A DNA stretch of 64,000 nt from Nitrospinaceae bacterium (lineage in GTDB: Bacteria; Nitrospinota; Nitrospinia; Nitrospinales; Nitrospinaceae), in the NCBI GenBank assembly GCA_024644405.1, contig JAHELC010000038.1, positions 124,001 to 188,000 of the forward strand, written 5' to 3'. Positions 1 to 64,000 of this stretch are shown one piece after another. How positions within the stretch are numbered: position 1 is the first letter of the stretch; each line of letters begins with the position of its first letter. The notes under the pieces are model-generated. The model was not told the DNA's origin. It saw only the letters and a program-made list of their open reading frames with translations, and made no database searches. The translations under genes were made by a program, and so were the position numbers.

Positions 1-74
1 AACTCTGAACCAGTTTTAGGGGAGCAGGTCAAAGGACTGGTTTTCTATCTGGATCTGACATTTTTTCTTCCCGA

Positions 75-2795
75 TCATTTTATTTCAAAACATTTTCGAA
101 CCAGTTGCTCAATGGCGAAATGGTATTCCGAAGGCACGTTTTTGGCTTTCTGAATTGCATCCGCCACCGCTTTTTCCTCTTGATCAAAGCGGCCCGCATT
201 TTTGACCAGGTTCTTATGGTATTCCTTTAGCTTCTGCATAACCAGTTTCCGTTGGACCGTGTCATGGGTCATATTTTTCGCCACTTTATCGGCATCCAGT
301 TGGTGCACGACCAAACGTTTAAAGCAAATTCCCTTGAACCGGGAAGCCACAGTATTCCGGCTCATATTGAGTTTTCGGGCGGTAGCATTCACTTCAAAAC
401 CGTTTTCCCGGAGCGCATCCAGCATCAATTCATCCAGGTCGGTGGCTGGTTTTTGTGCAGGTGATGTTCCCTCCTCGATTGATGAAGCCGGGCCAGGAGT
501 GATACCCAGGTCGCTCGTCTGGATCAGTTCCGTTTTTGCCAGCGCGATACCCCGTTGGATAACGTTTTCCAGTTCCCGAACATTCCCCGGCCAGTAGTAA
601 TTTTTTAAAACACTCATGGCCGATTCTGACACGCCCTCAATCGGTTTTCCATATTCCCTGCTGTATTTATCCACAAAGTGCTGAACCAGGAATTCGATGT
701 CCTCCCCGCGTTCCCGGAGCGGAGGCAGATTCAAGGGCAGTGTATTTAAACGGAAAAAGAGATCTTCCCGGAAGGCACCGCGCGCCACCTCGTCTTTGAG
801 GTTTTTATTGGTAGCAGAAATTATGCGAACATTGATGGAGCAGGGCTGGCCGCCCACCGGCTGGACTTCCTTTTCCTGCAACACCCTTAACAGTTTGACT
901 TGGATGTTCCGGCTCATTTCACCGATTTCATCGAGAAAAATACTGCCTTGGTCGGCTTCCATAAATTTCCCCTTTTTGTTGGATAGAGCCCCGGTAAAGG
1001 AACCTTTTACATGGCCGAACAGTTCGCTCTCCACCAGGTCGTGCGGAATGGCGGCCATGTTCACCGCCACGAACTTCTGGTTCTTTCGGTCGCTCAGCAG
1101 GTGAATGGCCCGGGCGAACAGTTCTTTTCCGGTCCCCGACACACCCAGGATGAGGACCGCCGAGGGCACTTTGGCATATTGTTTCAGCATTTGAAAAATT
1201 TCCAACACGTTTTGTGCCCGGGTGATGATTCCTACCCTCTCGCACTCCTGCCGTAACCGTTCCCAATCATTCTCCTCCAAAGTGACGTCTTCGAACACAT
1301 GGATTTCGAGATCGAGAACTTTACGCTCCAGTGATTCTCGCTCAGTTTTCAGATGCTCGCTTTGCTGAATAGCGGCAGACAGTTTTTGTTCAAAATCGGC
1401 AATTTTACGGGCGTTGGTCTGACTCAGTTCTTCCTGCTCTTTGAAGTTACTTTTTATTACGTCCAGGCTTTGCTGAATGCTCTCCACTTCATTCATTTTT
1501 AATGTCAAACCTTCCAATACCTCTGCCAGGCGTTTTTCCATATATTTTTTTTCGCGAGACAGGTGATCTGCATGTTTTTTTTCAACGTAAGCCTGATAGG
1601 TCGATACCCCGATAGCCGTAAATAGAATTGAAAGCAACGGCACGACCACCGGAATCACCAAGCCCAGGTGGAACAATGCAACAGATGACAGCCCATACAA
1701 AACCAAAAGCCCGATGACTGAAGCAATTTTCCCCAGGTACGAACGAATCCTGAACAGGGCAGCGGTGCCCAAGCTGATCACCAGCGTTAGAAACAAAGCT
1801 CCGGTCTCGGAAACCTCACGTAGAAAATCGCGGGTTAAAATCGTGTTGATGATATTAGCGTGGATGCCACCACCGGGATAGTTTTTTTCAAAAGGGATTA
1901 TTGTGAAATCCAGACCCGACAGCGCGTTGGAAACCAGAATAAGTTTCCCGGTCAAATCCTCACCCTGGCTTTGGCCGGGTTTCGCTTCCAAAACTGAAGC
2001 GAAAGAAGCGTGCTTGAATGTTTTCGTCCAGGTCCCCACGAAATTGATCAGCATCTGGCCGTGGCGGTCGATGGGGACAGAGATGTCTACCGGTTTTGCA
2101 CTACCAGGAAAAACCGCACGAGGCAGGATTAGGGTGTCGTCCTGGAACTTTAAACTATCAGGTGATACCTCAAGAAAATTCAATACTGCCTGAAACGATA
2201 AAGAGGGTAGGAGTTTACCCTGGTAATTCAAAAGCAAAGGCACCCGGCGGATGACGCCATCTGAATCGCGGTTGGCAGCGATGTGTCCCAGTCCGGCAAC
2301 TTTTTCCTTCAGTTCGGGCAGGGGCAGAATCGACCGCGTTACCGACAAAAAATCACTGTCAACAGGGGCTGAAATCAAACCGGAAATGGGCACCAGGGCG
2401 GAAGAGGTTTTGTCCTCATAAGACAATTCGGTTGCCACGGGAAATAGAATATTGTCTGACTGTCCCACCGCTTCAATCAAAGATCGGTCTTCTTCTTCGT
2501 TTCCTGGGTGAGCAAACAGGATGTCATAAGCGACCACTTTGGGTTTCTCTCTTTGGAGAAAGCGAACCATCTCCGTGTAGACGGTGCGCTTCCATGGCCA
2601 TCGGCCATAAATCTTGGAGCTGGCATCGTCGGCATCGATCATAATGATGTCCGGATGGGTGGCTAGAGGACCTCGCAGGATAAACCTTGCGTCCAGAGTT
2701 TTTTGCTCCCAGGCTATAAATAAAGTTTCGAATAGGAAGGATAATGCAATCGTGAACAGGGCCCCCAATATCCCCAGCATCAAATACCGTTTCAT
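75..2795 (-). CDS. CHASE2 membrane sensor fused to a sigma-54 activator (AAA+ and Fis HTH)
   Basis: A 906-residue one-component regulator. An N-terminal membrane segment (about 5-27) leads into an extracytoplasmic CHASE2 sensor domain (about 30-325), then further membrane segments (about 330-400) and a coiled coil (about 405-500). The sigma-54 AAA+ module (about 525-760) has Walker A GVSGTGKE at 551, the sigma-54 contact loop GSFTGA at 598, Walker B with LDEIGE near 621 and the arginine-finger stretch FREDLFFRLN at 675. A Fis-type helix-turn-helix lies near 790-825, followed by an unusual extension of about 80 residues. CHASE2 is more often joined to kinases or cyclases; direct fusion to an enhancer-binding protein would let an envelope signal drive sigma-54 promoters. 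Both arms of the neighbouring divergent locus carry -24/-12-like elements, so they are the likely targets. The contact loop has Ser in place of the usual Ala. The function is well supported; the ligand is unknown. Confidence 0.93.
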   Translation of the reverse strand: MKRYLMLGILGALFTIALSFLFETLFIAWEQKTLDARFILRGPLATHPDIIMIDADDASSKIYGRWPWKRTVYTEMVRFLQREKPKVVAYDILFAHPGNEEEDRSLIEAVGQSDNILFPVATELSYEDKTSSALVPISGLISAPVDSDFLSVTRSILPLPELKEKVAGLGHIAANRDSDGVIRRVPLLLNYQGKLLPSLSFQAVLNFLEVSPDSLKFQDDTLILPRAVFPGSAKPVDISVPIDRHGQMLINFVGTWTKTFKHASFASVLEAKPGQSQGEDLTGKLILVSNALSGLDFTIIPFEKNYPGGGIHANIINTILTRDFLREVSETGALFLTLVISLGTAALFRIRSYLGKIASVIGLLVLYGLSSVALFHLGLVIPVVVPLLSILFTAIGVSTYQAYVEKKHADHLSREKKYMEKRLAEVLEGLTLKMNEVESIQQSLDVIKSNFKEQEELSQTNARKIADFEQKLSAAIQQSEHLKTERESLERKVLDLEIHVFEDVTLEENDWERLRQECERVGIITRAQNVLEIFQMLKQYAKVPSAVLILGVSGTGKELFARAIHLLSDRKNQKFVAVNMAAIPHDLVESELFGHVKGSFTGALSNKKGKFMEADQGSIFLDEIGEMSRNIQVKLLRVLQEKEVQPVGGQPCSINVRIISATNKNLKDEVARGAFREDLFFRLNTLPLNLPPLRERGEDIEFLVQHFVDKYSREYGKPIEGVSESAMSVLKNYYWPGNVRELENVIQRGIALAKTELIQTSDLGITPGPASSIEEGTSPAQKPATDLDELMLDALRENGFEVNATARKLNMSRNTVASRFKGICFKRLVVHQLDADKVAKNMTHDTVQRKLVMQKLKEYHKNLVKNAGRFDQEEKAVADAIQKAKNVPSEYHFAIEQLVRKCFEIK

Positions 2796-2892
2796 TTATT
2801 TTCTCTCGAATGAAGGCAGCCCCGGTTATTTTTAAAGCCAGGTTCCCAACGAATCACATTTGATATGTCCATCGGGCTCTACTCTTTTTGCA

Positions 2893-4944
2893 TTAGCGTT
2901 TGATAAACACAAAGTCGCCGCCGTTGTGGCCGGACTGGCGGATGATACTGTAAACCGGCACTTGCTCAGCATTGCCGGCCACTCGCTCCTTGATGTGTTC
3001 TTGAAAAAACTGCTCCGCGGTGAACATTGTGTCACCAGGATTGCGCAACCCATCAAGAAAAGCCCGGGCAAAAATAGAATGTCCGCTCCCTCCGTTGTCC
3101 GATACCGGTTCGTTGCTCCCACTGGCCATTAGCGTGCGTGACGATTTTCGGAGCATTCGACTCAGGTATCGGTGATTTTGATCGTCCTGGTTGAATCGTA
3201 CCCTAATGTTGCGGGTCAGGGTTCCCGAATAGCAACTGTCCGCCACCACCAAAACGTGTTTGGCTCGGACGCGTCTGATGTTTGAGGTAATATTGTCGAC
3301 GATGATCCAGTCCGTGTCCTCTTCGGTATGAGCGTCGGCGGGTAACCAGTAGGCTTTGTTGGCAGCCTTGTCGAACTCGCCGTGCCCGGCGTAGTAGATC
3401 AGAAGATGGTCCTCCGGACCCAATTGGCGCCGAATCTTGTTGAGCGTACTCATGATGGCCCTACGCCCCGGATTGATTAGAAGGTTCGTGGTAAAGTGGT
3501 AATGTTCGCGCAGGATGCGATCCACTTCGCGGGCGTCATTCACTGCGGTCTCCAGTTTGGACATGTAACGGTAGTTATTGATGCCGATGATGACAGCATG
3601 GTATTTGCCGGTGGGTTTTGCCACGATGGGAGACGCTGAATGCGTGGATGCCATCGGTTTCGATTGCTCCCGGCGGTCGACCCAAAATAATTTATGAGCC
3701 GTATTTCCGTGAACATCTTTCGCCATCACCCGAATTTCGGTTTTACCGGATTTTAAAGGGACCGCTGATGAAAAATTGCCCAATCCATCCATCAGGGCGG
3801 GTTGATCATTAACGGTGACTTCGGCGACGCCGCTCAGGTCTTCGGCTCGGCCCGCGATCAGAGTCTCCGACAATTTGGGTACTGGAATGATACTGCGGGT
3901 AATCCCGTGCGAAGTGATAATTATCTTCGGCGGCGTGGTGTCCAGTTGACTCGCTACCATCGATGGACCTGTATAAGGACTCAAGTCCCACAACCTGAGA
4001 GTTTTATCAAGGCTTCCCGACAGGGCGTATTGCCCATCAGGGGAGAAAGCGACTGAAAAAATATACGAGTTATGACCTTTGAGGGTGCGGATGTCCCTGC
4101 CTGTGTCCACCTGCCATAGCTTGAGAGTTTTATCCCAGCTTCCCGAAAGGACGTATTGTCCATCGGGGGAAAAGGCGACTGAAGTCACCCCTCGGTTATG
4201 CCCCCTGAAAGTGCGGATGGCACGGCCCGTGGCCACCTCCCACAACTTGAAAGTTTTATCCCGGCTTCCCGACAGGGCGTACCGTCTATCGGGGGAAAAG
4301 GCGACTGAAGTCACACCGCGGTTATGACCATTGAAGGTGCGGAGGGCACGGCCCGTGCCCAGCTCCCACAATTTGACAGTGTAATCCCGGCTTCCCGACA
4401 GGGCATAGTGTCCATCGGGGGAAAAGGTGACTGAAGTCACCCCGCGGTTGTGCCCTTTGAAAGTGTGGATAGCACGGCCTGTGCCCAGCTCCCACAATTT
4501 GACAGTGTAATCCCGGCTTCCCGACAGAACGTATTGTCCATCGGGGGAAAATGCGACAGAGGTAACGACATGGTCATGTCCCTTGAGGGTGAGGATGGAA
4601 CGACCTGTGTCCACCTCCCATAGCCTAAGAGTGCAATCCCAGCTTCCCGACAGCGCATATTGTCCATTGGGGGAAAAGGTGACAGACGTGACAGTATCTT
4701 GATGTCCCCGGAAAGTCTGGATTTCCCTTCCTGTGTCCACCTCCCACAACTTGAGAGTATTATCCCGGCTTCCCGACAGCACATATTGTCCATTGGGGGA
4801 AAAGGCAACTGAAAAAACAATTTCGTCATGGCCCTGAAGGGTTTGGACGCTCCGGGCTTTGGCCGGAGCGTGATCGGCCGGCGCGATATTGGCCATGATT
4901 GCCAGTACAACTGGAACGATCAAAATTTGAATGATCTTTTTCAT
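2893..4944 (-). CDS. Exported WD40-propeller caspase-family protease
   Basis: 683 residues. A signal peptide (1-23) is followed by seven WD40 repeats of 42 residues (about 34-323), enough for one closed beta-propeller, then an Ig-like linker (about 338-425) and a C14 caspase domain (about 445-683). The catalytic dyad is visible: His521 in YYAGHGEFD and Cys571 in VADSCYSG. Prokaryotic caspase homologues commonly pair the protease with WD40 or other repeat sensors; here the protein should act outside the cytoplasm. It lies 16 bp downstream of the DUF4384 lipoprotein gene and upstream of the sigma-54 activator, all in one direction, so co-transcription is likely. The substrate is not evident. 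Proteolytic activity is inferred from the dyad. Confidence 0.92.
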   Translation of the reverse strand: MKKIIQILIVPVVLAIMANIAPADHAPAKARSVQTLQGHDEIVFSVAFSPNGQYVLSGSRDNTLKLWEVDTGREIQTFRGHQDTVTSVTFSPNGQYALSGSWDCTLRLWEVDTGRSILTLKGHDHVVTSVAFSPDGQYVLSGSRDYTVKLWELGTGRAIHTFKGHNRGVTSVTFSPDGHYALSGSRDYTVKLWELGTGRALRTFNGHNRGVTSVAFSPDRRYALSGSRDKTFKLWEVATGRAIRTFRGHNRGVTSVAFSPDGQYVLSGSWDKTLKLWQVDTGRDIRTLKGHNSYIFSVAFSPDGQYALSGSLDKTLRLWDLSPYTGPSMVASQLDTTPPKIIITSHGITRSIIPVPKLSETLIAGRAEDLSGVAEVTVNDQPALMDGLGNFSSAVPLKSGKTEIRVMAKDVHGNTAHKLFWVDRREQSKPMASTHSASPIVAKPTGKYHAVIIGINNYRYMSKLETAVNDAREVDRILREHYHFTTNLLINPGRRAIMSTLNKIRRQLGPEDHLLIYYAGHGEFDKAANKAYWLPADAHTEEDTDWIIVDNITSNIRRVRAKHVLVVADSCYSGTLTRNIRVRFNQDDQNHRYLSRMLRKSSRTLMASGSNEPVSDNGGSGHSIFARAFLDGLRNPGDTMFTAEQFFQEHIKERVAGNAEQVPVYSIIRQSGHNGGDFVFIKR
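3976..4845 (-). repeat. Seven tandem 126-bp WD40-coding repeats
   Basis: Successive 126-bp units inside the caspase gene are very similar at DNA level. Phrases such as the one encoding SGSRDYTVKLWELGTGRA recur almost unchanged in units 3 and 4. This points to recent amplification or gene conversion among blades. Confidence 0.85.
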
Positions 4945-4960
4945 GGCTCATTCTCCTTAA

Positions 4961-7138
4961 CTAACGATATTGTTCATTGCCAAAGGTGCCGATTATGTCG
5001 ATCGGTTTTTCTGGTTTTTCCGTAATGGGAATTTTTCTAGTCCCACGGGTGAAGACCTGGCTTTTTGGAAAGATAAAAATCTCTTGATGGTCTTCGGCCC
5101 AGACCTGTTTTGAGTTTTTGCTGAACTTCTCGGCCAAGACGCCAATATCCTGATTGCCCTCTTCGTCTGATTCGATAACATGGAATCCTTTATCGAGATT
5201 GAGTTGGATGGGCCATTCGGCAGTCGGCGTGGCGATGGCCTTGATCCGTTCAAGACCCGGAGGTCCCTGTATTTCGAAATCAAATTCGTCATCGGGTGCA
5301 GGAACCCGGTAAGTGACCCCGGCGCGAATGAAATTGTCCTTATGATACGCATTGGGAAAAATGACAGTGACGTCTCCGCTGGCACCGATACTCAGTAGAG
5401 TGAGATAGCTGTCCTGGTCCGCCTTGGCAAAGAACACGATTTTTTCGCCAATCTGGAAACTATCCTGGTGCGCCCAGACTTTGAGAAGAAACGGTTGTTT
5501 TTCAGGTTGGGCCGTCACTAATTGATCGAGATCCTGACGAAATTCGTCTTTCTGTGGAGCGGTAGGGATTTCTGTTTGCTCGGGTGACGGGGTATCCAAG
5601 AGAGCCAGGTCCGCCGGACGGATCGCCTGACGCTGGATGAGCGCATCGCCACTCCCCAAATAAGTGTCTGTTTCCGCGTCAAGCAATTTGACCATTATCT
5701 GGAGACCTTTATTTTCCATCCGGTAGGATCCCACCACATACATGTCCAATTGGTTTTTTTGAGCAATTTCCATGAGAGGGGTTTTATCTTCCGAATCCAT
5801 TGAAACTTCTTTGACCACCAGATTATCGGCCCTGGCCAGAAGATTTTTAAAATCTTCCACTAGAATGCTGTTGAAGGGGGTGATTTCGCTGTTTCGCAAG
5901 TCTGTAAACCGAAGTACTCCGAGGACCGGCTTTTTATCGGGATCGATATTTTGAATGAGTTTTTGAACCAATACCCTTAATCCACTTTTCCAGGCACTGG
6001 ACTCGGTGGCGAACCCTTCAATTTTCTTGATCGAGTAAGAAAAGACGGCTCTTTTTGATTTGAGAATATCCTGAAATTGTTCGAAATGTTCATTGTTAAT
6101 CTGAGATCGGATGCTGGCAATATTCAACCTGACGGACACCGAATGCACTTCCGGGTCGTAAGTCTTAACCTTCTTGACCCGGGCTCTGGCTGTGCCTTTA
6201 GCATCGGTCGTGCCATCGGCCTGAAGAGTACCCTCGCCAACTTCATACTGAAAATCCACGGGAACGCTTTGGGCAGGCACGGATTTGTTGTTCGCCGCCA
6301 GAACCGCCCTGGCAACAAAAGGTTGTTCGGGTATATTGGAACTGTTGATCTCCTGCCTGTTTCCTTCAGCGATTTCCAACCGAACATTCTGTGCTAAGGC
6401 GTTCAATTTCATAATGAAGACATTTCTATTCAGTTCTTCATAGGAGGCGGGAGCCGCTTTGGATTTGGACAACATCTGGAAAGTGCTGATTTGGGGTTCC
6501 CAATCAAGAGAAGCTTCGTAACCTTCGAGATAATTGCTGAAAGCACGAATAACGTTACCGGTTTTTTCAGCCTTCTCACCTTGGTCCATATTTTTTCTCA
6601 GACGACTTTCGATTTCATTGTTGCGATTCTGGTACTGGCTCACTAAAACGCCACGGTTCATAACAACGAAGGAGTAGTACTGATTGCGGCACTTGTCGTG
6701 GTGCCCATCCTTTCTTTCAACACCTTCCAGTACTGTGTGGACCTGAGTTTCGATCGCGTTTTCAACATAAGCTCCCTCGGTGGACAAGAAATCCTGCATG
6801 CGGGATTTGATGTCCACCTTGATCGATTTGGCCAAGTCCGAAGTAGCGGCTTGCTTGGCGGCAAAGGCACTTTCCGCTGAAATTCCCACACCGGTCAGAA
6901 ACTCACGGATGGGATAACGGGGATGTCCTTTTCCTACAACCCAACCCGGCTCAGGTGAACACAGTGTAAAAGTGGAGGCTGATCTCACCGGAACCCGGGT
7001 TTGAACTCCAGTTTTCTTGACTACAGAAGAAATTTCGGGATTCCATTCCTTTTGGTAAGCAGTACGGGCGTTTCCCAGACATGCCGATACCAACAGCCAA
7101 ATGGTGGAAATCATAATGATTTTTATTTTCAGGTCCAT
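4961..7138 (-). CDS. LPP20-family lipoprotein with C-terminal DUF4384 domain
   Basis: 725 residues with a lipoprotein signal ending in LLVSAC. The N-terminal third resembles LPP20/FlgO-type envelope lipoproteins: a PGWVVGKGHPRYP segment followed by a helical region with conserved Ala and Lys. The centre is weakly conserved and could include a FlgO-like domain (around GVLRFTDLRNSEITPFNS). The last third matches DUF4384 (about 555-650), a beta-rich domain often found beside bacterial caspases and protein kinases. The start has a clear AAGGAA ribosome site. It is the first gene of the leftward arm, about 40 nt downstream of the start predicted from the -24/-12 element at 7188-7202. A partner or sensor for the caspase is plausible but inferred. 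Confidence 0.85.
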   Translation of the reverse strand: MDLKIKIIMISTIWLLVSACLGNARTAYQKEWNPEISSVVKKTGVQTRVPVRSASTFTLCSPEPGWVVGKGHPRYPIREFLTGVGISAESAFAAKQAATSDLAKSIKVDIKSRMQDFLSTEGAYVENAIETQVHTVLEGVERKDGHHDKCRNQYYSFVVMNRGVLVSQYQNRNNEIESRLRKNMDQGEKAEKTGNVIRAFSNYLEGYEASLDWEPQISTFQMLSKSKAAPASYEELNRNVFIMKLNALAQNVRLEIAEGNRQEINSSNIPEQPFVARAVLAANNKSVPAQSVPVDFQYEVGEGTLQADGTTDAKGTARARVKKVKTYDPEVHSVSVRLNIASIRSQINNEHFEQFQDILKSKRAVFSYSIKKIEGFATESSAWKSGLRVLVQKLIQNIDPDKKPVLGVLRFTDLRNSEITPFNSILVEDFKNLLARADNLVVKEVSMDSEDKTPLMEIAQKNQLDMYVVGSYRMENKGLQIMVKLLDAETDTYLGSGDALIQRQAIRPADLALLDTPSPEQTEIPTAPQKDEFRQDLDQLVTAQPEKQPFLLKVWAHQDSFQIGEKIVFFAKADQDSYLTLLSIGASGDVTVIFPNAYHKDNFIRAGVTYRVPAPDDEFDFEIQGPPGLERIKAIATPTAEWPIQLNLDKGFHVIESDEEGNQDIGVLAEKFSKNSKQVWAEDHQEIFIFPKSQVFTRGTRKIPITEKPEKPIDIIGTFGNEQYR

Positions 7139-7187
7139 GTGAATTTTCCTTAATATTCAGGGATATCCAATACTCGCATTTACTTGA

Positions 7188-7202
7188 GCAAAGTTTATGC
7201 CA
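7188..7202 (-). promoter_or_regulatory. Sigma-54 (-24/-12) promoter for the leftward arm
   Basis: On the minus strand the sequence reads TGGCAT-AAACT-TTGC. This keeps both invariant dinucleotides (GG at -24, GC at -12) with the correct spacing of the sigma-54 consensus TGGCAC-N5-TTGC. The predicted start is near 7176, about 38 nt before the lipoprotein ATG at 7138. A sigma-54 activator is encoded in the same operon. Confidence 0.72.
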
Positions 7203-7439
7203 ATTATTTAAGGAGAAATTTATCAAAGTATATCACGGAAAAATCTGCCGAAAATATATCAAAAATCAAAAAATATCTATGTTTTAAAGCTGTCTTTTCT
7301 CATCCTCATCATTGTAAATAATGGGTATGAACGCTTGATGGGGTTGAAAACTGAACGTTTATCAAACCAGTTATTTGTGTCTTTCCGATTTCGAGAAACG
7401 CAGCAGGGAAGCAATATTTATATCCTAAAAAAGAGGGTG

Positions 7440-7467
7440 TGCATGGTCCCGTGCATGGTTCCATGCA
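7440..7467. promoter_or_regulatory. Tandem dyad, candidate enhancer for the sigma-54 activator
   Basis: Two overlapping 16-bp dyads: TGCATGGTCCCGTGCA (7440-7455, one mismatch between arms) and TGCATGGTTCCATGCA (7452-7467, perfect 7-bp arms). They lie roughly 265 bp upstream of the predicted leftward start and about 180 bp upstream of the rightward one, the distance at which dimeric sigma-54 activators usually bind. The link to the CHASE2 regulator is inferred. Confidence 0.55.
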
Positions 7468-7616
7468 TGAATATGACAATTTCAGGTATTCATTTATCGG
7501 AGACTTGCCTTAAAAAAAAATGATTCCCAATACTCTGGATTCTGTCCGGCTGAATAATTTATTTAAAATTAGATAGTTAAAAAAATTTTCTGGAATTTTA
7601 TTTATTCCAGGTGCTG

Positions 7617-7632
7617 TGGCACGGACTTTGAA
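7617..7632 (+). promoter_or_regulatory. Probable sigma-54 promoter for the rightward arm
   Basis: The plus strand reads TGGCACG-GACT-TTGA-A. The -24 half is a perfect TGGCACG and the spacing is right, but the -12 half has TTGA instead of TTGC, so the site may be weak or tightly activator-dependent. A start near 7643 would give a leader of about 85 nt before the ATG at 7729. Confidence 0.55.
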
Positions 7633-7728
7633 GTACATAGCGCAACAGAGTTATTAACGAATCTCAAGGGTTTCAGATTTTTTAACCAACCAATATGAAT
7701 GTTATCTAATCCAGTCGAGGTGAACATC

Positions 7729-8322
7729 ATGAGAAAGAAACTAAATTGGCACAAACAGCTAACGTTTATTTTAATTTTAGGAATTTTAACGGCCTGTTCT
7801 GGAACTAAATCTCAACTCCCGCCAAATTTCATTCCAATTCAAGATTTAGACGCACCGGAGTGGGTTACCAAAGGCAAAACGTCTTCTGATAGTAACGCTT
7901 TTTATGGAGTGGGGCTCTCTCATGGAATCCACAATACGGCCCTATTAAGAGAAACAGCGGACAACCGTGCTCGCGGCTCTCTGATGGATGTGTTTGATAT
8001 TTATATTGCCAAATTGCATAAAGATTATATGGAAAGCGCCACCCAGGGCGATATGTCAGCCTCCACCGAAACGCAATATATCGAGCGCGCACTGAAATCG
8101 GTGACCGACATGACGCTGAATGGATCAGAAATCGTCGACCACTGGCAAAATCCCAATAACGGGGAACTGTATGCCCTGGCACGGGTGGATTTCGAAAACT
8201 TCCAGCAGAACCTGGCCAAGTACAATGAACTTTCCAGGGAGATTCGCAACGCCATTAAACAGCAGGCCGAAAAATCTTTCGAGGACCTGGACAGAGAGCT
8301 GGAAAAACGAAGGAGACGGTAG
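7729..8322 (+). CDS. LPP20-family lipoprotein
   Basis: About 197 residues. The ATG at 7729 is chosen over one 30 bp upstream because GAGG lies 8 bp before it and it gives a clean lipoprotein signal (MRKKLNWHK... then LTAC). The mature part has the LPP20 hallmarks: PEWVTKG near the start, FYGVGLS, and RETADNRARGSL. It ends in a charged helix (EDLDRELEKRRRR). It is paired with the protease gene 5 bp downstream and is related to the N-terminal part of the larger lipoprotein across the divergent promoter. The family is envelope-located and of unknown biochemical role. Confidence 0.88.
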   Translation: MRKKLNWHKQLTFILILGILTACSGTKSQLPPNFIPIQDLDAPEWVTKGKTSSDSNAFYGVGLSHGIHNTALLRETADNRARGSLMDVFDIYIAKLHKDYMESATQGDMSASTETQYIERALKSVTDMTLNGSEIVDHWQNPNNGELYALARVDFENFQQNLAKYNELSREIRNAIKQQAEKSFEDLDRELEKRRRR

Positions 8323-8327
8323 CCATC

Positions 8328-9350
8328 ATGAAAATCAGAATCTTCATTTTACTTATATCAGTGGGTATGGTAAATCTCGTCTGGGCAGACGATTTCAACC
8401 CTCGGAAGATATACCGCGAAATGTCCCCCAGGGTTGTCTTGATCGCCGCCTTCGAACCGGGACAAACCTATAAAGGGGTGGGGACCGGCAGTATCATCCG
8501 TAAGGATGGGCTGATCCTCACCAATGCCCACGTTGTTTTCAACAAAAACGAATCCAAGCCCCTCAGCCAAATAAGAATCTTTCTCAAGCCGGAAAGGCTC
8601 ACAGGGGATCTGGCGTGGGACACCTCCCGGAAATATAAGGCTATTCTTTTAAAGTATTCGAAAAACCTGGACCTGGCGATCCTTAAAATCCAGCCAAGCC
8701 GGGAGCTTCTGGATCTCTCACCCATTGCCTTTAAGGATTCGAAATTTGTGGAAGTGGGGGAACCGGTACTGGCCATAGGCCATCCGGAAACCGGAGGTCT
8801 TTGGTCTTTGACTACCGGATCAATCAGCAGTCAGATCAAAAATTTTCAAAATATCCCCGGAAAAGACGTATTTCAAACCGAAGCCAGTTTCAATCGCGGA
8901 AATTCCGGCGGTCCCTTGTTGGACAGTCATGGCCTGATGGTCGGCATCAATTCCAATGTGTCCAGAAAAAGCAAGAAAGATGGGCTGGTCATTACCGATA
9001 TCAACTTTTCTATCAAGTCGAACGTGGTCATCCGTTGGTTAATTGCGGAAGGATATTCTTTCTCGCCCGAAAGGGAAACACCACAAGCGATCCAACAGCC
9101 CAAATCAACGCCACTTCTTTCTTCAAAACCGATGCGTCTGGGTCATTCTCGAATTCAGGAGGCAGGTATCGCTCCGATTCCAAAAAAGCAGGAAGACAAA
9201 AAGAAAAGACCCACTGCCTCTTCGCATCCATCGGTAGAACCGCAAATTCTCACTGAAAAGCGGCCCTACAGTAAGAAGGATTTGCTGAAGCAAGTGGAAG
9301 AAAATTTGGAAGACATGATCAAATCCATGCGGCGCAAACATGGGCGCTGA
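8328..9350 (+). CDS. Exported trypsin-like (S1C/DegP-type) serine protease
   Basis: 340 residues with a signal peptide ending near VWA-DD. The chymotrypsin-fold domain has the full triad: His68 in TNAHVV, Asp115 in NLDLAIL and Ser193 in RGNSGGPL. After about residue 250 there is no PDZ domain; instead there is a Pro/Lys-rich linker and a short basic helix. This makes it a free-standing, probably periplasmic protease rather than a classical DegP. It sits with the LPP20 lipoprotein on the rightward arm opposite the caspase operon, so two unrelated proteases may share one control region. Confidence 0.92.
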   Translation: MKIRIFILLISVGMVNLVWADDFNPRKIYREMSPRVVLIAAFEPGQTYKGVGTGSIIRKDGLILTNAHVVFNKNESKPLSQIRIFLKPERLTGDLAWDTSRKYKAILLKYSKNLDLAILKIQPSRELLDLSPIAFKDSKFVEVGEPVLAIGHPETGGLWSLTTGSISSQIKNFQNIPGKDVFQTEASFNRGNSGGPLLDSHGLMVGINSNVSRKSKKDGLVITDINFSIKSNVVIRWLIAEGYSFSPERETPQAIQQPKSTPLLSSKPMRLGHSRIQEAGIAPIPKKQEDKKKRPTASSHPSVEPQILTEKRPYSKKDLLKQVEENLEDMIKSMRRKHGR

Positions 9351-9400
9351 ACCTGAAAAGACACAAGAACTGAACCAGTGTTAAGAGGTAGGTTATTTTT

Positions 9401-9423
9401 TGAGTAAAGTAATTACTTACTCA
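9401..9423. repeat. Near-perfect palindrome
   Basis: TGAGTAA(A)GTAATTACTTACTCA is a self-complementary 23-mer with one bulged base, about 50 bp after the protease stop. There is no clear T-run, so it could be an operator, a weak terminator or a recombination relic. Confidence 0.4.
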
Positions 9424-9465
9424 GAATATAAAGGTGGCTCCATAGTAAAGCCTTCAATTGGGTGC

Positions 9466-9500
9466 CGAAGAATCGACCCCGTTTCCGGCTTGAGAGTGCA
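9466..9500 (-). pseudogene. Degenerate tRNA-Glu-like fragment
   Basis: Aligned to the tRNA-Glu at 42570-42644 in the same orientation, this stretch shares about 28 of 34 positions, allowing small gaps, across the T-loop to anticodon-loop region (blocks GAATCGA, CCCC, GTTTCCG, TGAGAG). It is too incomplete to fold. It may be a trace of an older insertion at the same tRNA gene. Confidence 0.35.
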
Positions 9501-9573
9501 GATAATCGGGTTCCTGTTGAACCGCAGTAGTGGTGAAGACGTGGTGAGCTTTCCAACTCAAGTCTGTTAAAAA

Positions 9574-9594
9574 GTAGCCCCAAGGGGAATCGAA
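9574..9594. repeat. 21-bp direct repeat of the tRNA-Glu 3' end (candidate distal att site)
   Basis: This block, beginning GTAGCCCCAAGGGG, is identical over 21 bp to 42572-42592, the 3' end of the intact tRNA-Glu, and lies in the same orientation. Tyrosine-integrase islands typically rebuild the tRNA at one end and leave a copy of its 3' end at the other. The DNA between is 33 kb. No integrase was found. Confidence 0.68.
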
Positions 9595-9810
9595 TAAAAC
9601 TCGTAATACCTTATTTCTTAATTGCTAATGCAGTATCAGTTTTTTAAGATGCCTCAAAAGTTACCCCATCTTCTTTAGCTTTAATAACTACTGGCCTATT
9701 CCCAAATCTCACATTCAGGTTTTAGGTTTAAATCCTTTTATATATTCTGGACTCGTTTTTGGGAGGCAAGTCATGGATAAAAGCGAACTAAAAACCATTT
9801 TTTAATAAAT
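9595..9810. other. Non-coding left edge of the putative island
   Basis: AT-rich DNA without a convincing gene. A GGGAGG ribosome site precedes a 10-codon reading frame at 9773-9805 (MDKSELKTIF), which looks like a truncated gene start or leader remnant rather than a functional gene. Confidence 0.4.
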
Positions 9811-10764
9811 TCACACATGGTTCCTTAGCATGAGTTCCTTTGGATGCGGGTTTAGATATACCTGATCCAGCAAATATTCAATGTTGTATTTTTTGACTTG
9901 GTGTCGTATTAAAGTCACAGGAACGATTAGCGGGAGTAATTCTTTTCGATAATCTTCAAGGGTAGTCAGGATGTCTTCTTTTTCTCCTTTCGTCAAAACC
10001 TTTTTTAGAAATCCCATCATATGAAGTAAAACATCGGTGTTCTTTTTAGGTGTAGACTTATAGGTCAAGGCCTCCATAAACAATCTGCTGTACTGTATTT
10101 TTAGATCTTCCTGTTTTAGTGATTTCGCATTCGCCACCAACTTTCCCATGTCGGTATAATGTTTCCTGCTGTGAGCCAACATTAAAAACTTATGTCTCGT
10201 ATGAAAATCCACCAAAGCTCCTCTGGAAAATCCTTTATCCATAAGTTTCTTGAGCCTGTTAAAGGAAAACACCCGGACGATAAAGTTTTCACGGAATTTC
10301 GCGTCATTTAATCTTCCCTCATCCTCAATGGGGATCAAAGGAAATGTTTTTATAAAAGCATTGGCGAACATACCGGCCCTGTGTCTTGCCTTGCTGCGGT
10401 CGGTTTCTGAAAAAACTGGAACTCTGGCTATACCGCATGAAGGAGACTTGCTTTTAAAAATATAACCACAAAGATCGTCACGGGCCAGTTGGTTAATTCG
10501 ATCTTTTAAATAGCGGTTCATCCTGTCAGTCCAATCAGTTTTGCTTTTCTTGCTAATCATTTTTGGTGCTTCCAGAGTTCCATAAAGAGCGACGGTTTCT
10601 CTGGGAACTCCCATTCCTACTTCCATCTCTGGGCACACTGGCACATATTCAAAGTAATTGCCTAATATTTCACGAACAAATCGATCCTGTTTGTGGTCTC
10701 CATTCCATCGAACTTTTTCACCTATCAGACAACTGCTTACCCCGATTTTGATTGTGTTTTTCAT
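9811..10764 (-). CDS. DUF523-DUF1722 (YbgA-type) protein
   Basis: 317 residues. The N-terminal half (about 5-150) is DUF523, with conserved Cys and Gly motifs GVSSCLIGEKVRWNG, VCPEMEVGMGVPRE and KSPSCGI. The C-terminal half (about 190-305) is DUF1722, with VDFHTRHKFLMLAHS and an RHQVKKYNIEYLLDQVYL end. DUF523 is related to thiouracil desulfurase TudS, which uses an Fe-S cluster; the Cys residues here fit that. YbgA-type genes are classic neighbours of photolyase and LitR/CarH genes, and here a CarH gene lies 32 bp upstream. The exact reaction is not established. Confidence 0.88.
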   Translation of the reverse strand: MKNTIKIGVSSCLIGEKVRWNGDHKQDRFVREILGNYFEYVPVCPEMEVGMGVPRETVALYGTLEAPKMISKKSKTDWTDRMNRYLKDRINQLARDDLCGYIFKSKSPSCGIARVPVFSETDRSKARHRAGMFANAFIKTFPLIPIEDEGRLNDAKFRENFIVRVFSFNRLKKLMDKGFSRGALVDFHTRHKFLMLAHSRKHYTDMGKLVANAKSLKQEDLKIQYSRLFMEALTYKSTPKKNTDVLLHMMGFLKKVLTKGEKEDILTTLEDYRKELLPLIVPVTLIRHQVKKYNIEYLLDQVYLNPHPKELMLRNHV

Positions 10765-10796
10765 AGCTGTTTAAATTCTAATAGGAGATATATAAA

Positions 10797-11714
10797 CTAG
10801 GATGAAGCAATTAAATTATTTATAAATGTATCCAGGTCGGGCAGGGTTTTTATAATTTTAATATTTTTATTTTCTATATAATTTTCCCGTTGAGCAATTC
10901 CCTGCCCGCCGGCCACCACAGGGCAAAGCGGCAAAATATGGTTGGCTATTTCAGCAAAAAAAACTCTGCTTTTGGCTTCGCCAAGGGGGGAGGTAAAAGA
11001 GAGAACCAACGCATCCGGTTTTGTGCCGGTGCAAAAATGAATCAAATCCTCCAGGGGAAGGTTGGCTCCCAAAAGAATTGCCTGGCATCCGAGGCCGGAA
11101 CAATGATAAGCAACCATTTGTGCCCCGATTTCATGTAATTCCCATGGAGGACAAGCAATTATAACTTTAGGTCCGTTTTGCATTCCCATCATGTCCATCA
11201 CGGCAAACAGTTTCTGTTTAACCTGAGTTGTCACGTAATGCTCAACAGCAATACCTACTTTGCCATCAAACCATAACTCTCCGACCCGAATTTGCAGGGG
11301 AATCAGCACCCGTTTAAAAACTTCTTCAAAAGGCAAAAGAGCTATAATCTCTCTCAACCTTTCCTTAAATGCGGACTGGTCTAGGGGCGTCAGACATTGT
11401 TCCAGATCCTTGATCAGAGGGTCTGTGGTATAAGTCTCATCTTCGGTTTTATCTACGGTTTCCTTCAATTCCTCACTATTCATACGGGCCAGAATTTCAT
11501 CTTTTCCCAGCGAAGCCAGCTCTCCGATGGATTGCCCCAGCTCAATTTCCTTGACCAGGTACTTCAATATATTCAGGTCCTCCTCTGAATAAAGACGGTA
11601 CCGGTTAGGCCCTCTTTTGGGAGAAATCAGCCGAAATCGCTTTTCCCAAACACGAAGGACTTCCTTCGATAAACCTGTCATTTTCGCTATTTGTTTGATC
11701 CGGTAAGTTTTCAT
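10797..11714 (-). CDS. CarH/LitR-type B12-dependent photoreceptor repressor (copy 1)
   Basis: 305 residues. A MerR-type winged helix (1-70, YRIKQIAKMTGLSKEVLRVW) is followed by a helical bundle and a cobalamin-binding Rossmann domain. The light-sensor signature W-x9-EH is present as Trp148...Glu158-His159, and the cobalamin motif ExHxxG is ELHEIG (192-197, lower ligand His194). Known CarH proteins bind DNA as adenosylcobalamin tetramers in the dark and release it when light breaks the Co-C bond. It is transcribed toward the DUF523-DUF1722 gene and away from the SUMF1/cytochrome block, with paired operator-like repeats between. A light-responsive repressor of both directions is likely. Confidence 0.93.
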   Translation of the reverse strand: MKTYRIKQIAKMTGLSKEVLRVWEKRFRLISPKRGPNRYRLYSEEDLNILKYLVKEIELGQSIGELASLGKDEILARMNSEELKETVDKTEDETYTTDPLIKDLEQCLTPLDQSAFKERLREIIALLPFEEVFKRVLIPLQIRVGELWFDGKVGIAVEHYVTTQVKQKLFAVMDMMGMQNGPKVIIACPPWELHEIGAQMVAYHCSGLGCQAILLGANLPLEDLIHFCTGTKPDALVLSFTSPLGEAKSRVFFAEIANHILPLCPVVAGGQGIAQRENYIENKNIKIIKTLPDLDTFINNLIASS

Positions 11715-11721
11715 CTGATTT

Positions 11722-11799
11722 ATTCTAGTAAAAATATATAATGTTTGTCAAATCTTTTTTAAAATAACTATTGACAAACAATGAACAGTGGCGAATAAT
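11722..11799. promoter_or_regulatory. Divergent promoters with inverted TTGACAAACA repeats (candidate CarH operators)
   Basis: TTGACAAACA occurs twice as an inverted pair, at 11771-11780 (plus) and 11742-11751 (minus). Each contains a -35 box. On the plus strand TTGACA is followed 17 bp later by AATAAT; on the minus strand TTGACA is followed 18 bp later by TAGAAT. On the plus strand, ACA triplets recur at 11-bp spacing, like the 11-bp direct repeats that CarH tetramers occupy over -35 regions. The minus-strand start would fall almost at the carH ATG, implying a very short leader. Confidence 0.6.
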
Positions 11800-11848
11800 A
11801 CAATTTGAACATTAAACAAACCTTGTGAAAATTTACTGGAGAAACGTC

Positions 11849-12901
11849 ATGAACACGAAACAAAAACTTAAGTCAGCAATAGCCGCCTTTGCACTGGCCG
11901 CTTTTATGGGCAACCCAAATGCTTGGGCAGAAACCCAGGTACCCGAAGACATGGTCCTGATTCCAGGCGGACCGTTTCTTATGGGGGTCGACAAAGAAGT
12001 AAATGCCAAAACAGAGAAAATGTCTAAAATAAAACGACTCAAATACTCCGTTTCCCGCGAAGCCTTCCATGATGAAGGTCCCGCCCACAACATCACTTTA
12101 GATACTTACTATTTGGACAAGTACGAAGTGTCCAACCAGCAATACGGGCAATTCATTAAAGCCACGGGACATCCCGCCCCGGCCTATTGGGACGATCACC
12201 TGCGAAACAAACCGAATCAACCCGTAAGCGGTGTGAATTGGCACGACGCCAACGCGTTTTGCAGCTGGGCCAACAAGCGCCTGCCGACGGAAGCGGAATG
12301 GGAAAAGGCCGCACGGGGTCCGGAAGGATACAAGTATCCGTGGGGGAACGAAGTGAACTCAAACAATGCAAACTTCGGCCGGAAACAGGAATTCACCGCG
12401 AACGTGGACGCCTATCCCGGCGGTAAAAGTCCCTACGGGGCCTACAACATGGCAGGAAACGTTTTTGAATGGGTCGCTGATTGGTATGACCCCAACTACT
12501 ACAAAAACAGGAAAGATATGACCAACCCGACCGGTCCGAAAGAGGGCGCGTTCCTGAGTAATACCGGCACTTACGTGGACCGTATTGCAGTCGGCAAGAA
12601 ACGTGTCATCCGCGGTGGATCCTGGTATGCCCCAGCGGAAAGCGTGACCAACACTCATCGTTTCTGGAACGATCCTATGAACAACAGTTATGGTGTGGGA
12701 CTTGGGTTTCGTTGCGCCCGTTCGGCGGAAGGTGAATCCGCGGATCAGGCTCGCACTTTTTACATGGAGGCTTTGATCCATATGGGTGCGGAAAAGTATC
12801 CGCAGGCGATGCAATCTATAGAAAAGGCGCTGAGCCAGGACGCATCTAACCCGGAATACCTGCAATTGCAGAAAATGATTCAAAAGCAGGTCCGGAACTA
12901 A
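11849..12901 (+). CDS. Exported SUMF1/FGE-sulfatase-fold protein (copy A)
   Basis: About 350 residues, starting at the ATG with GGAG 7 bp upstream rather than one 24 bp earlier. A signal peptide ends in AWA. The body is a SUMF1 (formylglycine-generating enzyme) fold: MVLIPGGPFLMG, YEVSNQQYGQFI, VSGVNWHDANAFCSWANKRLPTEAEWEKAARG, GNVFEWVADWYDP, RGGSW and a final GVGLGFRCARS. The two copper-binding active-site Cys of true formylglycine-generating enzymes are absent after RGGSW, so an FGE reaction is unlikely. Structural or redox-accessory SUMF1 proteins such as NirV are a better comparison. A C-terminal TPR-like helical pair (about 305-350) is shared with copy C. It heads a rightward block of exported redox proteins. 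Confidence 0.88.
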   Translation: MNTKQKLKSAIAAFALAAFMGNPNAWAETQVPEDMVLIPGGPFLMGVDKEVNAKTEKMSKIKRLKYSVSREAFHDEGPAHNITLDTYYLDKYEVSNQQYGQFIKATGHPAPAYWDDHLRNKPNQPVSGVNWHDANAFCSWANKRLPTEAEWEKAARGPEGYKYPWGNEVNSNNANFGRKQEFTANVDAYPGGKSPYGAYNMAGNVFEWVADWYDPNYYKNRKDMTNPTGPKEGAFLSNTGTYVDRIAVGKKRVIRGGSWYAPAESVTNTHRFWNDPMNNSYGVGLGFRCARSAEGESADQARTFYMEALIHMGAEKYPQAMQSIEKALSQDASNPEYLQLQKMIQKQVRN

Positions 12902-12909
12902 AACCTTTT

Positions 12910-12961
12910 CTCGGGTTTGATTTAAGAGGAGGGGATTCATTCCCTCCTCTTCAAACCGAGA
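12910..12961 (+). terminator. Long hairpin between SUMF1 copy A and the next gene
   Basis: A perfect 10-bp stem (AAGAGGAGGG at 12924 with CCCTCCTCTT at 12942) is extended by an outer CTCGG/CCGAG pairing. There is no T-run after it, so it may be an RNA-processing or stability element, or a leaky terminator, inside the operon. Confidence 0.5.
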
Positions 12962-12998
12962 CTTCTGGTGTTATCAAACAAAACCAGGAAAGTCAATC

Positions 12999-13379
12999 AT
13001 GAGACAAATCGTTCATTTTTTGAATAAATCAAATTTAACAGGGAGCTTTCTTCTCTGTGCTGCGTTGTTTCTCTTTATTCCAAGCTCGGGATTCTCTGAA
13101 AGTTCGCATGAGAAGGGCGTCGTCGGCAAGACCGCTCAAGCCCGGATGGCCGTCGAACAGGCATGGGAAACCTACCATCATGCCGCATTGGGTGGAACCC
13201 TGGCATCTCCCACGGTCCAGACCGAATTGGAAATGAATCTCCATATATCGCGTGCACTGCTTGCCGAAGCTTATGCAGCGGAAGATAGAGGCGACATGAA
13301 AATGACTCACAAATTGATCGAACAAATCTTGCAAATCACCGACACAGTCATCACTGAAAGCCAGGAGCCTAAAAAATGA
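12999..13379 (+). CDS. Exported protein of unknown function
   Basis: 126 residues, signal peptide ending near GFS-ES. The mature part is all-helical (QARMAVEQAWETYHHAALGG... LLAEAYAAEDRGDMK...), resembling small TPR-like or helical-bundle periplasmic proteins. It overlaps the start of the next SUMF1 gene by 4 bp, so translation is coupled. No family was recognised. Confidence 0.75.
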   Translation: MRQIVHFLNKSNLTGSFLLCAALFLFIPSSGFSESSHEKGVVGKTAQARMAVEQAWETYHHAALGGTLASPTVQTELEMNLHISRALLAEAYAAEDRGDMKMTHKLIEQILQITDTVITESQEPKK

Positions 13380-14188
13380 CAGCTGTATCTAAATTTTTAA
13401 ATTTGACCTTTCTAGTATGCCTGGTTTCGGCGTTGTGCAATCTCCACACCGAGGTTAATGCAGATTCCTTAAAGAAGGAAAGAAGAGACCCGGTTGCGAT
13501 GGCAATTATTCCGGCGGGAGAGTTTTTGATGGGCAGCAAACAGAGAGAGGGCAGAGCAGATGAACGACCGCAGAGAAATGTATTTCTGGATACGTATGCA
13601 ATTGATGTCTATGAAGTGACCAACCAACGTTATCTAAATTTCATTCATGCCACCGGACGTAAAGAACCGCCGAATCCCTACGGCGAGATATTACTGTCGG
13701 AAGAATCAGGAATCGATCATTTACCTGTGGTTCAGGTGACCTGGTATGACGCAGTTGATTATTGCAATTGGGCGGGAAAACACCTGCCGACGGAAGCGCA
13801 GTGGGAAAAAGCGGCGCGGGGAGATCGCGGATCCTTATTTCCCTGGGGAACCCAGTCCCCCCAAACAAAGCCGGTCAATTTTGAAAGGAACTGGGATGGA
13901 ACCAGCACCCTTTGGACGGTTGGATCACAAACAGGGACTGAATCGCCTTATGGAATACACGATATGGCCGGAAATGTTCGCGAATGGACACAGGATTGGT
14001 ATGGCTCGGATTATTACGCAACCGCCCCCGCCAGGAACCCGCAAGGTCCGGGAACAGGAATTCTGAAGGTCATCAAGGGCGGTTCCTGGCACAGCTTTAA
14101 AGCGGATGTTCGGCCGGCTTCAAGAGGTAAAGGCGGATTCGCGCTTAAAACCGATGGTATTGGATTTCGTTGCGCCAAAAATAGATAA
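13376..14188 (+). CDS. Exported SUMF1/FGE-sulfatase-fold protein (copy B)
   Basis: 270 residues with an N-terminal signal segment (ending around VNA-DS). Core SUMF1 motifs are MAIIPAGEFLMGS, YEVTNQRYLNFIHATG, VTWYDAVDYCNWAGKHLPTEAQWEKAARG, GNVREWTQDWYGSDYY, IKGGSWHSF and GIGFRCAKN. It is shorter than copies A and C because it lacks their C-terminal helical extension. The FGE catalytic Cys pair is absent after the KGGSW stretch, so it is unlikely to make formylglycine. Translational overlap with the small exported helical protein suggests the two work together. Confidence 0.87.
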   Translation: MTAVSKFLNLTFLVCLVSALCNLHTEVNADSLKKERRDPVAMAIIPAGEFLMGSKQREGRADERPQRNVFLDTYAIDVYEVTNQRYLNFIHATGRKEPPNPYGEILLSEESGIDHLPVVQVTWYDAVDYCNWAGKHLPTEAQWEKAARGDRGSLFPWGTQSPQTKPVNFERNWDGTSTLWTVGSQTGTESPYGIHDMAGNVREWTQDWYGSDYYATAPARNPQGPGTGILKVIKGGSWHSFKADVRPASRGKGGFALKTDGIGFRCAKNR

Positions 14189-14224
14189 AAAAAATTAAAA
14201 GCAATCAGACTTTGGGAGGCCCCT

Positions 14225-15307
14225 ATGGGTTGGCATTCAAAAAAATTAGCGATCAAACTTGTAACTCTATTACTGTTGACCGTATTCGCCGGAACATCGT
14301 TTCCCCTTACGAGCGCAGCTGAACCCCCGGCTCCAGAAAATATGGCCCTGGTCAATGCCGGCGGGTTTATGCGGGGGATTGATAAACCCCCAGCCACGCA
14401 CGCCAACGCTATTCGATCATCGTCTCAGAATACGAATTTCCCGGTTTTAAAGGAAGCGTTTGCGGATGAGGGCCCGGCTCGAATGATTTATCTCAGCGCC
14501 TATTTCATTGACACGTATGAGGTTTCCAATGCCCGGTACATTGAGTTTATCAAAGCCACCGATTATCCCGCCCCCGCGTATTGGGACCATCATCAACTCA
14601 ATCAACCCAACCAACCGGTCACCGGGGTGAACTGGTACGACGCGAACGCCTATTGCCACTGGGCAAATAAAAGGCTACCAACGGAAGCTGAATGGGAGAA
14701 AGCCGCGCGTGGGCCCGCGGGCTCCATCTATCCCTGGGGTAATGAACTGGATTACAGCAAGGCTAATTTCCAAAAAGGTAAAACCGGTCAGAAGCATATT
14801 ACGGTTCCCGTGGACGCTTACCCTGAGGGAAAGAGTTATTACGGTGTCTACAACATGGCCGGAAACGTATTTGAGTGGGTCCAGGACTGGTACGATCCGA
14901 ATTATTACAAGACATCCAAAGAAGTAAGAAATCCAAAAGGTCCTCAATTCGGAATTAAAATTGGAACAACTGGAACCTATCTGAACCAACAAGTTACCGG
15001 GAAAAAGAAAGTGATCCGTGGCGGCTCCTGGTTTGCTCCAGCCCAAAGCATCACCACCACCCATCGCTTTTGGAATGACCCCATGAACAACTCTTACGGA
15101 GTAGGACTGGGTTTTCGATGCGCCCGCAGTGTGGAAAGCGATTCACAAATGCAAGCTCGTTCTTTTTATATGGACGCACTTATTCAAATGGGTGCCGAAA
15201 AATACAAGGAAGCCATGATTTCCATTAACAAAGCCTTAAAAAACAATCCCGATAACAAAGAATATCGAAAACTCAAGGCAATGATTGAAGAACAGAGCAA
15301 TCTTTAG
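14225..15307 (+). CDS. Exported SUMF1/FGE-sulfatase-fold protein (copy C)
   Basis: 360 residues and a close paralogue of copy A along its whole length, including PAYWD(D/H)H, the LPTEAEWEKAARGP stretch, FEWVxDWYDPNYYK, RFWNDPMNNSYGVGLGFRCARS and the C-terminal helical pair (QARSFYMDALIQMGAEKY). A GGAGG ribosome site precedes the ATG. The hydrophobic segment around 12-30 is a signal peptide or anchor. The FGE active-site Cys are missing as in A. Two such copies around a divergent third suggest local duplication in this operon. Confidence 0.87.
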   Translation: MGWHSKKLAIKLVTLLLLTVFAGTSFPLTSAAEPPAPENMALVNAGGFMRGIDKPPATHANAIRSSSQNTNFPVLKEAFADEGPARMIYLSAYFIDTYEVSNARYIEFIKATDYPAPAYWDHHQLNQPNQPVTGVNWYDANAYCHWANKRLPTEAEWEKAARGPAGSIYPWGNELDYSKANFQKGKTGQKHITVPVDAYPEGKSYYGVYNMAGNVFEWVQDWYDPNYYKTSKEVRNPKGPQFGIKIGTTGTYLNQQVTGKKKVIRGGSWFAPAQSITTTHRFWNDPMNNSYGVGLGFRCARSVESDSQMQARSFYMDALIQMGAEKYKEAMISINKALKNNPDNKEYRKLKAMIEEQSNL

Positions 15308-15349
15308 TTGGGTCAGACAAGGAGTTCGCAGCAGAGAAAGGAAATAGAA

Positions 15350-15706
15350 ATGAAAAATATAATCTCACTTGCAATCTTATTGATTTTTAATTTTTTAATA
15401 ATCTCTTGTTCCGTTGAGCCGCGAAAAACAGTTCCCGAGAATTATAAAGCTGGTCAAAAATATTTTCATCAAGCATGTGCTGGGTGCCATGGACCGGATG
15501 GCATGGGGGGAAACAGGGCACCAAAATTGATTCAAAAAATCTACTCTTCCGGCGCTTATTCAAACAAAAAGATTGCTAGGATCATTCTAAATGGATCCAG
15601 TTCAGGGGCCATGCCTGCTCAAAAAGGAAAAGTGTCCGATGAAGAGATTAAAGAAATTATTAAATACATAAGGTATTCGCAAAAGGTGGCGGGTTTCGGG
15701 TCATAA
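15350..15706 (+). CDS. Monohaem cytochrome c lipoprotein
   Basis: 118 residues from an ATG preceded by AAAGGAA; an upstream in-frame start exists but lacks a good ribosome site. The signal ends in a lipobox (LIISC), so the protein is membrane-tethered. A single class I haem site is seen as CAGCHG, with a C-terminal GAMPAQKGKVSDEEIKEIIKYIR typical of small c-type electron carriers with Met as sixth ligand. It probably relays electrons in the periplasm to a terminal oxidase such as the fused cbb3-type enzyme encoded 5 kb downstream. Confidence 0.88.
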   Translation: MKNIISLAILLIFNFLIISCSVEPRKTVPENYKAGQKYFHQACAGCHGPDGMGGNRAPKLIQKIYSSGAYSNKKIARIILNGSSSGAMPAQKGKVSDEEIKEIIKYIRYSQKVAGFGS

Positions 15707-15729
15707 GAATCCGAGGCATGGAGAATAAA

Positions 15730-16188
15730 ATGTTGAGCCTGAAACCATTTAAACTTAAATCGATTTTTATTAGTTTATTTGCAATTGTTTTTTTTATGAA
15801 CGGTACAGCTATTGTTTGGGCCAAGGAATGCCCGCAATCCAGAAAAACCCAGACCGCTCCTCCTGCTTTTTTAAACAAAAAGAATCCGTTGAGAAAAGAA
15901 CCGCGTCATATCAAAAAAGGAAAGGTTCTTTCGCATATCAAAGCCAAGCCCATTGCCTGCAAGCAATGTCATGGAATGTTGGGTAACGGGCAGGGGGCGA
16001 TGTCATTACACATGAATCCAAAACCGCGAAATTTTACCTGCAAACTCACGATGGATGCGATTTCCGATGGTCAATTATTCTGGATTATCAAAAACGGGTC
16101 AAAAGGTACTTCCATGCCGTCTTACAAACATCTGTCCGATAATAAAGTCTGGCAACTCGTACACTATATCCGTTCTTTATCGAAATAA
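15730..16188 (+). CDS. Exported monohaem cytochrome c
   Basis: About 152 residues. The ATG at 15730 has GGAG 6 bp upstream and is preferred to the one at 15718. A signal peptide ends in VWA. A distinctive ECPQSRKTQTAPPAF segment precedes the haem site CKQCHG; the region after it ends with GTSMPSYKHLSDNKVWQLVHYIRSL, giving the Met ligand. It is a paralogue of the gene at 18723, and the shared Cys before the haem suggests a disulfide or an extra ligand. An electron carrier of the SUMF1/cytochrome operon. Confidence 0.87.
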   Translation: MLSLKPFKLKSIFISLFAIVFFMNGTAIVWAKECPQSRKTQTAPPAFLNKKNPLRKEPRHIKKGKVLSHIKAKPIACKQCHGMLGNGQGAMSLHMNPKPRNFTCKLTMDAISDGQLFWIIKNGSKGTSMPSYKHLSDNKVWQLVHYIRSLSK

Positions 16189-16262
16189 ACCCAGGCTTAA
16201 GCCATGGGCGATGCTTTAAATAAAATATTTAATCAACTTTTAAAGACTCACAAAATATACCA

Positions 16263-17147
16263 ATGATACAAATCACATACATCAGTTCTGAAGCCAGGCC
16301 CATGCTAAAAGCCGATCTGGACGACATTCTCAGCAGTAGCCGAAAAAACAACATTGAGTTGGGAATTACGGGAATGCTACTTTATGGAAATAAAACTTTC
16401 ATTCAAATACTGGAAGGAGACGAAACACTCGTTGAGGGTTTACTACGCAAAATAAAAAAAGATCCACGCCACACGGACTTCAGGCTGGTTTCCAAAAAAG
16501 AAATCAAGAAACGTCAGTATTTGGAATGGAGTATGGGCTTTAAGAATATTGTCGGGGACAATTTTGAGTCAATCGAAGGTATTCAAAAATTAGATCAGAA
16601 AGATTTTAATGCATCGTTCCTGGCCAATCATGCAAATATTGTCGATGCTTTAATGGAGCATTACCGCAAAGAACGGTCAAAGAAAATCAAGAATGAGGAA
16701 TTATCTCTACATGAGGAAGATAAACTCATCGTAGCACTTCATCGCACTATTCGAACAGTGGTCAAAATTTTAGCGGTCTTCATGGTTTTTGTGATTATTT
16801 TTGGAATTGTAGATGTAATTTATGACATTTACGATAGTTTAATTTCTCCAAGCTTAATAAATTTTAAAACAAACTCGATTGTTTCTACATTCGGTGGCTT
16901 CTTGGCAGTTCTAATTGCCATCGAAATTTTTATGAACATCACATTGTACATCCGCAAAGATGTCATACATATAAAACTAGTTGTTGCGACAGCGCTCATG
17001 GCAATTGCTCGAAAAGTGATTATTTTTGATTTCAAGCAAATCACACCAATTTATATTTTCGGTACAGCTTCGGTCATCCTGGCTTTGGGGATCACCTACT
17101 GGCTCATTAGAAAAGAATCGCATTTCGACGACGAGCAGCAGACTTGA
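16263..17147 (+). CDS. BLUF blue-light photoreceptor fused to a PsiE-like membrane domain
   Basis: 294 residues. The N-terminal BLUF domain (1-95) has every key flavin-pocket residue at the spacing of AppA: Tyr6, Asn29, Gln48 (FIQILEG), Trp89 and Met91 (WSMGF). After a charged linker (about 125-155) come four predicted membrane helices (about 165-285) matching PsiE, the phosphate-starvation-inducible family: FGGFLAVLIAIEIFMNI, IKLVVATALMAIARKVIIFD and ILALGITYWLI. BLUF domains usually join enzymes or partner proteins; I know of no described BLUF-PsiE protein. The likely role is to pass a blue-light signal into or across the inner membrane. It lies among exported cytochromes in an island with two CarH genes. 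Confidence 0.9.
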   Translation: MIQITYISSEARPMLKADLDDILSSSRKNNIELGITGMLLYGNKTFIQILEGDETLVEGLLRKIKKDPRHTDFRLVSKKEIKKRQYLEWSMGFKNIVGDNFESIEGIQKLDQKDFNASFLANHANIVDALMEHYRKERSKKIKNEELSLHEEDKLIVALHRTIRTVVKILAVFMVFVIIFGIVDVIYDIYDSLISPSLINFKTNSIVSTFGGFLAVLIAIEIFMNITLYIRKDVIHIKLVVATALMAIARKVIIFDFKQITPIYIFGTASVILALGITYWLIRKESHFDDEQQT

Positions 17148-17308
17148 GAATGAAACATAAACAGCAAGAAATCTCTCTAGCAAAGACATGAAAAGCCTGA
17201 CCCACATCATTTGTTGCATTATCGTGTTTATCAAATCCGCTTGCCGACAAAGCATCTATTGCGGTGCATTTATTTTCCAGAATAAACAAGGATAAAAGGC
17301 TTTTAATA

Positions 17309-17590
17309 ATGATTAAAGATTACAAATTCTTGTTTTTAAAATTAATATATATAGGCCTCTTGGGAGTATCGAATTCTGGATGCATGCCAGATACAAACTA
17401 TCAGTCTTATGTGGACCAAAAGCAAAAAGGAGAACAGGCTTTTTATGAAGATGTATCTCTTTGCAGGAATTATGCAAGTTTGCATGCCAGAAAAAGCGAA
17501 GGAAGCCAAGGCTCCGGGGAACGTTTTATTCAAGAACAAAAACTTTTCTCTCTTTGCATGGAGAGAAAACAATGGATTCCAAAATCTTAA
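17309..17590 (+). CDS. Small lipoprotein of unknown function
   Basis: 93 residues from the ATG at 17309, which gives a lipoprotein signal (Cys25 in SNSGC). The mature part is short and polar with two further Cys (SLCRNY and SLCMER) that could form a disulfide. Upstream DNA after the BLUF gene (17148-17308) shows no gene. No family recognised. Confidence 0.65.
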   Translation: MIKDYKFLFLKLIYIGLLGVSNSGCMPDTNYQSYVDQKQKGEQAFYEDVSLCRNYASLHARKSEGSQGSGERFIQEQKLFSLCMERKQWIPKS

Positions 17591-17623
17591 ACATATTTTG
17601 CTTTATAGCGCTTGGGTAAAAAA

Positions 17624-18082
17624 ATGAATAAGAAATATCTCGTTTATATATTAGGATTCCTATTCCTTTTAGATCCTTTTACAGCATATACGGAGCAGGA
17701 GATCCCACTTGAAATTCCGAAAATGGAAGGCTCAAAAAGTTTTGATTTTAAAATTGATCAAACTAATAGACAGGGCATTCAACTTTATGAACAGGGCAAT
17801 TATGATAAAGCAATTACCCATTTTGAAAAGGCTGTGAACCTAGCGCAGCAACTAAGGGATCCGAGTCAGGGGATTTTGCACTATAACCTGGCCCTTAGTC
17901 TGCATAAATCAGATCGACACGAAGAAGCCACCAAGCAGTTTTACTCGGCCCGGAGGTTTGCTCGCGGCAACCCGACAATATTGGAATCTGAGTTATTGAA
18001 AATACATGAATGTGGGCTCAATCCAAGCGTGTCCTGCAAAGAGAAAGTGCCCTTGGAAATGAATATCGAGGGATCTCATTAA
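17624..18082 (+). CDS. Exported TPR-repeat protein
   Basis: 152 residues with a signal peptide ending near AYT-EQ. Two tetratricopeptide repeats are visible (about 60-125): NRQGIQLYEQGNYDKAITHFEKAV and LHYNLALSLHKSDRHEEATKQFYSA. A Cys pair near the C-terminus may form a disulfide. It is probably a periplasmic protein-protein interaction module for neighbouring redox proteins; no specific function can be assigned. Confidence 0.78.
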   Translation: MNKKYLVYILGFLFLLDPFTAYTEQEIPLEIPKMEGSKSFDFKIDQTNRQGIQLYEQGNYDKAITHFEKAVNLAQQLRDPSQGILHYNLALSLHKSDRHEEATKQFYSARRFARGNPTILESELLKIHECGLNPSVSCKEKVPLEMNIEGSH

Positions 18083-18172
18083 CATTTTTCGTTATTAAAT
18101 ATGATAACCAAAAATAATTTTATAGAAGCTTTTGGTCTCTTAACACTCACGGATTTACTTCAGGCCATTAGA

Positions 18173-18197
18173 CCACCTCAAGCTGCCTGGTAGGTGG
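18173..18197 (+). other. Hairpin in the leader of the DUF4399 gene
   Basis: CCACCT (18173) pairs with AGGTGG (18192) across a 13-nt loop, about 30 bp before the DUF4399 ATG. It could be a terminator of the upstream gene or a leader structure; there is no T-run. Confidence 0.35.
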
Positions 18198-18227
18198 CAA
18201 TTACAAACTATTTAATGGAGATTTACC

Positions 18228-18641
18228 ATGAAAAATCTGTACATGATCTTGAGCCTTTCACTGATTTTCAGCCTGGCGGCTTCCAGCTCGTTTGCGGAAA
18301 ATTATCAGGCCGTGACCATTTCCAAACCAAGAGATGGGGCAGTTGTATCCAGTCCTGTTGAAGTTTGCATGACTGCTTGGGGGATTGAAGTCGAACCCGC
18401 GAAAAAGGGCGTGAATGAAGGAAAGGGTCACAATCACATTTTGGTAGATGTCGGATTGCCTTCCGATTTGAGCAAGCCGATTGGAAAGGATGCCAGGCAC
18501 ATCCATATGGGTGATGGTTCCTCATGCAAAACGCTCAAGCTTTCTTCCGGCAAACATACCATACAGAGTCTTTTTGCCAAGGGGAATCATATTCCTTACA
18601 GTCCGCCTCTAACGGATTCAATTGTGATAACCGTTCGATAA
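18228..18641 (+). CDS. DUF4399 exported protein
   Basis: 137 residues with a signal peptide ending in SFA. The body matches DUF4399: ISKPRDGAVVSSPVEVCMTAWG, the His-rich GKGHNHILVD, DARHIHMGDG and a final SGKHTIQSLFAKGNHIPYSP. The fold is beta-sandwich-like. The repeated His and Met and two Cys might bind metal, but the family has no established biochemistry. Ribosome site GGAG; a strong terminator hairpin follows at 18658. Confidence 0.85.
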   Translation: MKNLYMILSLSLIFSLAASSSFAENYQAVTISKPRDGAVVSSPVEVCMTAWGIEVEPAKKGVNEGKGHNHILVDVGLPSDLSKPIGKDARHIHMGDGSSCKTLKLSSGKHTIQSLFAKGNHIPYSPPLTDSIVITVR

Positions 18642-18657
18642 TCTTTATTCAATCGCT

Positions 18658-18697
18658 ATTCATTGGGGAACCGATTTGAGCGGGTTCCCCAATGAAT
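18658..18697 (+). terminator. Strong stem-loop after the DUF4399 gene
   Basis: A perfect 15-bp stem, ATTCATTGGGGAACC with GGTTCCCCAATGAAT, has a 10-nt loop and is followed by GGGTCTTT. A likely intrinsic terminator or RNA barrier before the next cytochrome gene. Confidence 0.7.
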
Positions 18698-18722
18698 GGG
18701 TCTTTCCCCTGAAGGAGGAATC

Positions 18723-19199
18723 ATGATGGGCAAAGGTATATTCACGATCAAGGATTACAAAGTATGGTTACCAATTATTTTTGTCCTTTTTCAGATCTTT
18801 ATGGGATTTCCAACCCTGTTGTTTGCCAAAGGAGAATGTCCGCAAAACAGAAAAACGCCGACCGCCCCGAAAGAGTTTTTAAGCATGAAGAATCCTCTTT
18901 CAGCAAATACCAAGATCATTGAAGCCGGTGAAAAACTGTTTCAGAAGCAAGCCATACCCATCACATGTAAAACCTGCCACGGCACCAAGGGTAACGGAAA
19001 GGGTGACCCGGATTTTGAAAGCACCCCACCCGCGAGAGACTTCACCTGCGCCAAAACCATGAAATCATTACCGGACGGTCAGTTGTTCTGGATCATCCGT
19101 AATGGGTCACCAGGAACCTCAATGTTTGGATATTCGGGTCTGTCGGATAATGAAATTTGGCAGTTGATCCATTATATTCGACAGTTTGCCAAAAAGTAG
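18723..19199 (+). CDS. Exported monohaem cytochrome c (paralogue of the 15730 gene)
   Basis: About 158 residues; AGGAGG sits just before a tandem ATG pair (18723 and 18726). An uncleaved or cleaved hydrophobic segment (about 12-40) precedes the same GECPQNRKTPTAP motif seen in the 15730 protein, then CKTCHG and GTSMFGYSGLSDNEIWQLIHYIRQF. A second FTCAK Cys follows the haem as in the paralogue. It probably carries electrons to the oxidase encoded just downstream. The Sel1 gene follows after 2 bp. Confidence 0.86.
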   Translation: MMGKGIFTIKDYKVWLPIIFVLFQIFMGFPTLLFAKGECPQNRKTPTAPKEFLSMKNPLSANTKIIEAGEKLFQKQAIPITCKTCHGTKGNGKGDPDFESTPPARDFTCAKTMKSLPDGQLFWIIRNGSPGTSMFGYSGLSDNEIWQLIHYIRQFAKK

Positions 19200-19201
19200 A
19201 A

Positions 19202-19843
19202 ATGCATATGAAAACCCAATCTAAATTAACGATAGCTTTTACGTTTTTGTTTCTCCTTGCATTACCCGGGATAAGTCAAGCCACCGCCGAAGACGGAAGC
19301 GATAAATTTTTGCAAGGGTATAAAGCTTATCTAAAAAAAGATTTTAAAAGCGCCTTTGTTCACTGGAAATCTCTGGCTGAGGCCGGGTATGCTAATGCCC
19401 AGTATTTTTTGGGAATCATGTATCTAAATGGTCAAGGAACTAAAAAAAATTGGACCGAAGCCGGCAAATGGTTTCAGGCCAGTGCCGAGCAGGGAGACGT
19501 GGGAGCCCAATATCTCTTCGGCGAAATGAATTTGAAAGGCATGGGGTTGGTGCGGGATTATCGAAAAGCTGGAACCTGGTTTCAAAAAGCCGCCGAACAG
19601 GGTTATCCCGATGCCCAATTTCGATTGGGGGAATTGTATGCGAATGGAAAGGGTGGAGTCACAAACCTATTATTGGCCTATGTGTGGTTAAAGTTGGCTG
19701 GTGCAAATGGGATACAAGCAGGAGATGTGAAAAGAAAACAGTTGGAAACCCGGCTGAACGATCAGGAAATTAACCGTGCAAACGAACTGGCGTATCAATG
19801 GTGGGTGAGGTTGGAGCAAAGCCCATATCATGGGCGACCCTGA
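19202..19843 (+). CDS. Exported Sel1-repeat protein
   Basis: About 213 residues with a signal peptide ending near SQA-TA (start at the ATG at 19202 or the second one at 19208). At least three Sel1-like repeats (about 65-180) show the A.YxLGxMYLNGQGxxxxWxxAxKWFQxxAEQG pattern. These alpha-alpha repeats mediate protein contacts. It lies between a cytochrome c gene and the oxidase and may help assembly of envelope redox complexes, an inference from position only. Confidence 0.85.
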   Translation: MHMKTQSKLTIAFTFLFLLALPGISQATAEDGSDKFLQGYKAYLKKDFKSAFVHWKSLAEAGYANAQYFLGIMYLNGQGTKKNWTEAGKWFQASAEQGDVGAQYLFGEMNLKGMGLVRDYRKAGTWFQKAAEQGYPDAQFRLGELYANGKGGVTNLLLAYVWLKLAGANGIQAGDVKRKQLETRLNDQEINRANELAYQWWVRLEQSPYHGRP

Positions 19844-19854
19844 GAAGAGGTGTC

Positions 19855-20349
19855 GTGAATATTTTTGTTCTGGATCTAAATATCAAAAATTGCGCGAGGT
19901 ATCATTGCGACCAGCATGTCGTGAAAATGATATTAGAATCTGCACAGATGCTCAGCACGGCTCTCAGGATGAACGATATGGCCTTAGGCTATCAGATCAC
20001 ACACAGAAATCACCCCTGTACGGTCTGGTCTCGAACCTCTCTTTCTAACTGGAAATGGCTGCGGAAACTTGCCAAGGAACTGAATTCAGAATACATATAT
20101 CGTTTTAATAAAACAGAAAACCATAAATCCTGGGACCTGATTAAAACTCTGCCTTTACCTCCCATAAAAGATATGGGGCTCACTTCGTTTGCCCAAGCCA
20201 TGCCTCAGCAATATAAAAACAAAAATCCAGTCCTGGCTTATCGCAATTTCTATTTGGGAGAAAAATCCAGTCTGTTTCAATGGACCAAAAGAAAAGCTCC
20301 TTCTTGGATTGAGAACAAAATCACTAAAAACATGATTTCACGATTGTGA
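19855..20349 (+). CDS. Conserved cytoplasmic protein of unknown function
   Basis: 164 residues from a GTG start at 19855, chosen because AGAGG lies 4 bp upstream and the homologous family begins with M-N-I-F/Y-x-L-D. Conserved motifs are YHCDQHVVKMILESAQML, ITHRNHPCTVW and AMPQQYKNKNPVLAYRNFYLGEK. I recall similar proteins in phages and diverse bacteria, annotated as hypothetical. The conserved His/Asp/Cys pattern (HCDQHVVK) hints at a metal or nucleotide site. No signal peptide; its place between envelope redox genes is odd. Confidence 0.72.
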   Translation: MNIFVLDLNIKNCARYHCDQHVVKMILESAQMLSTALRMNDMALGYQITHRNHPCTVWSRTSLSNWKWLRKLAKELNSEYIYRFNKTENHKSWDLIKTLPLPPIKDMGLTSFAQAMPQQYKNKNPVLAYRNFYLGEKSSLFQWTKRKAPSWIENKITKNMISRL

Positions 20350-20374
20350 ACATATATTGAAATAACTAAAAACA

Positions 20375-23194
20375 ATGGCCTATTCAAATTTAGTCAATCA
20401 AAAAACTATCAAAGCTTGGTTGTCATGGGGTCTTTTGTGGATCGTCCTATTTCCTTTAATTGGCGCATTCGTTTCTTTGAAATTTCATAATCCCGAAATC
20501 TTCGAGGAATTACCCTGGCTGACTTTTGGTCGGATACGCCCGGTTCATGTTAATGGCGTGATCTTCGGATCTTTCTCGACTATATTTATCGGCCTTATTT
20601 ATTATGCTGTTCCCTTACTTTGCGGAAGGAGGTTATACAAGGAAAACTGGTCCATTGGCCTTTTATGGTTGTGGAATATTTTTATCATCCTTGGAAGCGT
20701 TTCTTTATTCCTTGGTTACAATCTAGGTCTCGAAGTTGCAGAATTTGAGTGGCCTTTGAATGTCATTCGCGGTTCTGTATTGCTGGGCATTGTCATTCAA
20801 GTATTGGGCACGATTCTTCAACGAACTGAACCCCGGCTTTATGTTTCCCTCTGGTATATAACGGCCGCATTTGTATGGACCCTTTTTAATTTATTCTTGG
20901 GAAACGTGATTCTACCTTATGCGGAAATTTCAGGTACTGACAGTGCTGCAATGCATGGCCTGTATATCCACTATATAGTGGGCTTATGGATGACGCCGGC
21001 AGGTTTGGCAATAATCTATTTTTATCTTCCTTTAAGCCTCAGGCAGCCTTTATTCAGCCATAAGCTATCTTTACTCGGGTTTTGGGTTCTAGCCTTCTTT
21101 TATCCGTTTGTGGGTACCCATCACTATATTTACAGCCCCATCCCCTATTGGACTCAAACTATTTCCATTGCCACGGGGTTTATGTTGATTCTATCCGTCT
21201 TTGCCGTGACCGTTAATTTTTACGGAACGGCTCGAAATGAATGGCGCAAAGTTTTGGGTGGAGAAGGGGCAGATTATACAGCAGCAAAATTTCTACTACT
21301 TGGGGCACTATTCTATTTATTAGGAAGTGTCCAGGGTTCTCTGGAGGGCTTGCGGAGAATACAGGCGCTAACTCATTTTAATGATTTTGTCATTGGCCAC
21401 TCTCATTTAACGGCATTTGGCGGTATGGTAAGTTGGATTATAGGGGGGATCTATTTTGTTTGGCCTAGGGTAACCAATAGACAGCTTTGGAGCAATCGAC
21501 TGGCAACCTGGCATCTTTGGTTAACCATTATCGGTTTTGGAATCATGCTTGCTTCTCTGACTATTCAGGGATTGGTTCAGGGGTTTTTATTGGAAAATGG
21601 AGTCAGCTTTTTTAGTTCAATTGAGACTATTAAAACTGGCTGGATTGTAAGGACCCTGGGTGGCTTGGCCATGATTCTTGGTCTTGCCTTAATGGTTTTC
21701 AATTTACATAAAACCACCCGGCAAGGCGAACTTCTTAATAAAGATATTGAAGAGGACGCCGGAGCTCAAAAACTTCCTCTTCGATCCATCGCTCAAAAAA
21801 ACTGGGTGGAATCACCCTCCACTATTGTATTTGCTGCTGGAGTCGGATTTTTTTCGCTTGCTGTACTTATTCAGGGAGTGCTTCCTACGCTAACCTTTAA
21901 CAAACAGGCAGCAACTGTGAAGGAGACCATGACAGGTTCAACCATCAGTGTTCCCACTTACAGCGAAGAGGAGACACAGGGCCGGCAGGTTTTTATTCGA
22001 GAGGGTTGCTGGTATTGTCACTCGCAATATATCCGTCCAGTTACCGGAGAGCCTCGTCGATGGGGGCCCGTTTCACAGAGGGGCGAATATGCTTATGACC
22101 GCCCGCATTTATTTGGAACTCGTCGAATAGGACCTGATTTATCCCGGGCGGGAAGAAAGTATGGTGATGATTGGCATATTGCTCATTTCTGGAACCCAAG
22201 AGATGTGGTTAGAAATTCTATTATGCCCAGATTCCGCTGGTTGTTTGAAAAAAATGAAAATCAGGAACCCATTCTAAATCAAGACGGAAAAGCTCTGGTT
22301 ACTTATATTCAGCGATTGGGAACCCGTATCGGTGATTGGCGGGAAGGGTTCGTCTCTACTTCGATTTTACAAGGGACTTTGGTCACTTTTAATACTCCCA
22401 AGCAACAAAACGTGTTAGCCGTTGGGAAAAAAGTTTACGAAGATTATTGTCAGGGTTGTCATGGGCTCAATGGAGATGGAAAGGGGCCTGCTGCGAAATT
22501 TCTGAATCCCAAACCCAGGGATTTTACCAAAGGAATATTCAAATTCCACTCCACCCCGGGAAAAGATTCTCTTCCCACGGATAGTGATCTTTATTACACC
22601 TTGAAGCACGGTCTTTGGGGAACCTCCATGGCCGCCTGGTATTCCCTTAACAATGATGAACTGTTTGGCGTCATTCAATACTTAAAGACATTTTCCAAGC
22701 GATGGGAAAGTGAAGAATTAAAGGAATCCATTTCTATACCTCAGGAACCAGAACCCACGCTGGAATCTTTAAATAATGGAGGGAAACTATTCCAAAGCAA
22801 TTGCATGGTCTGCCATGGTCCAAAGGGAGAGGGAAACGGGCCTTTGGCCGGCAGATTAAAAGATACCTGGGGGTATCCGATAAAACCTGCAAATTTCAAC
22901 CTGGCTGCCGGAAAAACAGGAGGAGTAAAATTAGGACGTGACAGCCGTCACCTCTTTATAACTTTGGTAGTCGGGATCGGGGGAGTTGCCATGCCACTTT
23001 ATCAGGACAAATTATCTCCCTCGGAAATTTGGGATATTGTGCATTACGTCCAATCACTGCGGGTGAGAGCCTATGAAAGCACTTTGCTGGAAGCTGGGTT
23101 GGAAACAAAGGACTTGGAAACATTGCGAAATCAAATTTGGACGGTGGTCAGGGCAGGCGATGAAGAAAAATCTATAGAGAAGGTCGCACAGTAA
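20375..23194 (+). CDS. Single-chain cbb3-type oxidase: CcoN and CcoO fused to two cytochrome c domains
   Basis: 939 residues. Residues 1-480 are a CcoN-like haem-copper subunit with about 12 membrane helices: low-spin haem His in RPVHVNG, CuB-type HH in GTHHYIYSPIPYW (the cross-linked Tyr lies in PIPYW) and haem ligands in VIGHSHLTAFGG. After another membrane anchor (about 490-515) a CcoO-like domain has CWYCHSQYIRP at about 545. Two further c-type domains have CQGCHG at about 692 and CMVCHG at about 810. Separate CcoN, CcoO and CcoP genes are the usual layout, so this is a four-part fusion carrying three c haems. It reduces oxygen with electrons from periplasmic cytochromes. The 61-residue protein encoded next may be its small subunit. 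Confidence 0.92.
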   Translation: MAYSNLVNQKTIKAWLSWGLLWIVLFPLIGAFVSLKFHNPEIFEELPWLTFGRIRPVHVNGVIFGSFSTIFIGLIYYAVPLLCGRRLYKENWSIGLLWLWNIFIILGSVSLFLGYNLGLEVAEFEWPLNVIRGSVLLGIVIQVLGTILQRTEPRLYVSLWYITAAFVWTLFNLFLGNVILPYAEISGTDSAAMHGLYIHYIVGLWMTPAGLAIIYFYLPLSLRQPLFSHKLSLLGFWVLAFFYPFVGTHHYIYSPIPYWTQTISIATGFMLILSVFAVTVNFYGTARNEWRKVLGGEGADYTAAKFLLLGALFYLLGSVQGSLEGLRRIQALTHFNDFVIGHSHLTAFGGMVSWIIGGIYFVWPRVTNRQLWSNRLATWHLWLTIIGFGIMLASLTIQGLVQGFLLENGVSFFSSIETIKTGWIVRTLGGLAMILGLALMVFNLHKTTRQGELLNKDIEEDAGAQKLPLRSIAQKNWVESPSTIVFAAGVGFFSLAVLIQGVLPTLTFNKQAATVKETMTGSTISVPTYSEEETQGRQVFIREGCWYCHSQYIRPVTGEPRRWGPVSQRGEYAYDRPHLFGTRRIGPDLSRAGRKYGDDWHIAHFWNPRDVVRNSIMPRFRWLFEKNENQEPILNQDGKALVTYIQRLGTRIGDWREGFVSTSILQGTLVTFNTPKQQNVLAVGKKVYEDYCQGCHGLNGDGKGPAAKFLNPKPRDFTKGIFKFHSTPGKDSLPTDSDLYYTLKHGLWGTSMAAWYSLNNDELFGVIQYLKTFSKRWESEELKESISIPQEPEPTLESLNNGGKLFQSNCMVCHGPKGEGNGPLAGRLKDTWGYPIKPANFNLAAGKTGGVKLGRDSRHLFITLVVGIGGVAMPLYQDKLSPSEIWDIVHYVQSLRVRAYESTLLEAGLETKDLETLRNQIWTVVRAGDEEKSIEKVAQ

Positions 23195-23237
23195 AAGTTT
23201 ATTTTAGCCATGGATAAATAAGGAAAAGTAAATTCTT

Positions 23238-23420
23238 ATGAAAGATGATTTTAAAGATAGTAATTCAAAAGCAACTAGTGACGATGTGGGTAAGGAATAT
23301 ATTTTCCAATCTTCTGGGATACGCGAACGTAAAGGCTATGTTCCTACCGGGCTTGTTTTGATCGCCATAGGATTGATTATCTGGGCTTTGTACTACCTTT
23401 TTTTTTACTGGAGTCCCAAT

Positions 23421-23423
<3 letters not shown>
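23238..23423 (+). CDS. Small single-span membrane protein, putative oxidase subunit
   Basis: 61 residues: a polar N-terminus and one membrane helix (about 37-57, VPTGLVLIAIGLIIWALYYL) ending in FFYWSPN. Size, topology and position 43 bp after the fused oxidase fit a CcoQ-like or CcoP-anchor-like subunit. Its stop codon coincides with the left edge of the 232-bp duplication described for katG. Confidence 0.65.
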
Positions 23424-25875
<2,452 letters not shown>

Positions 25876-26077
25876 AAAGGACCTAAGTCTGTGGCGTTCC
25901 GTCAACGCAAAAAATTCGGGTTGGCGATTGTCCACCGCTCGACTTTCCGAGTCGTGAATTCGCACCTGGGACACCTGTAAGAAAGTTGGCGGCAAACCTA
26001 AAGTGTAAGTGGTTAGCCTGAAGATAAGGCGGGACGCTGCATTAGGCCTCGGTGATTTGCCATGTGACGTGCTCTAT
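25876..26077. other. Non-coding tail after katG
   Basis: No gene seen. It includes a short hairpin CGACT-TTCCG-AGTCG near 25938-25952 that may be the original katG terminator. The DNA returns to AT-rich composition just before the second copy of the 232-bp repeat. Confidence 0.4.
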
Positions 26078-26309
26078 TAGTCAAAATAGAAAACACAAAA
26101 GGGGATTGGTATTTTACCGCCGTATAATTTTTTCATAATACTTCGACACCGTTGGAGAATATTCAATGCTTAATAAAATAACTTTACTTTTTTCCATATT
26201 TTTTCTTTCTTTTGCTTCTATTGCATATAGCAATGATTTACAAAAAGCGCAGAATCTTGCTGAGAGGGGGGAACACCATAAGGCGCTACAGATATATAAA
26301 AATTCGGCA
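26078..26309 (+). repeat. Direct repeat, copy 2 (leader and N-terminus of the Sel1 gene)
   Basis: Partner of 23421-23652 and of equal length. It spans the leader and first 48 codons of the short Sel1 gene, so it is probably the ancestral copy, and the katG cargo sits between the copies. Confidence 0.85.
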
Positions 26310-26540
26310 GAGGGGGGTAACCCGCAAGCTCAGATAAAACTTGGAATAATGTACAAATTAGGCCGAGGGACTTCAAGGGATTATGTTCTTGCTGCTAAAT
26401 GGTTTAATGTAGCCGCAGAACAAGGTTACAAGGAGGGAATAGAATATAAAAACATTATGGAAAACCGCATGACTCGAAAACAGGTAACCAAAGCCAGAAA
26501 ATTGGCTCAAGAATGGTTACAGGAACATTCGCATAGTTAA
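26166..26540 (+). CDS. Short exported Sel1-repeat protein
   Basis: 124 residues with a signal peptide ending in YSN-D. One and a half Sel1 repeats follow (KALQIYKNSAEGGNPQAQIKLGIMYKLGRGTSRDYVLAAKWFNVAAEQGY), then a charged helix. Its first 48 residues are the donor-type sequence found on the front of the neighbouring KatG. Function unknown; probably an envelope adaptor. Confidence 0.82.
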   Translation: MLNKITLLFSIFFLSFASIAYSNDLQKAQNLAERGEHHKALQIYKNSAEGGNPQAQIKLGIMYKLGRGTSRDYVLAAKWFNVAAEQGYKEGIEYKNIMENRMTRKQVTKARKLAQEWLQEHSHS

Positions 26541-26574
26541 ATAAATTATTACTTTCATAATTGAGGAATTCAGC

Positions 26575-26943
26575 ATGATTTCTTTGCCAAGTATTATTTA
26601 TGCCCTTAAGGCCTTAGTTGCCGGCTCTATATTTTTCGTTTGGGTCGTCAGATACCAAAATATCATTGAGGAATTTGAGGCATATAAATTACCGGCTTGG
26701 TTAAGGGACCTTGTAGGGATATTGAAGATATCCTTTGTTTTGATGCTATTTAGCAGTGATTCAATTGTCATACTGTCAGGTGCGGCTGGAATAGCGGTAT
26801 TAATGATTGCAGCTTTAATAACTCATTTGAGGGTAAAAAATCCTTTTTATAAAATGCTACCCTCAATGAGTTTAATGATTCTATGTTTAGTCATTGCTTT
26901 GCATGCTTATTCCGAAATAATGAATAAATTGCCTAATGGATAG
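26575..26943 (+). CDS. DoxX-like four-helix membrane protein
   Basis: 122 residues with four predicted membrane helices and a LPAWLRDLVGILKI loop typical of DoxX-like proteins. GAGGAA ribosome site. Such proteins often accompany oxidative-stress or respiratory genes but have no fixed function. Last rightward gene of the central block; it converges on the leftward lipid/light operon. Confidence 0.68.
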   Translation: MISLPSIIYALKALVAGSIFFVWVVRYQNIIEEFEAYKLPAWLRDLVGILKISFVLMLFSSDSIVILSGAAGIAVLMIAALITHLRVKNPFYKMLPSMSLMILCLVIALHAYSEIMNKLPNG

Positions 26944-27029
26944 CTCTTTTAAGTGAAAGCAAGCTGAAATTTTTGCCGGGATTGACTTTAGGGGAAGTCT
27001 ACGCGCTTTTCAGACGTTGGAATCCTAGT

Positions 27030-27407
27030 TCAAACAGACCTATGCCTAAATAAGTTCAAGTCCTCGACACGTTGTTTGGAATGAACGACCACTGGCTTGG
27101 GATAGTTCTTGCCCATAATACAGTTGGCTCTTTCCTGTTCTTCAAGTGTGGCATCGTGGGGCCAATGAATATATTTATTGGAAAATTCAGACAATTCCGG
27201 AAGGTGTTTTCTTATAAATTTTCCTTCCGGATCAAATTTTTTCGATTGGGTGACCGGATTGAATATTCGAAAATAAGGTTGCGCGTCGTATCCGGTCGAG
27301 GCACACCATTGCCATCCACCATTATTCGCCGCCAGATCGTAATCCAAAAGTTTCTCGGCAAACCATCGTTCCCACTTCCGACAGTCCATTAGTAAATCCT
27401 TAGTCAA
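27030..27407 (-). pseudogene. C-terminal remnant of a class I DNA photolyase
   Basis: The 125 codons match only the end of PhrB-type photolyases: SYLTKDLLMD, the FAD-domain stretch AANNGGWQWCASTG, APYFRIFNP-like QPYFRIFNP, and KFDPEGKFIRKHLPEL. Homology runs a few codons upstream of the first possible start and is then cut by a stop codon. About three-quarters of the enzyme, including the antenna domain and most of the FAD pocket, is missing. The 125 bp beyond it contain no photolyase sequence. The location fits LitR/CarH clusters, where photolyase is a usual member, so the function has been lost here. Confidence 0.88.
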
Positions 27408-27532
27408 ATATGATTTTTAGTTTCAAATTATTTTGGAATACTTTTTCATAATTAAAAAGAATGGGTTCCACTATCCAACCCGTTCCAGTAGCTTAGCTGA
27501 CCTCACCCTTGAACCCATTATTTCGTCAGACG

Positions 27533-28063
27533 TTAATGATGTCGATTTCCCCATCGCTGAGGAACTTTATCGACTTTAGAAATATCGTACCCCTGCTCAT
27601 CAATGTAATCGATAAGCTTCTGATAATCCTCTTCTGTTATTTGAGGTGACCTGGCCATAATCCAGACATAATCACGGGCTTTTCTTCCGATAATCGTCTG
27701 AGTATAATTTTTATTCAAATAAATAATACGATACTCGGCCTCGATCGGCCATACAAACTGCATGCCCCACACTGCATTGTTTCGTTCGGAAACATAACCA
27801 GTTGGATTGTAAGTTTTTTGCTCTCCCTCAAAACCATCCTGACGAAACGTGAATGTCGTTTCTACTGTTCCGTCTTCATTAAGCTTGTACGATTCGACGG
27901 CATTGTGTGCTCCTTTTTCTATAAATGTAGGAATATTTGCAATGACATACCAGTCACCCATAAAACGATTCAAGTCAATTTCGCTCTCCGTTTTAATAGG
28001 TGCATAGCTTACGCAGGAACTAAGCATTAAAAATATCGCAAAAAGAAAATTGGACCATCTCAT
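27533..28063 (-). CDS. blc: Outer-membrane lipocalin (Blc type)
   Basis: 176 residues from an ATG with AGGAG; a longer upstream reading frame lacks support. The lipobox is MLSSC. Lipocalin signatures are FMGDWYVIANIPTF (the G-x-W-Y motif), ERNNAVWGMQFVWPIEAEYRIIYL and RKARDYVWIMARSP. Bacterial lipocalins bind fatty acids or lysophospholipids and are standard members of LitR/CarH regulons. Encoded 10 bp after the DUF6134 gene. Confidence 0.92.
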   Translation of the reverse strand: MRWSNFLFAIFLMLSSCVSYAPIKTESEIDLNRFMGDWYVIANIPTFIEKGAHNAVESYKLNEDGTVETTFTFRQDGFEGEQKTYNPTGYVSERNNAVWGMQFVWPIEAEYRIIYLNKNYTQTIIGRKARDYVWIMARSPQITEEDYQKLIDYIDEQGYDISKVDKVPQRWGNRHH

Positions 28064-28073
28064 AACAATTCTC

Positions 28074-28721
28074 CTATATTCTCTGGTATCTGAGCACATC
28101 GCCATCGACCGTTGTTGACTTAAGTGCAAGCCATTCGGAATGATCAGGTGAATACCAAAGTTCAATTTCGAAATCCCGTGTCGAAATCTGATAATGCACG
28201 GCTGGGATTAGCTGTTCATTAACATTGATCTCTGTATTACCAAGCTTTCGGATCTCAACAGGTGAAAATTCACCTGTCTGCGAGTTAAGAAGATGAGTGC
28301 TATTCAAAAAGTTGGCATCCCAGTAAGAAAAGGTTTTAATGCAACCTTTCAAGCGCTGCTTACCGTTCTGGCTATTTATAGTAAAGTCTTCATTCTGCGC
28401 TGATCCAAGCACAAAAAAGTTTTCGCCATTGTCATCTGTTTTCGACTCAATCGACCGTAGACATCCGTCTTGCCAGACCTCCCTATTATTGTGTCTGTAG
28501 CTATAAACATTAATAAAAAGAAAATCGATATCGAACTTGGCTTCAATCGATACATTTGACCCATTTGGCTTCGATGTAAGTTTAAAGTTCTGATAACCGA
28601 TCTCTTTCTTATCCAGATATACCTTGAAGTTCCATAATCGCTCTTCAGTGGCAAACGCATAAAACTCCAACGTAATCAGAAAAGAGATAAGTAAGAACGA
28701 AGTAAAAAATATTTTTTTCAT
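28074..28721 (-). CDS. DUF6134 exported protein
   Basis: 215 residues, start chosen at MKKIFFTSF, which gives a signal peptide ending in AFA. Family features are WNFKVYLDKKEIGYQNFKL, a beta-rich middle with FLFINVYSYRHNNREVW, and CLRSIESKTDDNGE. Proteins of this family are repeatedly found beside DUF1295, CFA-like and lipocalin genes in light-induced lipid clusters. A lipid-binding or carrier role is plausible but unproven. Confidence 0.83.
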   Translation of the reverse strand: MKKIFFTSFLLISFLITLEFYAFATEERLWNFKVYLDKKEIGYQNFKLTSKPNGSNVSIEAKFDIDFLFINVYSYRHNNREVWQDGCLRSIESKTDDNGENFFVLGSAQNEDFTINSQNGKQRLKGCIKTFSYWDANFLNSTHLLNSQTGEFSPVEIRKLGNTEINVNEQLIPAVHYQISTRDFEIELWYSPDHSEWLALKSTTVDGDVLRYQRI

Positions 28722-28740
28722 TTCTCTTTGATCTCCAATT

Positions 28741-29538
28741 TTATTCAGCTCCCACAGCCCGTCTGTCATGCTTTGGAGGTCCTGGGAAAAAGGCATTGGT
28801 ATTGGCAATGTATTCACGATAAGCCGGACGGCGCTTGACAATGGTTTCCTCAAGCATGACAACACCTGAAAATTTCAATAGCAGCCAGGTGATGAGTAAC
28901 GGGCCGGGAATACTCCACCACGCGCCACTGCTAACTGCGAACAGATAGAAACCCCACCATAGGAGGCATTCGCCAAAATAGTTAGGATGACGTGTGTAAT
29001 ACCACAAACCGTGCGCCATCACTTTTCCCTGATTGGCGGGATCTGACTTGAATCGGCTCAACTGCCAGTCAGCGACCGACTCAAAGAAGAAACCGGCAAA
29101 CCAGAGTACAATAGCCAGGGCATCCCAAAAACTGAAGGCAACGTTATTTGTAATTGCAGGCCAGAGGGGCATTAAAATAACCCATGCAAGAACACTCTGA
29201 AATATAAAAATTATAAATAGGCTTTTAAAGGCAAAATTGGGTGCATATTTATCACGTATCACTCGATATCGGCGATCTTCAGGTTCACCCCAATTTCTCC
29301 ACGTTAAATACAAAAAGAGCCGTACAGACCACAAAAAAACCATAACAAGAATAATCTGAGTGCGAAGATTGTAGTCGTTTACATCAAAGGCTAATGCTAC
29401 AACTCCGAACAGAAACATAAGCGGCCATGCGCTGTCTACAATACTTACATCTTCAAGAATAAGACTGATGATCCATGTGATAAAACCAACAGCCAATATC
29501 GCTGCCAAAGCGAAAAAGTAAATGGAATAATCAATCAT
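28741..29538 (-). CDS. DUF1295 (steroid 5-alpha-reductase-like) membrane protein
   Basis: 265 residues with about six membrane helices. The family signature is near the C-terminus: AHGLWYYTRHPNYFGECLLWWGFY, with PAYREYIANTNAFFPGPPK after it. Related enzymes reduce double bonds with NADPH. In LitR/CarH clusters it appears with the CFA-like genes, so modification of membrane fatty acids is the likely context. It heads a four-gene leftward run ending in the photolyase remnant. Confidence 0.9.
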   Translation of the reverse strand: MIDYSIYFFALAAILAVGFITWIISLILEDVSIVDSAWPLMFLFGVVALAFDVNDYNLRTQIILVMVFLWSVRLFLYLTWRNWGEPEDRRYRVIRDKYAPNFAFKSLFIIFIFQSVLAWVILMPLWPAITNNVAFSFWDALAIVLWFAGFFFESVADWQLSRFKSDPANQGKVMAHGLWYYTRHPNYFGECLLWWGFYLFAVSSGAWWSIPGPLLITWLLLKFSGVVMLEETIVKRRPAYREYIANTNAFFPGPPKHDRRAVGAE

Positions 29539-29584
29539 AATAACTTCCTTGAAAGATCCGGATAAACATCAAAATACTTGGATA

Positions 29585-29598
29585 TATTGACTAACAAT
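29585..29598. promoter_or_regulatory. Candidate CarH operator upstream of the DUF1295 run
   Basis: TATTGACTAACAAT differs at one base of 14 from TATTGACAAACAAT in the carH copy 1 intergenic region (11769-11782). It lies about 50 bp upstream of the DUF1295 start, where repression would be effective. Confidence 0.45.
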
Positions 29599-29699
29599 CG
29601 CGTAGAAACAGCCCATCCAAACGTAAGTGAAACCGAAGGTAGTTCAAGGTTAAAAACTCCAAATCACCATCTCAACTTTCACCCTGAAAGGTTACTGAG

Positions 29700-30083
29700 T
29701 TACTTGGAAGTGGTTCTGTTTTTTAAAGCTTGTTTAACACCTTTTCCTATTTCAGTCATCCGCTCTTTGTTCACTCCCATATCGCTGTACCCCGTCCGCG
29801 AAGCGGATCGAAAATGAATAAGTTTGTTTTCGGGATCAAGTACAAACTCTACATCGTCTGTAAAACCGAATATTTTGCTCTTAAAGGTGTAGTGCAGGTA
29901 GTGGGTGGATTCACTTTGTAACTCTGTTCTTTGAAGACTTTCGACAACATTTTTTATAATTTTTTTGACCTCTTTGGGATCCAGAGCAAACGAAATGGGG
30001 TCCATCTTTTTGCTTTTCTGCTGTGTCTGCGTGGAAACACAGTTTGGGCTTTCCGGACATTTCTTAAGTTGACGTTTAGTCAT
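29700..30083 (-). CDS. DUF1499 protein
   Basis: 127 residues. The N-terminal CPESPNCVST is the DUF1499 signature, followed by a beta-rich domain with DDVEFVLDPENKLIHFRSASRTGYSDMGVN. No signal peptide is visible. The family is common in LitR/CarH clusters and near photosynthesis genes; its function is unknown. It overlaps the upstream gene by 4 bp. Confidence 0.88.
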   Translation of the reverse strand: MTKRQLKKCPESPNCVSTQTQQKSKKMDPISFALDPKEVKKIIKNVVESLQRTELQSESTHYLHYTFKSKIFGFTDDVEFVLDPENKLIHFRSASRTGYSDMGVNKERMTEIGKGVKQALKNRTTSK

Positions 30084-30490
30084 TTTATTCGCTCCATATG
30101 ACTCTCGATTTTATTTGTATAGACATGTTTTAAAATTAAAAAGAATGGGATCCACCAAATAAGATCGTTTGTAATGATATGAACGCCAAATATAAGAGGA
30201 AGCTCATCTTTAATAATGGCTACGGAAAATCCTATTGGCCCAAAAATCTTACCAAGAAATCCCACTAACACAATCGGCCAATGAATCAATGGATTAGTGG
30301 CTGCAATCCAATACCCCAAACCATAAACCCCTACAATCATTCCAATACATTGCCACAATTGAGGATATAGGGGAGGAGGCATTCCCAAAACCTCAAAACT
30401 TTGTATGGGAAGCAATATGGCCATAGATCCCCACGCCACGTTATAAATAGCGGCCAGTTTCAAGGTTATTTGCATCGCATTGATTGACAT
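30080..30490 (-). CDS. Four-helix membrane protein of unknown function
   Basis: 136 residues from an ATG preceded by GAGGAG; a TTG 12 bp upstream is less likely. Predicted helices lie at about 12-30, 48-66, 72-95 and 105-122. Loops contain PPPLYPQLWQCIGMIVGVYGLGY and IFGPIGFSVAI. Similar four-helix proteins occur in light-regulated lipid clusters, but I cannot name the family. Confidence 0.7.
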   Translation of the reverse strand: MSINAMQITLKLAAIYNVAWGSMAILLPIQSFEVLGMPPPLYPQLWQCIGMIVGVYGLGYWIAATNPLIHWPIVLVGFLGKIFGPIGFSVAIIKDELPLIFGVHIITNDLIWWIPFFLILKHVYTNKIESHMERIK

Positions 30491-30528
30491 AGTACTCCTC
30501 AACTTTAAACTCTGATCAATTCATACTT

Positions 30529-31017
30529 CTATGACAAAACTTTATTGGGTGAAAACTTTTTCCCGTATTTGTTAAAAACAATCTTTAAAAAAAAGAAAAG
30601 AACAAAAAATAAGGGAATGGAAGTTAATACCCACCCGAAACAGGCCAGAATCAAGTATTGGGATAATTCGCTGATAGCTTGAAAAAAATCGACATTGAAT
30701 GCGGAAATCAGAGTCGACTTGGAAATTTCCTTCAGATTTCCTCCTGAAATGGTTTCCCCGATCTCTAAAAAAGGAAAAAATAAAATAATTTGCATGGGGA
30801 AAGCCATGTAGTTTGCCACTTGAATGGCTGGTAAATTCAGATGAAGCAACAGCGCAGCCAAGGTACAAAGAAGGGTAGTGGTCCCGAGAACCGGAAAAAC
30901 ACTGAGAGTCATACCCAGTGCAATCACCAGGGCCAATTTTGACGGACTCAATCCCTGCTTTAATAGATTGATCAGCGGTAAGGATATTTTCTCTTTAAAG
31001 ACGGATGTAACTTTCAT
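30529..31017 (-). CDS. DUF2062 membrane protein
   Basis: 162 residues. The DUF2062 pattern is clear: LLKQGLSPSKLALVIALGMTLSVFPVLGTTTLLC, then LNLPAIQVANYMAFPMQIILFFPFLEIGE, and a final hydrophobic pair. Function unknown; often found near lipid or polysaccharide genes. No gene is seen in 31018-31129. Confidence 0.85.
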   Translation of the reverse strand: MKVTSVFKEKISLPLINLLKQGLSPSKLALVIALGMTLSVFPVLGTTTLLCTLAALLLHLNLPAIQVANYMAFPMQIILFFPFLEIGETISGGNLKEISKSTLISAFNVDFFQAISELSQYLILACFGWVLTSIPLFFVLFFFLKIVFNKYGKKFSPNKVLS

Positions 31018-31129
31018 AACGAGCTTTCAAAATAAAAACAGATGAAAATCAATCATCAAAACTTTTTAAAAAAATTAGTAATTCTTATCATTCTAACTGT
31101 TTGTCTTGCTCCAGTTCAAAGTTTCATCT

Positions 31130-31462
31130 TTAAACCTTTGGCAAAAATATCTCGGTGAAAGAGCTGCTTTTGGTGGCTCGATAAATGAAATAGACAAGTG
31201 TTGCGAGATTACCTAATAAATAGAGCGATATTGTCCATACAACTCCCTTGATCACGCTGTGTTCCATGACACCGATCCAGACACCAATGAAAGTCAATGC
31301 GATATAAATGTCCACTAATGTTGTCAGCCCCCAGCGGTTGGCTATTAATTGCTCCAATCCCACGAAAACATCCGATTCCATGCTGGCCCAGACAATACAA
31401 CCCAGCAATAAAATGAGCAGTACCACTGCCAGCAGAATGGGAATTATAATTGTTGTTTTCAT
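31130..31462 (-). CDS. DUF1475 membrane protein
   Basis: 110 residues, three to four membrane helices, with WGLTTLVDIYIALTFIGVWIGVMEH and VVWTISLYLLGNLATLVYFIYRA, matching DUF1475. It starts 3 bp after the methyltransferase stop, so it is translated from the same message. Confidence 0.8.
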   Translation of the reverse strand: MKTTIIIPILLAVVLLILLLGCIVWASMESDVFVGLEQLIANRWGLTTLVDIYIALTFIGVWIGVMEHSVIKGVVWTISLYLLGNLATLVYFIYRATKSSSFTEIFLPKV

Positions 31463-31465
31463 TGT

Positions 31466-32509
31466 TTACCCTTCCAATTTATTTTTGGAGAAGAGGTAAT
31501 GAGATACCCCCCACTCGCTGCCATCGCGATATCCAAATAACTCTGCGCAGGCCATAAAAAATATTCTCCATCGATAAAACCATTTTTTTGAATTGTGATT
31601 GCCGTAGACTTGGGAAAACAGATTAAGAATTTTATCCTTATGCTCATCCATATTGTGAAGCCAGGCCTCGGCCGTTTTTTGGTAATGTTGTCCTCCCCAC
31701 CACCATTTGGAATCCAAGCTCAGGTCCTCTTGAAAGTAACCCGGTAAATCGACAGAAGGCATAACCCCTCCGGTGAAGAAGTAGCGTCCCATCCAATTAT
31801 CATCACCCTCCGTTTCGAAAAAATAGGGGAACCGCTGGTGACAAAAAATATGGAAGAACAATTTGCCATCCGGTTTCAACCAGGAGGCAATTCGTTTCAT
31901 CAAACAATAGTAATTGCGCATATGCTCGAACATTTCTATGGAAACTACCCGATCAAATTGCCCAGAAGGCTCAAACGTGTTCATGTCACAGGTAATTACA
32001 TTCAAATTGGTTATAGATTTGCGGTTGCAAATATCCACGATAAATTTCCGTTGATCCCGTGAATTGGAAACTGCGGTCATTTTACAATTAGGATATTGTT
32101 CAGCAATCCAGAGAGAGAGGGAGCCCCAGCCGCAGCCCAGCTCCAGAATTTTCATACCATCTTCTATTTGTGCGCGTTCGCATGAAATCCTTAAAGCGGC
32201 GGCCTCTGCTTCCGTGAGAGTTTGGGTTTTTTCTACCCAGAAACACCCGCTGTATTTTTTGTGGTCGCCAAGTACCATTTCAAAAAACTGCGGAGGCAAT
32301 TCATAATGCTGAGCGTTGGCATCATCGGTATGCAGGGCAATGGGACCGCTCTTCATTTGAGACGCGAACTTCTCTTTTGAAAATGACTCATCATGAATAA
32401 AAAATTTGGATTCATCCCGCAATCTCCGGATTGACAGACGGCGGATTCCCCATCGAGTCAAACGGTCGGGTACCAATCCACGCTCCATTAAATTGATCAA
32501 ACTTTCCAT
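31466..32509 (-). CDS. CFA-synthase-like SAM-dependent methyltransferase
   Basis: 347 residues from the ATG with GGAG-like spacing (MESLINLM). Motif I is LELGCGWGSLSLWIAEQYP; others are NSRDQRKFIVD, FDRVVSIEMFEHMRNY and a C-terminal WRIFFMACAELFGY. The domain resembles cyclopropane-fatty-acid synthase but lacks its full N-terminal domain. In LitR/CarH clusters this second CFA-like enzyme accompanies the canonical one; the modified lipid is not certain. Confidence 0.88.
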   Translation of the reverse strand: MESLINLMERGLVPDRLTRWGIRRLSIRRLRDESKFFIHDESFSKEKFASQMKSGPIALHTDDANAQHYELPPQFFEMVLGDHKKYSGCFWVEKTQTLTEAEAAALRISCERAQIEDGMKILELGCGWGSLSLWIAEQYPNCKMTAVSNSRDQRKFIVDICNRKSITNLNVITCDMNTFEPSGQFDRVVSIEMFEHMRNYYCLMKRIASWLKPDGKLFFHIFCHQRFPYFFETEGDDNWMGRYFFTGGVMPSVDLPGYFQEDLSLDSKWWWGGQHYQKTAEAWLHNMDEHKDKILNLFSQVYGNHNSKKWFYRWRIFFMACAELFGYRDGSEWGVSHYLFSKNKLEG

Positions 32510-32575
32510 CACGTATTCTCCTTTGGAACCAGCATCATTATTAAGCACCAATGTAAAAAAAATTCAGCTGGTTCA

Positions 32576-33889
32576 TTAATTTATCTCTTCAATTGGAGAG
32601 CTGGTATTTAAATCCGGTAATATTGGGTCCATCCGGCACAAGGGTTTGGTAAAAATCATTTGCACGTCCCCTATCTGGCGTTCGAGAAACCCCCCCTCGC
32701 AGTAGCAAAAATAGAAATTCCACAAACGGATAAATTCTTCAGAAAATCCCTGTTCACGGATTTCCTTGACGTTTTGAATAAACCGTTGCCTCCAATGGTT
32801 CAGTGTAGTTGCGTAGTGGGGCGTAATATCCTCCAAATGGAACAAGCGCATGTCGGTTGTCCTTCCAGCGGAATCACACAATGCGCTGATGGAAGGAATA
32901 CAGCTTCCAGGAAAAATATAGGTTTTGATGAAATCCGCAAATCGCTTGGCATCCTCATAAAGATGATCAACAATTATGATTCCCTGTAGCAGCATACGTC
33001 CTTCATCATGCAATAGGTCATTGCACTTGCGGAAGAAGTCGTCGAAATAGTGGTGTCCGACCGCTTCAATCATTTCAATAGAAACCAACTTGTCATACCG
33101 ACCAGTCAAATCCCTATAATCCTTTTTAATCACTTGGATTTTGTCATTGAGTCCGGCGTCTTGAACTCTTTGTCGAGCATAGTTATATTGTTTTTGGGAA
33201 ATAGTTGTGGTGGTGATGCGACACCCATAATGCTTCGCTGCGTGAATGGCGAACCCACCCCATCCCGTTCCAATTTCTAAAACATGATCTTCAGGAGATA
33301 GCTCAAGTTTTCGACAGATACGTTCAATTTTGCAGATGGAAGCCTGTTCAAGTGAGCTGGATTCGGTTTCAAAAATTCCGCAGGAATACATTCTTGTTTC
33401 GTCCAGAAAAGTCGAAAAAAATTCGTTGCCCAAATCATAGTGAGCCGTGATATTCCTCAAGCTGTTTTTCCGTGTGTTGCGCCGCATGGAATGGAGCAGT
33501 CTGAATATCCAGGAGGCCACCTTCGATAGTCCGCCTTCCAGTTTGTCGGCAAGGTGTCGGTTACGGATGAAAATACGGATCAACGCGGTCAAATCATCAC
33601 AAGACCACCAGCCTTGTATATAAGCCTCGGCTGCACCATTCAATCCCTTGGTGATTATTTCTGAATACATCTTTGCATCTAAAACTTTTATAACTGATGA
33701 AATTTCGAAGTCAGAGGTGAAAGCTCCGAAATGTGTAATTTTGTTTCCTTCAAGCACCGTTAACCGTCCGGTTGTCAATTCCTGAAATTTTGTGAGCACA
33801 GCCTTCCGGGCAATAGAATCCCAGGAAGCACCTGTTTCTTTTTTGACCAAGGGAAAACTTTTTGGAATGATTGATTCTTTATGTAGCAT
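32576..33889 (-). CDS. cfa: Cyclopropane-fatty-acyl-phospholipid synthase family protein
   Basis: 437 residues. An N-terminal lipid-binding domain (about 20-140) precedes the methyltransferase: ITAHYDLGNEFFSTFLD, MYSCGIFE, motif I LEIGTGWGGFAIHAA, IEMIEAVGHHYFDDFF and FIKTYIFPGSCIPS. It would add a methylene group from SAM across a double bond of phospholipid acyl chains, or form a furan/methyl lipid as in some light-regulon homologues. It shares one base with the DUF1365 stop, so the two are coupled. Confidence 0.92.
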   Translation of the reverse strand: MLHKESIIPKSFPLVKKETGASWDSIARKAVLTKFQELTTGRLTVLEGNKITHFGAFTSDFEISSVIKVLDAKMYSEIITKGLNGAAEAYIQGWWSCDDLTALIRIFIRNRHLADKLEGGLSKVASWIFRLLHSMRRNTRKNSLRNITAHYDLGNEFFSTFLDETRMYSCGIFETESSSLEQASICKIERICRKLELSPEDHVLEIGTGWGGFAIHAAKHYGCRITTTTISQKQYNYARQRVQDAGLNDKIQVIKKDYRDLTGRYDKLVSIEMIEAVGHHYFDDFFRKCNDLLHDEGRMLLQGIIIVDHLYEDAKRFADFIKTYIFPGSCIPSISALCDSAGRTTDMRLFHLEDITPHYATTLNHWRQRFIQNVKEIREQGFSEEFIRLWNFYFCYCEGGFLERQIGDVQMIFTKPLCRMDPILPDLNTSSPIEEIN

Positions 33890-34677
33890 TATTCTGCTCC
33901 CGGTTGCTTAGGTAATAATTTTGCATCCTCGCGATATTTGGGGTGTGAATAGAAGGGACAGTTTTTCATCCAAAGGCGGAATGCTTGAAAGTAAATACCC
34001 CAAACCACTTTTAAAGTGAGGAACGGATACTGAATTAAAACTCGCGCCAGCGAGGTGTGAGAAATATCAGAACGGATCATACCTAGCGAGACGTCGAATA
34101 ATTTTTGATCTCCCTCCCAGTTTTCCATGTGTATCCGAAATTTATCTCCCAGCTCGCTGAATGACCATACATATTTCAATCCCATATCCATAAAGGGTGA
34201 AATATGAAAATCTTTCTTAAAGGTAAATTGGTTATTTCCATCCTGAACTTGTTTCTCCACTTTTAATACGTAACAATGCTGCTCCCCCCAAGGGGTATTG
34301 TTGATTTCAGCTATGATGGTTTCTATTGTTTCTTCATTTTTGCTCCAACAAAAATAAAAGCTCACCGGATTGAAGCAGAATCCGAAATAACTTAAATGAG
34401 TCATTAACTGAATAGGACCCTGGGGTCGTTTTCCGGTTTTTGCTTCCACCAAATCCCGGACCGCCTGATCCAAAGGTATTTCGGCATTTCCCACATGGTC
34501 TCGGCGGCTAAAATATGCCAGATTCCGGGATTCTATCGACCAAAACCAATATGGTCTAAAGACTTCCTCCAGCTCATCCAACCTCAGGCAGACCATAAAC
34601 AGGGAGTACCTGAAGATATGCGAGAGAGGATGGTATCTTTTATGCAGTACCCGTCCTTCATAAAGACAACTTTTCAT
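33889..34677 (-). CDS. DUF1365 protein
   Basis: 262 residues with the DUF1365 pattern: LYEGRVLHKRYHPLSHIFRYSLFM, LMTHLSYFGFCFNPVSFYFCW, EINNTPWGEQHCYVL and KDFHISPFMDMGLKYVW. It is always found between the FAD oxidase and the CFA-like gene in such clusters, and directly abuts the oxidase gene here. Presumably acts on the same lipid; the reaction is unknown. Confidence 0.92.
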   Translation of the reverse strand: MKSCLYEGRVLHKRYHPLSHIFRYSLFMVCLRLDELEEVFRPYWFWSIESRNLAYFSRRDHVGNAEIPLDQAVRDLVEAKTGKRPQGPIQLMTHLSYFGFCFNPVSFYFCWSKNEETIETIIAEINNTPWGEQHCYVLKVEKQVQDGNNQFTFKKDFHISPFMDMGLKYVWSFSELGDKFRIHMENWEGDQKLFDVSLGMIRSDISHTSLARVLIQYPFLTLKVVWGIYFQAFRLWMKNCPFYSHPKYREDAKLLPKQPGAE

Positions 34678-35922
34678 TTAAAGCCCCTTTCCAAAATAAC
34701 GACACACGTTCAATGCGCTGTTGACGCCATCCTCGTGAAACCCAGATCCCCAATAAGCACCGCAAAAATAAGTTCGGTTTGCTCCATTGATTTCACCCAA
34801 CCGCTTTTGTGCTTCAATAGCATTCCCCGAAAAAACTGGATGACTGTAATTAATGATTTTTATTATCTTTGCCGGATCAATTCTGTCTGTCATATTCAGG
34901 GAAACGCAGAAGGTAAACTCGGATTCAATTCCTTGAAGAATATTCATATTGTAGGTAACGGAAGTGCCATCGGGAGAATCTTGCAACTTATGATAATTCC
35001 AAGCAGCCCAGGCCAATTTCCGTTTGGGAAGCAGCGAATCATCCCAATGCAGAATGGCCTCATTATTTTGGTATCGAATTGCACCCAGAATTTCCATCTC
35101 GGCGGGAGAAGGCTTCTCCAAAATTTCAAGCGCCTGATCGCTATGGGTTGCCAGAATCACAGTGTCGAATTGAGACGAATTGCCATCCGAACTCGAAATT
35201 TCCACTCCATCCTTACCCCGGACAATCCTTTCAACAGAGGATTGAAGGCGGATTCGATCTTCAAAACGTTTTACAAGGTGGGTAACATATTGGCGCGATC
35301 CACTTTTAATTACCCGCCATTGGGGGCGATCATCAATACTCAACATGCCGTGATTCTCATAAAAACGTGCGATAAAATAAAAAGGAGTGTTGAGTACTTG
35401 CCAAGGACTACCGGACCAAACTGCAGAGGTCATAGGGATGGCGTAATTTTCCCGAAGTTGGGGGGAGTAGTTTCCTTTTTCAAGAAAATCCCCAAAAGTC
35501 AGTTTGAGATCTTCACTTTTCAGAAATTGTTTCGCATCTCGATTAAATCTCAAGATATCCTTAATCATCCGGTAAAATGACGGTCGGACCAGATTCATTC
35601 TTTGAGCGAACAGTTGGTTTACCGAGGTTCCGTTATATTCAAGCCCGGTAATTTCGCAGCGGACACTAAAGCTCATAGTGGTGGGTTGACTGGGAACTCT
35701 CAGCTGATTGAGCAATTTAACGAAATTCGGATAGTTTTTTTCGTTATATACAATAAATCCTGTATCCACTTCATACTCCTTGCCTTTCAGTTCCACTGAA
35801 ACCGTATTGGTGTGTCCACCGATATAGTTAGCGGCTTCATAAACTGTAATGTCATGATCCTGGGAAAGAAGATAAGCCGTAACCAATCCTGAGATTCCTG
35901 ATCCAACAATTGCTATTTTCAT
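34678..35922 (-). CDS. FAD-dependent amine-oxidase-family protein
   Basis: 414 residues. FAD-binding motif IVGSGISGLVTAYLL at residues 4-18, followed by YEAANYIGGHTNTV and DTGFIVYNEKNYPNF; the C-terminus has FCGAYWGSGFHEDGVNSAL. It belongs to the COG2907 group linked with DUF1365 and CFA-like genes, not to ordinary monoamine oxidases or carotene desaturases, although the fold is shared. A probable step in modified fatty-acid synthesis. Confidence 0.92.
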   Translation of the reverse strand: MKIAIVGSGISGLVTAYLLSQDHDITVYEAANYIGGHTNTVSVELKGKEYEVDTGFIVYNEKNYPNFVKLLNQLRVPSQPTTMSFSVRCEITGLEYNGTSVNQLFAQRMNLVRPSFYRMIKDILRFNRDAKQFLKSEDLKLTFGDFLEKGNYSPQLRENYAIPMTSAVWSGSPWQVLNTPFYFIARFYENHGMLSIDDRPQWRVIKSGSRQYVTHLVKRFEDRIRLQSSVERIVRGKDGVEISSSDGNSSQFDTVILATHSDQALEILEKPSPAEMEILGAIRYQNNEAILHWDDSLLPKRKLAWAAWNYHKLQDSPDGTSVTYNMNILQGIESEFTFCVSLNMTDRIDPAKIIKIINYSHPVFSGNAIEAQKRLGEINGANRTYFCGAYWGSGFHEDGVNSALNVCRYFGKGL

Positions 35923-35932
35923 GATTCAGTTC

Positions 35933-36850
35933 CTACCTCAATGAAGCCAATTTGGCTTTTTCGGGGACCAATCTCAAATCCCACACCAATCCCACCTTGG
36001 ACATTAGGATTAAAATCCAATAGGTAATATCGATCTCCCACCAAAAGAACCCTTGTTGAACAGAAGCGGGGTAATGGTGATGGTTGTTGTGCCACCCTTC
36101 ACCCAGGGTCAATAGAGCCATCCAAAAATTGTTACGGCTGAAGTCTCCAGTTTGGTAACGCCTTTTTCCAAAAAGATGAGCCAGCGAATTTGTCGCAAAA
36201 GTTGCATGGAATAAGATTATTGTTGAGATCAGGCCCCAGACCAGCAACTGCAGACCACTGGTTCCCAGTTGAGGAAAATATGAGTTCAGTATCTCCCCAA
36301 AAAGAAATAGCAGTATCCCCAAGGCAAGAGGACTCAATATATCGAACCGATCGATCAACCGTAACTCAGGAAAACGATTAAAGTCCTCAATGAATTCGGT
36401 TTTTGTTCTAAAATTTGACTGGCAGGAAAACCAGAACAAATGGCTCCATAAGAATCCATGTTGAACAGGTGAGTGGGTATCCTCTGGTAAATCCGAAACA
36501 CGATGATGATTTCGGTGATGGGCCGCCCACCATAGAGGGCCTCGTTGAACGGATGAGGCCCCAATGACTGCAAAAACAAACTGAAACCATCGAGAAGTCT
36601 TGAATGCTCGATGTGAAAAATAACGGTGGTAAAAGGCAGTAATGGCGAACATCCGAAACAAATACAATGCTAAGGCAACCATCACCGCCGTGGTACTGAC
36701 GCCTACCCAAAGTACACCTAAGCAAGCAAAGTGGAGGGCAAAGAATGGGATACAGCGAAACCAATCGATTTCTGTGGAGTTTTCATCCAGATTGGCAATT
36801 CCTGCCTGACTGTCAAACCATCTTGCGAGGGTTGTGAATAGTTCCGACAT
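35933..36850 (-). CDS. Membrane acyl-CoA/acyl-lipid desaturase (delta-9 type)
   Basis: 305 residues. The three di-iron His boxes are HRYFSH (about 96), HRNHH (about 131) and HNNHHH (about 257), with the usual four membrane helices between. It introduces a double bond in fatty acyl chains and so would supply the unsaturated substrate for the CFA-like enzymes next to it. Gap of 10 bp to the FAD oxidase gene. Confidence 0.92.
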   Translation of the reverse strand: MSELFTTLARWFDSQAGIANLDENSTEIDWFRCIPFFALHFACLGVLWVGVSTTAVMVALALYLFRMFAITAFYHRYFSHRAFKTSRWFQFVFAVIGASSVQRGPLWWAAHHRNHHRVSDLPEDTHSPVQHGFLWSHLFWFSCQSNFRTKTEFIEDFNRFPELRLIDRFDILSPLALGILLFLFGEILNSYFPQLGTSGLQLLVWGLISTIILFHATFATNSLAHLFGKRRYQTGDFSRNNFWMALLTLGEGWHNNHHHYPASVQQGFFWWEIDITYWILILMSKVGLVWDLRLVPEKAKLASLR

Positions 36851-36902
36851 AATCTAATTAGTTCCTCTACCAGGATTCGAGATTATCGAATATCGTTTGT
36901 GT

Positions 36903-37466
36903 TTAAAATTGTTGCTCTACAATATTCTTGGCTGCTCGCAAGGCCTTTTTTATTTGAGGCATTCCACCGCCAGGGACAAAGTCGACGTATCGAATAATAT
37001 TGTTCTCATCCGCGATGATTACTGTTCTTCTTAAAAATCCAAAATCACGATTAAGAAGACCTGTGCGCACCCCGAAATCAAACTGTGGCCAGTCAGACAA
37101 AAAGGTCATATTGTTGATACCTGCTTTTGTTGCGAACCGTGCCTGATCCTTGGCTGAATTGGTGCTGATAGTGATCAATTGCACATGTTGATCCAGGCCC
37201 CCGTTCTCCTCGCTGAATCGATGAGTTTGTTCGTCGCACACCGGGGTATTGAGTTGAGGGACAATACTAATAATTTTGATTTTCCCCTTTGTTTCACTCA
37301 ATCGAAGATTTCCGCTCTGGTATTCAGATAAAGTGGCATTCGGCAAAGGATTCCCCACTTTCAAGATTTCATGGCTTTTCGGAGTTGCCTTCGAATAAAC
37401 TGCTGAAGCTCCTCCAAAAGTTATAAACATGAATGATAAAAGAATCGGCATAACCTTTAATTTCAT
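36903..37466 (-). CDS. Exported thiol peroxidase-like peroxiredoxin
   Basis: 187 residues from an ATG with GGAGG (an upstream start lacks one). A signal peptide ends near VYS-KA, so the enzyme is periplasmic, unlike most Tpx. The peroxidatic Cys77 lies in PQLNTPVCDEQTHRF. The second Cys of atypical two-Cys Tpx is absent (RFATKAG where RFC is usual), and there is no other Cys. It should therefore be recycled as a one-Cys enzyme by an outside thiol. It adds peroxide defence to the light-linked lipid operon. Confidence 0.87.
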   Translation of the reverse strand: MKLKVMPILLSFMFITFGGASAVYSKATPKSHEILKVGNPLPNATLSEYQSGNLRLSETKGKIKIISIVPQLNTPVCDEQTHRFSEENGGLDQHVQLITISTNSAKDQARFATKAGINNMTFLSDWPQFDFGVRTGLLNRDFGFLRRTVIIADENNIIRYVDFVPGGGMPQIKKALRAAKNIVEQQF

Positions 37467-37489
37467 AGCTACCTCCAAAAATAAATTCA

Positions 37490-37777
37490 TTAACGATTCT
37501 TCTTCACTTTTTTGTAGTATCTTTTTTGACATTCCTGAGAACAGTATTTGGCTGATTTCTGTCGGGCATGAAATTTCTTTTCACAAAAAGCACAGATCTT
37601 TTCACAAAAATCTATTTTGGTTTTCACCCTTGCCTGACGAAATTTGCTAATACTCTGGATTGCCCTTTGAGTTGATTTCTGCTGAAGAACCTTATCCAGA
37701 CTATTGACGATGTCTTTAGGCTGAATAATTTTTTTGAGAATTCCATTTTTGTCGAAAACCTTGCATTCAAATTTCAT
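37490..37777 (-). CDS. Small zinc-finger protein
   Basis: 95 residues. The C-terminal half holds CAFCEKKFHARQKSAKYCSQECQ, a four-Cys zinc knuckle resembling DUF2256/FCS-like fingers often present in LitR/CarH clusters; CEK just before adds a fifth Cys. The basic tail KRYYKKVKKNR suggests nucleic-acid binding. The start at 37777 has AGGAG upstream. Confidence 0.72.
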   Translation of the reverse strand: MKFECKVFDKNGILKKIIQPKDIVNSLDKVLQQKSTQRAIQSISKFRQARVKTKIDFCEKICAFCEKKFHARQKSAKYCSQECQKRYYKKVKKNR

Positions 37778-37801
37778 AGCCAAATTCTCCTAACTCCGCC
37801 T

Positions 37802-38470
37802 CTATCCGAACATGCGATCCCCATCCTGCTCGTCAATTTCATTTTTAATTTCTTTGCATATCCATTTGTTTTCACCAATCATCTTGATCATCAGATAATC
37901 TGGAAACCTTGTGCTTTTATCCAAGCTTTGTGCCGAATTGATTTGGTGCTGCTTCAGCTTGTTAGCCCCGGTGAGGTTGGCTCCCAACAGAACCGCCTTT
38001 TGCAGTCTGGTCTTAAAGAGGTTGGCCTTCTCAAGGTTGGCATGCACGAGGCAGGCTCTTGTGAGGTTGGCTTCAGATAAATTGGTTTTAGATAAGTTGG
38101 CCTTATAAAGATCAGCTCCATCGAAGTTCGCTCTTTTTAATTTTGCCTTATGAAAATTTACTCTAATGCAGCTGGATCCTTCGAGAGTCGCCCATCTTAG
38201 ATCGGCTTCTTCCAAATTCGCTTTTAAAAGCCGGGTTCCTCTGAGGTCGGCTCCTTCTAGATTCGCCCCCCAAAGATTGGCCTCTTCGAGTGTCGCTCCC
38301 CGAAGATTGGCATCAATGAGGTTGGCGTTTTGAAGCTGGGCTAGGCTGAGGTCGACTCCCCGAAGGCCAGCTTCCTGTAGATCAGGAGCTGCATCAGGGT
38401 TTTTCTCTCGCCACACGTTCCATTCCTCGACAGATCTCTTGAGAAGTGCTACCTGTTTTACGTTTGGCAT
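37802..38470 (-). CDS. Pentapeptide-repeat protein
   Basis: 222 residues. About 28 A(N/D)LxX pentapeptides run from residue 38 to 175, forming a right-handed beta-helix; a helical C-terminus follows. No signal peptide. Such proteins act as scaffolds or as gyrase-protecting DNA mimics; nothing here decides which. Confidence 0.88.
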   Translation of the reverse strand: MPNVKQVALLKRSVEEWNVWREKNPDAAPDLQEAGLRGVDLSLAQLQNANLIDANLRGATLEEANLWGANLEGADLRGTRLLKANLEEADLRWATLEGSSCIRVNFHKAKLKRANFDGADLYKANLSKTNLSEANLTRACLVHANLEKANLFKTRLQKAVLLGANLTGANKLKQHQINSAQSLDKSTRFPDYLMIKMIGENKWICKEIKNEIDEQDGDRMFG

Positions 38471-38518
38471 CTCTCTTTAATCCTTTTTCGTTTTCATGAT
38501 CCGGTAACTCCTGCATTA

Positions 38519-38755
38519 TTAATTCAGTGTTTTCTGCTCCAGGCACTGGTCGTAAGCACGCGTGAACAAATAATTGGTCAAGATACCTCTTCTTGCCGGA
38601 TAACCGGGATACAGGTTTTGCGCGTAATATTTGCATTGCGCTTCCACTTCGGCCTTACGCCCATAAAATGCCTCATGCTTGCTATCATCATAACCAACCA
38701 AACTGGCACAGCCGCTGATCATAAAAACCATTATGATAACCAGGAATTTAATCAT
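38519..38755 (-). CDS. Small lipoprotein
   Basis: 78 residues with a lipoprotein signal ending in MISGC. The mature part has two Cys (AQCKYYAQNL and YDQCLEQ) spaced to form a disulfide. The SGCASLVGYDDS start resembles small outer-membrane lipoproteins. Function unknown. Confidence 0.78.
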   Translation of the reverse strand: MIKFLVIIMVFMISGCASLVGYDDSKHEAFYGRKAEVEAQCKYYAQNLYPGYPARRGILTNYLFTRAYDQCLEQKTLN

Positions 38756-38800
38756 TATTTTTCAAGCTCCCTATAAAGACAAGCCGTATTTGGTAATCGA

Positions 38801-40162
38801 TTAAGCTAATAATTCATTAATCTTTGACCTTCTGTATGAAAAAATGTCCTCAAGATCTTTTTTGATAAATTGATTTGCCAGCAAGTCACCCAGAATTCCA
38901 AAGGGAACTTTGTAGGTCACGTGATCTTTAAGAAGCGTTCCACCATTCTTTTCTTCAAACTCATGCTTATGGTGCCAAAACGAATACGGTCCTTTGGTTT
39001 GTATATCTGCAAACCGCTGATTAGGTTCCCATTCAGTGATCTTCGACTGCCACGAAAAAGGAATGCCATGTAAGCGCAATTGGTAATCTATGGTTGTTCC
39101 CTCCGTTACTTTATCCGTGGACTTATCCACGATTTTGAGATTCATGAAATCAGGAGTCAGGGGTTCCAGGTTTTCGCATTTCTTGAAAAAAGAAAATGTT
39201 TTATCCAGCGGCTGTGGAACCCATTGCTCCATCTTTAATTCATGGTAGGAATGACCACAGATTTCAGTCAATGCACTTTCCAGGGTCGGATAGCGAAATT
39301 TGAAACCTGATTTCCAAATACGGTCGGAGGAAACATATTGACTGTTGAGAAGTATTGTCGACATTTCCCCCAAGGCAATCTTTAAGGCGAATCCGGGGAC
39401 GGGGAAAAAAACCGGGCGATTCACAACTTTTGCCAGAGTTTCGGTAAAAACCTTATTCGTAACCGGGTGTGGAGTGACTGCATTATAAGGGCCACTCAAG
39501 TCCGGGTTATCTATGGCATGGACAAACATATCTGCCAGGTCATCAAGGTGAATCCAACTCATCCATTGTTTTCCATCACCGAGATTTCCTCCCAAAGCCA
39601 TCCGAAAAGGGGGAAGCATTTTTTCCATAGCACCGCCATCATGCCCCAGTACTACTCCAATGCGGAGTGCTACCGTACGTATTTCCATCTCTTGGGCTTT
39701 TGAGACCTCTTTCTCCCACAAATAACAAACATCTGCCAGCCATCCGCAATCCTTAGCGGAATTCTCTGTTAAAATCTCGTCTCTTCTATCTCCATAGATC
39801 CCAACTGCTGAAGCAGAGACCAGGACGTCTGGTTTTATTTTTGATTCTCTTAGTCCCTTCATTAAAGTACGGGTCGAAAGAATTCGTGAACCTCTGATTT
39901 GCTCTTTTTTTTCTGAAGTCCAGCGTCCTTCGGCGATATTTTCTCCTGCAAGGTGAATTACCGCATTAACATGGTCAAAGGCCTCTTCTGGAATAATTTG
40001 TTCATTCGGATCCCAGTGAAATACCTGGCAGGAATGAGGAAGTCGAACTTCCGCTTTCTGGATGTTCCGTGTCAGAACTATGGTTTGATGACCCTGTTTG
40101 TGTAATGCCTTAACTACCTTATTCCCAATAAAGCCGGTTGCTCCAGTAACTAATACTCTCAT
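38801..40162 (-). CDS. TIGR01777 epimerase (SDR39U1-type) fused to a SRPBCC domain
   Basis: 453 residues. An NAD(P)-binding domain begins LVTGATGFIGNKVVKAL and continues with NAVIHLAGENIAEGRWT, VSASAVGIYGD and WMSWIHLDDLADMF (about 1-295). The C-terminal 150 residues are a SRPBCC lipid-binding fold (LEQWVPQPLDKTFSFFKK-like start and WHHKHEFEEKNGGTLLKDHVTY). The fused form is typical of LitR/CarH regulons. The hydrophobic ligand is presumed to be a lipid. Confidence 0.9.
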   Translation of the reverse strand: MRVLVTGATGFIGNKVVKALHKQGHQTIVLTRNIQKAEVRLPHSCQVFHWDPNEQIIPEEAFDHVNAVIHLAGENIAEGRWTSEKKEQIRGSRILSTRTLMKGLRESKIKPDVLVSASAVGIYGDRRDEILTENSAKDCGWLADVCYLWEKEVSKAQEMEIRTVALRIGVVLGHDGGAMEKMLPPFRMALGGNLGDGKQWMSWIHLDDLADMFVHAIDNPDLSGPYNAVTPHPVTNKVFTETLAKVVNRPVFFPVPGFALKIALGEMSTILLNSQYVSSDRIWKSGFKFRYPTLESALTEICGHSYHELKMEQWVPQPLDKTFSFFKKCENLEPLTPDFMNLKIVDKSTDKVTEGTTIDYQLRLHGIPFSWQSKITEWEPNQRFADIQTKGPYSFWHHKHEFEEKNGGTLLKDHVTYKVPFGILGDLLANQFIKKDLEDIFSYRRSKINELLA

Positions 40163-40198
40163 GGCCTATTCCCTTCAAAAATTGTCTATTCATTTCCT

Positions 40199-40351
40199 TC
40201 AAGCTTCCAATCGGGGTATCAGGGATTTCAATTTATTCCTAATGATCTGACCCCTCTCAAAAGCATTCCAGTGTCTTTTACTAAGCTGTTCCTTGGAAAC
40301 CACTTTTTTGAGATTTCCTTTAGGTGTATATATCCTCACTTCGTAAAACAT
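40199..40351 (-). CDS. Small basic protein, 50 residues
   Basis: Starts MFYEVRIYTPKGNLKKVVS and ends LKSLIPRLEA. The ATG at 40351 has AGGAG 7 bp upstream; an ATG 6 bp earlier is too close to the ribosome site. It sits between the CarH copy 2 gene and the epimerase gene, all co-directional, with no signal peptide. Similar short YEVRIYTPxG proteins may exist, but I cannot name a family. Confidence 0.6.
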   Translation of the reverse strand: MFYEVRIYTPKGNLKKVVSKEQLSKRHWNAFERGQIIRNKLKSLIPRLEA

Positions 40352-40364
40352 GACCATTCTCCTC

Positions 40365-41288
40365 TTATGAATTATGGTTGTCTGTCAGTTGTTGATAGAA
40401 TTGATTGAAGTCGCTGATAACTTCAATGCCGTCGAGATTTCTGGGCGCCCCACCGCCCCCCACTACGATGTCGGTGTGCTTCCCCAACTGCTTGCGCAAT
40501 CGCCACAGAATGGGTTTGGCCTGGGAGGCGCCATACCATCCGGAGACACTGACGCACAGGAGCGGAGATTCACAACGTTCCACCGTGGCTACGATTTCCT
40601 CTTCGGGAACATCGAGGCCCAGGGATACGATTTTCCAATCGGTGACCGACAGTACGGTAGCGCACATCTGCAATCCCAGCAGGTGACTTTCTCCAGATAA
40701 CGTGGTGAGGACCACAGTAGGTCCGTCCTTGCGATTATTCTGCTGGCGCCATCGGCTGGCCAGAAAGTTATTGAGGATTCCCGAGGCAAAGTGCTCATGA
40801 GCAACCGAAAGATTTCCGTCCTGCCACTCTTGACCAATCCGTTGAACCAAAGGGGCTGCCAGGAGAATCACGAACTCCAACGGTCCGCGCTGACCCCACT
40901 CCCGGTGCATTTCCGATTCAAAATTCTCTTCATCGTATTCGGCGATCCAGTCGATCCATTGATTCAAAATGACGTTCTCATCAATTGGAATCGAGGATGG
41001 TACTCTAGGGGTGCCTTTGGCTTCCAACCCCAGAAGCCTATTTAACTCCTCCTGAGTACCACCCACGACTTTGCCCGCACGGAAGCCGAGTTTGAGGGCT
41101 TTGATGACGACCTGCAGCCTCTTCACCTCTTCAGGACGATAACGCCGGTGACCCGAGGGGAGACGGGTCGATCGTGGTGCTTCGTAGCGTTTCTCCCACA
41201 TTCTCAACGTGTGCGTGCTGATCCCGGTTCTTTTTGCAAGCTCACCGATGGTGAGAAGATAGCCGGGTTGTTCTATTGCTGCGTTCAT
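40365..41288 (-). CDS. CarH/LitR-type B12-dependent photoreceptor repressor (copy 2)
   Basis: 307 residues. The MerR helix-turn-helix is LTIGELAKRTGISTHTLRMWEKRY. The light-sensor signature W-x9-EH is Trp155...Glu165-His166, with a His also at 164. The cobalamin motif is ESHLLG (200-205). It is clearly divergent from copy 1 in the linker and the C-terminal domain, so this is not a recent duplicate. It is the first gene of the long leftward lipid operon, the normal autoregulatory place for LitR/CarH. Confidence 0.93.
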   Translation of the reverse strand: MNAAIEQPGYLLTIGELAKRTGISTHTLRMWEKRYEAPRSTRLPSGHRRYRPEEVKRLQVVIKALKLGFRAGKVVGGTQEELNRLLGLEAKGTPRVPSSIPIDENVILNQWIDWIAEYDEENFESEMHREWGQRGPLEFVILLAAPLVQRIGQEWQDGNLSVAHEHFASGILNNFLASRWRQQNNRKDGPTVVLTTLSGESHLLGLQMCATVLSVTDWKIVSLGLDVPEEEIVATVERCESPLLCVSVSGWYGASQAKPILWRLRKQLGKHTDIVVGGGGAPRNLDGIEVISDFNQFYQQLTDNHNS

Positions 41289-41324
41289 GACAGTAAGTCC
41301 ATTTAAGGGTGATTAAAGTTACAA

Positions 41325-41984
41325 CTACATATTGACCTGGTTACTGGGTGTAGTAAGCCTCAAGCCACCGCTGGTGCATTCGGCTTGCAGGACTTGACCA
41401 ATAACGACTGTATGAAATTTGTTGCCGACCTTGATGTCATAGTTGTGAAGCAGGTCCTGTTCGAACTTTGTGAGGCCCACAAAAACCACGTCTTCCTGAC
41501 CGAGTCGATTCGCAAGACGATCCTGAGTTTTGTTACCAAAAGACCATTCGTAAGGTTTCACGGCATGATCATGACCGGCATGGTTCATGGAATGGGTAGA
41601 GATCAAAGACATCCTGTTGACTGGACGAATCGGCAGCTGTTCCTTCATGCTGATATCCATAAACCCAGTGTCCATCACTTGAATGCCCGCCATGGTGCGT
41701 TTGACTTGGGCGATAACTCCATCCACCTGTGTCGTAAATATATGTCCAAGGCGAATATTGTAATGATTGAGTACGTCCTGCTCATGCTTGGACAATCCGA
41801 TGTAGTAGCTGTTGCCTTCTAAGGTGTCTCGTGCTTGAATCTTGGATTCGACTTTCTTAGAGAACTTCCATTGCATATCCAACCGGGTGTTGTCGTGGTC
41901 GCTGTGGGCGGTTGCCAATCCAGTTGAGAATAAAAAGCCAATGGCCGTTGCCGTCAGGGTTTGAATCATTGTTGTGGTTTTCAT
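41325..41984 (-). CDS. Exported protein with two copies of an unknown domain
   Basis: 219 residues from an ATG with AGGAG. A signal peptide ends in ATA-HS. Two homologous halves follow: MQWKFSKKVESKI...YYIGLSKHEQDVLNHYNIRLGHIFTTQVDG (about 40-105) and YEWSFGNKTQDRL...VFVGLTKFEQDLLHNYDIKVGNKFHTVV (about 150-210), joined by a His/Met-containing linker (SMNHAGHDHAV). No family recognised. A strong promoter with a palindrome over its -10 box lies upstream, and the CarH copy 2 gene follows. Confidence 0.8.
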   Translation of the reverse strand: MKTTTMIQTLTATAIGFLFSTGLATAHSDHDNTRLDMQWKFSKKVESKIQARDTLEGNSYYIGLSKHEQDVLNHYNIRLGHIFTTQVDGVIAQVKRTMAGIQVMDTGFMDISMKEQLPIRPVNRMSLISTHSMNHAGHDHAVKPYEWSFGNKTQDRLANRLGQEDVVFVGLTKFEQDLLHNYDIKVGNKFHTVVIGQVLQAECTSGGLRLTTPSNQVNM

Positions 41985-42044
41985 TGTGAGTCTCCTTGTG
42001 TGAGTTGAAATAATATTCAAATAAAAACTTAATTAACTGTCTAG

Positions 42045-42076
42045 GTCTAATATAGACTATTGTCTAAATATGTCAA
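42045..42076 (-). promoter_or_regulatory. Promoter with palindromic operator for the duplicated-domain gene
   Basis: On the minus strand TTGACA (42076-42071) and TATATT (42054-42049) are 16 bp apart. The -10 lies inside the perfect palindrome GTCTA-ATA-TAGAC (42045-42057), and further AGACA-type copies flank it. This is an arrangement suited to strong repression, perhaps by CarH copy 2 encoded next door. Confidence 0.6.
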
Positions 42077-42506
42077 TATAAAATCTATATATTTGTATAA
42101 TTATTTTTTATAATATAACTTATTGATTTAAATAGATAAATATGTATTTTTGGGGTATTTTTTCCTAAATAATTTAAAAAAAATATAAAAATCTATATAT
42201 TTATAGAGGAATTATTGAGGATTTTGGGGTTGCCCTGTCCGCCAAAACTTAGTTCAAGGTTTATGATTTGAGAGCGTGACGCTTATACAGACACGGAAAA
42301 AGTGCGGTGGGTTGAAGAGACTAGGGAAGGGGTGGTGTTTGACGATTCGGGCCGCCACAGGAAAGTATTTTATTGAGGGCAGAGCAAACGAATAGAGACC
42401 ATAACTTGTTGGATTTGCAGAGTTATTAGTATACCGGTTTCTAGATATGCCCCCAATTCTGCCCCCGGATGTCAAGGAATTCTCTCGTCCCGTGCTGGAC
42501 TTTGGG
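42077..42506. other. AT-rich non-coding right edge of the island
   Basis: No convincing gene. The first part is extremely AT-rich. Near 42450-42470 the minus strand carries two GGGGGCA tracts close to the tRNA, reminiscent of leaders of tRNA-targeting integrase genes, but no integrase motif could be read. Confidence 0.35.
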
Positions 42507-42536
42507 TAATAAAAAACCCATATATTTCAATGGGTT
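42507..42536 (-). terminator. Intrinsic terminator downstream of tRNA-Glu
   Basis: On the minus strand AACCCAT pairs with ATGGGTT across an 8-nt loop and is followed by TTTTTTATT. It lies 34 bp beyond the tRNA 3' end. Confidence 0.8.
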
Positions 42537-42569
42537 TTGGACCTTATTGGATTTTATGGGATGTAATAG

Positions 42570-42644
42570 TGGTAGCCCCAAGGGGAATCGAACCCCTGTT
42601 TCCGCCGTGAGAGGGCGGCGTCCTAACCGCTAGACGATGGGGCC
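42570..42644 (-). tRNA. tRNA-Glu (CTC)
   Basis: 75 nt including an encoded CCA. It folds with acceptor GGCCCCA/TGGGGCT (G1-U72 wobble), D-arm, anticodon stem CCGCC/GGCGG with loop CTCTCAC (anticodon CTC) and T-arm AGGGG-TTCGATT-CCCCT. Its last 21 bases before the terminal CC recur at 9574, suggesting use as an integration site. Confidence 0.95.
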
Positions 42645-42687
42645 ATCATGCAGGTGAAACCTACGAAAGAAGGGTGTCGTCAATTTC

Positions 42688-43170
42688 TTAGAACCGGTCG
42701 CGGTTCATAATGGGCGGTCCGCCGCCTTTCCGGTTTTTCTTTTTTTCCGTCCGGATACGGTGCTCCTCCTCCAAATCGCGTTTGTTAAGTCCGCGAATCA
42801 TATAGACCATAGCCAGGTAAGCGGGGAGGGAAATGGCCATCCAGGTGACCAGAAATTTACCTGCCGTGGAAGGGGGCGCGGAGTCCGCTCCCTGCTCCGG
42901 ACCTGTGACCAGCAGGGATAACGCCCACAGGACCAAGCCAAAGACAATTCCCAACAAGGATGAAACGGCCACTTTGTGAACCACTTCGTTGGGATACAAG
43001 CCGCTGACAATGGGAAACTCGGTCACGTAAGCACCCAGCAAAGCCAAAGTCGCCATGATGAACATGGCCCCCATCAGAAAATCGTTGGTGATCGCCACCG
43101 TTCCCACCAGGAGGTAGGTCGGCGCCCAGAGGCCGAGAATAAACGGATTGCGATAAATATTGACGGCCAT
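42688..43170 (-). CDS. Four-helix membrane protein of unknown function
   Basis: 160 residues from MAVNIYRNPF; a longer frame would run into the tRNA-Gln gene. Predicted helices lie at about 10-28, 32-50, 66-86 and 105-125, followed by a charged tail (EEEHRIRTEKKKNRKGGG). The start of the membrane part, NPFILGLWAPTYLLVGTVAI, is not a family I recognise. It sits between two tRNA genes on the GC-richer side. Confidence 0.75.
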   Translation of the reverse strand: MAVNIYRNPFILGLWAPTYLLVGTVAITNDFLMGAMFIMATLALLGAYVTEFPIVSGLYPNEVVHKVAVSSLLGIVFGLVLWALSLLVTGPEQGADSAPPSTAGKFLVTWMAISLPAYLAMVYMIRGLNKRDLEEEHRIRTEKKKNRKGGGPPIMNRDRF

Positions 43171-43197
43171 AAATTTAAAGTTTTCCAAGGGGAAAAA

Positions 43198-43271
43198 TGG
43201 CTCGGGTACAGGGAATCGAACCCCAACCTTCAGATCCAGAAACTGACGTCCTACCGTTAGACAATACCCGA
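43198..43271 (-). tRNA. tRNA-Gln (CTG)
   Basis: 74 nt including CCA. The U1-A72 pair and G73 discriminator typical of tRNA-Gln are present, with anticodon loop TTCTGGA (CTG) and T-loop TTCGATT. The closing pair of the anticodon stem (31/39) is T-T. Transcribed leftward. Confidence 0.93.
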
Positions 43272-43352
43272 GCACTTTCTCCAATTCTATGGGGATTGCC
43301 TCCCGGTTTCAACCAAAATTGACATTGCCCGACGGGCATATTACAACACAGA

Positions 43353-43382
43353 GCCGGGCCCTGTAAAGAACAGGGACCGGGC
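43353..43382. other. GC-rich hairpin upstream of rsmD
   Basis: GCCGGG-CCCTGT pairs with ACAGGG-A-CCGGGC around a 5-nt loop. It lies about 120 bp before rsmD and may be a leader structure or a transcription barrier; no T-run follows. Confidence 0.4.
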
Positions 43383-43501
43383 AAGGCCCGGATCTAATGC
43401 GCTGGGGGGTGATTGCAATTTTCCTAATGTGGTTTTCGCCTCCGTGGTTTTCGTCATCTGCGGCGGTTAGTCACCAGAAACCTGATCCGAAAGGACCTGA
43501 T

Positions 43502-44080
43502 ATGCGCGTGATCGGCGGTACCGCGAAAAGCACTCCCCTGGCCAGTCTCAAAGGGGCGAAGGTGCGTCCCACCCTCGATCGGGTGCGGGAATCGTTGTTC
43601 AACCAGATCGCCGGGGAGGTCCAGGGAGCCCGTTTTCTAGACCTGTTCGCCGGGTCCGGAGCCATCGGCATCGAGGCTCTCAGCCGGGGCGCGGAAGAGG
43701 TGGTGTTCGTGGAACTCAATCACCGGGCCCAGGCCGTCATCTACCAGAATCTGGCCAAATGCCGGTTTCTGGATTCCGAAAGCAAGGAGAAAAAGTCGAA
43801 ACACTGGATTCTGCTCAAATCCAACGCCCTGCATGCCCTCGACCTGCTGGCGGAGCGTCACCATCAATTCGATCTCGTGTACGTCGATCCGCCCTACGAC
43901 GATAACCTGTATGCGGAAACCCTGACCGCGCTGGGGCGTTCCCACCTGCTGGCGGAGTCGGCGCAGGTGATCGCCGAGCACCATCACAAAACGGCTCTGC
44001 AGGAAAATTATGATAAACTGAATCTTTCCAAAACCCGGAAAATCGGAGATACTTGTTTGTCGTTTTACATTGTTGAATAA
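43502..44080 (+). CDS. rsmD: 16S rRNA (guanine966-N2)-methyltransferase
   Basis: 192 residues starting MRVIGGTAKSTPL with AAGGA upstream; an in-frame start 105 bp earlier adds an unrelated hydrophobic leader. SAM motif FLDLFAGSGAIGIEALSRGA and catalytic DPPY in YVDPPYDDN are typical of RsmD, which methylates G966 of 16S rRNA in the 30S subunit. Followed 24 bp later by mnmA. Confidence 0.93.
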   Translation: MRVIGGTAKSTPLASLKGAKVRPTLDRVRESLFNQIAGEVQGARFLDLFAGSGAIGIEALSRGAEEVVFVELNHRAQAVIYQNLAKCRFLDSESKEKKSKHWILLKSNALHALDLLAERHHQFDLVYVDPPYDDNLYAETLTALGRSHLLAESAQVIAEHHHKTALQENYDKLNLSKTRKIGDTCLSFYIVE

Positions 44081-44104
44081 GGCCTGTGCATAGAAATATA
44101 TATA

Positions 44105-45193
44105 ATGAAGGTATCGATTCCAAAAGATAAGAAAATCGTCATCGCCATGAGCGGTGGAGTGGACAGCTCCGTCGCCGCGGCCCTGCTCCAGGAACAGGGG
44201 TATGACCTGATCGGCATCTCGCTCCAGTTGTGGAACTACAGCTGGGATACGGATGAGCGTTTCGGCACCTGCTGTTCGCTCGACGATCTGGCAGACGCCC
44301 GCCGCGTGGCGGAGAAGGTCGGTATCCCGCATTACATCCTGAATCTCGAAAAGGAATTCCGCAAGGAAGTGGTCGACTATTTCATTTCGGAATACATGCA
44401 GGCGCGCACGCCGATTCCCTGCACCGCCTGCAACAAGAAGCTCAAGTTCGACGAATTGATGACCAAGGCGGAGGTCTACGGCTACGATTATGTCGCCACC
44501 GGCCATTACGCGTCGGTGACTCAGGACGACACAGGACGCTACACCGTCAAGCGCGGCAAGGACCGGTCCAAGGACCAGAGTTACTTCCTGTTCAACCTGT
44601 CGCAGGAACAGCTGGCGAAGAGTTTTTTCCCGCTGGGCGAAATGGAAAAGCCGGAGGTGCGCCGCCTGGCGGAATCGATCGGCCTCAACGTTGCCGGCAA
44701 GTCGGAGTCGCACGAGATCTGTTTCATCCCGGACAACGATTACGCCGCGTTCATTGCCGGCCAGGTGGAGGCCGAAGCTTTTCAGCCGGGCAACATCGTC
44801 ACCACGACCGGCGAGGTGCTGGGCACGCACAAGGGTTATCCCGCCTACACCGTCGGCCAGCGCAAGGGCCTCAACCTCGGCGGCCTGGTGGAGCCGTATT
44901 ATGTGACGTCCATAGATTCCATAAAGAACGAGGTTACAGTGGGACCCAAGAATAAATTATTCCGTGAAGAGTTCACGGTGAGTGACGTGAGCTGGTACCT
45001 CGACCACTGCGAAGCGTTCGAAGCGGAAGTGCAGATCCGTTACCGCCACCGCGCGGTGGAATCGGTGGTGACGCCGCTGCCCGGCGGACGCGCCCGCATC
45101 CAGATGAGCATGCCCCAGCCCGCCGTGGCGCCCGGCCAGTCGGCGGTTTTCTACAAAGACGACTGCATCATTGGCGGGGGCTGGATCGAATGA
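44105..45193 (+). CDS. mnmA: tRNA-uridine 2-sulfurtransferase
   Basis: 362 residues. The ATP PP-loop is SGGVDSS (16-22). The catalytic Cys are in the TPCTACNKKLKF region (about 97-100) and SHEICFIPD (about 199). DHxxTGHYA is seen as YVATGHYA, and the C-terminal beta-barrel ends VFYKDDCIIGGGWIE. It thiolates U34 of tRNA-Lys, -Glu and -Gln; tRNA-Glu and tRNA-Gln genes lie 1-1.5 kb upstream. Overlaps the next gene by 4 bp. Confidence 0.96.
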   Translation: MKVSIPKDKKIVIAMSGGVDSSVAAALLQEQGYDLIGISLQLWNYSWDTDERFGTCCSLDDLADARRVAEKVGIPHYILNLEKEFRKEVVDYFISEYMQARTPIPCTACNKKLKFDELMTKAEVYGYDYVATGHYASVTQDDTGRYTVKRGKDRSKDQSYFLFNLSQEQLAKSFFPLGEMEKPEVRRLAESIGLNVAGKSESHEICFIPDNDYAAFIAGQVEAEAFQPGNIVTTTGEVLGTHKGYPAYTVGQRKGLNLGGLVEPYYVTSIDSIKNEVTVGPKNKLFREEFTVSDVSWYLDHCEAFEAEVQIRYRHRAVESVVTPLPGGRARIQMSMPQPAVAPGQSAVFYKDDCIIGGGWIE

Positions 45194-45972
45194 GCGAAAC
45201 CCCGCTCCAGGTGGCGGTGGAAGCGGCTCTTGCGGCGGGACGTATCCAGAAAGAACGGGCCGACAGCGTCGGCGAAATCCAATACAAAGGCGAAATCAAT
45301 CTTGTGACTGAAGTCGATCTGCTGTGCGAGCAGGAAGTCATCGGCCGCATCCGGAAAGCGTTTCCCGGTCACGCCTTTCTCGCCGAGGAATCCGGCGCGA
45401 CCAAAGGCGACGCTGATCATCTTTGGATCATCGACCCGCTCGACGGCACGGTGAACTACGCGCACGGCTATCCCTGTTACTGTGTGTCGATCGGCTACCA
45501 GCACAAGGACGAAGTGGTAGCGGGCGTGGTTTACAACCCCTGTCTCGATGAATTGTTCGTCGCCGAGAGAGGGCAGGGCGCGACCCTCAACGGCCAACCG
45601 ATTGCCGTATCCACGATGACCGTTTTGAAGCAAAGCCTGCTTGCCACCGGGTTCGCGTACGACATCAACGAATCGAACGACAACAATCTCGATCACTTCG
45701 AAAATTTTATCAAGGAGTGCCAGGCGATCCGGCGGCCGGGGTCGGCGGCGATGGATTTGTGCTACACGGCGATGGGACGGTTCGAGGGGTTCTGGGAACT
45801 GAAACTGCATCCCTGGGATTACGCCGCGGGCTGGCTGATGGTCGAAGAAGCCGGCGGCCAAGTAACGCGTTTCGACGGCTCCCCGTTCCAGATGGGCGAC
45901 CGCTCCATCCTCGTGTCCAACGGGCAGATCCATCAGGCGATGGTGGACATTCTCAATAAAAACTGTGATTGA
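45190..45972 (+). CDS. suhB: Inositol-monophosphatase family phosphatase
   Basis: 260 residues. Metal-binding motifs of the family are LAEESG, WIIDPLDGTVNYAHGYP and LHPWDYAAGWLMVEEAGG. It removes phosphate from inositol-1-phosphate or related substrates; SuhB also acts in rRNA antitermination in enterobacteria. Translationally coupled to mnmA (ATGA overlap). The gene name is by family resemblance. Confidence 0.9.
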   Translation: MSETPLQVAVEAALAAGRIQKERADSVGEIQYKGEINLVTEVDLLCEQEVIGRIRKAFPGHAFLAEESGATKGDADHLWIIDPLDGTVNYAHGYPCYCVSIGYQHKDEVVAGVVYNPCLDELFVAERGQGATLNGQPIAVSTMTVLKQSLLATGFAYDINESNDNNLDHFENFIKECQAIRRPGSAAMDLCYTAMGRFEGFWELKLHPWDYAAGWLMVEEAGGQVTRFDGSPFQMGDRSILVSNGQIHQAMVDILNKNCD

Positions 45973-46013
45973 ACCAAGGTTGATAGAGTTGCTCTCGTAT
46001 AGTGGAGTCGCTT

Positions 46014-47177
46014 ATGATTTGGATCGGTTGGATTCTGTTTTTCATGTGGTTGAGTTCGGTGTTGCGGGTGGTGCCGGTGATCCGCGACCGCCATCTGGAG
46101 CGACTTGCCGGTACTGAAGAGCCTGCCGAAGGATTTCCATTAGTGTCCGTGATCATCCCGGCGCGGGACGAAGCGGCGGATATCGAAAACTGTCTGCAGT
46201 CCATCCTCGCCAGCGATTACCCGCAACTCGAAATCATCGCCGTCAACGACCGCTCGGCGGATACCACCGGAGCCATCATGGACCGTATAGCTGAAATAGA
46301 TGCGAGAGTCCGAACGGTGCATATTCAAACTTTGCCCGACGGCTGGCTGGGGAAGAATCACGCCCTGCAAACGGGCGCCGATCTGGCACAGGGGGAATAC
46401 CTGCTGTTCACCGACGGCGACATCCTGTTCGAACCCGATTGTCTCAAACGCGCCGTCAACTTCATGCGGCAATCGCAGGTGGACCATCTCGCCCTCATTC
46501 CCGGCGGGCTCGAAGGCGGAGCGCTGGAAACGACCTTCAAGACGTTTTTTCTCTTTGGCTACCTTCTCTACATCAAGAACCTGGAATCTATTGCCGACGG
46601 GCAGTACAGCTATTTCGGTTTCGGGGCGTTCAATATGGTGTCCCGCAAGGCTTATGAAACCATCGGCGGGCACGCGTCATTCAAGATGGATGTGGTGGAT
46701 GATCTCATTCTCGGAAAACGTTTTAAGGACACAGGTCACCGGCAGGAACTATTGTTTGCACGTAAATCGTTGTCCCTCCACTGGTACCAGGGAGTTAGCG
46801 CGTGCATCAACGGACTGGAGAAAAACATGTTCGCGTCGTTCGAATACTCATGGGTCAAAACCGGGATCGGTCTGTTTTTGTTCTTTTTCTTTTACCTGCT
46901 GGGATACGTGGGATTGTTTTTATTTCCCGATCCCGCTTCGTATGGCTTAATTGCCGGGGGGGTGTTGATGCACGGCCTGTTCGCATACCTTGGCATAAAT
47001 TATGGAGTCCGATGGTGGCACCATATTTTTGTGCCCGTAGTCGTTACTCTGGAAATTTATGCGATTATCCGATCCTGCTGGAAGGCCTGGCGGCAGGGAG
47101 GTGTTACCTGGCGCGACACGTTTTACTCCCTCGACACACTCAGGCGAGAACGCTACCGAACACCAGCAGATCAGTAA
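46014..47177 (+). CDS. Membrane glycosyltransferase, family 2
   Basis: 387 residues from the ATG with GGAG 6 bp upstream; a GTG 12 bp earlier is possible. One N-terminal membrane helix precedes a GT-A domain with VSVIIPARDEAADIENCL, EIIAVNDRSADTT, LFTDGDILFEPDCL (DxD-like) and HWYQGV, then three C-terminal helices. It resembles CrtQ/HpnI-type enzymes acting on lipid or carotenoid acceptors; the acceptor is unknown. Confidence 0.87.
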   Translation: MIWIGWILFFMWLSSVLRVVPVIRDRHLERLAGTEEPAEGFPLVSVIIPARDEAADIENCLQSILASDYPQLEIIAVNDRSADTTGAIMDRIAEIDARVRTVHIQTLPDGWLGKNHALQTGADLAQGEYLLFTDGDILFEPDCLKRAVNFMRQSQVDHLALIPGGLEGGALETTFKTFFLFGYLLYIKNLESIADGQYSYFGFGAFNMVSRKAYETIGGHASFKMDVVDDLILGKRFKDTGHRQELLFARKSLSLHWYQGVSACINGLEKNMFASFEYSWVKTGIGLFLFFFFYLLGYVGLFLFPDPASYGLIAGGVLMHGLFAYLGINYGVRWWHHIFVPVVVTLEIYAIIRSCWKAWRQGGVTWRDTFYSLDTLRRERYRTPADQ

Positions 47178-47208
47178 AACGGCTATTAGATTTCTCTAAC
47201 TGCGGAGA

Positions 47209-49119
47209 TTATTCCAACGTAGGCTTGATGAGGTAGGTGTAGCCTGACAAACCATCTTTGTAGAGGGCGAGAAAGCGGTCGGCTTCGTCCTGGCTGATGG
47301 TGCCGTTGTGCACGCTGTGGATGAGGAATCCCGCCATGCGTCCTGCCAGCTCGTCAGCGCGGAACGAGACGTAATCGAGCACGTCGGTGACATTTTCGCC
47401 TTCGATGATTTCCTCGTACTTCAACGAGCCGTTCTTCTTCATCGAAATATGAACGGTGTTGGTGTCGCCGAACAGGTTGTGCAGGTCACCCAGGATTTCC
47501 TGGTACGCCCCGGTCAGGAAAATACCGATGCGGTAGGGTTCTCCCGGTTGCACCGGATGCAGGGGCAGGGTGCGCTCGGTGTTGTGGTTGCCGATGAACC
47601 CGTCGATGATGCCGTCGGAGTCGCAGGTCAGGTCCATCAGCGTTCCCTGCCGGACCGGTTCCTGGTGGAGCCTCTGGATCGGCGCGATGGGAAATACCTG
47701 GTCGATGGCCCATGAATCGGGCAGGGATTGAAACACCGAAAAGTTGCAGAAATATTTGTCCGCCATTTTCTGCGGCAGGTTTTTGAGTTCGTCGGGCTTG
47801 TACTTGAGACGTGACGCCAAGTCCTGAATCTTGCGGCAGATGCCCCAGAACAACTGGTCCGCCTGTGCCCGTTCCTTCAGCGAAATCAGTCCCAGGAAAA
47901 ACTGGTTCTGCGCCTGGTCCTTGAGATCCGCCGCGTCGTGCCAGGATTCGATGATGTTTTTATTGGAGGCCTGTTTCCAGACGTAGTGCAGATCCTGAAC
48001 CACCGTCGGCGCGTCTTCCTCAACCGTTATATCGTGATCGAGATCCGGGAAGGAGGCGACGTCCAACACATTGAACACCAGCATGGAATGATACGCGGTG
48101 AGCGCGCGTCCCGATTCGGAGATGATGTTGGGATGCGGCAGGTTTTCCTCTTCGCAGATTTCATACAGGTGGTAGACGACGTCGTTGGCGTATTCCTGAA
48201 TCGTATAGTTGGCGCTGGAGGCGAACGTGGAGCGGGAACCGTCGTAATCCACCCCCAGCCCGCCGCCGACGTCGATATATTCGATGTTGCAGCCCTGTTG
48301 CATCAGCTCGGCGTAGTACCGGCAAACTTCCTTGAGACTGGTTTTGATCCGGCGGATATTGGTGATCTGGCTTCCCAGGTGAAAATGGACCAGACGGATG
48401 CAGTCTTTGATGTTCTCCTGCTCGGCGATTTCCAGAGCTTCCACCAGCTCGATCGGGCTCAAGCCGAATTTGGAGTATTCGCCGCCGGAAGACGCCCAGC
48501 GGCCCGATCCGGCGCTGACCAGCTTGACGCGGAGACCGATATTCGGCCGGATATCGAGTTCCCGGGCGACACGGACAATGGTGGTGAGTTCTGACAGGCG
48601 CTCGACCACGATGAATACTTTTTTGCCGAGCTTTTGACCGATCAGCGCCAGCCGGATGAACGCCTCGTCCTTGTAGCCGTTGCAGATCAGCAGGGCTTCC
48701 GGATTATCCATGATGGCGAGTATGGCGTGCAGTTCCGGTTTGGAGCCGGCTTCCAGCCCGATGTTGTAGGGACGGCCGAATTTGACGATTTCTTCGACGA
48801 CCTGCCGCTGCTGGTTGACCTTGATCGGATAGACGCCGTGATAGGTTCCCTTGTAATTGTTTTCCTGAGAAGCTTTTTGAAAGGCTTCGGCCAATCCGGC
48901 GATACTGGATTTGAGAATGTCGGAAAACCGGATCAGAACCGGAAGGGAATAACCCTTCGATTGGATATCGTCCACCAGACGCTTCAGGTCAATGGAATGC
49001 CGGCCGGATTTGCCGGGGCGGACGACCATATGGCCTTCTTCGTTGATACCGAAATAACCCGCTCCCCAGCCTTCGATGTTGTACAGCTCAAGGGATTTTT
49101 CGACGGTCCATTTTTGCAT
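47209..49119 (-). CDS. speA: Biosynthetic arginine decarboxylase
   Basis: 636 residues, close to the usual length of about 630-660. PLP lysine in YPIKVNQQRQVVEE, RIHFHLGSQ-type LVHFHLGSQITN, GGGLGVDYDG and SESGRALTAYHS are all present. It converts arginine to agmatine, the first step to putrescine and spermidine. It converges on the glycosyltransferase and is divergent from lysA with a 216-bp gap that must hold both promoters. Confidence 0.96.
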   Translation of the reverse strand: MQKWTVEKSLELYNIEGWGAGYFGINEEGHMVVRPGKSGRHSIDLKRLVDDIQSKGYSLPVLIRFSDILKSSIAGLAEAFQKASQENNYKGTYHGVYPIKVNQQRQVVEEIVKFGRPYNIGLEAGSKPELHAILAIMDNPEALLICNGYKDEAFIRLALIGQKLGKKVFIVVERLSELTTIVRVARELDIRPNIGLRVKLVSAGSGRWASSGGEYSKFGLSPIELVEALEIAEQENIKDCIRLVHFHLGSQITNIRRIKTSLKEVCRYYAELMQQGCNIEYIDVGGGLGVDYDGSRSTFASSANYTIQEYANDVVYHLYEICEEENLPHPNIISESGRALTAYHSMLVFNVLDVASFPDLDHDITVEEDAPTVVQDLHYVWKQASNKNIIESWHDAADLKDQAQNQFFLGLISLKERAQADQLFWGICRKIQDLASRLKYKPDELKNLPQKMADKYFCNFSVFQSLPDSWAIDQVFPIAPIQRLHQEPVRQGTLMDLTCDSDGIIDGFIGNHNTERTLPLHPVQPGEPYRIGIFLTGAYQEILGDLHNLFGDTNTVHISMKKNGSLKYEEIIEGENVTDVLDYVSFRADELAGRMAGFLIHSVHNGTISQDEADRFLALYKDGLSGYTYLIKPTLE

Positions 49120-49335
49120 CAGGATTTTTCCGGGATTTGAGATTATTGGAAAGCGCTGGTGGAAATAGGGCGGCCCCCGGATTTATTTAAAGGATATTGG
49201 GCGAAAAAGTCAAACAAATTTCGACTCTTTTGCAAAGCCGAACCGTTTCGGCAAAATCAGTTATATTTCATGGGGAAAGCAATGTATGATATAAAACTCC
49301 GAATTTCGCAACCCATTGTCTTTTCAGGAAAATAA

Positions 49336-50574
49336 ATGAATATCGAAAAAGTGGATGTCCGGGATATCGCCCAACGGTTCGGCACCCCGGTCTATGTCTA
49401 CAGTCTGAGCATTCTCCGCCAAGCCATAGCGGAAATCCGGCCGCTGTCGCCGGTGGTCCGGTTTGCCATGAAGGCCTGCTCCAATACTAGGATTCTTCAG
49501 GAGATGCTGAAATCCGGGATCAAGATCGACGCGGTGAGTGTTCCGGAAATTCAACGGGCCCTCAAGGCCGGGTATCCGCCCGAGGATATCTGCCTGTCGA
49601 GCGATGTCTTTTTCAATGCCGAAGAAGCGGAGTTTTGTCTCAAGAACAATATTTTCTGCTCCTGCGGGTCGCTTGGCATGCTGGAGGAATATGGCGAAAC
49701 CCGCCAACGGCTGGGGCTCGGATCGGACGGCGTATCCATTCGCATCAATCCCGGCGAAGGGGCCGGGCATTCCAAAAAAACCAATACCGGCGGGCCCTAC
49801 AGCAAGCACGGCATCTGGTACGAAAACCTGGACGAAGCCAAAGCCATCGCCAAAAAATATGATCTTAAGATTGTCGGGGCGCATACCCACATCGGTTCCG
49901 GCGGGGATATGGCTCACCTCAGCCGCATCACCGGCAAACTGGTCGATTTCGCCAAACAGTTCCCGGACCTGCAAATCATCAATTTCGGCGGCGGCCTGCC
50001 TTATGAATATGATCCGGACAAGCCGCAGGTGGATATCAGCGATTACCAACCCATACTCAAGGAACGGACTCAGGAGCTGGAAAAACACTTCGGCCGGCCC
50101 ATCACCTGTGAGATTGAACCGGGACGGAGATTCGTTGCCGGTTGCGGGTATCTGATCGGGGAGGTGCGGTCGCTCAACCATACCTTCGATGAACATAAAA
50201 AGCGGTTGGATTACGTGCTGACCAATGTCGGATTTTGCCACCTGCTCCGGCCCATGGCCTATGGCTCTTACCATCCGATATGGTTTGCCGGGGACGGCCT
50301 GGGCAAGGAAACCGACATCATAGTGGCCGGGCCGGTATGCGAATCCGGCGATGTCCTGACCCAGAAAAACGAGGAGCCGGTACCGCGCCGACTGCCCCTT
50401 CCCCGGCGGGGGAGTTTGATCGTGATCGGGGGCGCGGGGGCCTACGGACACGTCATGTCCTCCAACTACAATTCGCAGCCGTTGATCCCGGAAGTTTTAG
50501 TGGATGGCGGCACAATGACCTTGATGCGCAGGCGGCAGACGCTGGATGATGTGATTCGGGAAGAGGAGCAATAG
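49336..50574 (+). CDS. lysA: Diaminopimelate decarboxylase
   Basis: 412 residues. PLP lysine about 46 in FAMKACSN; other motifs are HTHIGSGG, NFGGGLPYEY, EIEPGRRFVA, CESGDVL and GAGAYGHVMSSNYN. It makes lysine from meso-diaminopimelate. AGGAAAATAA precedes the ATG. The PVCESGD and AYG motifs separate it from ornithine/arginine decarboxylases of the same fold. Confidence 0.95.
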   Translation: MNIEKVDVRDIAQRFGTPVYVYSLSILRQAIAEIRPLSPVVRFAMKACSNTRILQEMLKSGIKIDAVSVPEIQRALKAGYPPEDICLSSDVFFNAEEAEFCLKNNIFCSCGSLGMLEEYGETRQRLGLGSDGVSIRINPGEGAGHSKKTNTGGPYSKHGIWYENLDEAKAIAKKYDLKIVGAHTHIGSGGDMAHLSRITGKLVDFAKQFPDLQIINFGGGLPYEYDPDKPQVDISDYQPILKERTQELEKHFGRPITCEIEPGRRFVAGCGYLIGEVRSLNHTFDEHKKRLDYVLTNVGFCHLLRPMAYGSYHPIWFAGDGLGKETDIIVAGPVCESGDVLTQKNEEPVPRRLPLPRRGSLIVIGGAGAYGHVMSSNYNSQPLIPEVLVDGGTMTLMRRRQTLDDVIREEEQ

Positions 50575-50597
50575 GAAGCAGAAAGTATATATAAAAA

Positions 50598-50625
50598 CCC
50601 CCTGCCGTATCAAACGGTCAGGGGG
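50598..50625. terminator. Bidirectional terminator between lysA and the DUF2167 gene
   Basis: CCCCCTGCCGT pairs with ACGGTCAGGGGG (one bulge) around a short loop. AAAA lies upstream and TTGTTGTTTTT downstream, so it can act in both directions between the convergent genes. Confidence 0.88.
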
Positions 50626-50643
50626 ATTGTTGTTTTTAGTGAG

Positions 50644-51558
50644 TTAAATGTAGAGGGGGTCGTCTGGCAGGTGTTCATTTTTCCTGCGGAACAATTTTCT
50701 GCAATAAACCTCCAGGGCTCCCAAAGCGATCAACAGGGGCACCAGCAGTTTTTGACCGATCGCCACCAGCTCGGCATAGAACGCCGCCAGGCCCGCTTTC
50801 TGAGCGTTGCCGCCGGCAGTAACCGCCACCAGGCTGGCGAGTCCGAACGCCGCCATTTGATCTCCTAATGAATAGTCCTCGTACCGGTGACCTTTATCGA
50901 ATTGATGCTGGTCCACGAGGAACGCCATCGCATCGATGGATTTCAGGTAATTGTCGTAGGAGCTGACCCAGGTGATCTTTTCATAGCCTTCACGTCCCAG
51001 TTTGATGGAAACGGCGTTGACCGTTGTTTCCTCGCCATCAATGACGTCGAACACCCAGGACACGGAATGATTGTCCTGGTTCAGGTGGGGCTTTTGCAGC
51101 CAGCCGCCAATTCGCAAAGAGGGGATATTATGTCGGGCTCTTTCCGCATTGATCTTTTTCGCGTTTTCGGAAATTTCCTGCATCAGGATGTTGGCATCCA
51201 GATCCTCCCAGTTTTCCAGTGAGACATATCCCTCGGGATAGTAGTTTAAAATCAGCTGGACCCCGGTGTCGTGATTGAACAGCAGGGCCTCCGTATTCGG
51301 GTCTTCCGGCGCGCCCTGAATGATATGGTCATAACGGCGGGCGGCATCGCCCGTCAGCAGGGAGTATCCCCGGGTCAGGTTGAACGTACTGTTCGACTGC
51401 TTCAGCGAATATTCTTTCAATTCATATTCCCACGGCAAGCTGATGATCTCCTCATTGATGGCTGATTGAGTTACCGGGATGGCCGGGTTCACTGCCTGAG
51501 CCACAGAAACTTGACCTAAAATCATCCATACCGCTATGAGGGTATATAAATTTTTCAT
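50644..51558 (-). CDS. DUF2167 exported membrane-anchored protein
   Basis: About 304 residues from MKNLYTLIAV, which gives a signal peptide ending in AQA; ATGs 15 and 45 bp upstream are possible. DUF2167 features are a soluble domain with GYSLLTGDAARRY, GYVSLENWEDLDA and VSWVFDVIDGEETTVNAVSIKLGREGY, then a C-terminal membrane helix (about 265-290) and basic tail. Function unknown. The 240 bp upstream hold no gene. Confidence 0.85.
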   Translation of the reverse strand: MKNLYTLIAVWMILGQVSVAQAVNPAIPVTQSAINEEIISLPWEYELKEYSLKQSNSTFNLTRGYSLLTGDAARRYDHIIQGAPEDPNTEALLFNHDTGVQLILNYYPEGYVSLENWEDLDANILMQEISENAKKINAERARHNIPSLRIGGWLQKPHLNQDNHSVSWVFDVIDGEETTVNAVSIKLGREGYEKITWVSSYDNYLKSIDAMAFLVDQHQFDKGHRYEDYSLGDQMAAFGLASLVAVTAGGNAQKAGLAAFYAELVAIGQKLLVPLLIALGALEVYCRKLFRRKNEHLPDDPLYI

Positions 51559-51798
51559 ACTATTGGATCCCATGGAAATTTCCAGACGAGGTTTTTCCGG
51601 CAATAGAGTTTTCTTAAAGACGATAATAGTTATGTCTGATCTCTTCTATATTCGGGGAATTATGAGGAAATTCAAGCGGAAATTTGTTATTTTTATCAAT
51701 AAAATCAACTAGTTAATAATTACATGGAAATCTGCGAGTGTAATCGGTTGTCGGGGGTGACGGGAAAGAATTTGATAAAAGCGGGGATGCAGAAAACA

Positions 51799-51834
51799 AT
51801 ACCCCAAATTCAAAATTTCCATCGATTTGGGGTA
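51799..51834 (-). terminator. Terminator after the YbaK-like gene
   Basis: ATACCCCAAAT and ATTTGGGGTAT form a perfect 11-bp stem; on the minus strand it is followed by TGTTTTC. It lies 10 bp after the YbaK-like stop. Confidence 0.78.
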
Positions 51835-51843
51835 TCGCCTTCG

Positions 51844-52299
51844 TCAGAAATGAGCGACCTTCGGGTGGACGAGAGTTTCGAAATCCTTGTACGCCAGTTT
51901 GACGATCTCGGAGTGGGTTCCTGCATTGAACCCGATTTCGTCGTCCCAGCTCAAAGCCTCTTCCACATAGACGTCCAGGTCATACAGATTACCAAAGGGC
52001 GGCATGGCGCCGACCTCGCAGTCGGGAAATTGATCCTTGAACTCCTGCTCTTTGGCCAGTTCCACATGACGAGCCCCCGTGGCTTCTTTCAAAAGTTGAA
52101 AATCCACTTTATTGGGTGCGGGCAAAACCGCCATGGCCAGTTTGCCGTCCAGTTTGACCATCACCGTTTTCGCCAGTTCCTTGCCGGGAATATGGGCTTC
52201 CGCGGCGATTTCTCCGGCGGTGTAGGCCGGCGGATGGCTGAGGGTGACGTATTTGATCTTGTGGCTGTCCAGATATTTTTTAAGTTTGGTGGCTGGCAT
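51844..52299 (-). CDS. YbaK/EbsC-type aminoacyl-tRNA deacylase
   Basis: 151 residues from an ATG with AGGAGGG; an upstream frame is not supported. Family features are [28 protein letters not shown], the lysine-bearing [16 protein letters not shown] and GAMPPFGN. Such proteins hydrolyse mischarged tRNAs (Cys-tRNA-Pro or Ala-tRNA-Pro). The specific substrate cannot be read from the sequence. Confidence 0.9.
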
Positions 52300-52459
52300 G
52301 ATAACCCTCCTTTCAAGACAATCAGTTACTTCTAATATAGGCCTCGGCAGGAAAGAGCGCATCTTTTCACTGGCGGGACTCCTGCCCGGAGGGGGAGCGG
52401 GCTGACGGTTACAGACAAGAGATAGCCCCAGGACTCAATTCTAAGATATTAAAGTTGCC

Positions 52460-52476
52460 ACCGGCGGCTCGCCGGT
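52460..52476 (-). terminator. Hairpin directly after phhB
   Basis: ACCGGCG-GCT-CGCCGGT is a perfect 7-bp stem with a 3-nt loop abutting the phhB stop; only a short T-stretch follows on the minus strand. Confidence 0.5.
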
Positions 52477-52782
52477 TCAGAACAGGGGATCGATCATCTG
52501 TGCCATCTCAACATCGGCCAGGGTGACTCCGGAGACGGTGTGGGTCCAGTACCGGACGGTGATGCGCCGGTAGTTGATGATGATGTCCGGATGGTGATTT
52601 TCCGCTTCCGCCGCCTCGGCCACCTTGTGGACGAAGTCGATACCGGCCATGAACGCCGGCGCATGATGGACGCGGTATATAAACGGGACGCCTTTTTCGC
52701 TCACACCCTTCTTCCATTCCGGCGCCAGCTCTTTTATTTTTTGATCGAGCTCCTCTTCGCTCAATGCTTTTTTTTTAACCAT
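52477..52782 (-). CDS. phhB: Pterin-4a-carbinolamine dehydratase
   Basis: 101 residues. The catalytic pattern is AENHHPDIIINYRRITVRYWTH, with the three His expected for the family, and GVTLADVEMAQMID at the end. It recycles the pterin cofactor of aromatic amino acid hydroxylases; no hydroxylase is in the window. Its stop lies beside a hairpin. Confidence 0.93.
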   Translation of the reverse strand: MVKKKALSEEELDQKIKELAPEWKKGVSEKGVPFIYRVHHAPAFMAGIDFVHKVAEAAEAENHHPDIIINYRRITVRYWTHTVSGVTLADVEMAQMIDPLF

Positions 52783-52792
52783 AACGCCTCAC

Positions 52793-53050
52793 TCATCGGT
52801 TAATGACTTTCAGGATTTTCTCAATTTTTTTGCTCAGGGTGACGGGGTGGACCTTGTACACGAAGCTTTCCTCGCCGTTGATCAGCACGACGGGGATTTT
52901 TTCTTTGTAACGTTCGAACAGCTCGGGGTCGGATTCGATATCGGTCATTTTTAATTTTGCCGGCATCTCAGCGATAACCTGTTCGATGATCTTTTTGGCG
53001 TCATCGCACAAACAGCAATCTTTTTTGGTCATAATCTCGATAGTGATCAC
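52793..53050 (-). CDS. Glutaredoxin-like protein (DUF836)
   Basis: 85 residues. A GTG at 53050 is preferred because it preserves the first beta-strand (ITIEIMTKKDCCLCDDAK); an ATG six codons later would delete it. The active site is CCLC, followed by KIPVVLINGEE with the cis-Pro of thioredoxin folds. Encoded 10 bp before phhB. Confidence 0.85.
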   Translation of the reverse strand: MITIEIMTKKDCCLCDDAKKIIEQVIAEMPAKLKMTDIESDPELFERYKEKIPVVLINGEESFVYKVHPVTLSKKIEKILKVINR

Positions 53051-53136
53051 GGATTCCCGGGTCCATTTGTTGTAGTTTCTCGATTTATCGAGCGTTTTTG
53101 AAATCGCCCCATAAATGGGGCAACTGCATTATATGT

Positions 53137-53163
53137 TCCCCTTCGACAGGCTCAGGGTGACAG
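53137..53163. repeat. Widespread intergenic motif
   Basis: The stretch TTCCCCTTCGACAGGCTCAG, continuing with GGTGACA, matches a motif I recall from intergenic DNA of many unrelated bacteria. It lies in the 172-bp gap between the glutaredoxin-like and cytochrome b genes, beside a GCCCCAT-AA-ATGGGGC hairpin at about 53106-53121. Confidence 0.4.
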
Positions 53164-53222
53164 CCTTTGGCTTTATCTGTGGTTAATCCGATTTTATCCT
53201 GTAATTCTATCTAACAAATTTC

Positions 53223-54236
53223 CTACATGGTGTGCGTCATGGTGGTGAATTTGCCCCACAGGATGAGCGCGGCGGACAGTATGATACAGGCGATCAATAC
53301 AGCGGTAGCGATGGGGCGTTTTTTCCAATGCGTTTCCGGTCCGCGGTCGATGATCGGCACCGCCAGCAGAAACAGGATACACAAAGCAGGCGCCACCACC
53401 AGAAACGGCACCCACACATTTTCCAGGGCGTACAGCCAGACAAACTGCCACGGCGGTTTGGTGACCTCCAGTCCCGCCACCGGGGGTTCGCCGAGCGGCG
53501 GGGCGATCGTCAATGCCAGCACGCAGATCAAAAGAAACACACCGGACCCCGCGCGGTTCAAATAAACCAGGTGGCGGCTGAATGGGATTTTCATTCCGCC
53601 TTGCGGCTGTTCCGGGAGCGGCGACAATTGATGATACTTGATATAAAACAGGTGCAGTCCTATCAGCGGAATCGTGAGCAGGGGCAACAGGGAGATGTGC
53701 CACATGTATATGCGGCTCAACAACGGCACGCCCTGCGCAAATTGTTCGGTGAGCGGTACCCCGAGAATGCCCATACCATCCGCGACCCAGGTAAAATGCG
53801 ACAGCGCTTCGTACGCTTCCTGATCCCACTTCAACACCGTGCCGGTGAACAGCAGGCCGACCATCATCAACAGCAACCCCACGCCGACATACCAGTTGAC
53901 CTCGCGCGGCGCCTTGTACGATCCGGTAAACACCACACGGATCATATGGAGCAGGAGAGTGACGGTCAACACCTCCCCCGCCCAGAAATGAATGCCGCGC
54001 AGGAACCAGCCGAGCCAGACCTGATCCACCAGGTAATGGACACTGGGATTGGCGCGGTCGGGGTCGGGAACGTAAAACTGCGCCAGCAGGACACCGCTCA
54101 GCACGAGAAGGGTGAATGAACTGAGCGTCATGCCGCCGAGCGAATATTTAATGGAATTGGCGTGTTCCGGAATCTCGTATTCGAGCACTTCGAATCCGAG
54201 TCGTTCTTTCAGGGTCTGGAGGGGTCCGTTGGGCAT
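53223..54236 (-). CDS. Cytochrome b of a bc-type complex
   Basis: 337 residues, about eight membrane helices. Haem ligands are His83/His97 and His180/His195; the 14-residue spacing in the second pair is of the b6 type. A subunit-IV-like part follows in the same chain. The quinol-site PEW(Y) motif is replaced by KPPWQFVW. No Rieske gene is adjacent. It is probably a quinol-oxidising subunit working with the cytochromes of this organism. Last gene of a four-gene leftward operon. Confidence 0.93.
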
Positions 54237-54268
54237 AATAGCCTTGGTTGTCCGGTCGGGACCGGAGA

Positions 54269-54682
54269 TTATTCACACGGGCGTTTGAGAGTCAAAAACC
54301 CGAACAGTGCACCGGATAGCAGAGTCACTGCCGCCGCCCATCGGTATCCTTTGCTCGAAGTGGTAACCCATTCGTGCTCGGCGGGTTTCACCTGTTTCAT
54401 TTGCGACATGTCGTGGCCTTCGTGCTCGGACGGTTGTGGCTCTTCTCCCCACAAGGGGCCGCCACCCTCCACCTCTTCGAATGCCCCCAAGGAATCGCCC
54501 ATGCCGTATTCGATGCCCCCTGACTCGGCGCCCTTCACGTTGAGGGTTTCTTCAGGAAGTTCCGGAAGCGTGGTTGCTTCTTTTTTCGGTTCCGCGTCAT
54601 GGCCTCCGCCATGCGCCCAAAGCAAACCGGGAATGCTGGCAATGAATAGGGTAATCAGTAGAGTGGATGTAAAGGTTTTCAT
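54269..54682 (-). CDS. Exported, membrane-anchored His/Met-rich protein
   Basis: 137 residues. A signal peptide ends in LWA, right before HGGGHDAEP. The acidic, low-complexity middle has a second His/Met cluster ([12 protein letters not shown]), and a C-terminal membrane helix ends KRPCE. The clusters could bind copper or another metal; no family recognised. Its start overlaps the end of the TlpA-like gene region by a few bases' spacing, so it is co-translated with it. Confidence 0.72.
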
Positions 54683-54683
54683 A

Positions 54684-55247
54684 TCAGGATTGTTCCACCA
54701 GTTGCGCGAAGGCCGCCAGTGCGTCATCCGTGGCCCAGTCGCGGGGACCGATGGCCTTGTGAACGATGATGCCATGTTTATCGACGATAAAGGTTTCCGG
54801 CACGCCGGTGGTCTTATAGTTCTTTTTGGCCACATCGCTTTCCGGATCCAGCAAAACCGGAAAGGTGAGTTTGAACTCTTCCATGAATGGCTGGATCAGG
54901 GTCTGATCCTTGTCGACGCTGATGGTCAGCATTTCCAGGCCCCGGTCCTTGAACTGGTCATACACTTTTTGCATGGAGGGCATCTCCACCTTGCAGGTCG
55001 CGCACCAGGTGGCCCAGAAATTGATGAACACCACTTTTCCGCGGTAGTCCCTGAGGTTGACCTTGCCCCCGGAAAGAGAAGGCAGTTCAAAACTGGGGGC
55101 GATGAAACTCTCCTGCGGGTATTCCGTTTGATACGGTTTCAGCTCCTCTTTGTTGACGGCCGTGATGAAAAACGCAAACAGCGCCGTAAACAATACCGCG
55201 TAGGGTATAAAAATATGAACGGGTTTATTTTCCAGGGTTTGTTCCAT
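54684..55247 (-). CDS. TlpA/ResA-type thiol-disulfide oxidoreductase
   Basis: 187 residues. One N-terminal membrane anchor (about 10-31) precedes a thioredoxin fold with FWATWCATCKVEMPSM (Cys82, Cys85) and TTGVPETFIVDKHG carrying the cis-Pro. Such proteins keep haem-site Cys reduced for cytochrome c assembly or reduce copper-binding thiols, fitting the neighbouring cytochrome b. Confidence 0.9.
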   Translation of the reverse strand: MEQTLENKPVHIFIPYAVLFTALFAFFITAVNKEELKPYQTEYPQESFIAPSFELPSLSGGKVNLRDYRGKVVFINFWATWCATCKVEMPSMQKVYDQFKDRGLEMLTISVDKDQTLIQPFMEEFKLTFPVLLDPESDVAKKNYKTTGVPETFIVDKHGIIVHKAIGPRDWATDDALAAFAQLVEQS

Positions 55248-55255
55248 GGGTTTGA

Positions 55256-55741
55256 TTACGAGTGCCTCTTATAGGGTCGATAGAATTTTTTATCGACGGC
55301 CACCACAATCTCGTCGAGGCTCAGGCCATCCTGATACAACTGGTAGGCATAGATAACCTCCTCCATGCAGACTTCGCATTTGGAGCCATGCATATTGGTG
55401 AAACAGGTCAGCAGGGTTTTATGGCCGTGATCTTTTTTGCAGTAGCAGTAACAGAACTGGCTGTCGATGACTTTGGGGATTTCCGCGGCGTACCGGTAGG
55501 CCAGGGCCGCCTTGCCCGAAAACAGGGCGGAACTCAGTACCGGCCGGTTTTCGACCAGTTGACCCTTTGCCGGAGCGGGATTGGATGCCGTGGCGCGTCC
55601 CGGGGGTTTGGTGTAAAGGTACACTCCCACCAGAACCATCGCAATAACCGTAATAAATGCCGCAGCGGTCCCGTAGTTTTTCCGGTTTCTGGGTTGGCCT
55701 CCGCCGGATTTCTTCTTCCTGTTGGATTTCCGTTTGCCCAT
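55256..55741 (-). CDS. PCYCGC-motif membrane protein
   Basis: 161 residues. A very basic N-terminus (GKRKSNRKKKSGGG) and a membrane helix (about 24-44) precede a periplasmic domain with FCYCYCKKDHGHKTLLTCF and HGSKCEVCMEEVIYAYQLYQDGLSLDEI, the hallmark of the PCYCGC family. Seven Cys and two His suggest metal, perhaps copper or haem-assembly duty. First gene of the redox operon, 8 bp before the TlpA-like gene. Confidence 0.83.
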   Translation of the reverse strand: MGKRKSNRKKKSGGGQPRNRKNYGTAAAFITVIAMVLVGVYLYTKPPGRATASNPAPAKGQLVENRPVLSSALFSGKAALAYRYAAEIPKVIDSQFCYCYCKKDHGHKTLLTCFTNMHGSKCEVCMEEVIYAYQLYQDGLSLDEIVVAVDKKFYRPYKRHS

Positions 55742-55815
55742 CTTGATCCCGCTTGTTCAGGTTGACAGGGTCATTATATCTGTTGCCGCAGAGCGCATGC
55801 AAGGCTTGCTTTGGG

Positions 55816-56523
55816 TCATCGTTTGGGCGGGTACCAGCGGCTCAGGGTGGCGGGGGAAAACCCAATCAGAAAAAGCGAGACGATGGCGATATTTCTCAGG
55901 GTGGTGAATCCGACCCCTTCGGCCAGCCAGCGGCGGGGCGAGGTATAAGCTTTTTCCCTGAGAAGAACCACCGGTCCCCTTTTTTTTAACCGGCGGAAAA
56001 AATCGAGGTCCTCGCAGATTGGAAGAGGGGAAAACCCTTTGATTTCATGGAACGCTTCCTTTCGAACGAAAATGCCCTGGTCGCCGTACACCAGGTTCAG
56101 GTAACGGGACCGCCAGTTCGCCCAGCGGGAAATCCTTTTGAGAGCGGGCAGGGGCGAATCGATCTGCAGGCTGAACGCCCCTCCCAGGTAGGGTTTGTCG
56201 GACATGGTTTCAATCATTTCCTGATAGCCCCGGGGGTCCACATAGCTGTCGGCATGCAGGAACAGCAGTAGTTCCCCTCGGGCTTCTTCGGCGGCGGCGT
56301 TCATTTGTGCCGCCCGGCCACGCGGACTCTGGATTATCGTGACCTCGTACCGGCGGGCAATATCAGCGGTATCATCCTCGCTGCCGCTGTCTCCGATAAT
56401 AATTTCAAAAGGATGGTGCTGTTGCAACCGGGTCAGGGTTTCGCGAAGTACGGTTGATTCATTGTAGGTGGGAATGATGACCGATACTTTCAAGCGTGAT
56501 TTTAGCTGTTCCGAGTTTGTCAT
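55816..56523 (-). CDS. Family 2 glycosyltransferase (TIGR04283 type)
   Basis: 235 residues from MTNSEQLKSR, a modestly supported start. GT-A motifs are VSVIIPTYNESTVLRETL, IIGDSGSEDDT, RGRAAQMNAAAEEARGELLLFLHADSYVD and PICEDLDFFRRLKKRG; a C-terminal hydrophobic helix may tether it. TIGR04283 enzymes are single glycosyltransferases of unknown acceptor. Confidence 0.87.
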   Translation of the reverse strand: MTNSEQLKSRLKVSVIIPTYNESTVLRETLTRLQQHHPFEIIIGDSGSEDDTADIARRYEVTIIQSPRGRAAQMNAAAEEARGELLLFLHADSYVDPRGYQEMIETMSDKPYLGGAFSLQIDSPLPALKRISRWANWRSRYLNLVYGDQGIFVRKEAFHEIKGFSPLPICEDLDFFRRLKKRGPVVLLREKAYTSPRRWLAEGVGFTTLRNIAIVSLFLIGFSPATLSRWYPPKR

Positions 56524-56754
56524 TTCCGGGTGAGGAGATCTCCGCACTATTTGTGAGGCCGTTATACGCGCCGCCAGTAAATCATAAAAACCCTGATGAT
56601 ACAATGATATGGGGCTGTCCTGCGGTTTTCCCGGCGCAGATTTACGACCGGGGCTGAAAGGGCTTCAGAACCCTTTCTACTATAAAGCCTCTCCGGTTCT
56701 GTATTTCACCGGAAAAATGTTATAAAATTATTCAAATATTTTGGTGACTTAGAT

Positions 56755-57534
56755 ATGCTGGCTCATTTTATCGATTCCAAACCCTTTCAATGCGGGTACT
56801 TCAAGGACCGCAAATCACTCTTCGAGGAGTATCTTCTGGAGGATATTTCCGAAGTGGAGTTTGAGTACCTGCTCGCCCACGGTATGCGGCATTTCGGGGA
56901 GTATTATTTCCGCCCCCGGTGCCACAACTGCCACGATTGCGTGCCCATCCGTCTTCGAACCGACGACTATTGCATGACTCGCAGCCAGAGGCGCTCTCTT
57001 CGAGCCTGTTCGCAGGTGGAAATCCGACTGGGCCGGCCCCAATTTTCAGAGGAAAAATTCAAGCTGTACCTGGACCATAAAAAGCGGTTTGTGTCCCTGC
57101 AGGACGATGTCGAGGATGAGGAGAATTTCCGCTTATCTTTTTACGCGAAGACCCCGTTTGGAATGGAGTTCGAATATTTCCTGGACGGAAAATTGATCGG
57201 TGTCGCTTTGGCCGACGTCACGCGCAAAACCTTCTCCGCCATATACACTTTTTACTCGACGGAGCATTCGAAGTTGAGCCTGGGCACATTCAGCATCGTC
57301 AAGCAGGTCCAGTTCTGCCAGAGCCGCGGCATTCCTTATTATTACTTGGGATATTTTATTGCGAAGAACAAGTCACTGGCCTACAAGGCCACCTTCCGTC
57401 CGAACGAAGTTTATACGAACCACGAATGGCGACCGTTCCGCAATGCGGAGGGGGATTCCCTGGTTCCGGAAGAAGGCCTGCAGTGGGTCAATGCCGACTC
57501 TCTCGTTAAAGCGACATCTTCCCGGGAATTTTAA
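56755..57534 (+). CDS. bpt: Aspartate/glutamate leucyltransferase (Bpt/Ate-type)
   Basis: 259 residues. The N-terminal Cys-rich motif YFRPRCHNCHDCVPIRL and the C-terminal GIPYYYLGYFIAKNKSLAYKATFRPNEV are diagnostic. It adds Leu from Leu-tRNA to N-terminal Asp/Glu, marking proteins for ClpS-ClpAP degradation. Whether it is leucyl (Bpt) or arginyl (Ate) specific is by bacterial precedent. Confidence 0.92.
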   Translation: MLAHFIDSKPFQCGYFKDRKSLFEEYLLEDISEVEFEYLLAHGMRHFGEYYFRPRCHNCHDCVPIRLRTDDYCMTRSQRRSLRACSQVEIRLGRPQFSEEKFKLYLDHKKRFVSLQDDVEDEENFRLSFYAKTPFGMEFEYFLDGKLIGVALADVTRKTFSAIYTFYSTEHSKLSLGTFSIVKQVQFCQSRGIPYYYLGYFIAKNKSLAYKATFRPNEVYTNHEWRPFRNAEGDSLVPEEGLQWVNADSLVKATSSREF

Positions 57535-57551
57535 ACAGAAACCGCTTTCCT

Positions 57552-58613
57552 TTATTTTCCGATTTCTCTTTGCTTAATGGATTCCCGCACGAGCAAATCC
57601 GCAACCCTTTGGTTTCTGTTGTGGATGGCCACATCCAGAGGTTTTTCCCCTTTCGAGTCTTGCAACTCCAGCTTGGCGCCCTTTCGAATCAGGGCACTGG
57701 CCGCTCCGACATGTCCCCTTTGGGCTGCCAGGTGCAAAAGGGTTCCCTCAGAAATCCTTTGATTAACGTTGACCCCTTTGTCGGTCAGTTCCTGGATGAC
57801 ATGAAAGTGGTCGTTGTAGATCGCATAATAAAGAGGTGTTTTTCCTTTGGAGTCTTTGCGGTCGGGCGTGGCATTTTTTTCCAGGAGCAATCGGACGATA
57901 TCGGGATAACCCTTTTCAGCCGCCAGATGGAGGGGAGTGGTGGCGGCCCCGGGGGGACCATGCACCAGGACTTTTTTGTCGAGCAGCACTCTCACCACAT
58001 GGGTATGGCCGTCTCTCACCGCTCCCACCAGGGGCGAAGGACCCACCTTGGGATTGACGTTGGCTCCCTTGTTGACCAGCAGTTCGACCGTTCTCGGCTG
58101 ATCGTTCACACTGGCCAGGTAAAGCGGCGTCCAGTTTTTCCTGTCTCTGGCATCCACCCGGGCGCCTTTGGAAATAAGATTCAGGGCGGCGTCATTTCTG
58201 TTACTTAGAACGGCATAGTGCAGGGCAACGCGTCCGTTTTTGTCCTGACTGTGGACACGGGCTCCTTTAGTGATCAGTAAATCGATCATGGGTTCGTAGC
58301 CGATCTCGGCGGCCAGATGCAGAGGCGTTCGGCCTTCATTATCTCTGGATTCCAGCTGCGCCCCTCTTTCTATAAGCGTTTGAGCGACTTCCGTGTATCC
58401 GCTTTGAGCGGCGTGGTGCAGGGGGGTTTGACCGTTTTCGTCTTTTTGGTTGACGTTGGCGCCCTCGTTGAGATGGCGGCGCACTTCATTGATATTTTTG
58501 TATTGAACGGCCTTATCCAGAGAAGACGTTTTCATTAAGGAGCAGGAGGAGGCGAGGAATGCAAAAAGGATCAAAAAAGCAAAGCCGGATCGAAACAGAG
58601 GAAATTTTTTCAT
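57552..58613 (-). CDS. Ankyrin-repeat lipoprotein (copy 1)
   Basis: 353 residues from the ATG at 58613; a TTG 9 bp upstream is possible. The lipobox is LASSC. About nine ankyrin repeats fill residues 40-340 (for example ENGQTPLHHAAQSGYTEVAQTL). It is a tandem paralogue of the next upstream gene. Probably an envelope-anchored binding scaffold; the partner is unknown. Confidence 0.9.
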   Translation of the reverse strand: MKKFPLFRSGFAFLILFAFLASSCSLMKTSSLDKAVQYKNINEVRRHLNEGANVNQKDENGQTPLHHAAQSGYTEVAQTLIERGAQLESRDNEGRTPLHLAAEIGYEPMIDLLITKGARVHSQDKNGRVALHYAVLSNRNDAALNLISKGARVDARDRKNWTPLYLASVNDQPRTVELLVNKGANVNPKVGPSPLVGAVRDGHTHVVRVLLDKKVLVHGPPGAATTPLHLAAEKGYPDIVRLLLEKNATPDRKDSKGKTPLYYAIYNDHFHVIQELTDKGVNVNQRISEGTLLHLAAQRGHVGAASALIRKGAKLELQDSKGEKPLDVAIHNRNQRVADLLVRESIKQREIGK

Positions 58614-58800
58614 TGGATTCAAACTCCCTTTTAAGTTTAAGCAGGCTTAATTTAATGGATAGAAAATTTGTTGTCAATGAAGGTTTGAAGGGAGGAAGTA
58701 ATACAGGAAGTCGGAAGTTTCTGCGGAGACGAGTCAGTTCCGGCATTCTTTTGAAAAGTGCTCTGTTGCCGTAAGTCTCAAGCCGTGGGAGTGTGATTTT

Positions 58801-59865
58801 TCAGTTTCTGATTTTTTTCCGCTCGATCGCCTTCTCGGTGATTAAATTGGCAACCTTTTTTTGACCATGATTGATGGCGACATCCAGGGGTGACTCTCCA
58901 TGGGAATTATGAGCATTCAGGACGGCTCCCTTTGCAATCAATAATTCTGCCACATCCGCATGCCCTCGTTCAGCTGCCAGGTGCAACAGGGTGGTGCCTT
59001 CAGGGATCGTCTGGGTGATGTCCTCTCCATAACTGATGAGTAACTTCACCATATCATAGTGACCGTTGTAGGTGGCGTAGTAGATCGGAGGTTTTCCCGA
59101 ATGGTCCTTGACGTAAGGATCGGCTTGAAAATCAAGCAGGACCTGGGCAGACTTGGTGAAGCCTTTTTCGGCGGCCATATGCATGGGAGTTTTGGTTGCG
59201 TGGGGTGGGCCCTGGACCGATGCTTTATGCTTCAGGAGCATTTTAACCACTTCACTGTGGTCATTCCAAACGGCTGCATTCAAAGGTGTGGGTCCGCTTG
59301 GGGGATTGATTTGGGCGCCCTTATCGATCAACAGTTCCACAAATCTGGGCAGGTTGTTCAGCGAGGCCAGGTAAAGCGGGGTCCATTTCTTCTGATCCCT
59401 TATATCCACCTTCGCATTTTTTAAAGTGAGGATAAAGGCGATGTCGTATTCTTCATTCAGCACCGCATAATGCAAAGGGCTCCCGCCGGCCTTATCCTGG
59501 CTGTTTAAATCGGCTCCCTTGTCTGTCAGATAATCCACCATGTTGGCGTGTCCTTCCTGAGTGGCGAGGTGCAGGGGCGTCCGGCCCTGATTGTCCTGGG
59601 CATTGACATTGGCGCTTTTTGCGATCAGTATTCCCGCCACTTCTTTGTAGCCATCCTCGGCGGCGATGTGTAAAGGAGTTTTACCTTCCGCGTTGGCCTT
59701 GTTGATGTTCGCGCCGGCATCGAGGTGGTTTTGAACCTTTTTGGCGTCATCAGATCTCACCGCGTTTTCCAGTGTGTCCGCCCGAAACAGCGAACAGCCG
59801 GAAGCCAACAATCCGAAAAGAATCAGCAGGATTATGCCTGAATAGGTGAGGGAGGACTTATGCAT
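58801..59865 (-). CDS. Ankyrin-repeat lipoprotein (copy 2)
   Basis: 354 residues with lipobox LASGC. The ankyrin ladder aligns repeat by repeat with copy 1, including odd features such as the V-H/Q-GPPxAxKTP/TTP loop near residue 230. The 187 bp between the copies hold no gene. A local duplication followed by divergence is the simplest reading. Confidence 0.9.
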   Translation of the reverse strand: MHKSSLTYSGIILLILFGLLASGCSLFRADTLENAVRSDDAKKVQNHLDAGANINKANAEGKTPLHIAAEDGYKEVAGILIAKSANVNAQDNQGRTPLHLATQEGHANMVDYLTDKGADLNSQDKAGGSPLHYAVLNEEYDIAFILTLKNAKVDIRDQKKWTPLYLASLNNLPRFVELLIDKGAQINPPSGPTPLNAAVWNDHSEVVKMLLKHKASVQGPPHATKTPMHMAAEKGFTKSAQVLLDFQADPYVKDHSGKPPIYYATYNGHYDMVKLLISYGEDITQTIPEGTTLLHLAAERGHADVAELLIAKGAVLNAHNSHGESPLDVAINHGQKKVANLITEKAIERKKIRN

Positions 59866-59951
59866 GGTTTCAGAAGCTCCTTTGTAAATTATTGTATTAT
59901 AACAAATTACTGGATTGAGGCGGGGTTGTCAATGGAGGCATTGAAAAATGG

Positions 59952-59968
59952 GGGGTTCCACGAACCCC
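59952..59968 (-). terminator. Terminator after the DUF1579-like gene
   Basis: GGGGTTC-CAC-GAACCCC forms a perfect 7-bp stem; on the minus strand a CCATTTTTC run follows. It lies about 100 bp beyond the stop at 60065. Confidence 0.65.
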
Positions 59969-60064
59969 GGCCATTCGTAATGAGATCAATCAACTCCGAC
60001 ACCTGCATCGAAGCCACCTCACCCGGAGAGCTCTACTTGGGGGCGTTAAAAATATATATTCGCT

Positions 60065-60592
60065 TTAAAGGACGCGTTTAAAGGCGATCATCACCACTTT
60101 TTTCTTTTCGCCTTGGGCAAATTGCGTCCAGTGTTGTTGCATCTCATCTTTTCCAGCAAAAGTCAGAGTGAGGGCATGCATATGCGGTTCATGCGCGGCA
60201 TCGATGGGGGCGTCCCGGGCCAGGTCAAATTCCAGGGAGTTTTCCTTTTCGCTGATGAGAACCATTTTGGGTTGGTTGTTGAGTCCGCAGTAATGTGTCA
60301 GGCCCAGGCGCTGGTTTTTATCATCGTGGTAAATCGTAACCATCTCATTGGGAGTGCCCCCAAAAATGGTTTCCACCAGGGCGCTGCCGGCAGAGGTTAC
60401 CCGGTAGCTGGCCGTGATTTTTTGAGGACCCTTTCCCATATCAACCGTACCTTCCCAGTTGCCGGCCAGTTGTTTCATTTGCTGGAAAGCCTTGGACCCT
60501 TTATAAAATTGATGCTCTACTGTGTCCGCGCTTGCGGAGCCAAAGGTTGAAAAAACGAGCAAAGCGGTAACTATATATTTTTGAATTTTCAT
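60065..60592 (-). CDS. Exported DUF1579-like protein
   Basis: 175 residues from an ATG with AAGGAA. A signal peptide ends in ASA. The mature part, FQQMKQLAGNWEGTVDMGKG... with GSALVETIFGGTPNEMVTIYHDD, resembles lipocalin-like DUF1579 proteins that bind small hydrophobic ligands. The family assignment is tentative. Confidence 0.7.
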   Translation of the reverse strand: MKIQKYIVTALLVFSTFGSASADTVEHQFYKGSKAFQQMKQLAGNWEGTVDMGKGPQKITASYRVTSAGSALVETIFGGTPNEMVTIYHDDKNQRLGLTHYCGLNNQPKMVLISEKENSLEFDLARDAPIDAAHEPHMHALTLTFAGKDEMQQHWTQFAQGEKKKVVMIAFKRVL

Positions 60593-60613
60593 AGCGTATT
60601 CCTTATTATTCAA

Positions 60614-60730
60614 TTAAATCACGCCGAAGAACAGGAGGTAAAGCCAAACCACGAGAGCGACGTTGATAATGACACCCACATGGAACAGAACATTAAACAG
60701 TCTGCCGTAGGTCGGCTTGTATTCTTCCAT
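60614..60730 (-). CDS. 38-residue single-span membrane protein
   Basis: MEEYKPTYGRLFNVLFHVG followed by a hydrophobic helix ending LYLLFFGVI. AGGAG lies 8 bp before the ATG. It sits 21 bp upstream of the DUF1579-like gene in the same direction. It looks like a real microprotein because of the clean ribosome site and topology. Confidence 0.62.
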   Translation of the reverse strand: MEEYKPTYGRLFNVLFHVGVIINVALVVWLYLLFFGVI

Positions 60731-60741
60731 GAGTTTATCTC

Positions 60742-61563
60742 CTAATCCATGACCAGGGTTTTGAGCTGTTTTGCCAGATCCGATCCGCGAATAATTTTGC
60801 GCACCGGTCGTTCCATCAGGTTGAGGCTCATGTAAAGCCGTTCCAGATTACCAAATGTTTTGGATTCTGCAATGGCTTCTCCACCGGCATCCCGAATCTC
60901 GTTTCGCCAGATGCTGAGCACCCTTAAGGTTTTCAGGTTATCAGAATTCGACAAGGCTTTTGCGCCTTTGTCCCCGATACCGTTACTGCATAAATACAAG
61001 CGCCGCAGTCCCGTCAGGGTATGCGAATTGCCCAGGGCCATCGCCCCGCCGTCGCCGCTTTGCGTGCTGTCCAGATGCAGGGCCTCCAGTTTGGGGAAAT
61101 TATCCGATTGTGCCAGCGCCTGGATACCCTCCGCACCGATCGGGTTGAAATCGAGAAACAATTCCTCCAGATTTTGAAAATGCTGCGATGCGGCAAACGT
61201 CCGCGCTCCCTCGGGACCGATGTTGTTGGCCTCCAGCATCAGACAGGTCAGGCCTTTCGCCAGTTCGGATTGAGCCAAAGACCGTGCTGCGCCGTCGCCC
61301 AGCATATTGTGGTTGAGGTACAGTGACCGCATATTGCCCCGGAGGTTCTCCAGCGCCTCGATTTCGCGGTCGCCCAGCTGGTTGTTGCTGAGGTACAGTT
61401 TCTCAACTTTGGGGAATAATTCCCATTCGGCCAGCAGTTTTAACTCTTCCAGGCCGATATTCTTGTTTTCCAGGTCCAGCAGGTTCTGCTCTTCCACGAA
61501 GGATTTCTGAAAAAGCACTTCCGCCTCCGGACGGTCCAGTTTTTCCAATGATTTCAACTCCAT
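60742..61563 (-). CDS. Leucine-rich-repeat (ribonuclease-inhibitor-like) protein
   Basis: 273 residues without a signal peptide. About eight repeats of 24-28 residues follow the LxxLxLxxNxIGxxGAxAL pattern (for example LRRLYLCSNGIGDKGAKALS). Probably a cytoplasmic binding protein. First gene of a three-gene leftward run, divergent from ald. Confidence 0.85.
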   Translation of the reverse strand: MELKSLEKLDRPEAEVLFQKSFVEEQNLLDLENKNIGLEELKLLAEWELFPKVEKLYLSNNQLGDREIEALENLRGNMRSLYLNHNMLGDGAARSLAQSELAKGLTCLMLEANNIGPEGARTFAASQHFQNLEELFLDFNPIGAEGIQALAQSDNFPKLEALHLDSTQSGDGGAMALGNSHTLTGLRRLYLCSNGIGDKGAKALSNSDNLKTLRVLSIWRNEIRDAGGEAIAESKTFGNLERLYMSLNLMERPVRKIIRGSDLAKQLKTLVMD

Positions 61564-61684
61564 TTCTTGTATAGTATCAGCCGCAGTGTGATACTAATTT
61601 ATAGGAATTTGTTGAAAAGATCAAATGCTCTCCGGGGTCCGGCCAAGGCTACCCGGCAGGCGGGTTGCAAAGGATTCTGGGTCT

Positions 61685-62797
61685 ATGATTATAGGGGTTC
61701 CCAAGGAAATCAAGGAAGACGAATACCGGGTGTCCATGACTCCCGCCGGAGCGGCGGAGTTGATTTCCGATGGCCATAATGTGCTGATCGAACGGGGAGC
61801 GGGGGAGGGCAGCGGTATCTACGATGTCCAGTATGAGGCCGTCGGTGCCGAAACCGTTTCCTGCGACCAGGTGTTTGAACGGGCGGAGATGATCGTCAAG
61901 GTCAAGGAACCGATAGCGTCCGAATTCGACAAATTGAAAAAGGGCCAGATTTTATACACCTACCTTCATCTGGCGCCCGCGCCGGAGTTGACCGACGCCC
62001 TGTTAAGACGCAAAATCATCGGCGTGGCTTACGAAACCGTGCAGCTGGAAGATGGTTCCCTGCCGCTTTTGATTCCCATGAGCGAAGTGGCGGGGCGCAT
62101 GTCCGTCCACGAAGGGGCCAAGTACCTGGAACGCGAGAACGGCGGACGCGGCATATTGCTGGGCGGCGTACCCGGGGTGGACCCCGGCCATGTGGTCATT
62201 GTCGGCGGCGGTATCGTCGGCATCAACGCCGCCAAGATGGCCGTCGGCACCGGGGCGAGTGTCACCTTGCTGGATGTGAACCTGTCCCGCCTGCGCTACC
62301 TGGATGATATTTTTGGCGGGCGCGTCAAAACCATCATGTCCAACAAGCTCAATATCGAAGAGTTTTCGCAGACCGCCGACCTGTTGATCGGTGCCGTGCT
62401 CCTGCCCGGCGCGAAGTCTCCCAAATTGATTTCCCGCGAGATGATCAAAGGGATGATGCCCGGTTCGGTGGTGGTGGATGTCGGGATTGATCAGGGCGGT
62501 ATCCTCGAAACCTCGCGTCCCACCACCCACAGCGACCCGATTTTCGTGGTGGATGATGTGGTGCATTACTGTGTGGCCAATATGCCCGGTGCGGTGGCCC
62601 GCACTTCCACGTATGCCCTGACCAACGCCACGTTGCCGTACGCCCGTGAACTGGCTGGAAAAGGATTGAAAAAAGCCCTCCAGAAAAACCCGGCGCTGAG
62701 CCGCGGCCTCAATATTTTCAAAGGCAAAGTGACCCATCCGGCGGTGGCCGAAGCCTTGGACAAGGAATATGTTCCCCCCGAAAAGGTTTTGAGTTAG
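61685..62797 (+). CDS. ald: Alanine dehydrogenase
   Basis: 370 residues starting [20 protein letters not shown]; a start 60 bp upstream adds unrelated sequence. Key motifs are Lys74-region [22 protein letters not shown] site [16 protein letters not shown] and [21 protein letters not shown]. It interconverts alanine and pyruvate plus ammonia with NAD. Confidence 0.95.
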
Positions 62798-62819
62798 ACT
62801 TAGGCCGAGTTCGATCCCT

Positions 62820-62839
62820 CCCCGGAATTTCTTCCGGGG
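62820..62839 (+). terminator. Hairpin between ald and dnaE
   Basis: CCCCGGAA-TTTC-TTCCGGGG is a perfect 8-bp stem 23 bp after the ald stop, without a T-run. Possibly a weak terminator. Confidence 0.5.
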
Positions 62840-62870
62840 AACCCTTCTCATCCTTAAATTTTTTACGCCT

Positions 62871-64000
62871 ATGCGGCATTCCAACTTCGTCCATTTACAC
62901 GTGCATACCCATTACAGCCTGCTGGACTCGTCCTTGCGGCACGAGGCCCTGTTCCAGCGGGCGGCCGAATTCAGGATGCCCGCCGTGGCCATGACCGATC
63001 ACGCCAATCTGTTCGGCGCCATGGAATTTTATGCCGGGGCGAAAAAACATGGACTCAAACCCATCATCGGATGCGAAGTGTATGTCGCTCCGGAGAGCCG
63101 CCTGAAAAAAGACACCAATCACAGCCTGCGCGACGCGTCCTACCATTTGATCCTGCTGGCCAAAAACGATACCGGTTACAAAAATCTGCTGAAGCTGGTG
63201 ACGCAGGGGTATCTGGAGGGGTTTTATTACAAGCCGCGCATCGATAAAGAACTGCTGGCTGAAAATGCCGAAGGGTTGATCGCGCTTTCCTGCTGCAACC
63301 GGGGCGAGGTGGCGCATCATCTCAACAAGGAGAATATTCCCCGCGCCACCAAAATGGCCGAGCAGTACCGGGACATCATGGGCGAGGACAATTTTTACCT
63401 GGAACTGCAGGATCACAAACTCGAATGGCAGGAGGGAATCAACAAGGGTCTGCTGGAGATCAGTAAAAACACCGGCATTCCGGTAGTAGCGACCAACAAC
63501 TGCCATTACCTCGACCGGGACGATTTTCGCGCCCACGAAATCCTGTTGTGCCTGCAGACCGGCAAGACCATGGAGGACCCGTACCGGATGAAGTATCACT
63601 CCGACGAATATTATTTCAAGTCGGCGGAAGAGATGACTGAGCTGTTCCAGCAGGTGCCGGAAGCCATCAAGAACACCATCAAGATTGCCGAACGATGCAA
63701 TCTGGAGATGGAGTTGGGCATAGACAATCTGCCGGAGTACCCTGTGCCGGAGTCCTACACGTTGACGACCTACCTCGAAGAACGGGCGAAGGCGGGATTG
63801 AAAGAACGTTTCGAAGCGATGGAACGGCTGAGGCAGACCTTCGATCAGACAGTTTATGAAGCCCGCCTGGAAGAAGAACTGCAGATCATCCAGAAGATGG
63901 GATACCCCGGATACTTTCTGATCGTGTGGGATTTCATCCGTCACGCCCGGGAGCACGGCATACCGGTCGGGCCGGGACGCGGCTCTGCGGCGGGGAGCCT
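62871..64000 (+). CDS. dnaE: DNA polymerase III alpha subunit, N-terminal part (cut by window edge)
   Basis: 376 codons are open to the right edge. The start [20 protein letters not shown] opens the PHP domain, followed by [36 protein letters not shown] and, near the edge, [17 protein letters not shown] and [10 protein letters not shown], which begins the polymerase palm. A full DnaE is about 1,150 residues. It is the replicative polymerase catalytic subunit. Confidence 0.95.

What the first reader, a model, noticed from the sequence alone, without database searches (positions are those of the whole stretch)
75..9350. Divergent sigma-54 locus joining a CHASE2 sensor, a caspase and a trypsin-like protease
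Two unrelated exported proteases (WD40-caspase with His/Cys dyad; S1C protease with full triad) and two LPP20-family lipoproteins are arranged on two arms of one control region, and the only regulator is a membrane CHASE2-sigma-54 activator. Each arm has a -24/-12-like element (7188-7202 minus; 7617-7632 plus). Seen: domains, dyads and promoter elements. Known: sigma-54 promoters need such an activator; DUF4384 and caspase genes co-occur. Inferred: an envelope-stress-triggered proteolytic or defence system under direct sensor control. I know of no described system of this make-up.
Basis: partly seen in the sequence, partly recalled or inferred. Interest (0 to 1): 0.82.

Follow-up and report, generated by a model that had tools for sequence, protein, structure and literature searches.

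The report
Membrane sensor switching on exported proteases
A bacterium of the Nitrospinota carries an accessory gene island in which one membrane-bound sensor appears to switch on, through a DNA enhancer lying between two back-to-back promoters, two sets of cell-envelope genes that include a caspase and a trypsin-like protease; comparison with relatives supports the switch well, but what the proteases do is not known.

Summary
All five genes, both catalytic sets and both -24/-12 elements are in the sequence. The element pair is unlikely to be chance (joint shuffle p = 0.001, the floor of that test) and recurs at matching positions in related loci. The motif recurs in related divergent loci whose genomes carry the CHASE2-sigma-54 regulator and is absent from loci without it. 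In one relative (G026) the regulator sits among promoters of which 10 of 12 have this motif 86-115 bp upstream of the -24 element, several driving curli-type (CsgG, curlin) genes. Best reading: a membrane-tethered one-component sigma-54 activator with its own enhancer, controlling envelope genes, here two lipoproteins, an exported trypsin-like protease and an exported WD40-caspase. The LPP20-protease-DUF4384 core is conserved but patchy in the order Nitrospinales and lies in a 24-kb segment missing from a sister species. Sigma-54 control is well supported and 'envelope' is supported; 'stress' is untested and 'defence' has no support. New variant of a known kind.

The parts
75..2795 (-). CHASE2 - transmembrane - coiled coil - sigma-54 AAA+ - Fis-type HTH regulator (906 aa), GSFTGA loop
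   Evidence: orthologues 39-52% identical over full length in the order
2893..4944 (-). Exported WD40-caspase (683 aa), His/Cys dyad intact (YYAGHG, DSCYSG)
4961..7138 (-). Envelope lipoprotein: LPP20-like N-terminus, LpoB/CsgG-like middle domain, DUF4384
7187..7202 (-). -24/-12 sigma-54 promoter element TGGCATAAACTTTGCT driving the DUF4384-caspase-regulator arm
7440..7467 (.). Tandem palindromic enhancer (UAS): TGCATGGTCCCGTGCA + TGCATGGTTCCATGCA
7617..7632 (+). -24/-12 sigma-54 promoter element TGGCACGGACTTTGAA driving the LPP20-protease arm
7729..8322 (+). LPP20-family lipoprotein (ORF listed from 7699; lipobox and orthologue starts favour 7729)
8328..9350 (+). Exported trypsin-like (HtrA-related, no PDZ) serine protease, triad H68/D115/S193

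Best explanation
The locus is a dedicated one-component switch. A membrane-tethered activator senses an extracytoplasmic ligand or state through CHASE2. Its cytoplasmic AAA+-Fis part binds the tandem palindrome at 7440-7467 and, by DNA looping, remodels sigma-54 RNA polymerase on both flanking -24/-12 promoters. This co-induces an LPP20 lipoprotein with an exported trypsin-like protease on one arm, and a DUF4384/LpoB-like lipoprotein, an exported WD40-caspase and the regulator itself (positive feedback) on the other. The products act together in the periplasm or at the outer membrane, most likely in assembling or proteolytically processing a surface structure. Shown by sequence: genes, dyad and triad, promoters, enhancer, conservation, co-occurrence. 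Inferred: DNA binding, looping, autoregulation, the signal, and the joint envelope function (the last is the weakest step).
For: Outward -24/-12 elements, joint p = 0.001, at like positions in G021, G028 (two loci) and G049. Enhancer present in window, L037, L038, L039, L040 (two places) and L045, absent in L041, L011, L044, which also lack the promoters. Perfect motif in 4 of 64 genomes of the order, all carrying the regulator (Fisher p = 1e-4, but three of the four were used to define the motif, so only G026 is an independent success); no other site with at most 1 mismatch to the window's palindrome in the own genome. In G026, 10 of 12 strong -24/-12 sites inspected near the regulator have the motif 86-115 bp upstream, with CsgG and curlin genes behind several. 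LPP20-protease-DUF4384 core syntenic in the order. All outputs carry signal peptides or lipoboxes. RpoN present; FTGA of the sigma-54 loop invariant.
Against: No transcription or binding data. Enhancer-to-promoter distances in the window (about 150 and 240 bp) are longer than in G026. The core occurs without this regulator in G013, G022 and G055, so the core function does not need it. G025 and G050 have the regulator without the motif in the stretch read. The caspase has no fixed position and varies in architecture. The promoter weights were written from memory of the published consensus, and the motif pattern was written after the G026 sequences had been seen. L037's own pair scores only p = 0.05.
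Confidence: 0.62

Rival explanations
1. Envelope-stress protein quality control: the sensor detects envelope damage and induces a DegP/DegS-like clean-up set (trypsin-like protease, caspase) with two lipoproteins.
For: Protease is related to HtrA and all products are exported; several relatives add further trypsin-like paralogues and a CHAT protein.
Against: No PDZ domain and far below HtrA cut-offs; the regulator's neighbours in G026 are mainly curli-type genes; patchy, accessory distribution is unusual for core quality control.
Confidence: 0.23
2. Anti-invader or cell-death system: caspase and trypsin-like protease are effectors released on attack.
For: Caspase, trypsin-like and lectin-like FGE domains recur in predicted conflict systems, some with CHASE2 (PMC8195603); the segment is accessory.
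Against: PADLOC gives only generic domain hits; products are exported; no EAD, Death-like or STAND domain seen in the Pfam scans; no phage record matches the DUF4384 protein; in G026 the same switch sits with curli-type genes.
Confidence: 0.08
3. The two arms are separately controlled by other promoters and the -24/-12 elements are fortuitous.
For: Some relatives' elements score modestly (L037 joint p 0.05); no transcription data.
Against: Conserved positions, a shared enhancer and the G026 array.
Confidence: 0.07

Closest known systems
NtrC/PspF-type sigma-54 enhancer-binding proteins acting on divergent promoters
   Same: AAA+ sigma-54 domain, FTGA loop, Fis-type HTH, palindromic enhancer upstream of -24/-12 promoters
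   Different: The sensor is a membrane-embedded CHASE2 module in the same chain (no separate kinase or PspA-type partner); no paper in the held library mentions CHASE2 together with 'sigma-54' or 'enhancer-binding protein'
Metacaspase-CHASE2 fusion of Trichodesmium erythraeum (PMC3501461)
   Same: Joins an extracellular CHASE2 receptor and a caspase domain
   Different: There the two are one protein with a predicted cytoplasmic caspase; here CHASE2 would control transcription and the caspase is exported
EACC1/EACC2 and other predicted caspase/trypsin conflict systems (PMC8195603)
   Same: Caspase and trypsin-like proteases; CHASE2 in some
   Different: No adaptor or STAND domains seen here; exported products; sigma-54 control
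Curli/CsgG export systems and FlgO/FlgP/FlgT flagellar lipoproteins
   Same: LPP20-fold lipoprotein, LpoB/CsgG-like domain; CsgG and curlin genes near the orthologous regulator in G026
   Different: No curlin-repeat protein in the own genome; DUF4384 and proteases are not known curli or flagellar parts
Sigma-54 as controller of the bacterial exterior (PMC3162934)
   Same: Fits the general theme that sigma-54 governs envelope and surface genes
   Different: The text of that survey does not mention CHASE2

Membership tests
Sigma-54 enhancer-binding protein | PF00158 AAA+ domain with GAFTGA-type loop | tested here: met
   E 4e-64; GSFTGA in the window, FTGA invariant in 7 sequences
Sigma-54 enhancer-binding protein | C-terminal Fis-type HTH | tested here: inconclusive
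   HTH_8 21.1 bits against cut-off 22; the helix RNTV and the region around it are conserved
Sigma-54 enhancer-binding protein | Enhancer palindrome upstream of -24/-12 promoters, RpoN in the genome | tested here: met
Sigma-54 enhancer-binding protein | DNA binding and ATP-dependent activation of sigma-54 polymerase | not testable with these tools
   needs experiment
Bacterial caspase homologue (C14) | His-Cys dyad in the p20 domain | tested here: met
   YYAGHG and DSCYSG; PADLOC caspase model E 1.5e-17
Bacterial caspase homologue (C14) | Peptidase activity | not testable with these tools
   needs assay
HtrA/DegP (S1C) | Trypsin-fold catalytic triad | tested here: met
   H68, D115, S193 invariant in 9 orthologues
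HtrA/DegP (S1C) | PDZ domain and family cut-off | tested here: not met
   no PDZ; 113 bits against cut-off 416
Known anti-phage defence system | System-specific PADLOC components | tested here: not met
   only generic AAA+, caspase, WD40-type and protease models
EACC1-type caspase conflict system | EACC1-associated caspase model above cut-off plus adaptor domains | tested here: not met
   74 bits against cut-off 140; no adaptor domain seen
Curli system | CsgG exporter with curlin-repeat subunits | tested here: not met
   no curlin repeat in G000; CsgG was not searched for across G000

The most novel reading that the evidence does not exclude
A membrane-tethered, single-protein sigma-54 switch with its own enhancer code is a portable regulon module in Nitrospinota. 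It has been wired both to curli-type fibre export and to exported caspases and trypsin-like proteases, so that bacterial caspases here work as envelope-processing enzymes under transcriptional control rather than as cytoplasmic death proteases.
Probability: 0.3. Interest if true: 0.75.

Novelty: new variant of a known kind. Interest (0 to 1): 0.58.

Why it matters
It gives a concrete, testable regulatory setting for exported bacterial caspase homologues, whose roles are largely unknown. It also offers a case where a sensor, its DNA enhancer and its promoters can all be read off the sequence and tested, and it raises the physical question of how a membrane-anchored protein works as a DNA-looping sigma-54 activator.

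Tried and rejected
A single-protein scan of genome contigs found nothing; repeated with an alignment it gave the Nitrospinota titles. Phage records: no match; plasmid records: only short DUF4384-domain matches, in Rhizobium and Deinococcus. Looser enhancer-like sites in the own genome (2 mismatches) were checked at 8 places; none has a strong -24/-12 nearby, so no wider regulon is claimed here. Regulator-like proteins in three genomes outside the order (31-33% identity) have none of the cassette genes nearby. The viral structure library gave nothing informative beyond a DUF4384-protein hit. The empty-site comparison gave no clear repeats at the edges, so gain or loss is open. Literature searches for CHASE2 with sigma-54 or enhancer-binding protein, and for Nitrospina with curli, returned nothing; the library holds open-licence papers only.

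Full report
WHAT IS THERE. On the minus strand: 7138-4961 DUF4384 lipoprotein, 16 bases later 4944-2893 WD40-caspase, then after 97 bases 2795-75 the CHASE2-sigma-54 regulator. On the plus strand: LPP20 lipoprotein (ORF from 7699; the ATG at 7729 fits the lipobox and the orthologues) and, 5 bases later, a trypsin-like protease 8328-9350. The caspase dyad (YYAGHG, DSCYSG) and the serine-protease triad (H68, D115, S193, invariant in nine orthologues) are intact. Hydropathy gives the regulator one N-terminal and several later membrane stretches around CHASE2 (3-30, 330-401), and gives the caspase, protease and DUF4384 protein N-terminal export signals; both lipoproteins have a lipobox cysteine.

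HOST. Loci found by sequence search are titled Nitrospina, Nitrospinaceae, Nitrospinia and Nitrospinota, and several are the same contigs as those of genomes placed in the same order as the window's 2.98-Mb assembly.

PROMOTERS. Scored with a -24/-12 weight table written from memory of the published consensus, the two elements are TGGCATAAACTTTGCT (7187-7202, minus, 14.5) and TGGCACGGACTTTGAA (7617-7632, plus, 12.7), about one per 49,000 and one per 26,000 positions of background. Against 1000 dinucleotide shuffles the pair has p = 0.001, which is the smallest value 1000 shuffles can give, not an estimate of how far below it lies. A strict pattern (TGGCAY-N5-TTGCW) occurs 19 times in the genome against 3 for the reversed pattern. 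RpoN is present.

ENHANCER. Between the promoters lies TGCATGGTCCCGTGCATGGTTCCATGCATG. Two overlapping 16-base palindromes (7440-7455, 7452-7467) are found in the window where 0.02 are expected, and no other site with at most one mismatch to TGCATGGNNCCATGCA was found in the genome. Orthologous intergenic regions in G021 (L037), G028 (L038, L039) and G049 (L040, L045) hold arrays of the same CATGCATGG core. Loci with LPP20-protease or DUF4384 genes in genomes where no regulator was found (L041, L011, L044) have neither the motif nor the promoters; L042, where a CHASE2 protein without the AAA+ part stands in the regulator's place, has promoter-like elements but no motif. In 64 genomes of the order the perfect motif TGCATGGNNYCATGCA occurs in four, all of which carry the regulator, one of them (G049) as a contig-end fragment (Fisher p = 1e-4). 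That test is partly circular, because the pattern was written after aligning the loci of G000, G028 and G049; only G026 is an independent success.

INDEPENDENT SUPPORT. In G026 the orthologous regulator (48% identical) is surrounded by a string of operons. Of 12 strong -24/-12 sites inspected within 30 kb, 10 have a CATGCATGG-type motif 86-115 bases upstream of the -24 element; the exceptions are the sites at L043:13871 and at the caspase-FGE gene L094:12808. The search expression used was written with these sequences in view and one of the ten (L043:16041) is a degenerate copy, so the count is descriptive; the regular spacing is the stronger point. Genes behind or next to these promoters include two CsgG-type exporters and two curlin-repeat proteins. 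In G049 a caspase gene and a DUF4384 gene diverge from a motif-bearing region with two -24/-12 elements (joint p = 0.002). These data tie motif, regulator and sigma-54 promoters together without using the window.

CONSERVATION. The LPP20-protease pair and the DUF4384 lipoprotein occur together, mostly divergent, in G000, G013, G021, G022, G028, G049 and G055. No DUF4384-protein relative was found in the seven other genomes of the window's genus or the four others of its family that were searched, some of them incomplete. In the sister species G002 the flanks of the window's segment lie 181 bases apart, so about 23.9 kb (from some 14 kb left of the window to window position 9776) is absent there. 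Whether this is gain or loss is open; no edge repeats were found. Relatives add further caspases, TPR-CHAT proteins and extra trypsin-like paralogues.

PROTEINS. The DUF4384 lipoprotein model (mean pLDDT 69, pTM 0.43; only parts are reliable) has a middle domain like LpoB (E 9e-6, TM 0.70 of the target), and Pfam gives weak LPP20 and FlgO matches. The LPP20 lipoprotein model (mean pLDDT 76) resembles the LPP20 fold family, best by Tip-alpha and Lpp20 of Helicobacter. This is fold resemblance only and says nothing about activity. The protease is HtrA-related but has no PDZ domain and does not reach any HtrA cut-off.

HOW IT MOST LIKELY WORKS. See best explanation. Shown by sequence: parts, motifs, conservation, co-occurrence. 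Inferred: ligand sensing, DNA binding and looping, autoregulation through a DUF4384-caspase-regulator transcript, and a joint envelope or surface function. The surface reading leans on G026, where the same switch sits with curli-type genes, and on the reported tie of sigma-54 to the bacterial exterior (PMC3162934). The window's genome has no detected curlin-repeat protein, so its own surface target, if any, is unknown.

KNOWN OR NEW. Sigma-54 activators, CHASE2 sensors, caspases with WD40 repeats and DUF4384 proteins are all known; a metacaspase fused to CHASE2 has been described (PMC3501461), and CHASE2 and proteases appear in predicted conflict systems (PMC8195603). Not found in the papers held: a CHASE2-sigma-54 activator described at all, or a caspase under sigma-54 control. 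Regulators of like architecture (31-33% identity) exist in three genomes outside the order, without the cassette. This is therefore rated a new variant of a known kind.

Noticed in passing
L094 and L043 (G026:C1:282001-312000): About ten operons with near-identical sigma-54 promoters and enhancer motifs around the regulator, including CsgG and curlin-repeat genes: a candidate sigma-54 curli-type regulon in Nitrospinota.
   Followed up: partly
left of the window, L004:3860-18000: The same accessory 24-kb segment also holds a CHASE2-nucleotide cyclase, a FecR-TPR protein with an outer-membrane barrel-like end, a kinase with cyclic-nucleotide-binding domains, a PAS kinase and response regulators.
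   Followed up: partly
L042:8247-9392 (G013): A CHASE2 protein without the sigma-54 and HTH parts sits in the regulator's place, between DUF4384 and caspase genes.
   Followed up: partly
L038:11379-11900 and equivalents: A conserved exported 173-aa protein (KLYLDDTRTKHIMVEQQDC) without Pfam match follows the protease in several relatives; absent in the window.
   Followed up: no
window 7590-7610: Inverted repeat CTGGAATAAATAAAATTCCAG directly upstream of the plus-strand -24 element.
   Followed up: no
window 11825-15307: Three FGE-sulfatase-domain (SUMF1-like) proteins followed by small cytochrome-like proteins, right of the accessory segment.
   Followed up: no
L109: A contig titled Flavobacteriales holds a 33% identical DUF4384-protein N-terminus; its title gives very low coverage, so it may be misassigned.
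   Followed up: no

Follow-up and report, generated by a model that had tools for sequence, protein, structure and literature searches.

The BLUF-PsiE gene and its domains

The window analysed here, a 64,000-nucleotide stretch of a Nitrospinaceae genome, carries on its forward strand a single unbroken open reading frame (16263-17147, 294 aa) in which a BLUF domain is followed by a PsiE domain. The frame opens with ATG at 16263, closes with a stop codon at 17145-17147 and is free of internal stops in the whole-genome contig. It is the sole BLUF gene of the genome (2.98 Mb in 40 contigs). Its parts are listed below.

16263-17147, forward strand: BLUF-PsiE coding sequence, 294 aa (open reading frame and Pfam)
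16263-16538, forward strand: BLUF domain, residues 1-92 (Pfam PF04940, E=5.7e-30)
16539-16757, forward strand: linker, residues 93-165 (AlphaFold2 model and alignment conservation)
16758-17120, forward strand: PsiE domain with four predicted membrane helices, residues 166-286 (PF06146, E=3.9e-37)
16923-16925, forward strand: codon of E221, acidic in 92 of 92 PsiE domains
17010-17012, forward strand: codon of R250, arginine in 92 of 92 PsiE domains

The original prediction, made from the letters alone, read this gene as a BLUF-PsiE fusion whose four C-terminal helices belong to the PsiE family. Both points are confirmed by hmmscan against Pfam, which places the two domains in one frame and far above the curated cut-offs: PF04940 scores 103.7 bits against a cut-off of 25 over profile positions 1-92 of 92, and PF06146 scores 127.6 bits against 23.9 over positions 2-121 of 122, 104 bits above its cut-off. 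No NCBIfam model fits the protein. The possibility of a missed stop, raised at the same time, is ruled out by the intact frame in the contig and by the recurrence of the fusion in other assemblies. An assembly join is likewise excluded, as independent assemblies and a complete plasmid (NZ_CP020372.1) carry the same fusion. BLUF and PsiE are fused in one gene.

The BLUF domain has a complete flavin pocket. We take the pocket of AppA to be Y21, N45, Q63, W104 and M106. The claim that all five residues are found here at a constant offset of 15 holds, except that the asparagine had been placed at position 29; AppA numbering minus 15 gives N30. Y6, N30, Q48, W89 and M91 are all present and invariant in the 24 fused BLUF domains; at position 29, only 15 of the 24 have asparagine. 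The best solved matches found with Foldseek are TePixD (Tll0078) and Slr1694, which are also the best by sequence, and the fold superimposes on TePixD with an rmsd of 1.0-1.1 over 95 columns. The domain thus resembles those of PixD/Tll0078, Slr1694, AppA, OaPAC, bPAC, BlrP1 and BluF/YcgF, which have the full pocket as well. Known BLUF proteins act through oligomer change or through cyclase, EAL or protein-binding regions, and to our knowledge none of those just named has a membrane output domain. In contrast to these short or enzyme-coupled proteins, the output of the window protein would be a four-helix membrane domain.

The C-terminal 121 residues belong to PF06146, the family of E. coli PsiE and of orf14 from tLST/LHR, which are single-domain proteins, whereas the domain here is fused to BLUF. 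PsiE is found in bacteria and archaea, and the gene owes its name to induction by phosphate starvation in E. coli. The open-access literature on PsiE and orf14 gives no established function (PMC8290217, PMC7010813), in agreement with the original prediction.

The AlphaFold2 model of the protein is of moderate confidence (mean pLDDT 73, pTM 0.47); it does not settle how BLUF and PsiE are arranged relative to each other. For the PsiE part it predicts helices at residues 154-194, 203-232, 237-254 and 262-291, the third of them short, and hydropathy agrees. With an even count of membrane helices, both termini would lie in the cytosol, where the FAD is. Within the linker (93-165), which is conserved in the alignment of fusions, a predicted helix at 124-145 is followed by a low-confidence stretch (143-153) and then by helix 154-194, which enters the membrane as membrane helix 1. 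A separate model of PsiE (25 sequences, pLDDT 69) has no match in the PDB at E < 0.001; leukotriene C4 synthase and other helix bundles came up as candidates for the fold, and these are chance matches of no significance. With no solved fold to compare, the output of PsiE cannot be read from structure.

Two charged residues stand out in the predicted membrane part. Position 221, in membrane helix 2, is acidic in all 92 PsiE domains of every type (Glu in 87, Asp in 5), and position 250, in membrane helix 3, is arginine in all 92. Such universal charges would suit a small channel or carrier in which E221 and R250 form part of a gate or pathway that BLUF opens or closes, a narrower form of the explanation preferred below. 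A hint in the same direction comes from the tLST stress island, where PsiE-like orf14 and the K+/H+ antiporter KefB are neighbours in the part devoted to oxidative stress (PMC8290217). However, PsiE matches the fold of no channel or transporter, no transport data on PsiE were found, and a buried acid-arginine pair can be purely structural. We therefore regard a light-gated ion or proton pathway as unlikely.

Distribution and evolution of the fusion

The architecture search that the original prediction had suggested finds BLUF with PsiE in three phyla, Nitrospinota, Nitrospirota and Pseudomonadota. A scan of species genomes yielded 16 further full-length fusions, 17 with the window, which are 47-84% identical to the window protein: 84% in Nitrospinota, 66% for two in Nitrospirota (tblastn) and about 50% for the rest. 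Other hosts are Chromatiaceae (Thiodictyon, Thiocystis, Lamprocystis, Thiorhodococcus, Thiohalocapsa), Rhodopila, Hyphomicrobium and others, and many of the hosts are phototrophs. Both nitrogen-cycle bacteria and purple sulfur bacteria are thus represented among the carriers of the pairing. One example is the cultured Candidatus Thiodictyon syntrophicum Cad16T, in which the fusion lies on the complete plasmid pTs485 (NZ_CP020372.1) and is annotated merely as PsiE family. In Thiohalocapsa, a further BLUF protein lacking PsiE is encoded 1.6 kb away from the fusion (L018:10536-11306, reverse strand).

The fusion is sparse within phyla. In the phylum of the window it occurs in 3 of 77 genomes, where most BLUF proteins are short and single-domain. 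Six of 399 sampled Pseudomonadota genomes have it, including the centre genome of the sample; the other five form a divergent subgroup, for which one member was checked with Pfam. Most of the remaining long PsiE frames of GC-rich Pseudomonadota turned out to be read-through and not fusions. Only two of these loci, L096 and L097 (the latter from a Thiocystis violacea genome), encode PsiE with an extra N-terminal domain of about 100 residues. This domain has no Pfam match and may be a third type of PsiE sensor.

Purifying selection acts on both domains. Compared with fusion locus L004, dN/dS is 0.06 for BLUF, a rough value given that dS is near saturation, and 0.07 for PsiE; between loci L005 and L113 it is 0.09 and 0.05, respectively. 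A tree built from 92 PsiE domains places those fused to BLUF together, along with a small number of single-domain relatives. The main group, with 19 members, forms one clade, and a single origin of the fusion is not rejected (p-AU 0.59). Alphaproteobacterial members sit among Chromatiaceae sequences, which points to horizontal transfer.

A second sensor on the same membrane domain

BLUF is not the only sensor joined to PsiE. Most matches in a phylum-wide search for PsiE lie in frames of about 310 aa, the N-terminal part of which is Protoglobin (PF11563). This arrangement was found in 17 of 17 such loci read in Nitrospinota, in 6 of 6 long frames read in Nitrospirota and in one from Pseudomonadota. 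In the phylum of Desulfoferrobacter, matches spanning both domains occur in 37 of 297 genomes. Protoglobin-PsiE is far commoner than BLUF-PsiE. The loci with this architecture are L034-L050, L125-L131 and L132-L156, for instance L144:1459-2385 on the forward strand.

The closest solved structure to the PsiE-fused globin is PDB 2w31, which we take to be the globin domain of the globin-coupled sensor of Geobacter sulfurreducens (compare PMC4686822, PMC4476040). Over 156 residues, the L144 protein shares 64% identity with the 2w31 domain, and its PsiE domain lies at residues 189-303. The output of the Geobacter sulfurreducens sensor is reportedly a membrane domain of unknown function. The likeness suggests that PsiE may be this orphan output, by way of L144 and not from the full-length Geobacter protein. 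BLUF-PsiE follows the same plan, a cytosolic sensor N-terminal to PsiE; however, the sensor of the globin-coupled protein is a heme globin and that of the window protein is BLUF, and their PsiE domains fall in separate clades. The window protein has BLUF in place of an N-terminal protoglobin, so its likeness to globin-coupled sensors is one of plan and not of membership. The genome also encodes a second PsiE gene, on another contig (C16; L003:1432-1878, forward strand, 149 aa), which lies within the globin-PsiE clade and has no globin, an apparent case of sensor loss.

The case for PsiE as an output module rests most strongly on these two unrelated cytosolic sensors, placed in the same order on the same membrane domain. 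They suggest a membrane switch that interchangeable sensors can operate. The original prediction held that the fusion may expose the function of PsiE. What stands is that PsiE is seen as the output of cytosolic sensors, of which BLUF is not the sole one; the role of PsiE is not revealed by the fusion alone.

Light-response genes around the fusion

The window is rich in genes of the kinds associated with light responses. These are listed below.

9814-10764, reverse strand: RudS-like gene, 2-thiouracil desulfidase plus DUF1722 (Pfam)
10800-11714, reverse strand: CarH/LitR-type MerR regulator with B12-binding domains (Pfam; Wx9EH and ExHxxG intact)
23509-25875, forward strand: KatG-like catalase-peroxidase (Pfam peroxidase, 2.1e-72, two stretches)
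27030-27407, reverse strand: DNA photolyase remnant, C-terminal part only, about 125 residues (PF03441 positions 83-201)
28741-36850, reverse strand: DUF1295, two cyclopropane-fatty-acid-synthase-like genes, DUF1365, FAD amine oxidase and fatty acid desaturase (Pfam)
40365-41288, reverse strand: second CarH/LitR-type MerR-B12 regulator (Pfam, genome scan; Wx9EH and ExHxxG intact)

The motifs Wx9EH and ExHxxG are known from CarH. The genome has four B12_2 matches: the two window regulators, a frame of similar length on contig C21 and a 1211-aa frame that is probably MetH. Two of the three B12_2 genes of MerR-regulator length therefore sit 4.5 and 23 kb from the sole BLUF gene. The photolyase remnant matches the intact L004 photolyase at 71% identity across 123 aa, and the genome has an intact photolyase elsewhere, on contig C3. 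Other fusion loci have similar neighbours. One MerR-B12 regulator lies a few kb from the fusion in L004, L005 and L006, and a photolyase lies downstream of it in L113 (directly, on the same strand), L005 (1.3 kb) and L004 (2.8 kb). A CbiX-like chelatase gene in L004 (7436-7984, forward strand) ends just before the start of BLUF-PsiE, and its homologues adjoin MerR-B12 genes in L005 and L006; a link to B12 supply is possible.

Related gene sets have been described in other bacteria. RudS genes occur in light-responsive operons together with PhrB and LitR (PMC11417400), and the RudS-like gene of the window, which would encode a tRNA 4-thiouridine desulfidase, adjoins a MerR-B12 regulator in the same pairing. 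The light-induced regions of Pseudomonas contain genes for photolyase, the furan-fatty-acid synthase UfaM and an FAD oxidoreductase (PMC9758184). With its MerR-B12 regulators, RudS-like gene, cyclopropane-synthase-like genes, FAD oxidoreductase and photolyase remnant, the window is like the LitR/CarH clusters of Pseudomonas and Thermus; however, no BLUF-PsiE gene is reported in those clusters (PMC9758184, PMC11417400). The fusion has no conserved operon partner among its loci, as gene order is kept solely by close relatives: the window shares it with L004, and L005 with L006. The fusion loci of Chromatiaceae show neither a cluster of light genes nor MerR-B12 neighbours.

The two regulators flanking the gene in the window, and the one near it in L004, L005 and L006, raise the prospect that BLUF-PsiE is a membrane-tethered anti-repressor. 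The lit BLUF domain would bind and inactivate a MerR-type repressor, whether a flanking CarH/LitR protein or another, and PsiE would serve mainly as an anchor. There are precedents in the action of E. coli BluF on BluR and of PmSB-LOV on PmlR2 (PMC9758184). However, both window regulators keep Wx9EH and ExHxxG and so appear to sense light through B12 themselves, with no need of a partner, and the Chromatiaceae loci offer no MerR-B12 target nearby. PsiE is also at least as conserved as BLUF and keeps its charged membrane residues, which a mere anchor would not need. An anti-repressor role is unlikely on this evidence.

The nearest upstream genes are not light genes. Three proteins resembling FGE/sulfatase-modifying factors are encoded close together at 11825-15307 (forward strand); next come two small c-type cytochromes, immediately upstream of BLUF-PsiE. 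Further downstream, a 939-aa chain (20375-23194, forward strand) combines heme-copper oxidase subunit I with a FixO-like part and additional cytochrome c domains. The adjoining cytochromes, and the fact that the other sensor of PsiE is a globin, would fit a flavin redox sensor in which the BLUF fold reports the state of quinone or oxygen, parallel to the globin, instead of light. Against this, all residues of the BLUF photocycle are invariant, which would be superfluous for pure redox sensing, many hosts are phototrophic, and light genes abound in the wider surroundings. A sensor of redox state alone is accordingly very unlikely.

A proposed membrane photoreceptor

Conservation across several phyla, an intact flavin pocket, the PsiE membrane domain and surroundings rich in light genes make a membrane photoreceptor the natural reading of this protein, as judged from sequence. 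We consider it reasonably likely that BLUF-PsiE provides a light-controlled membrane output in a photo-oxidative response. It would be a blue-light receptor of the inner membrane, in which light is absorbed by FAD bound to BLUF at the cytosolic N-terminus. A hydrogen-bond switch at Y6 and Q48 would then alter the C-terminal side of BLUF, and the helical linker would relay this change to membrane helix 1, bringing the four-helix PsiE domain, with its conserved E221 and R250 in the membrane part, into a new state. PsiE would be the output, as it apparently is for the globin in protoglobin-PsiE, and could act by ion or proton flux, by transport or by touching a partner protein. The protein would probably act as a fast, post-translational arm of the photo-oxidative stress response, beside the slower transcriptional arm of CarH/LitR encoded around it. 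The photochemistry, dimerisation, coupling via helix 1 and role in stress are all steps that we infer.

A bolder and improbable extension is that PsiE is a general sensor-gated membrane effector, forming a pathway for ions, protons or small solutes. BLUF-PsiE would then be a natural, one-piece, flavin-based light-gated conductance distinct from the rhodopsins, and heme globin would gate the same effector in Geobacter-type sensors.

The original prediction took the pairing of BLUF with PsiE to be undescribed. This fits the outcome of a search confined to open-access papers, in which no description of the fusion was found. BLUF and PsiE occur together there as gene names in a stress survey of E. 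coli, as separate genes, and other co-mentions are unrelated by title. Each domain was already known, and the combination appears to be new. That a blue-light flavin sensor and a heme globin sensor are both mounted on PsiE says that PsiE is an output device, a finding with implications for how the crystallised Geobacter globin-coupled sensor produces its output. As light can be switched at the bench, BLUF-PsiE makes the function of PsiE directly testable. If the output is a conductance, the protein would offer a flavin-based optogenetic tool in a single chain.
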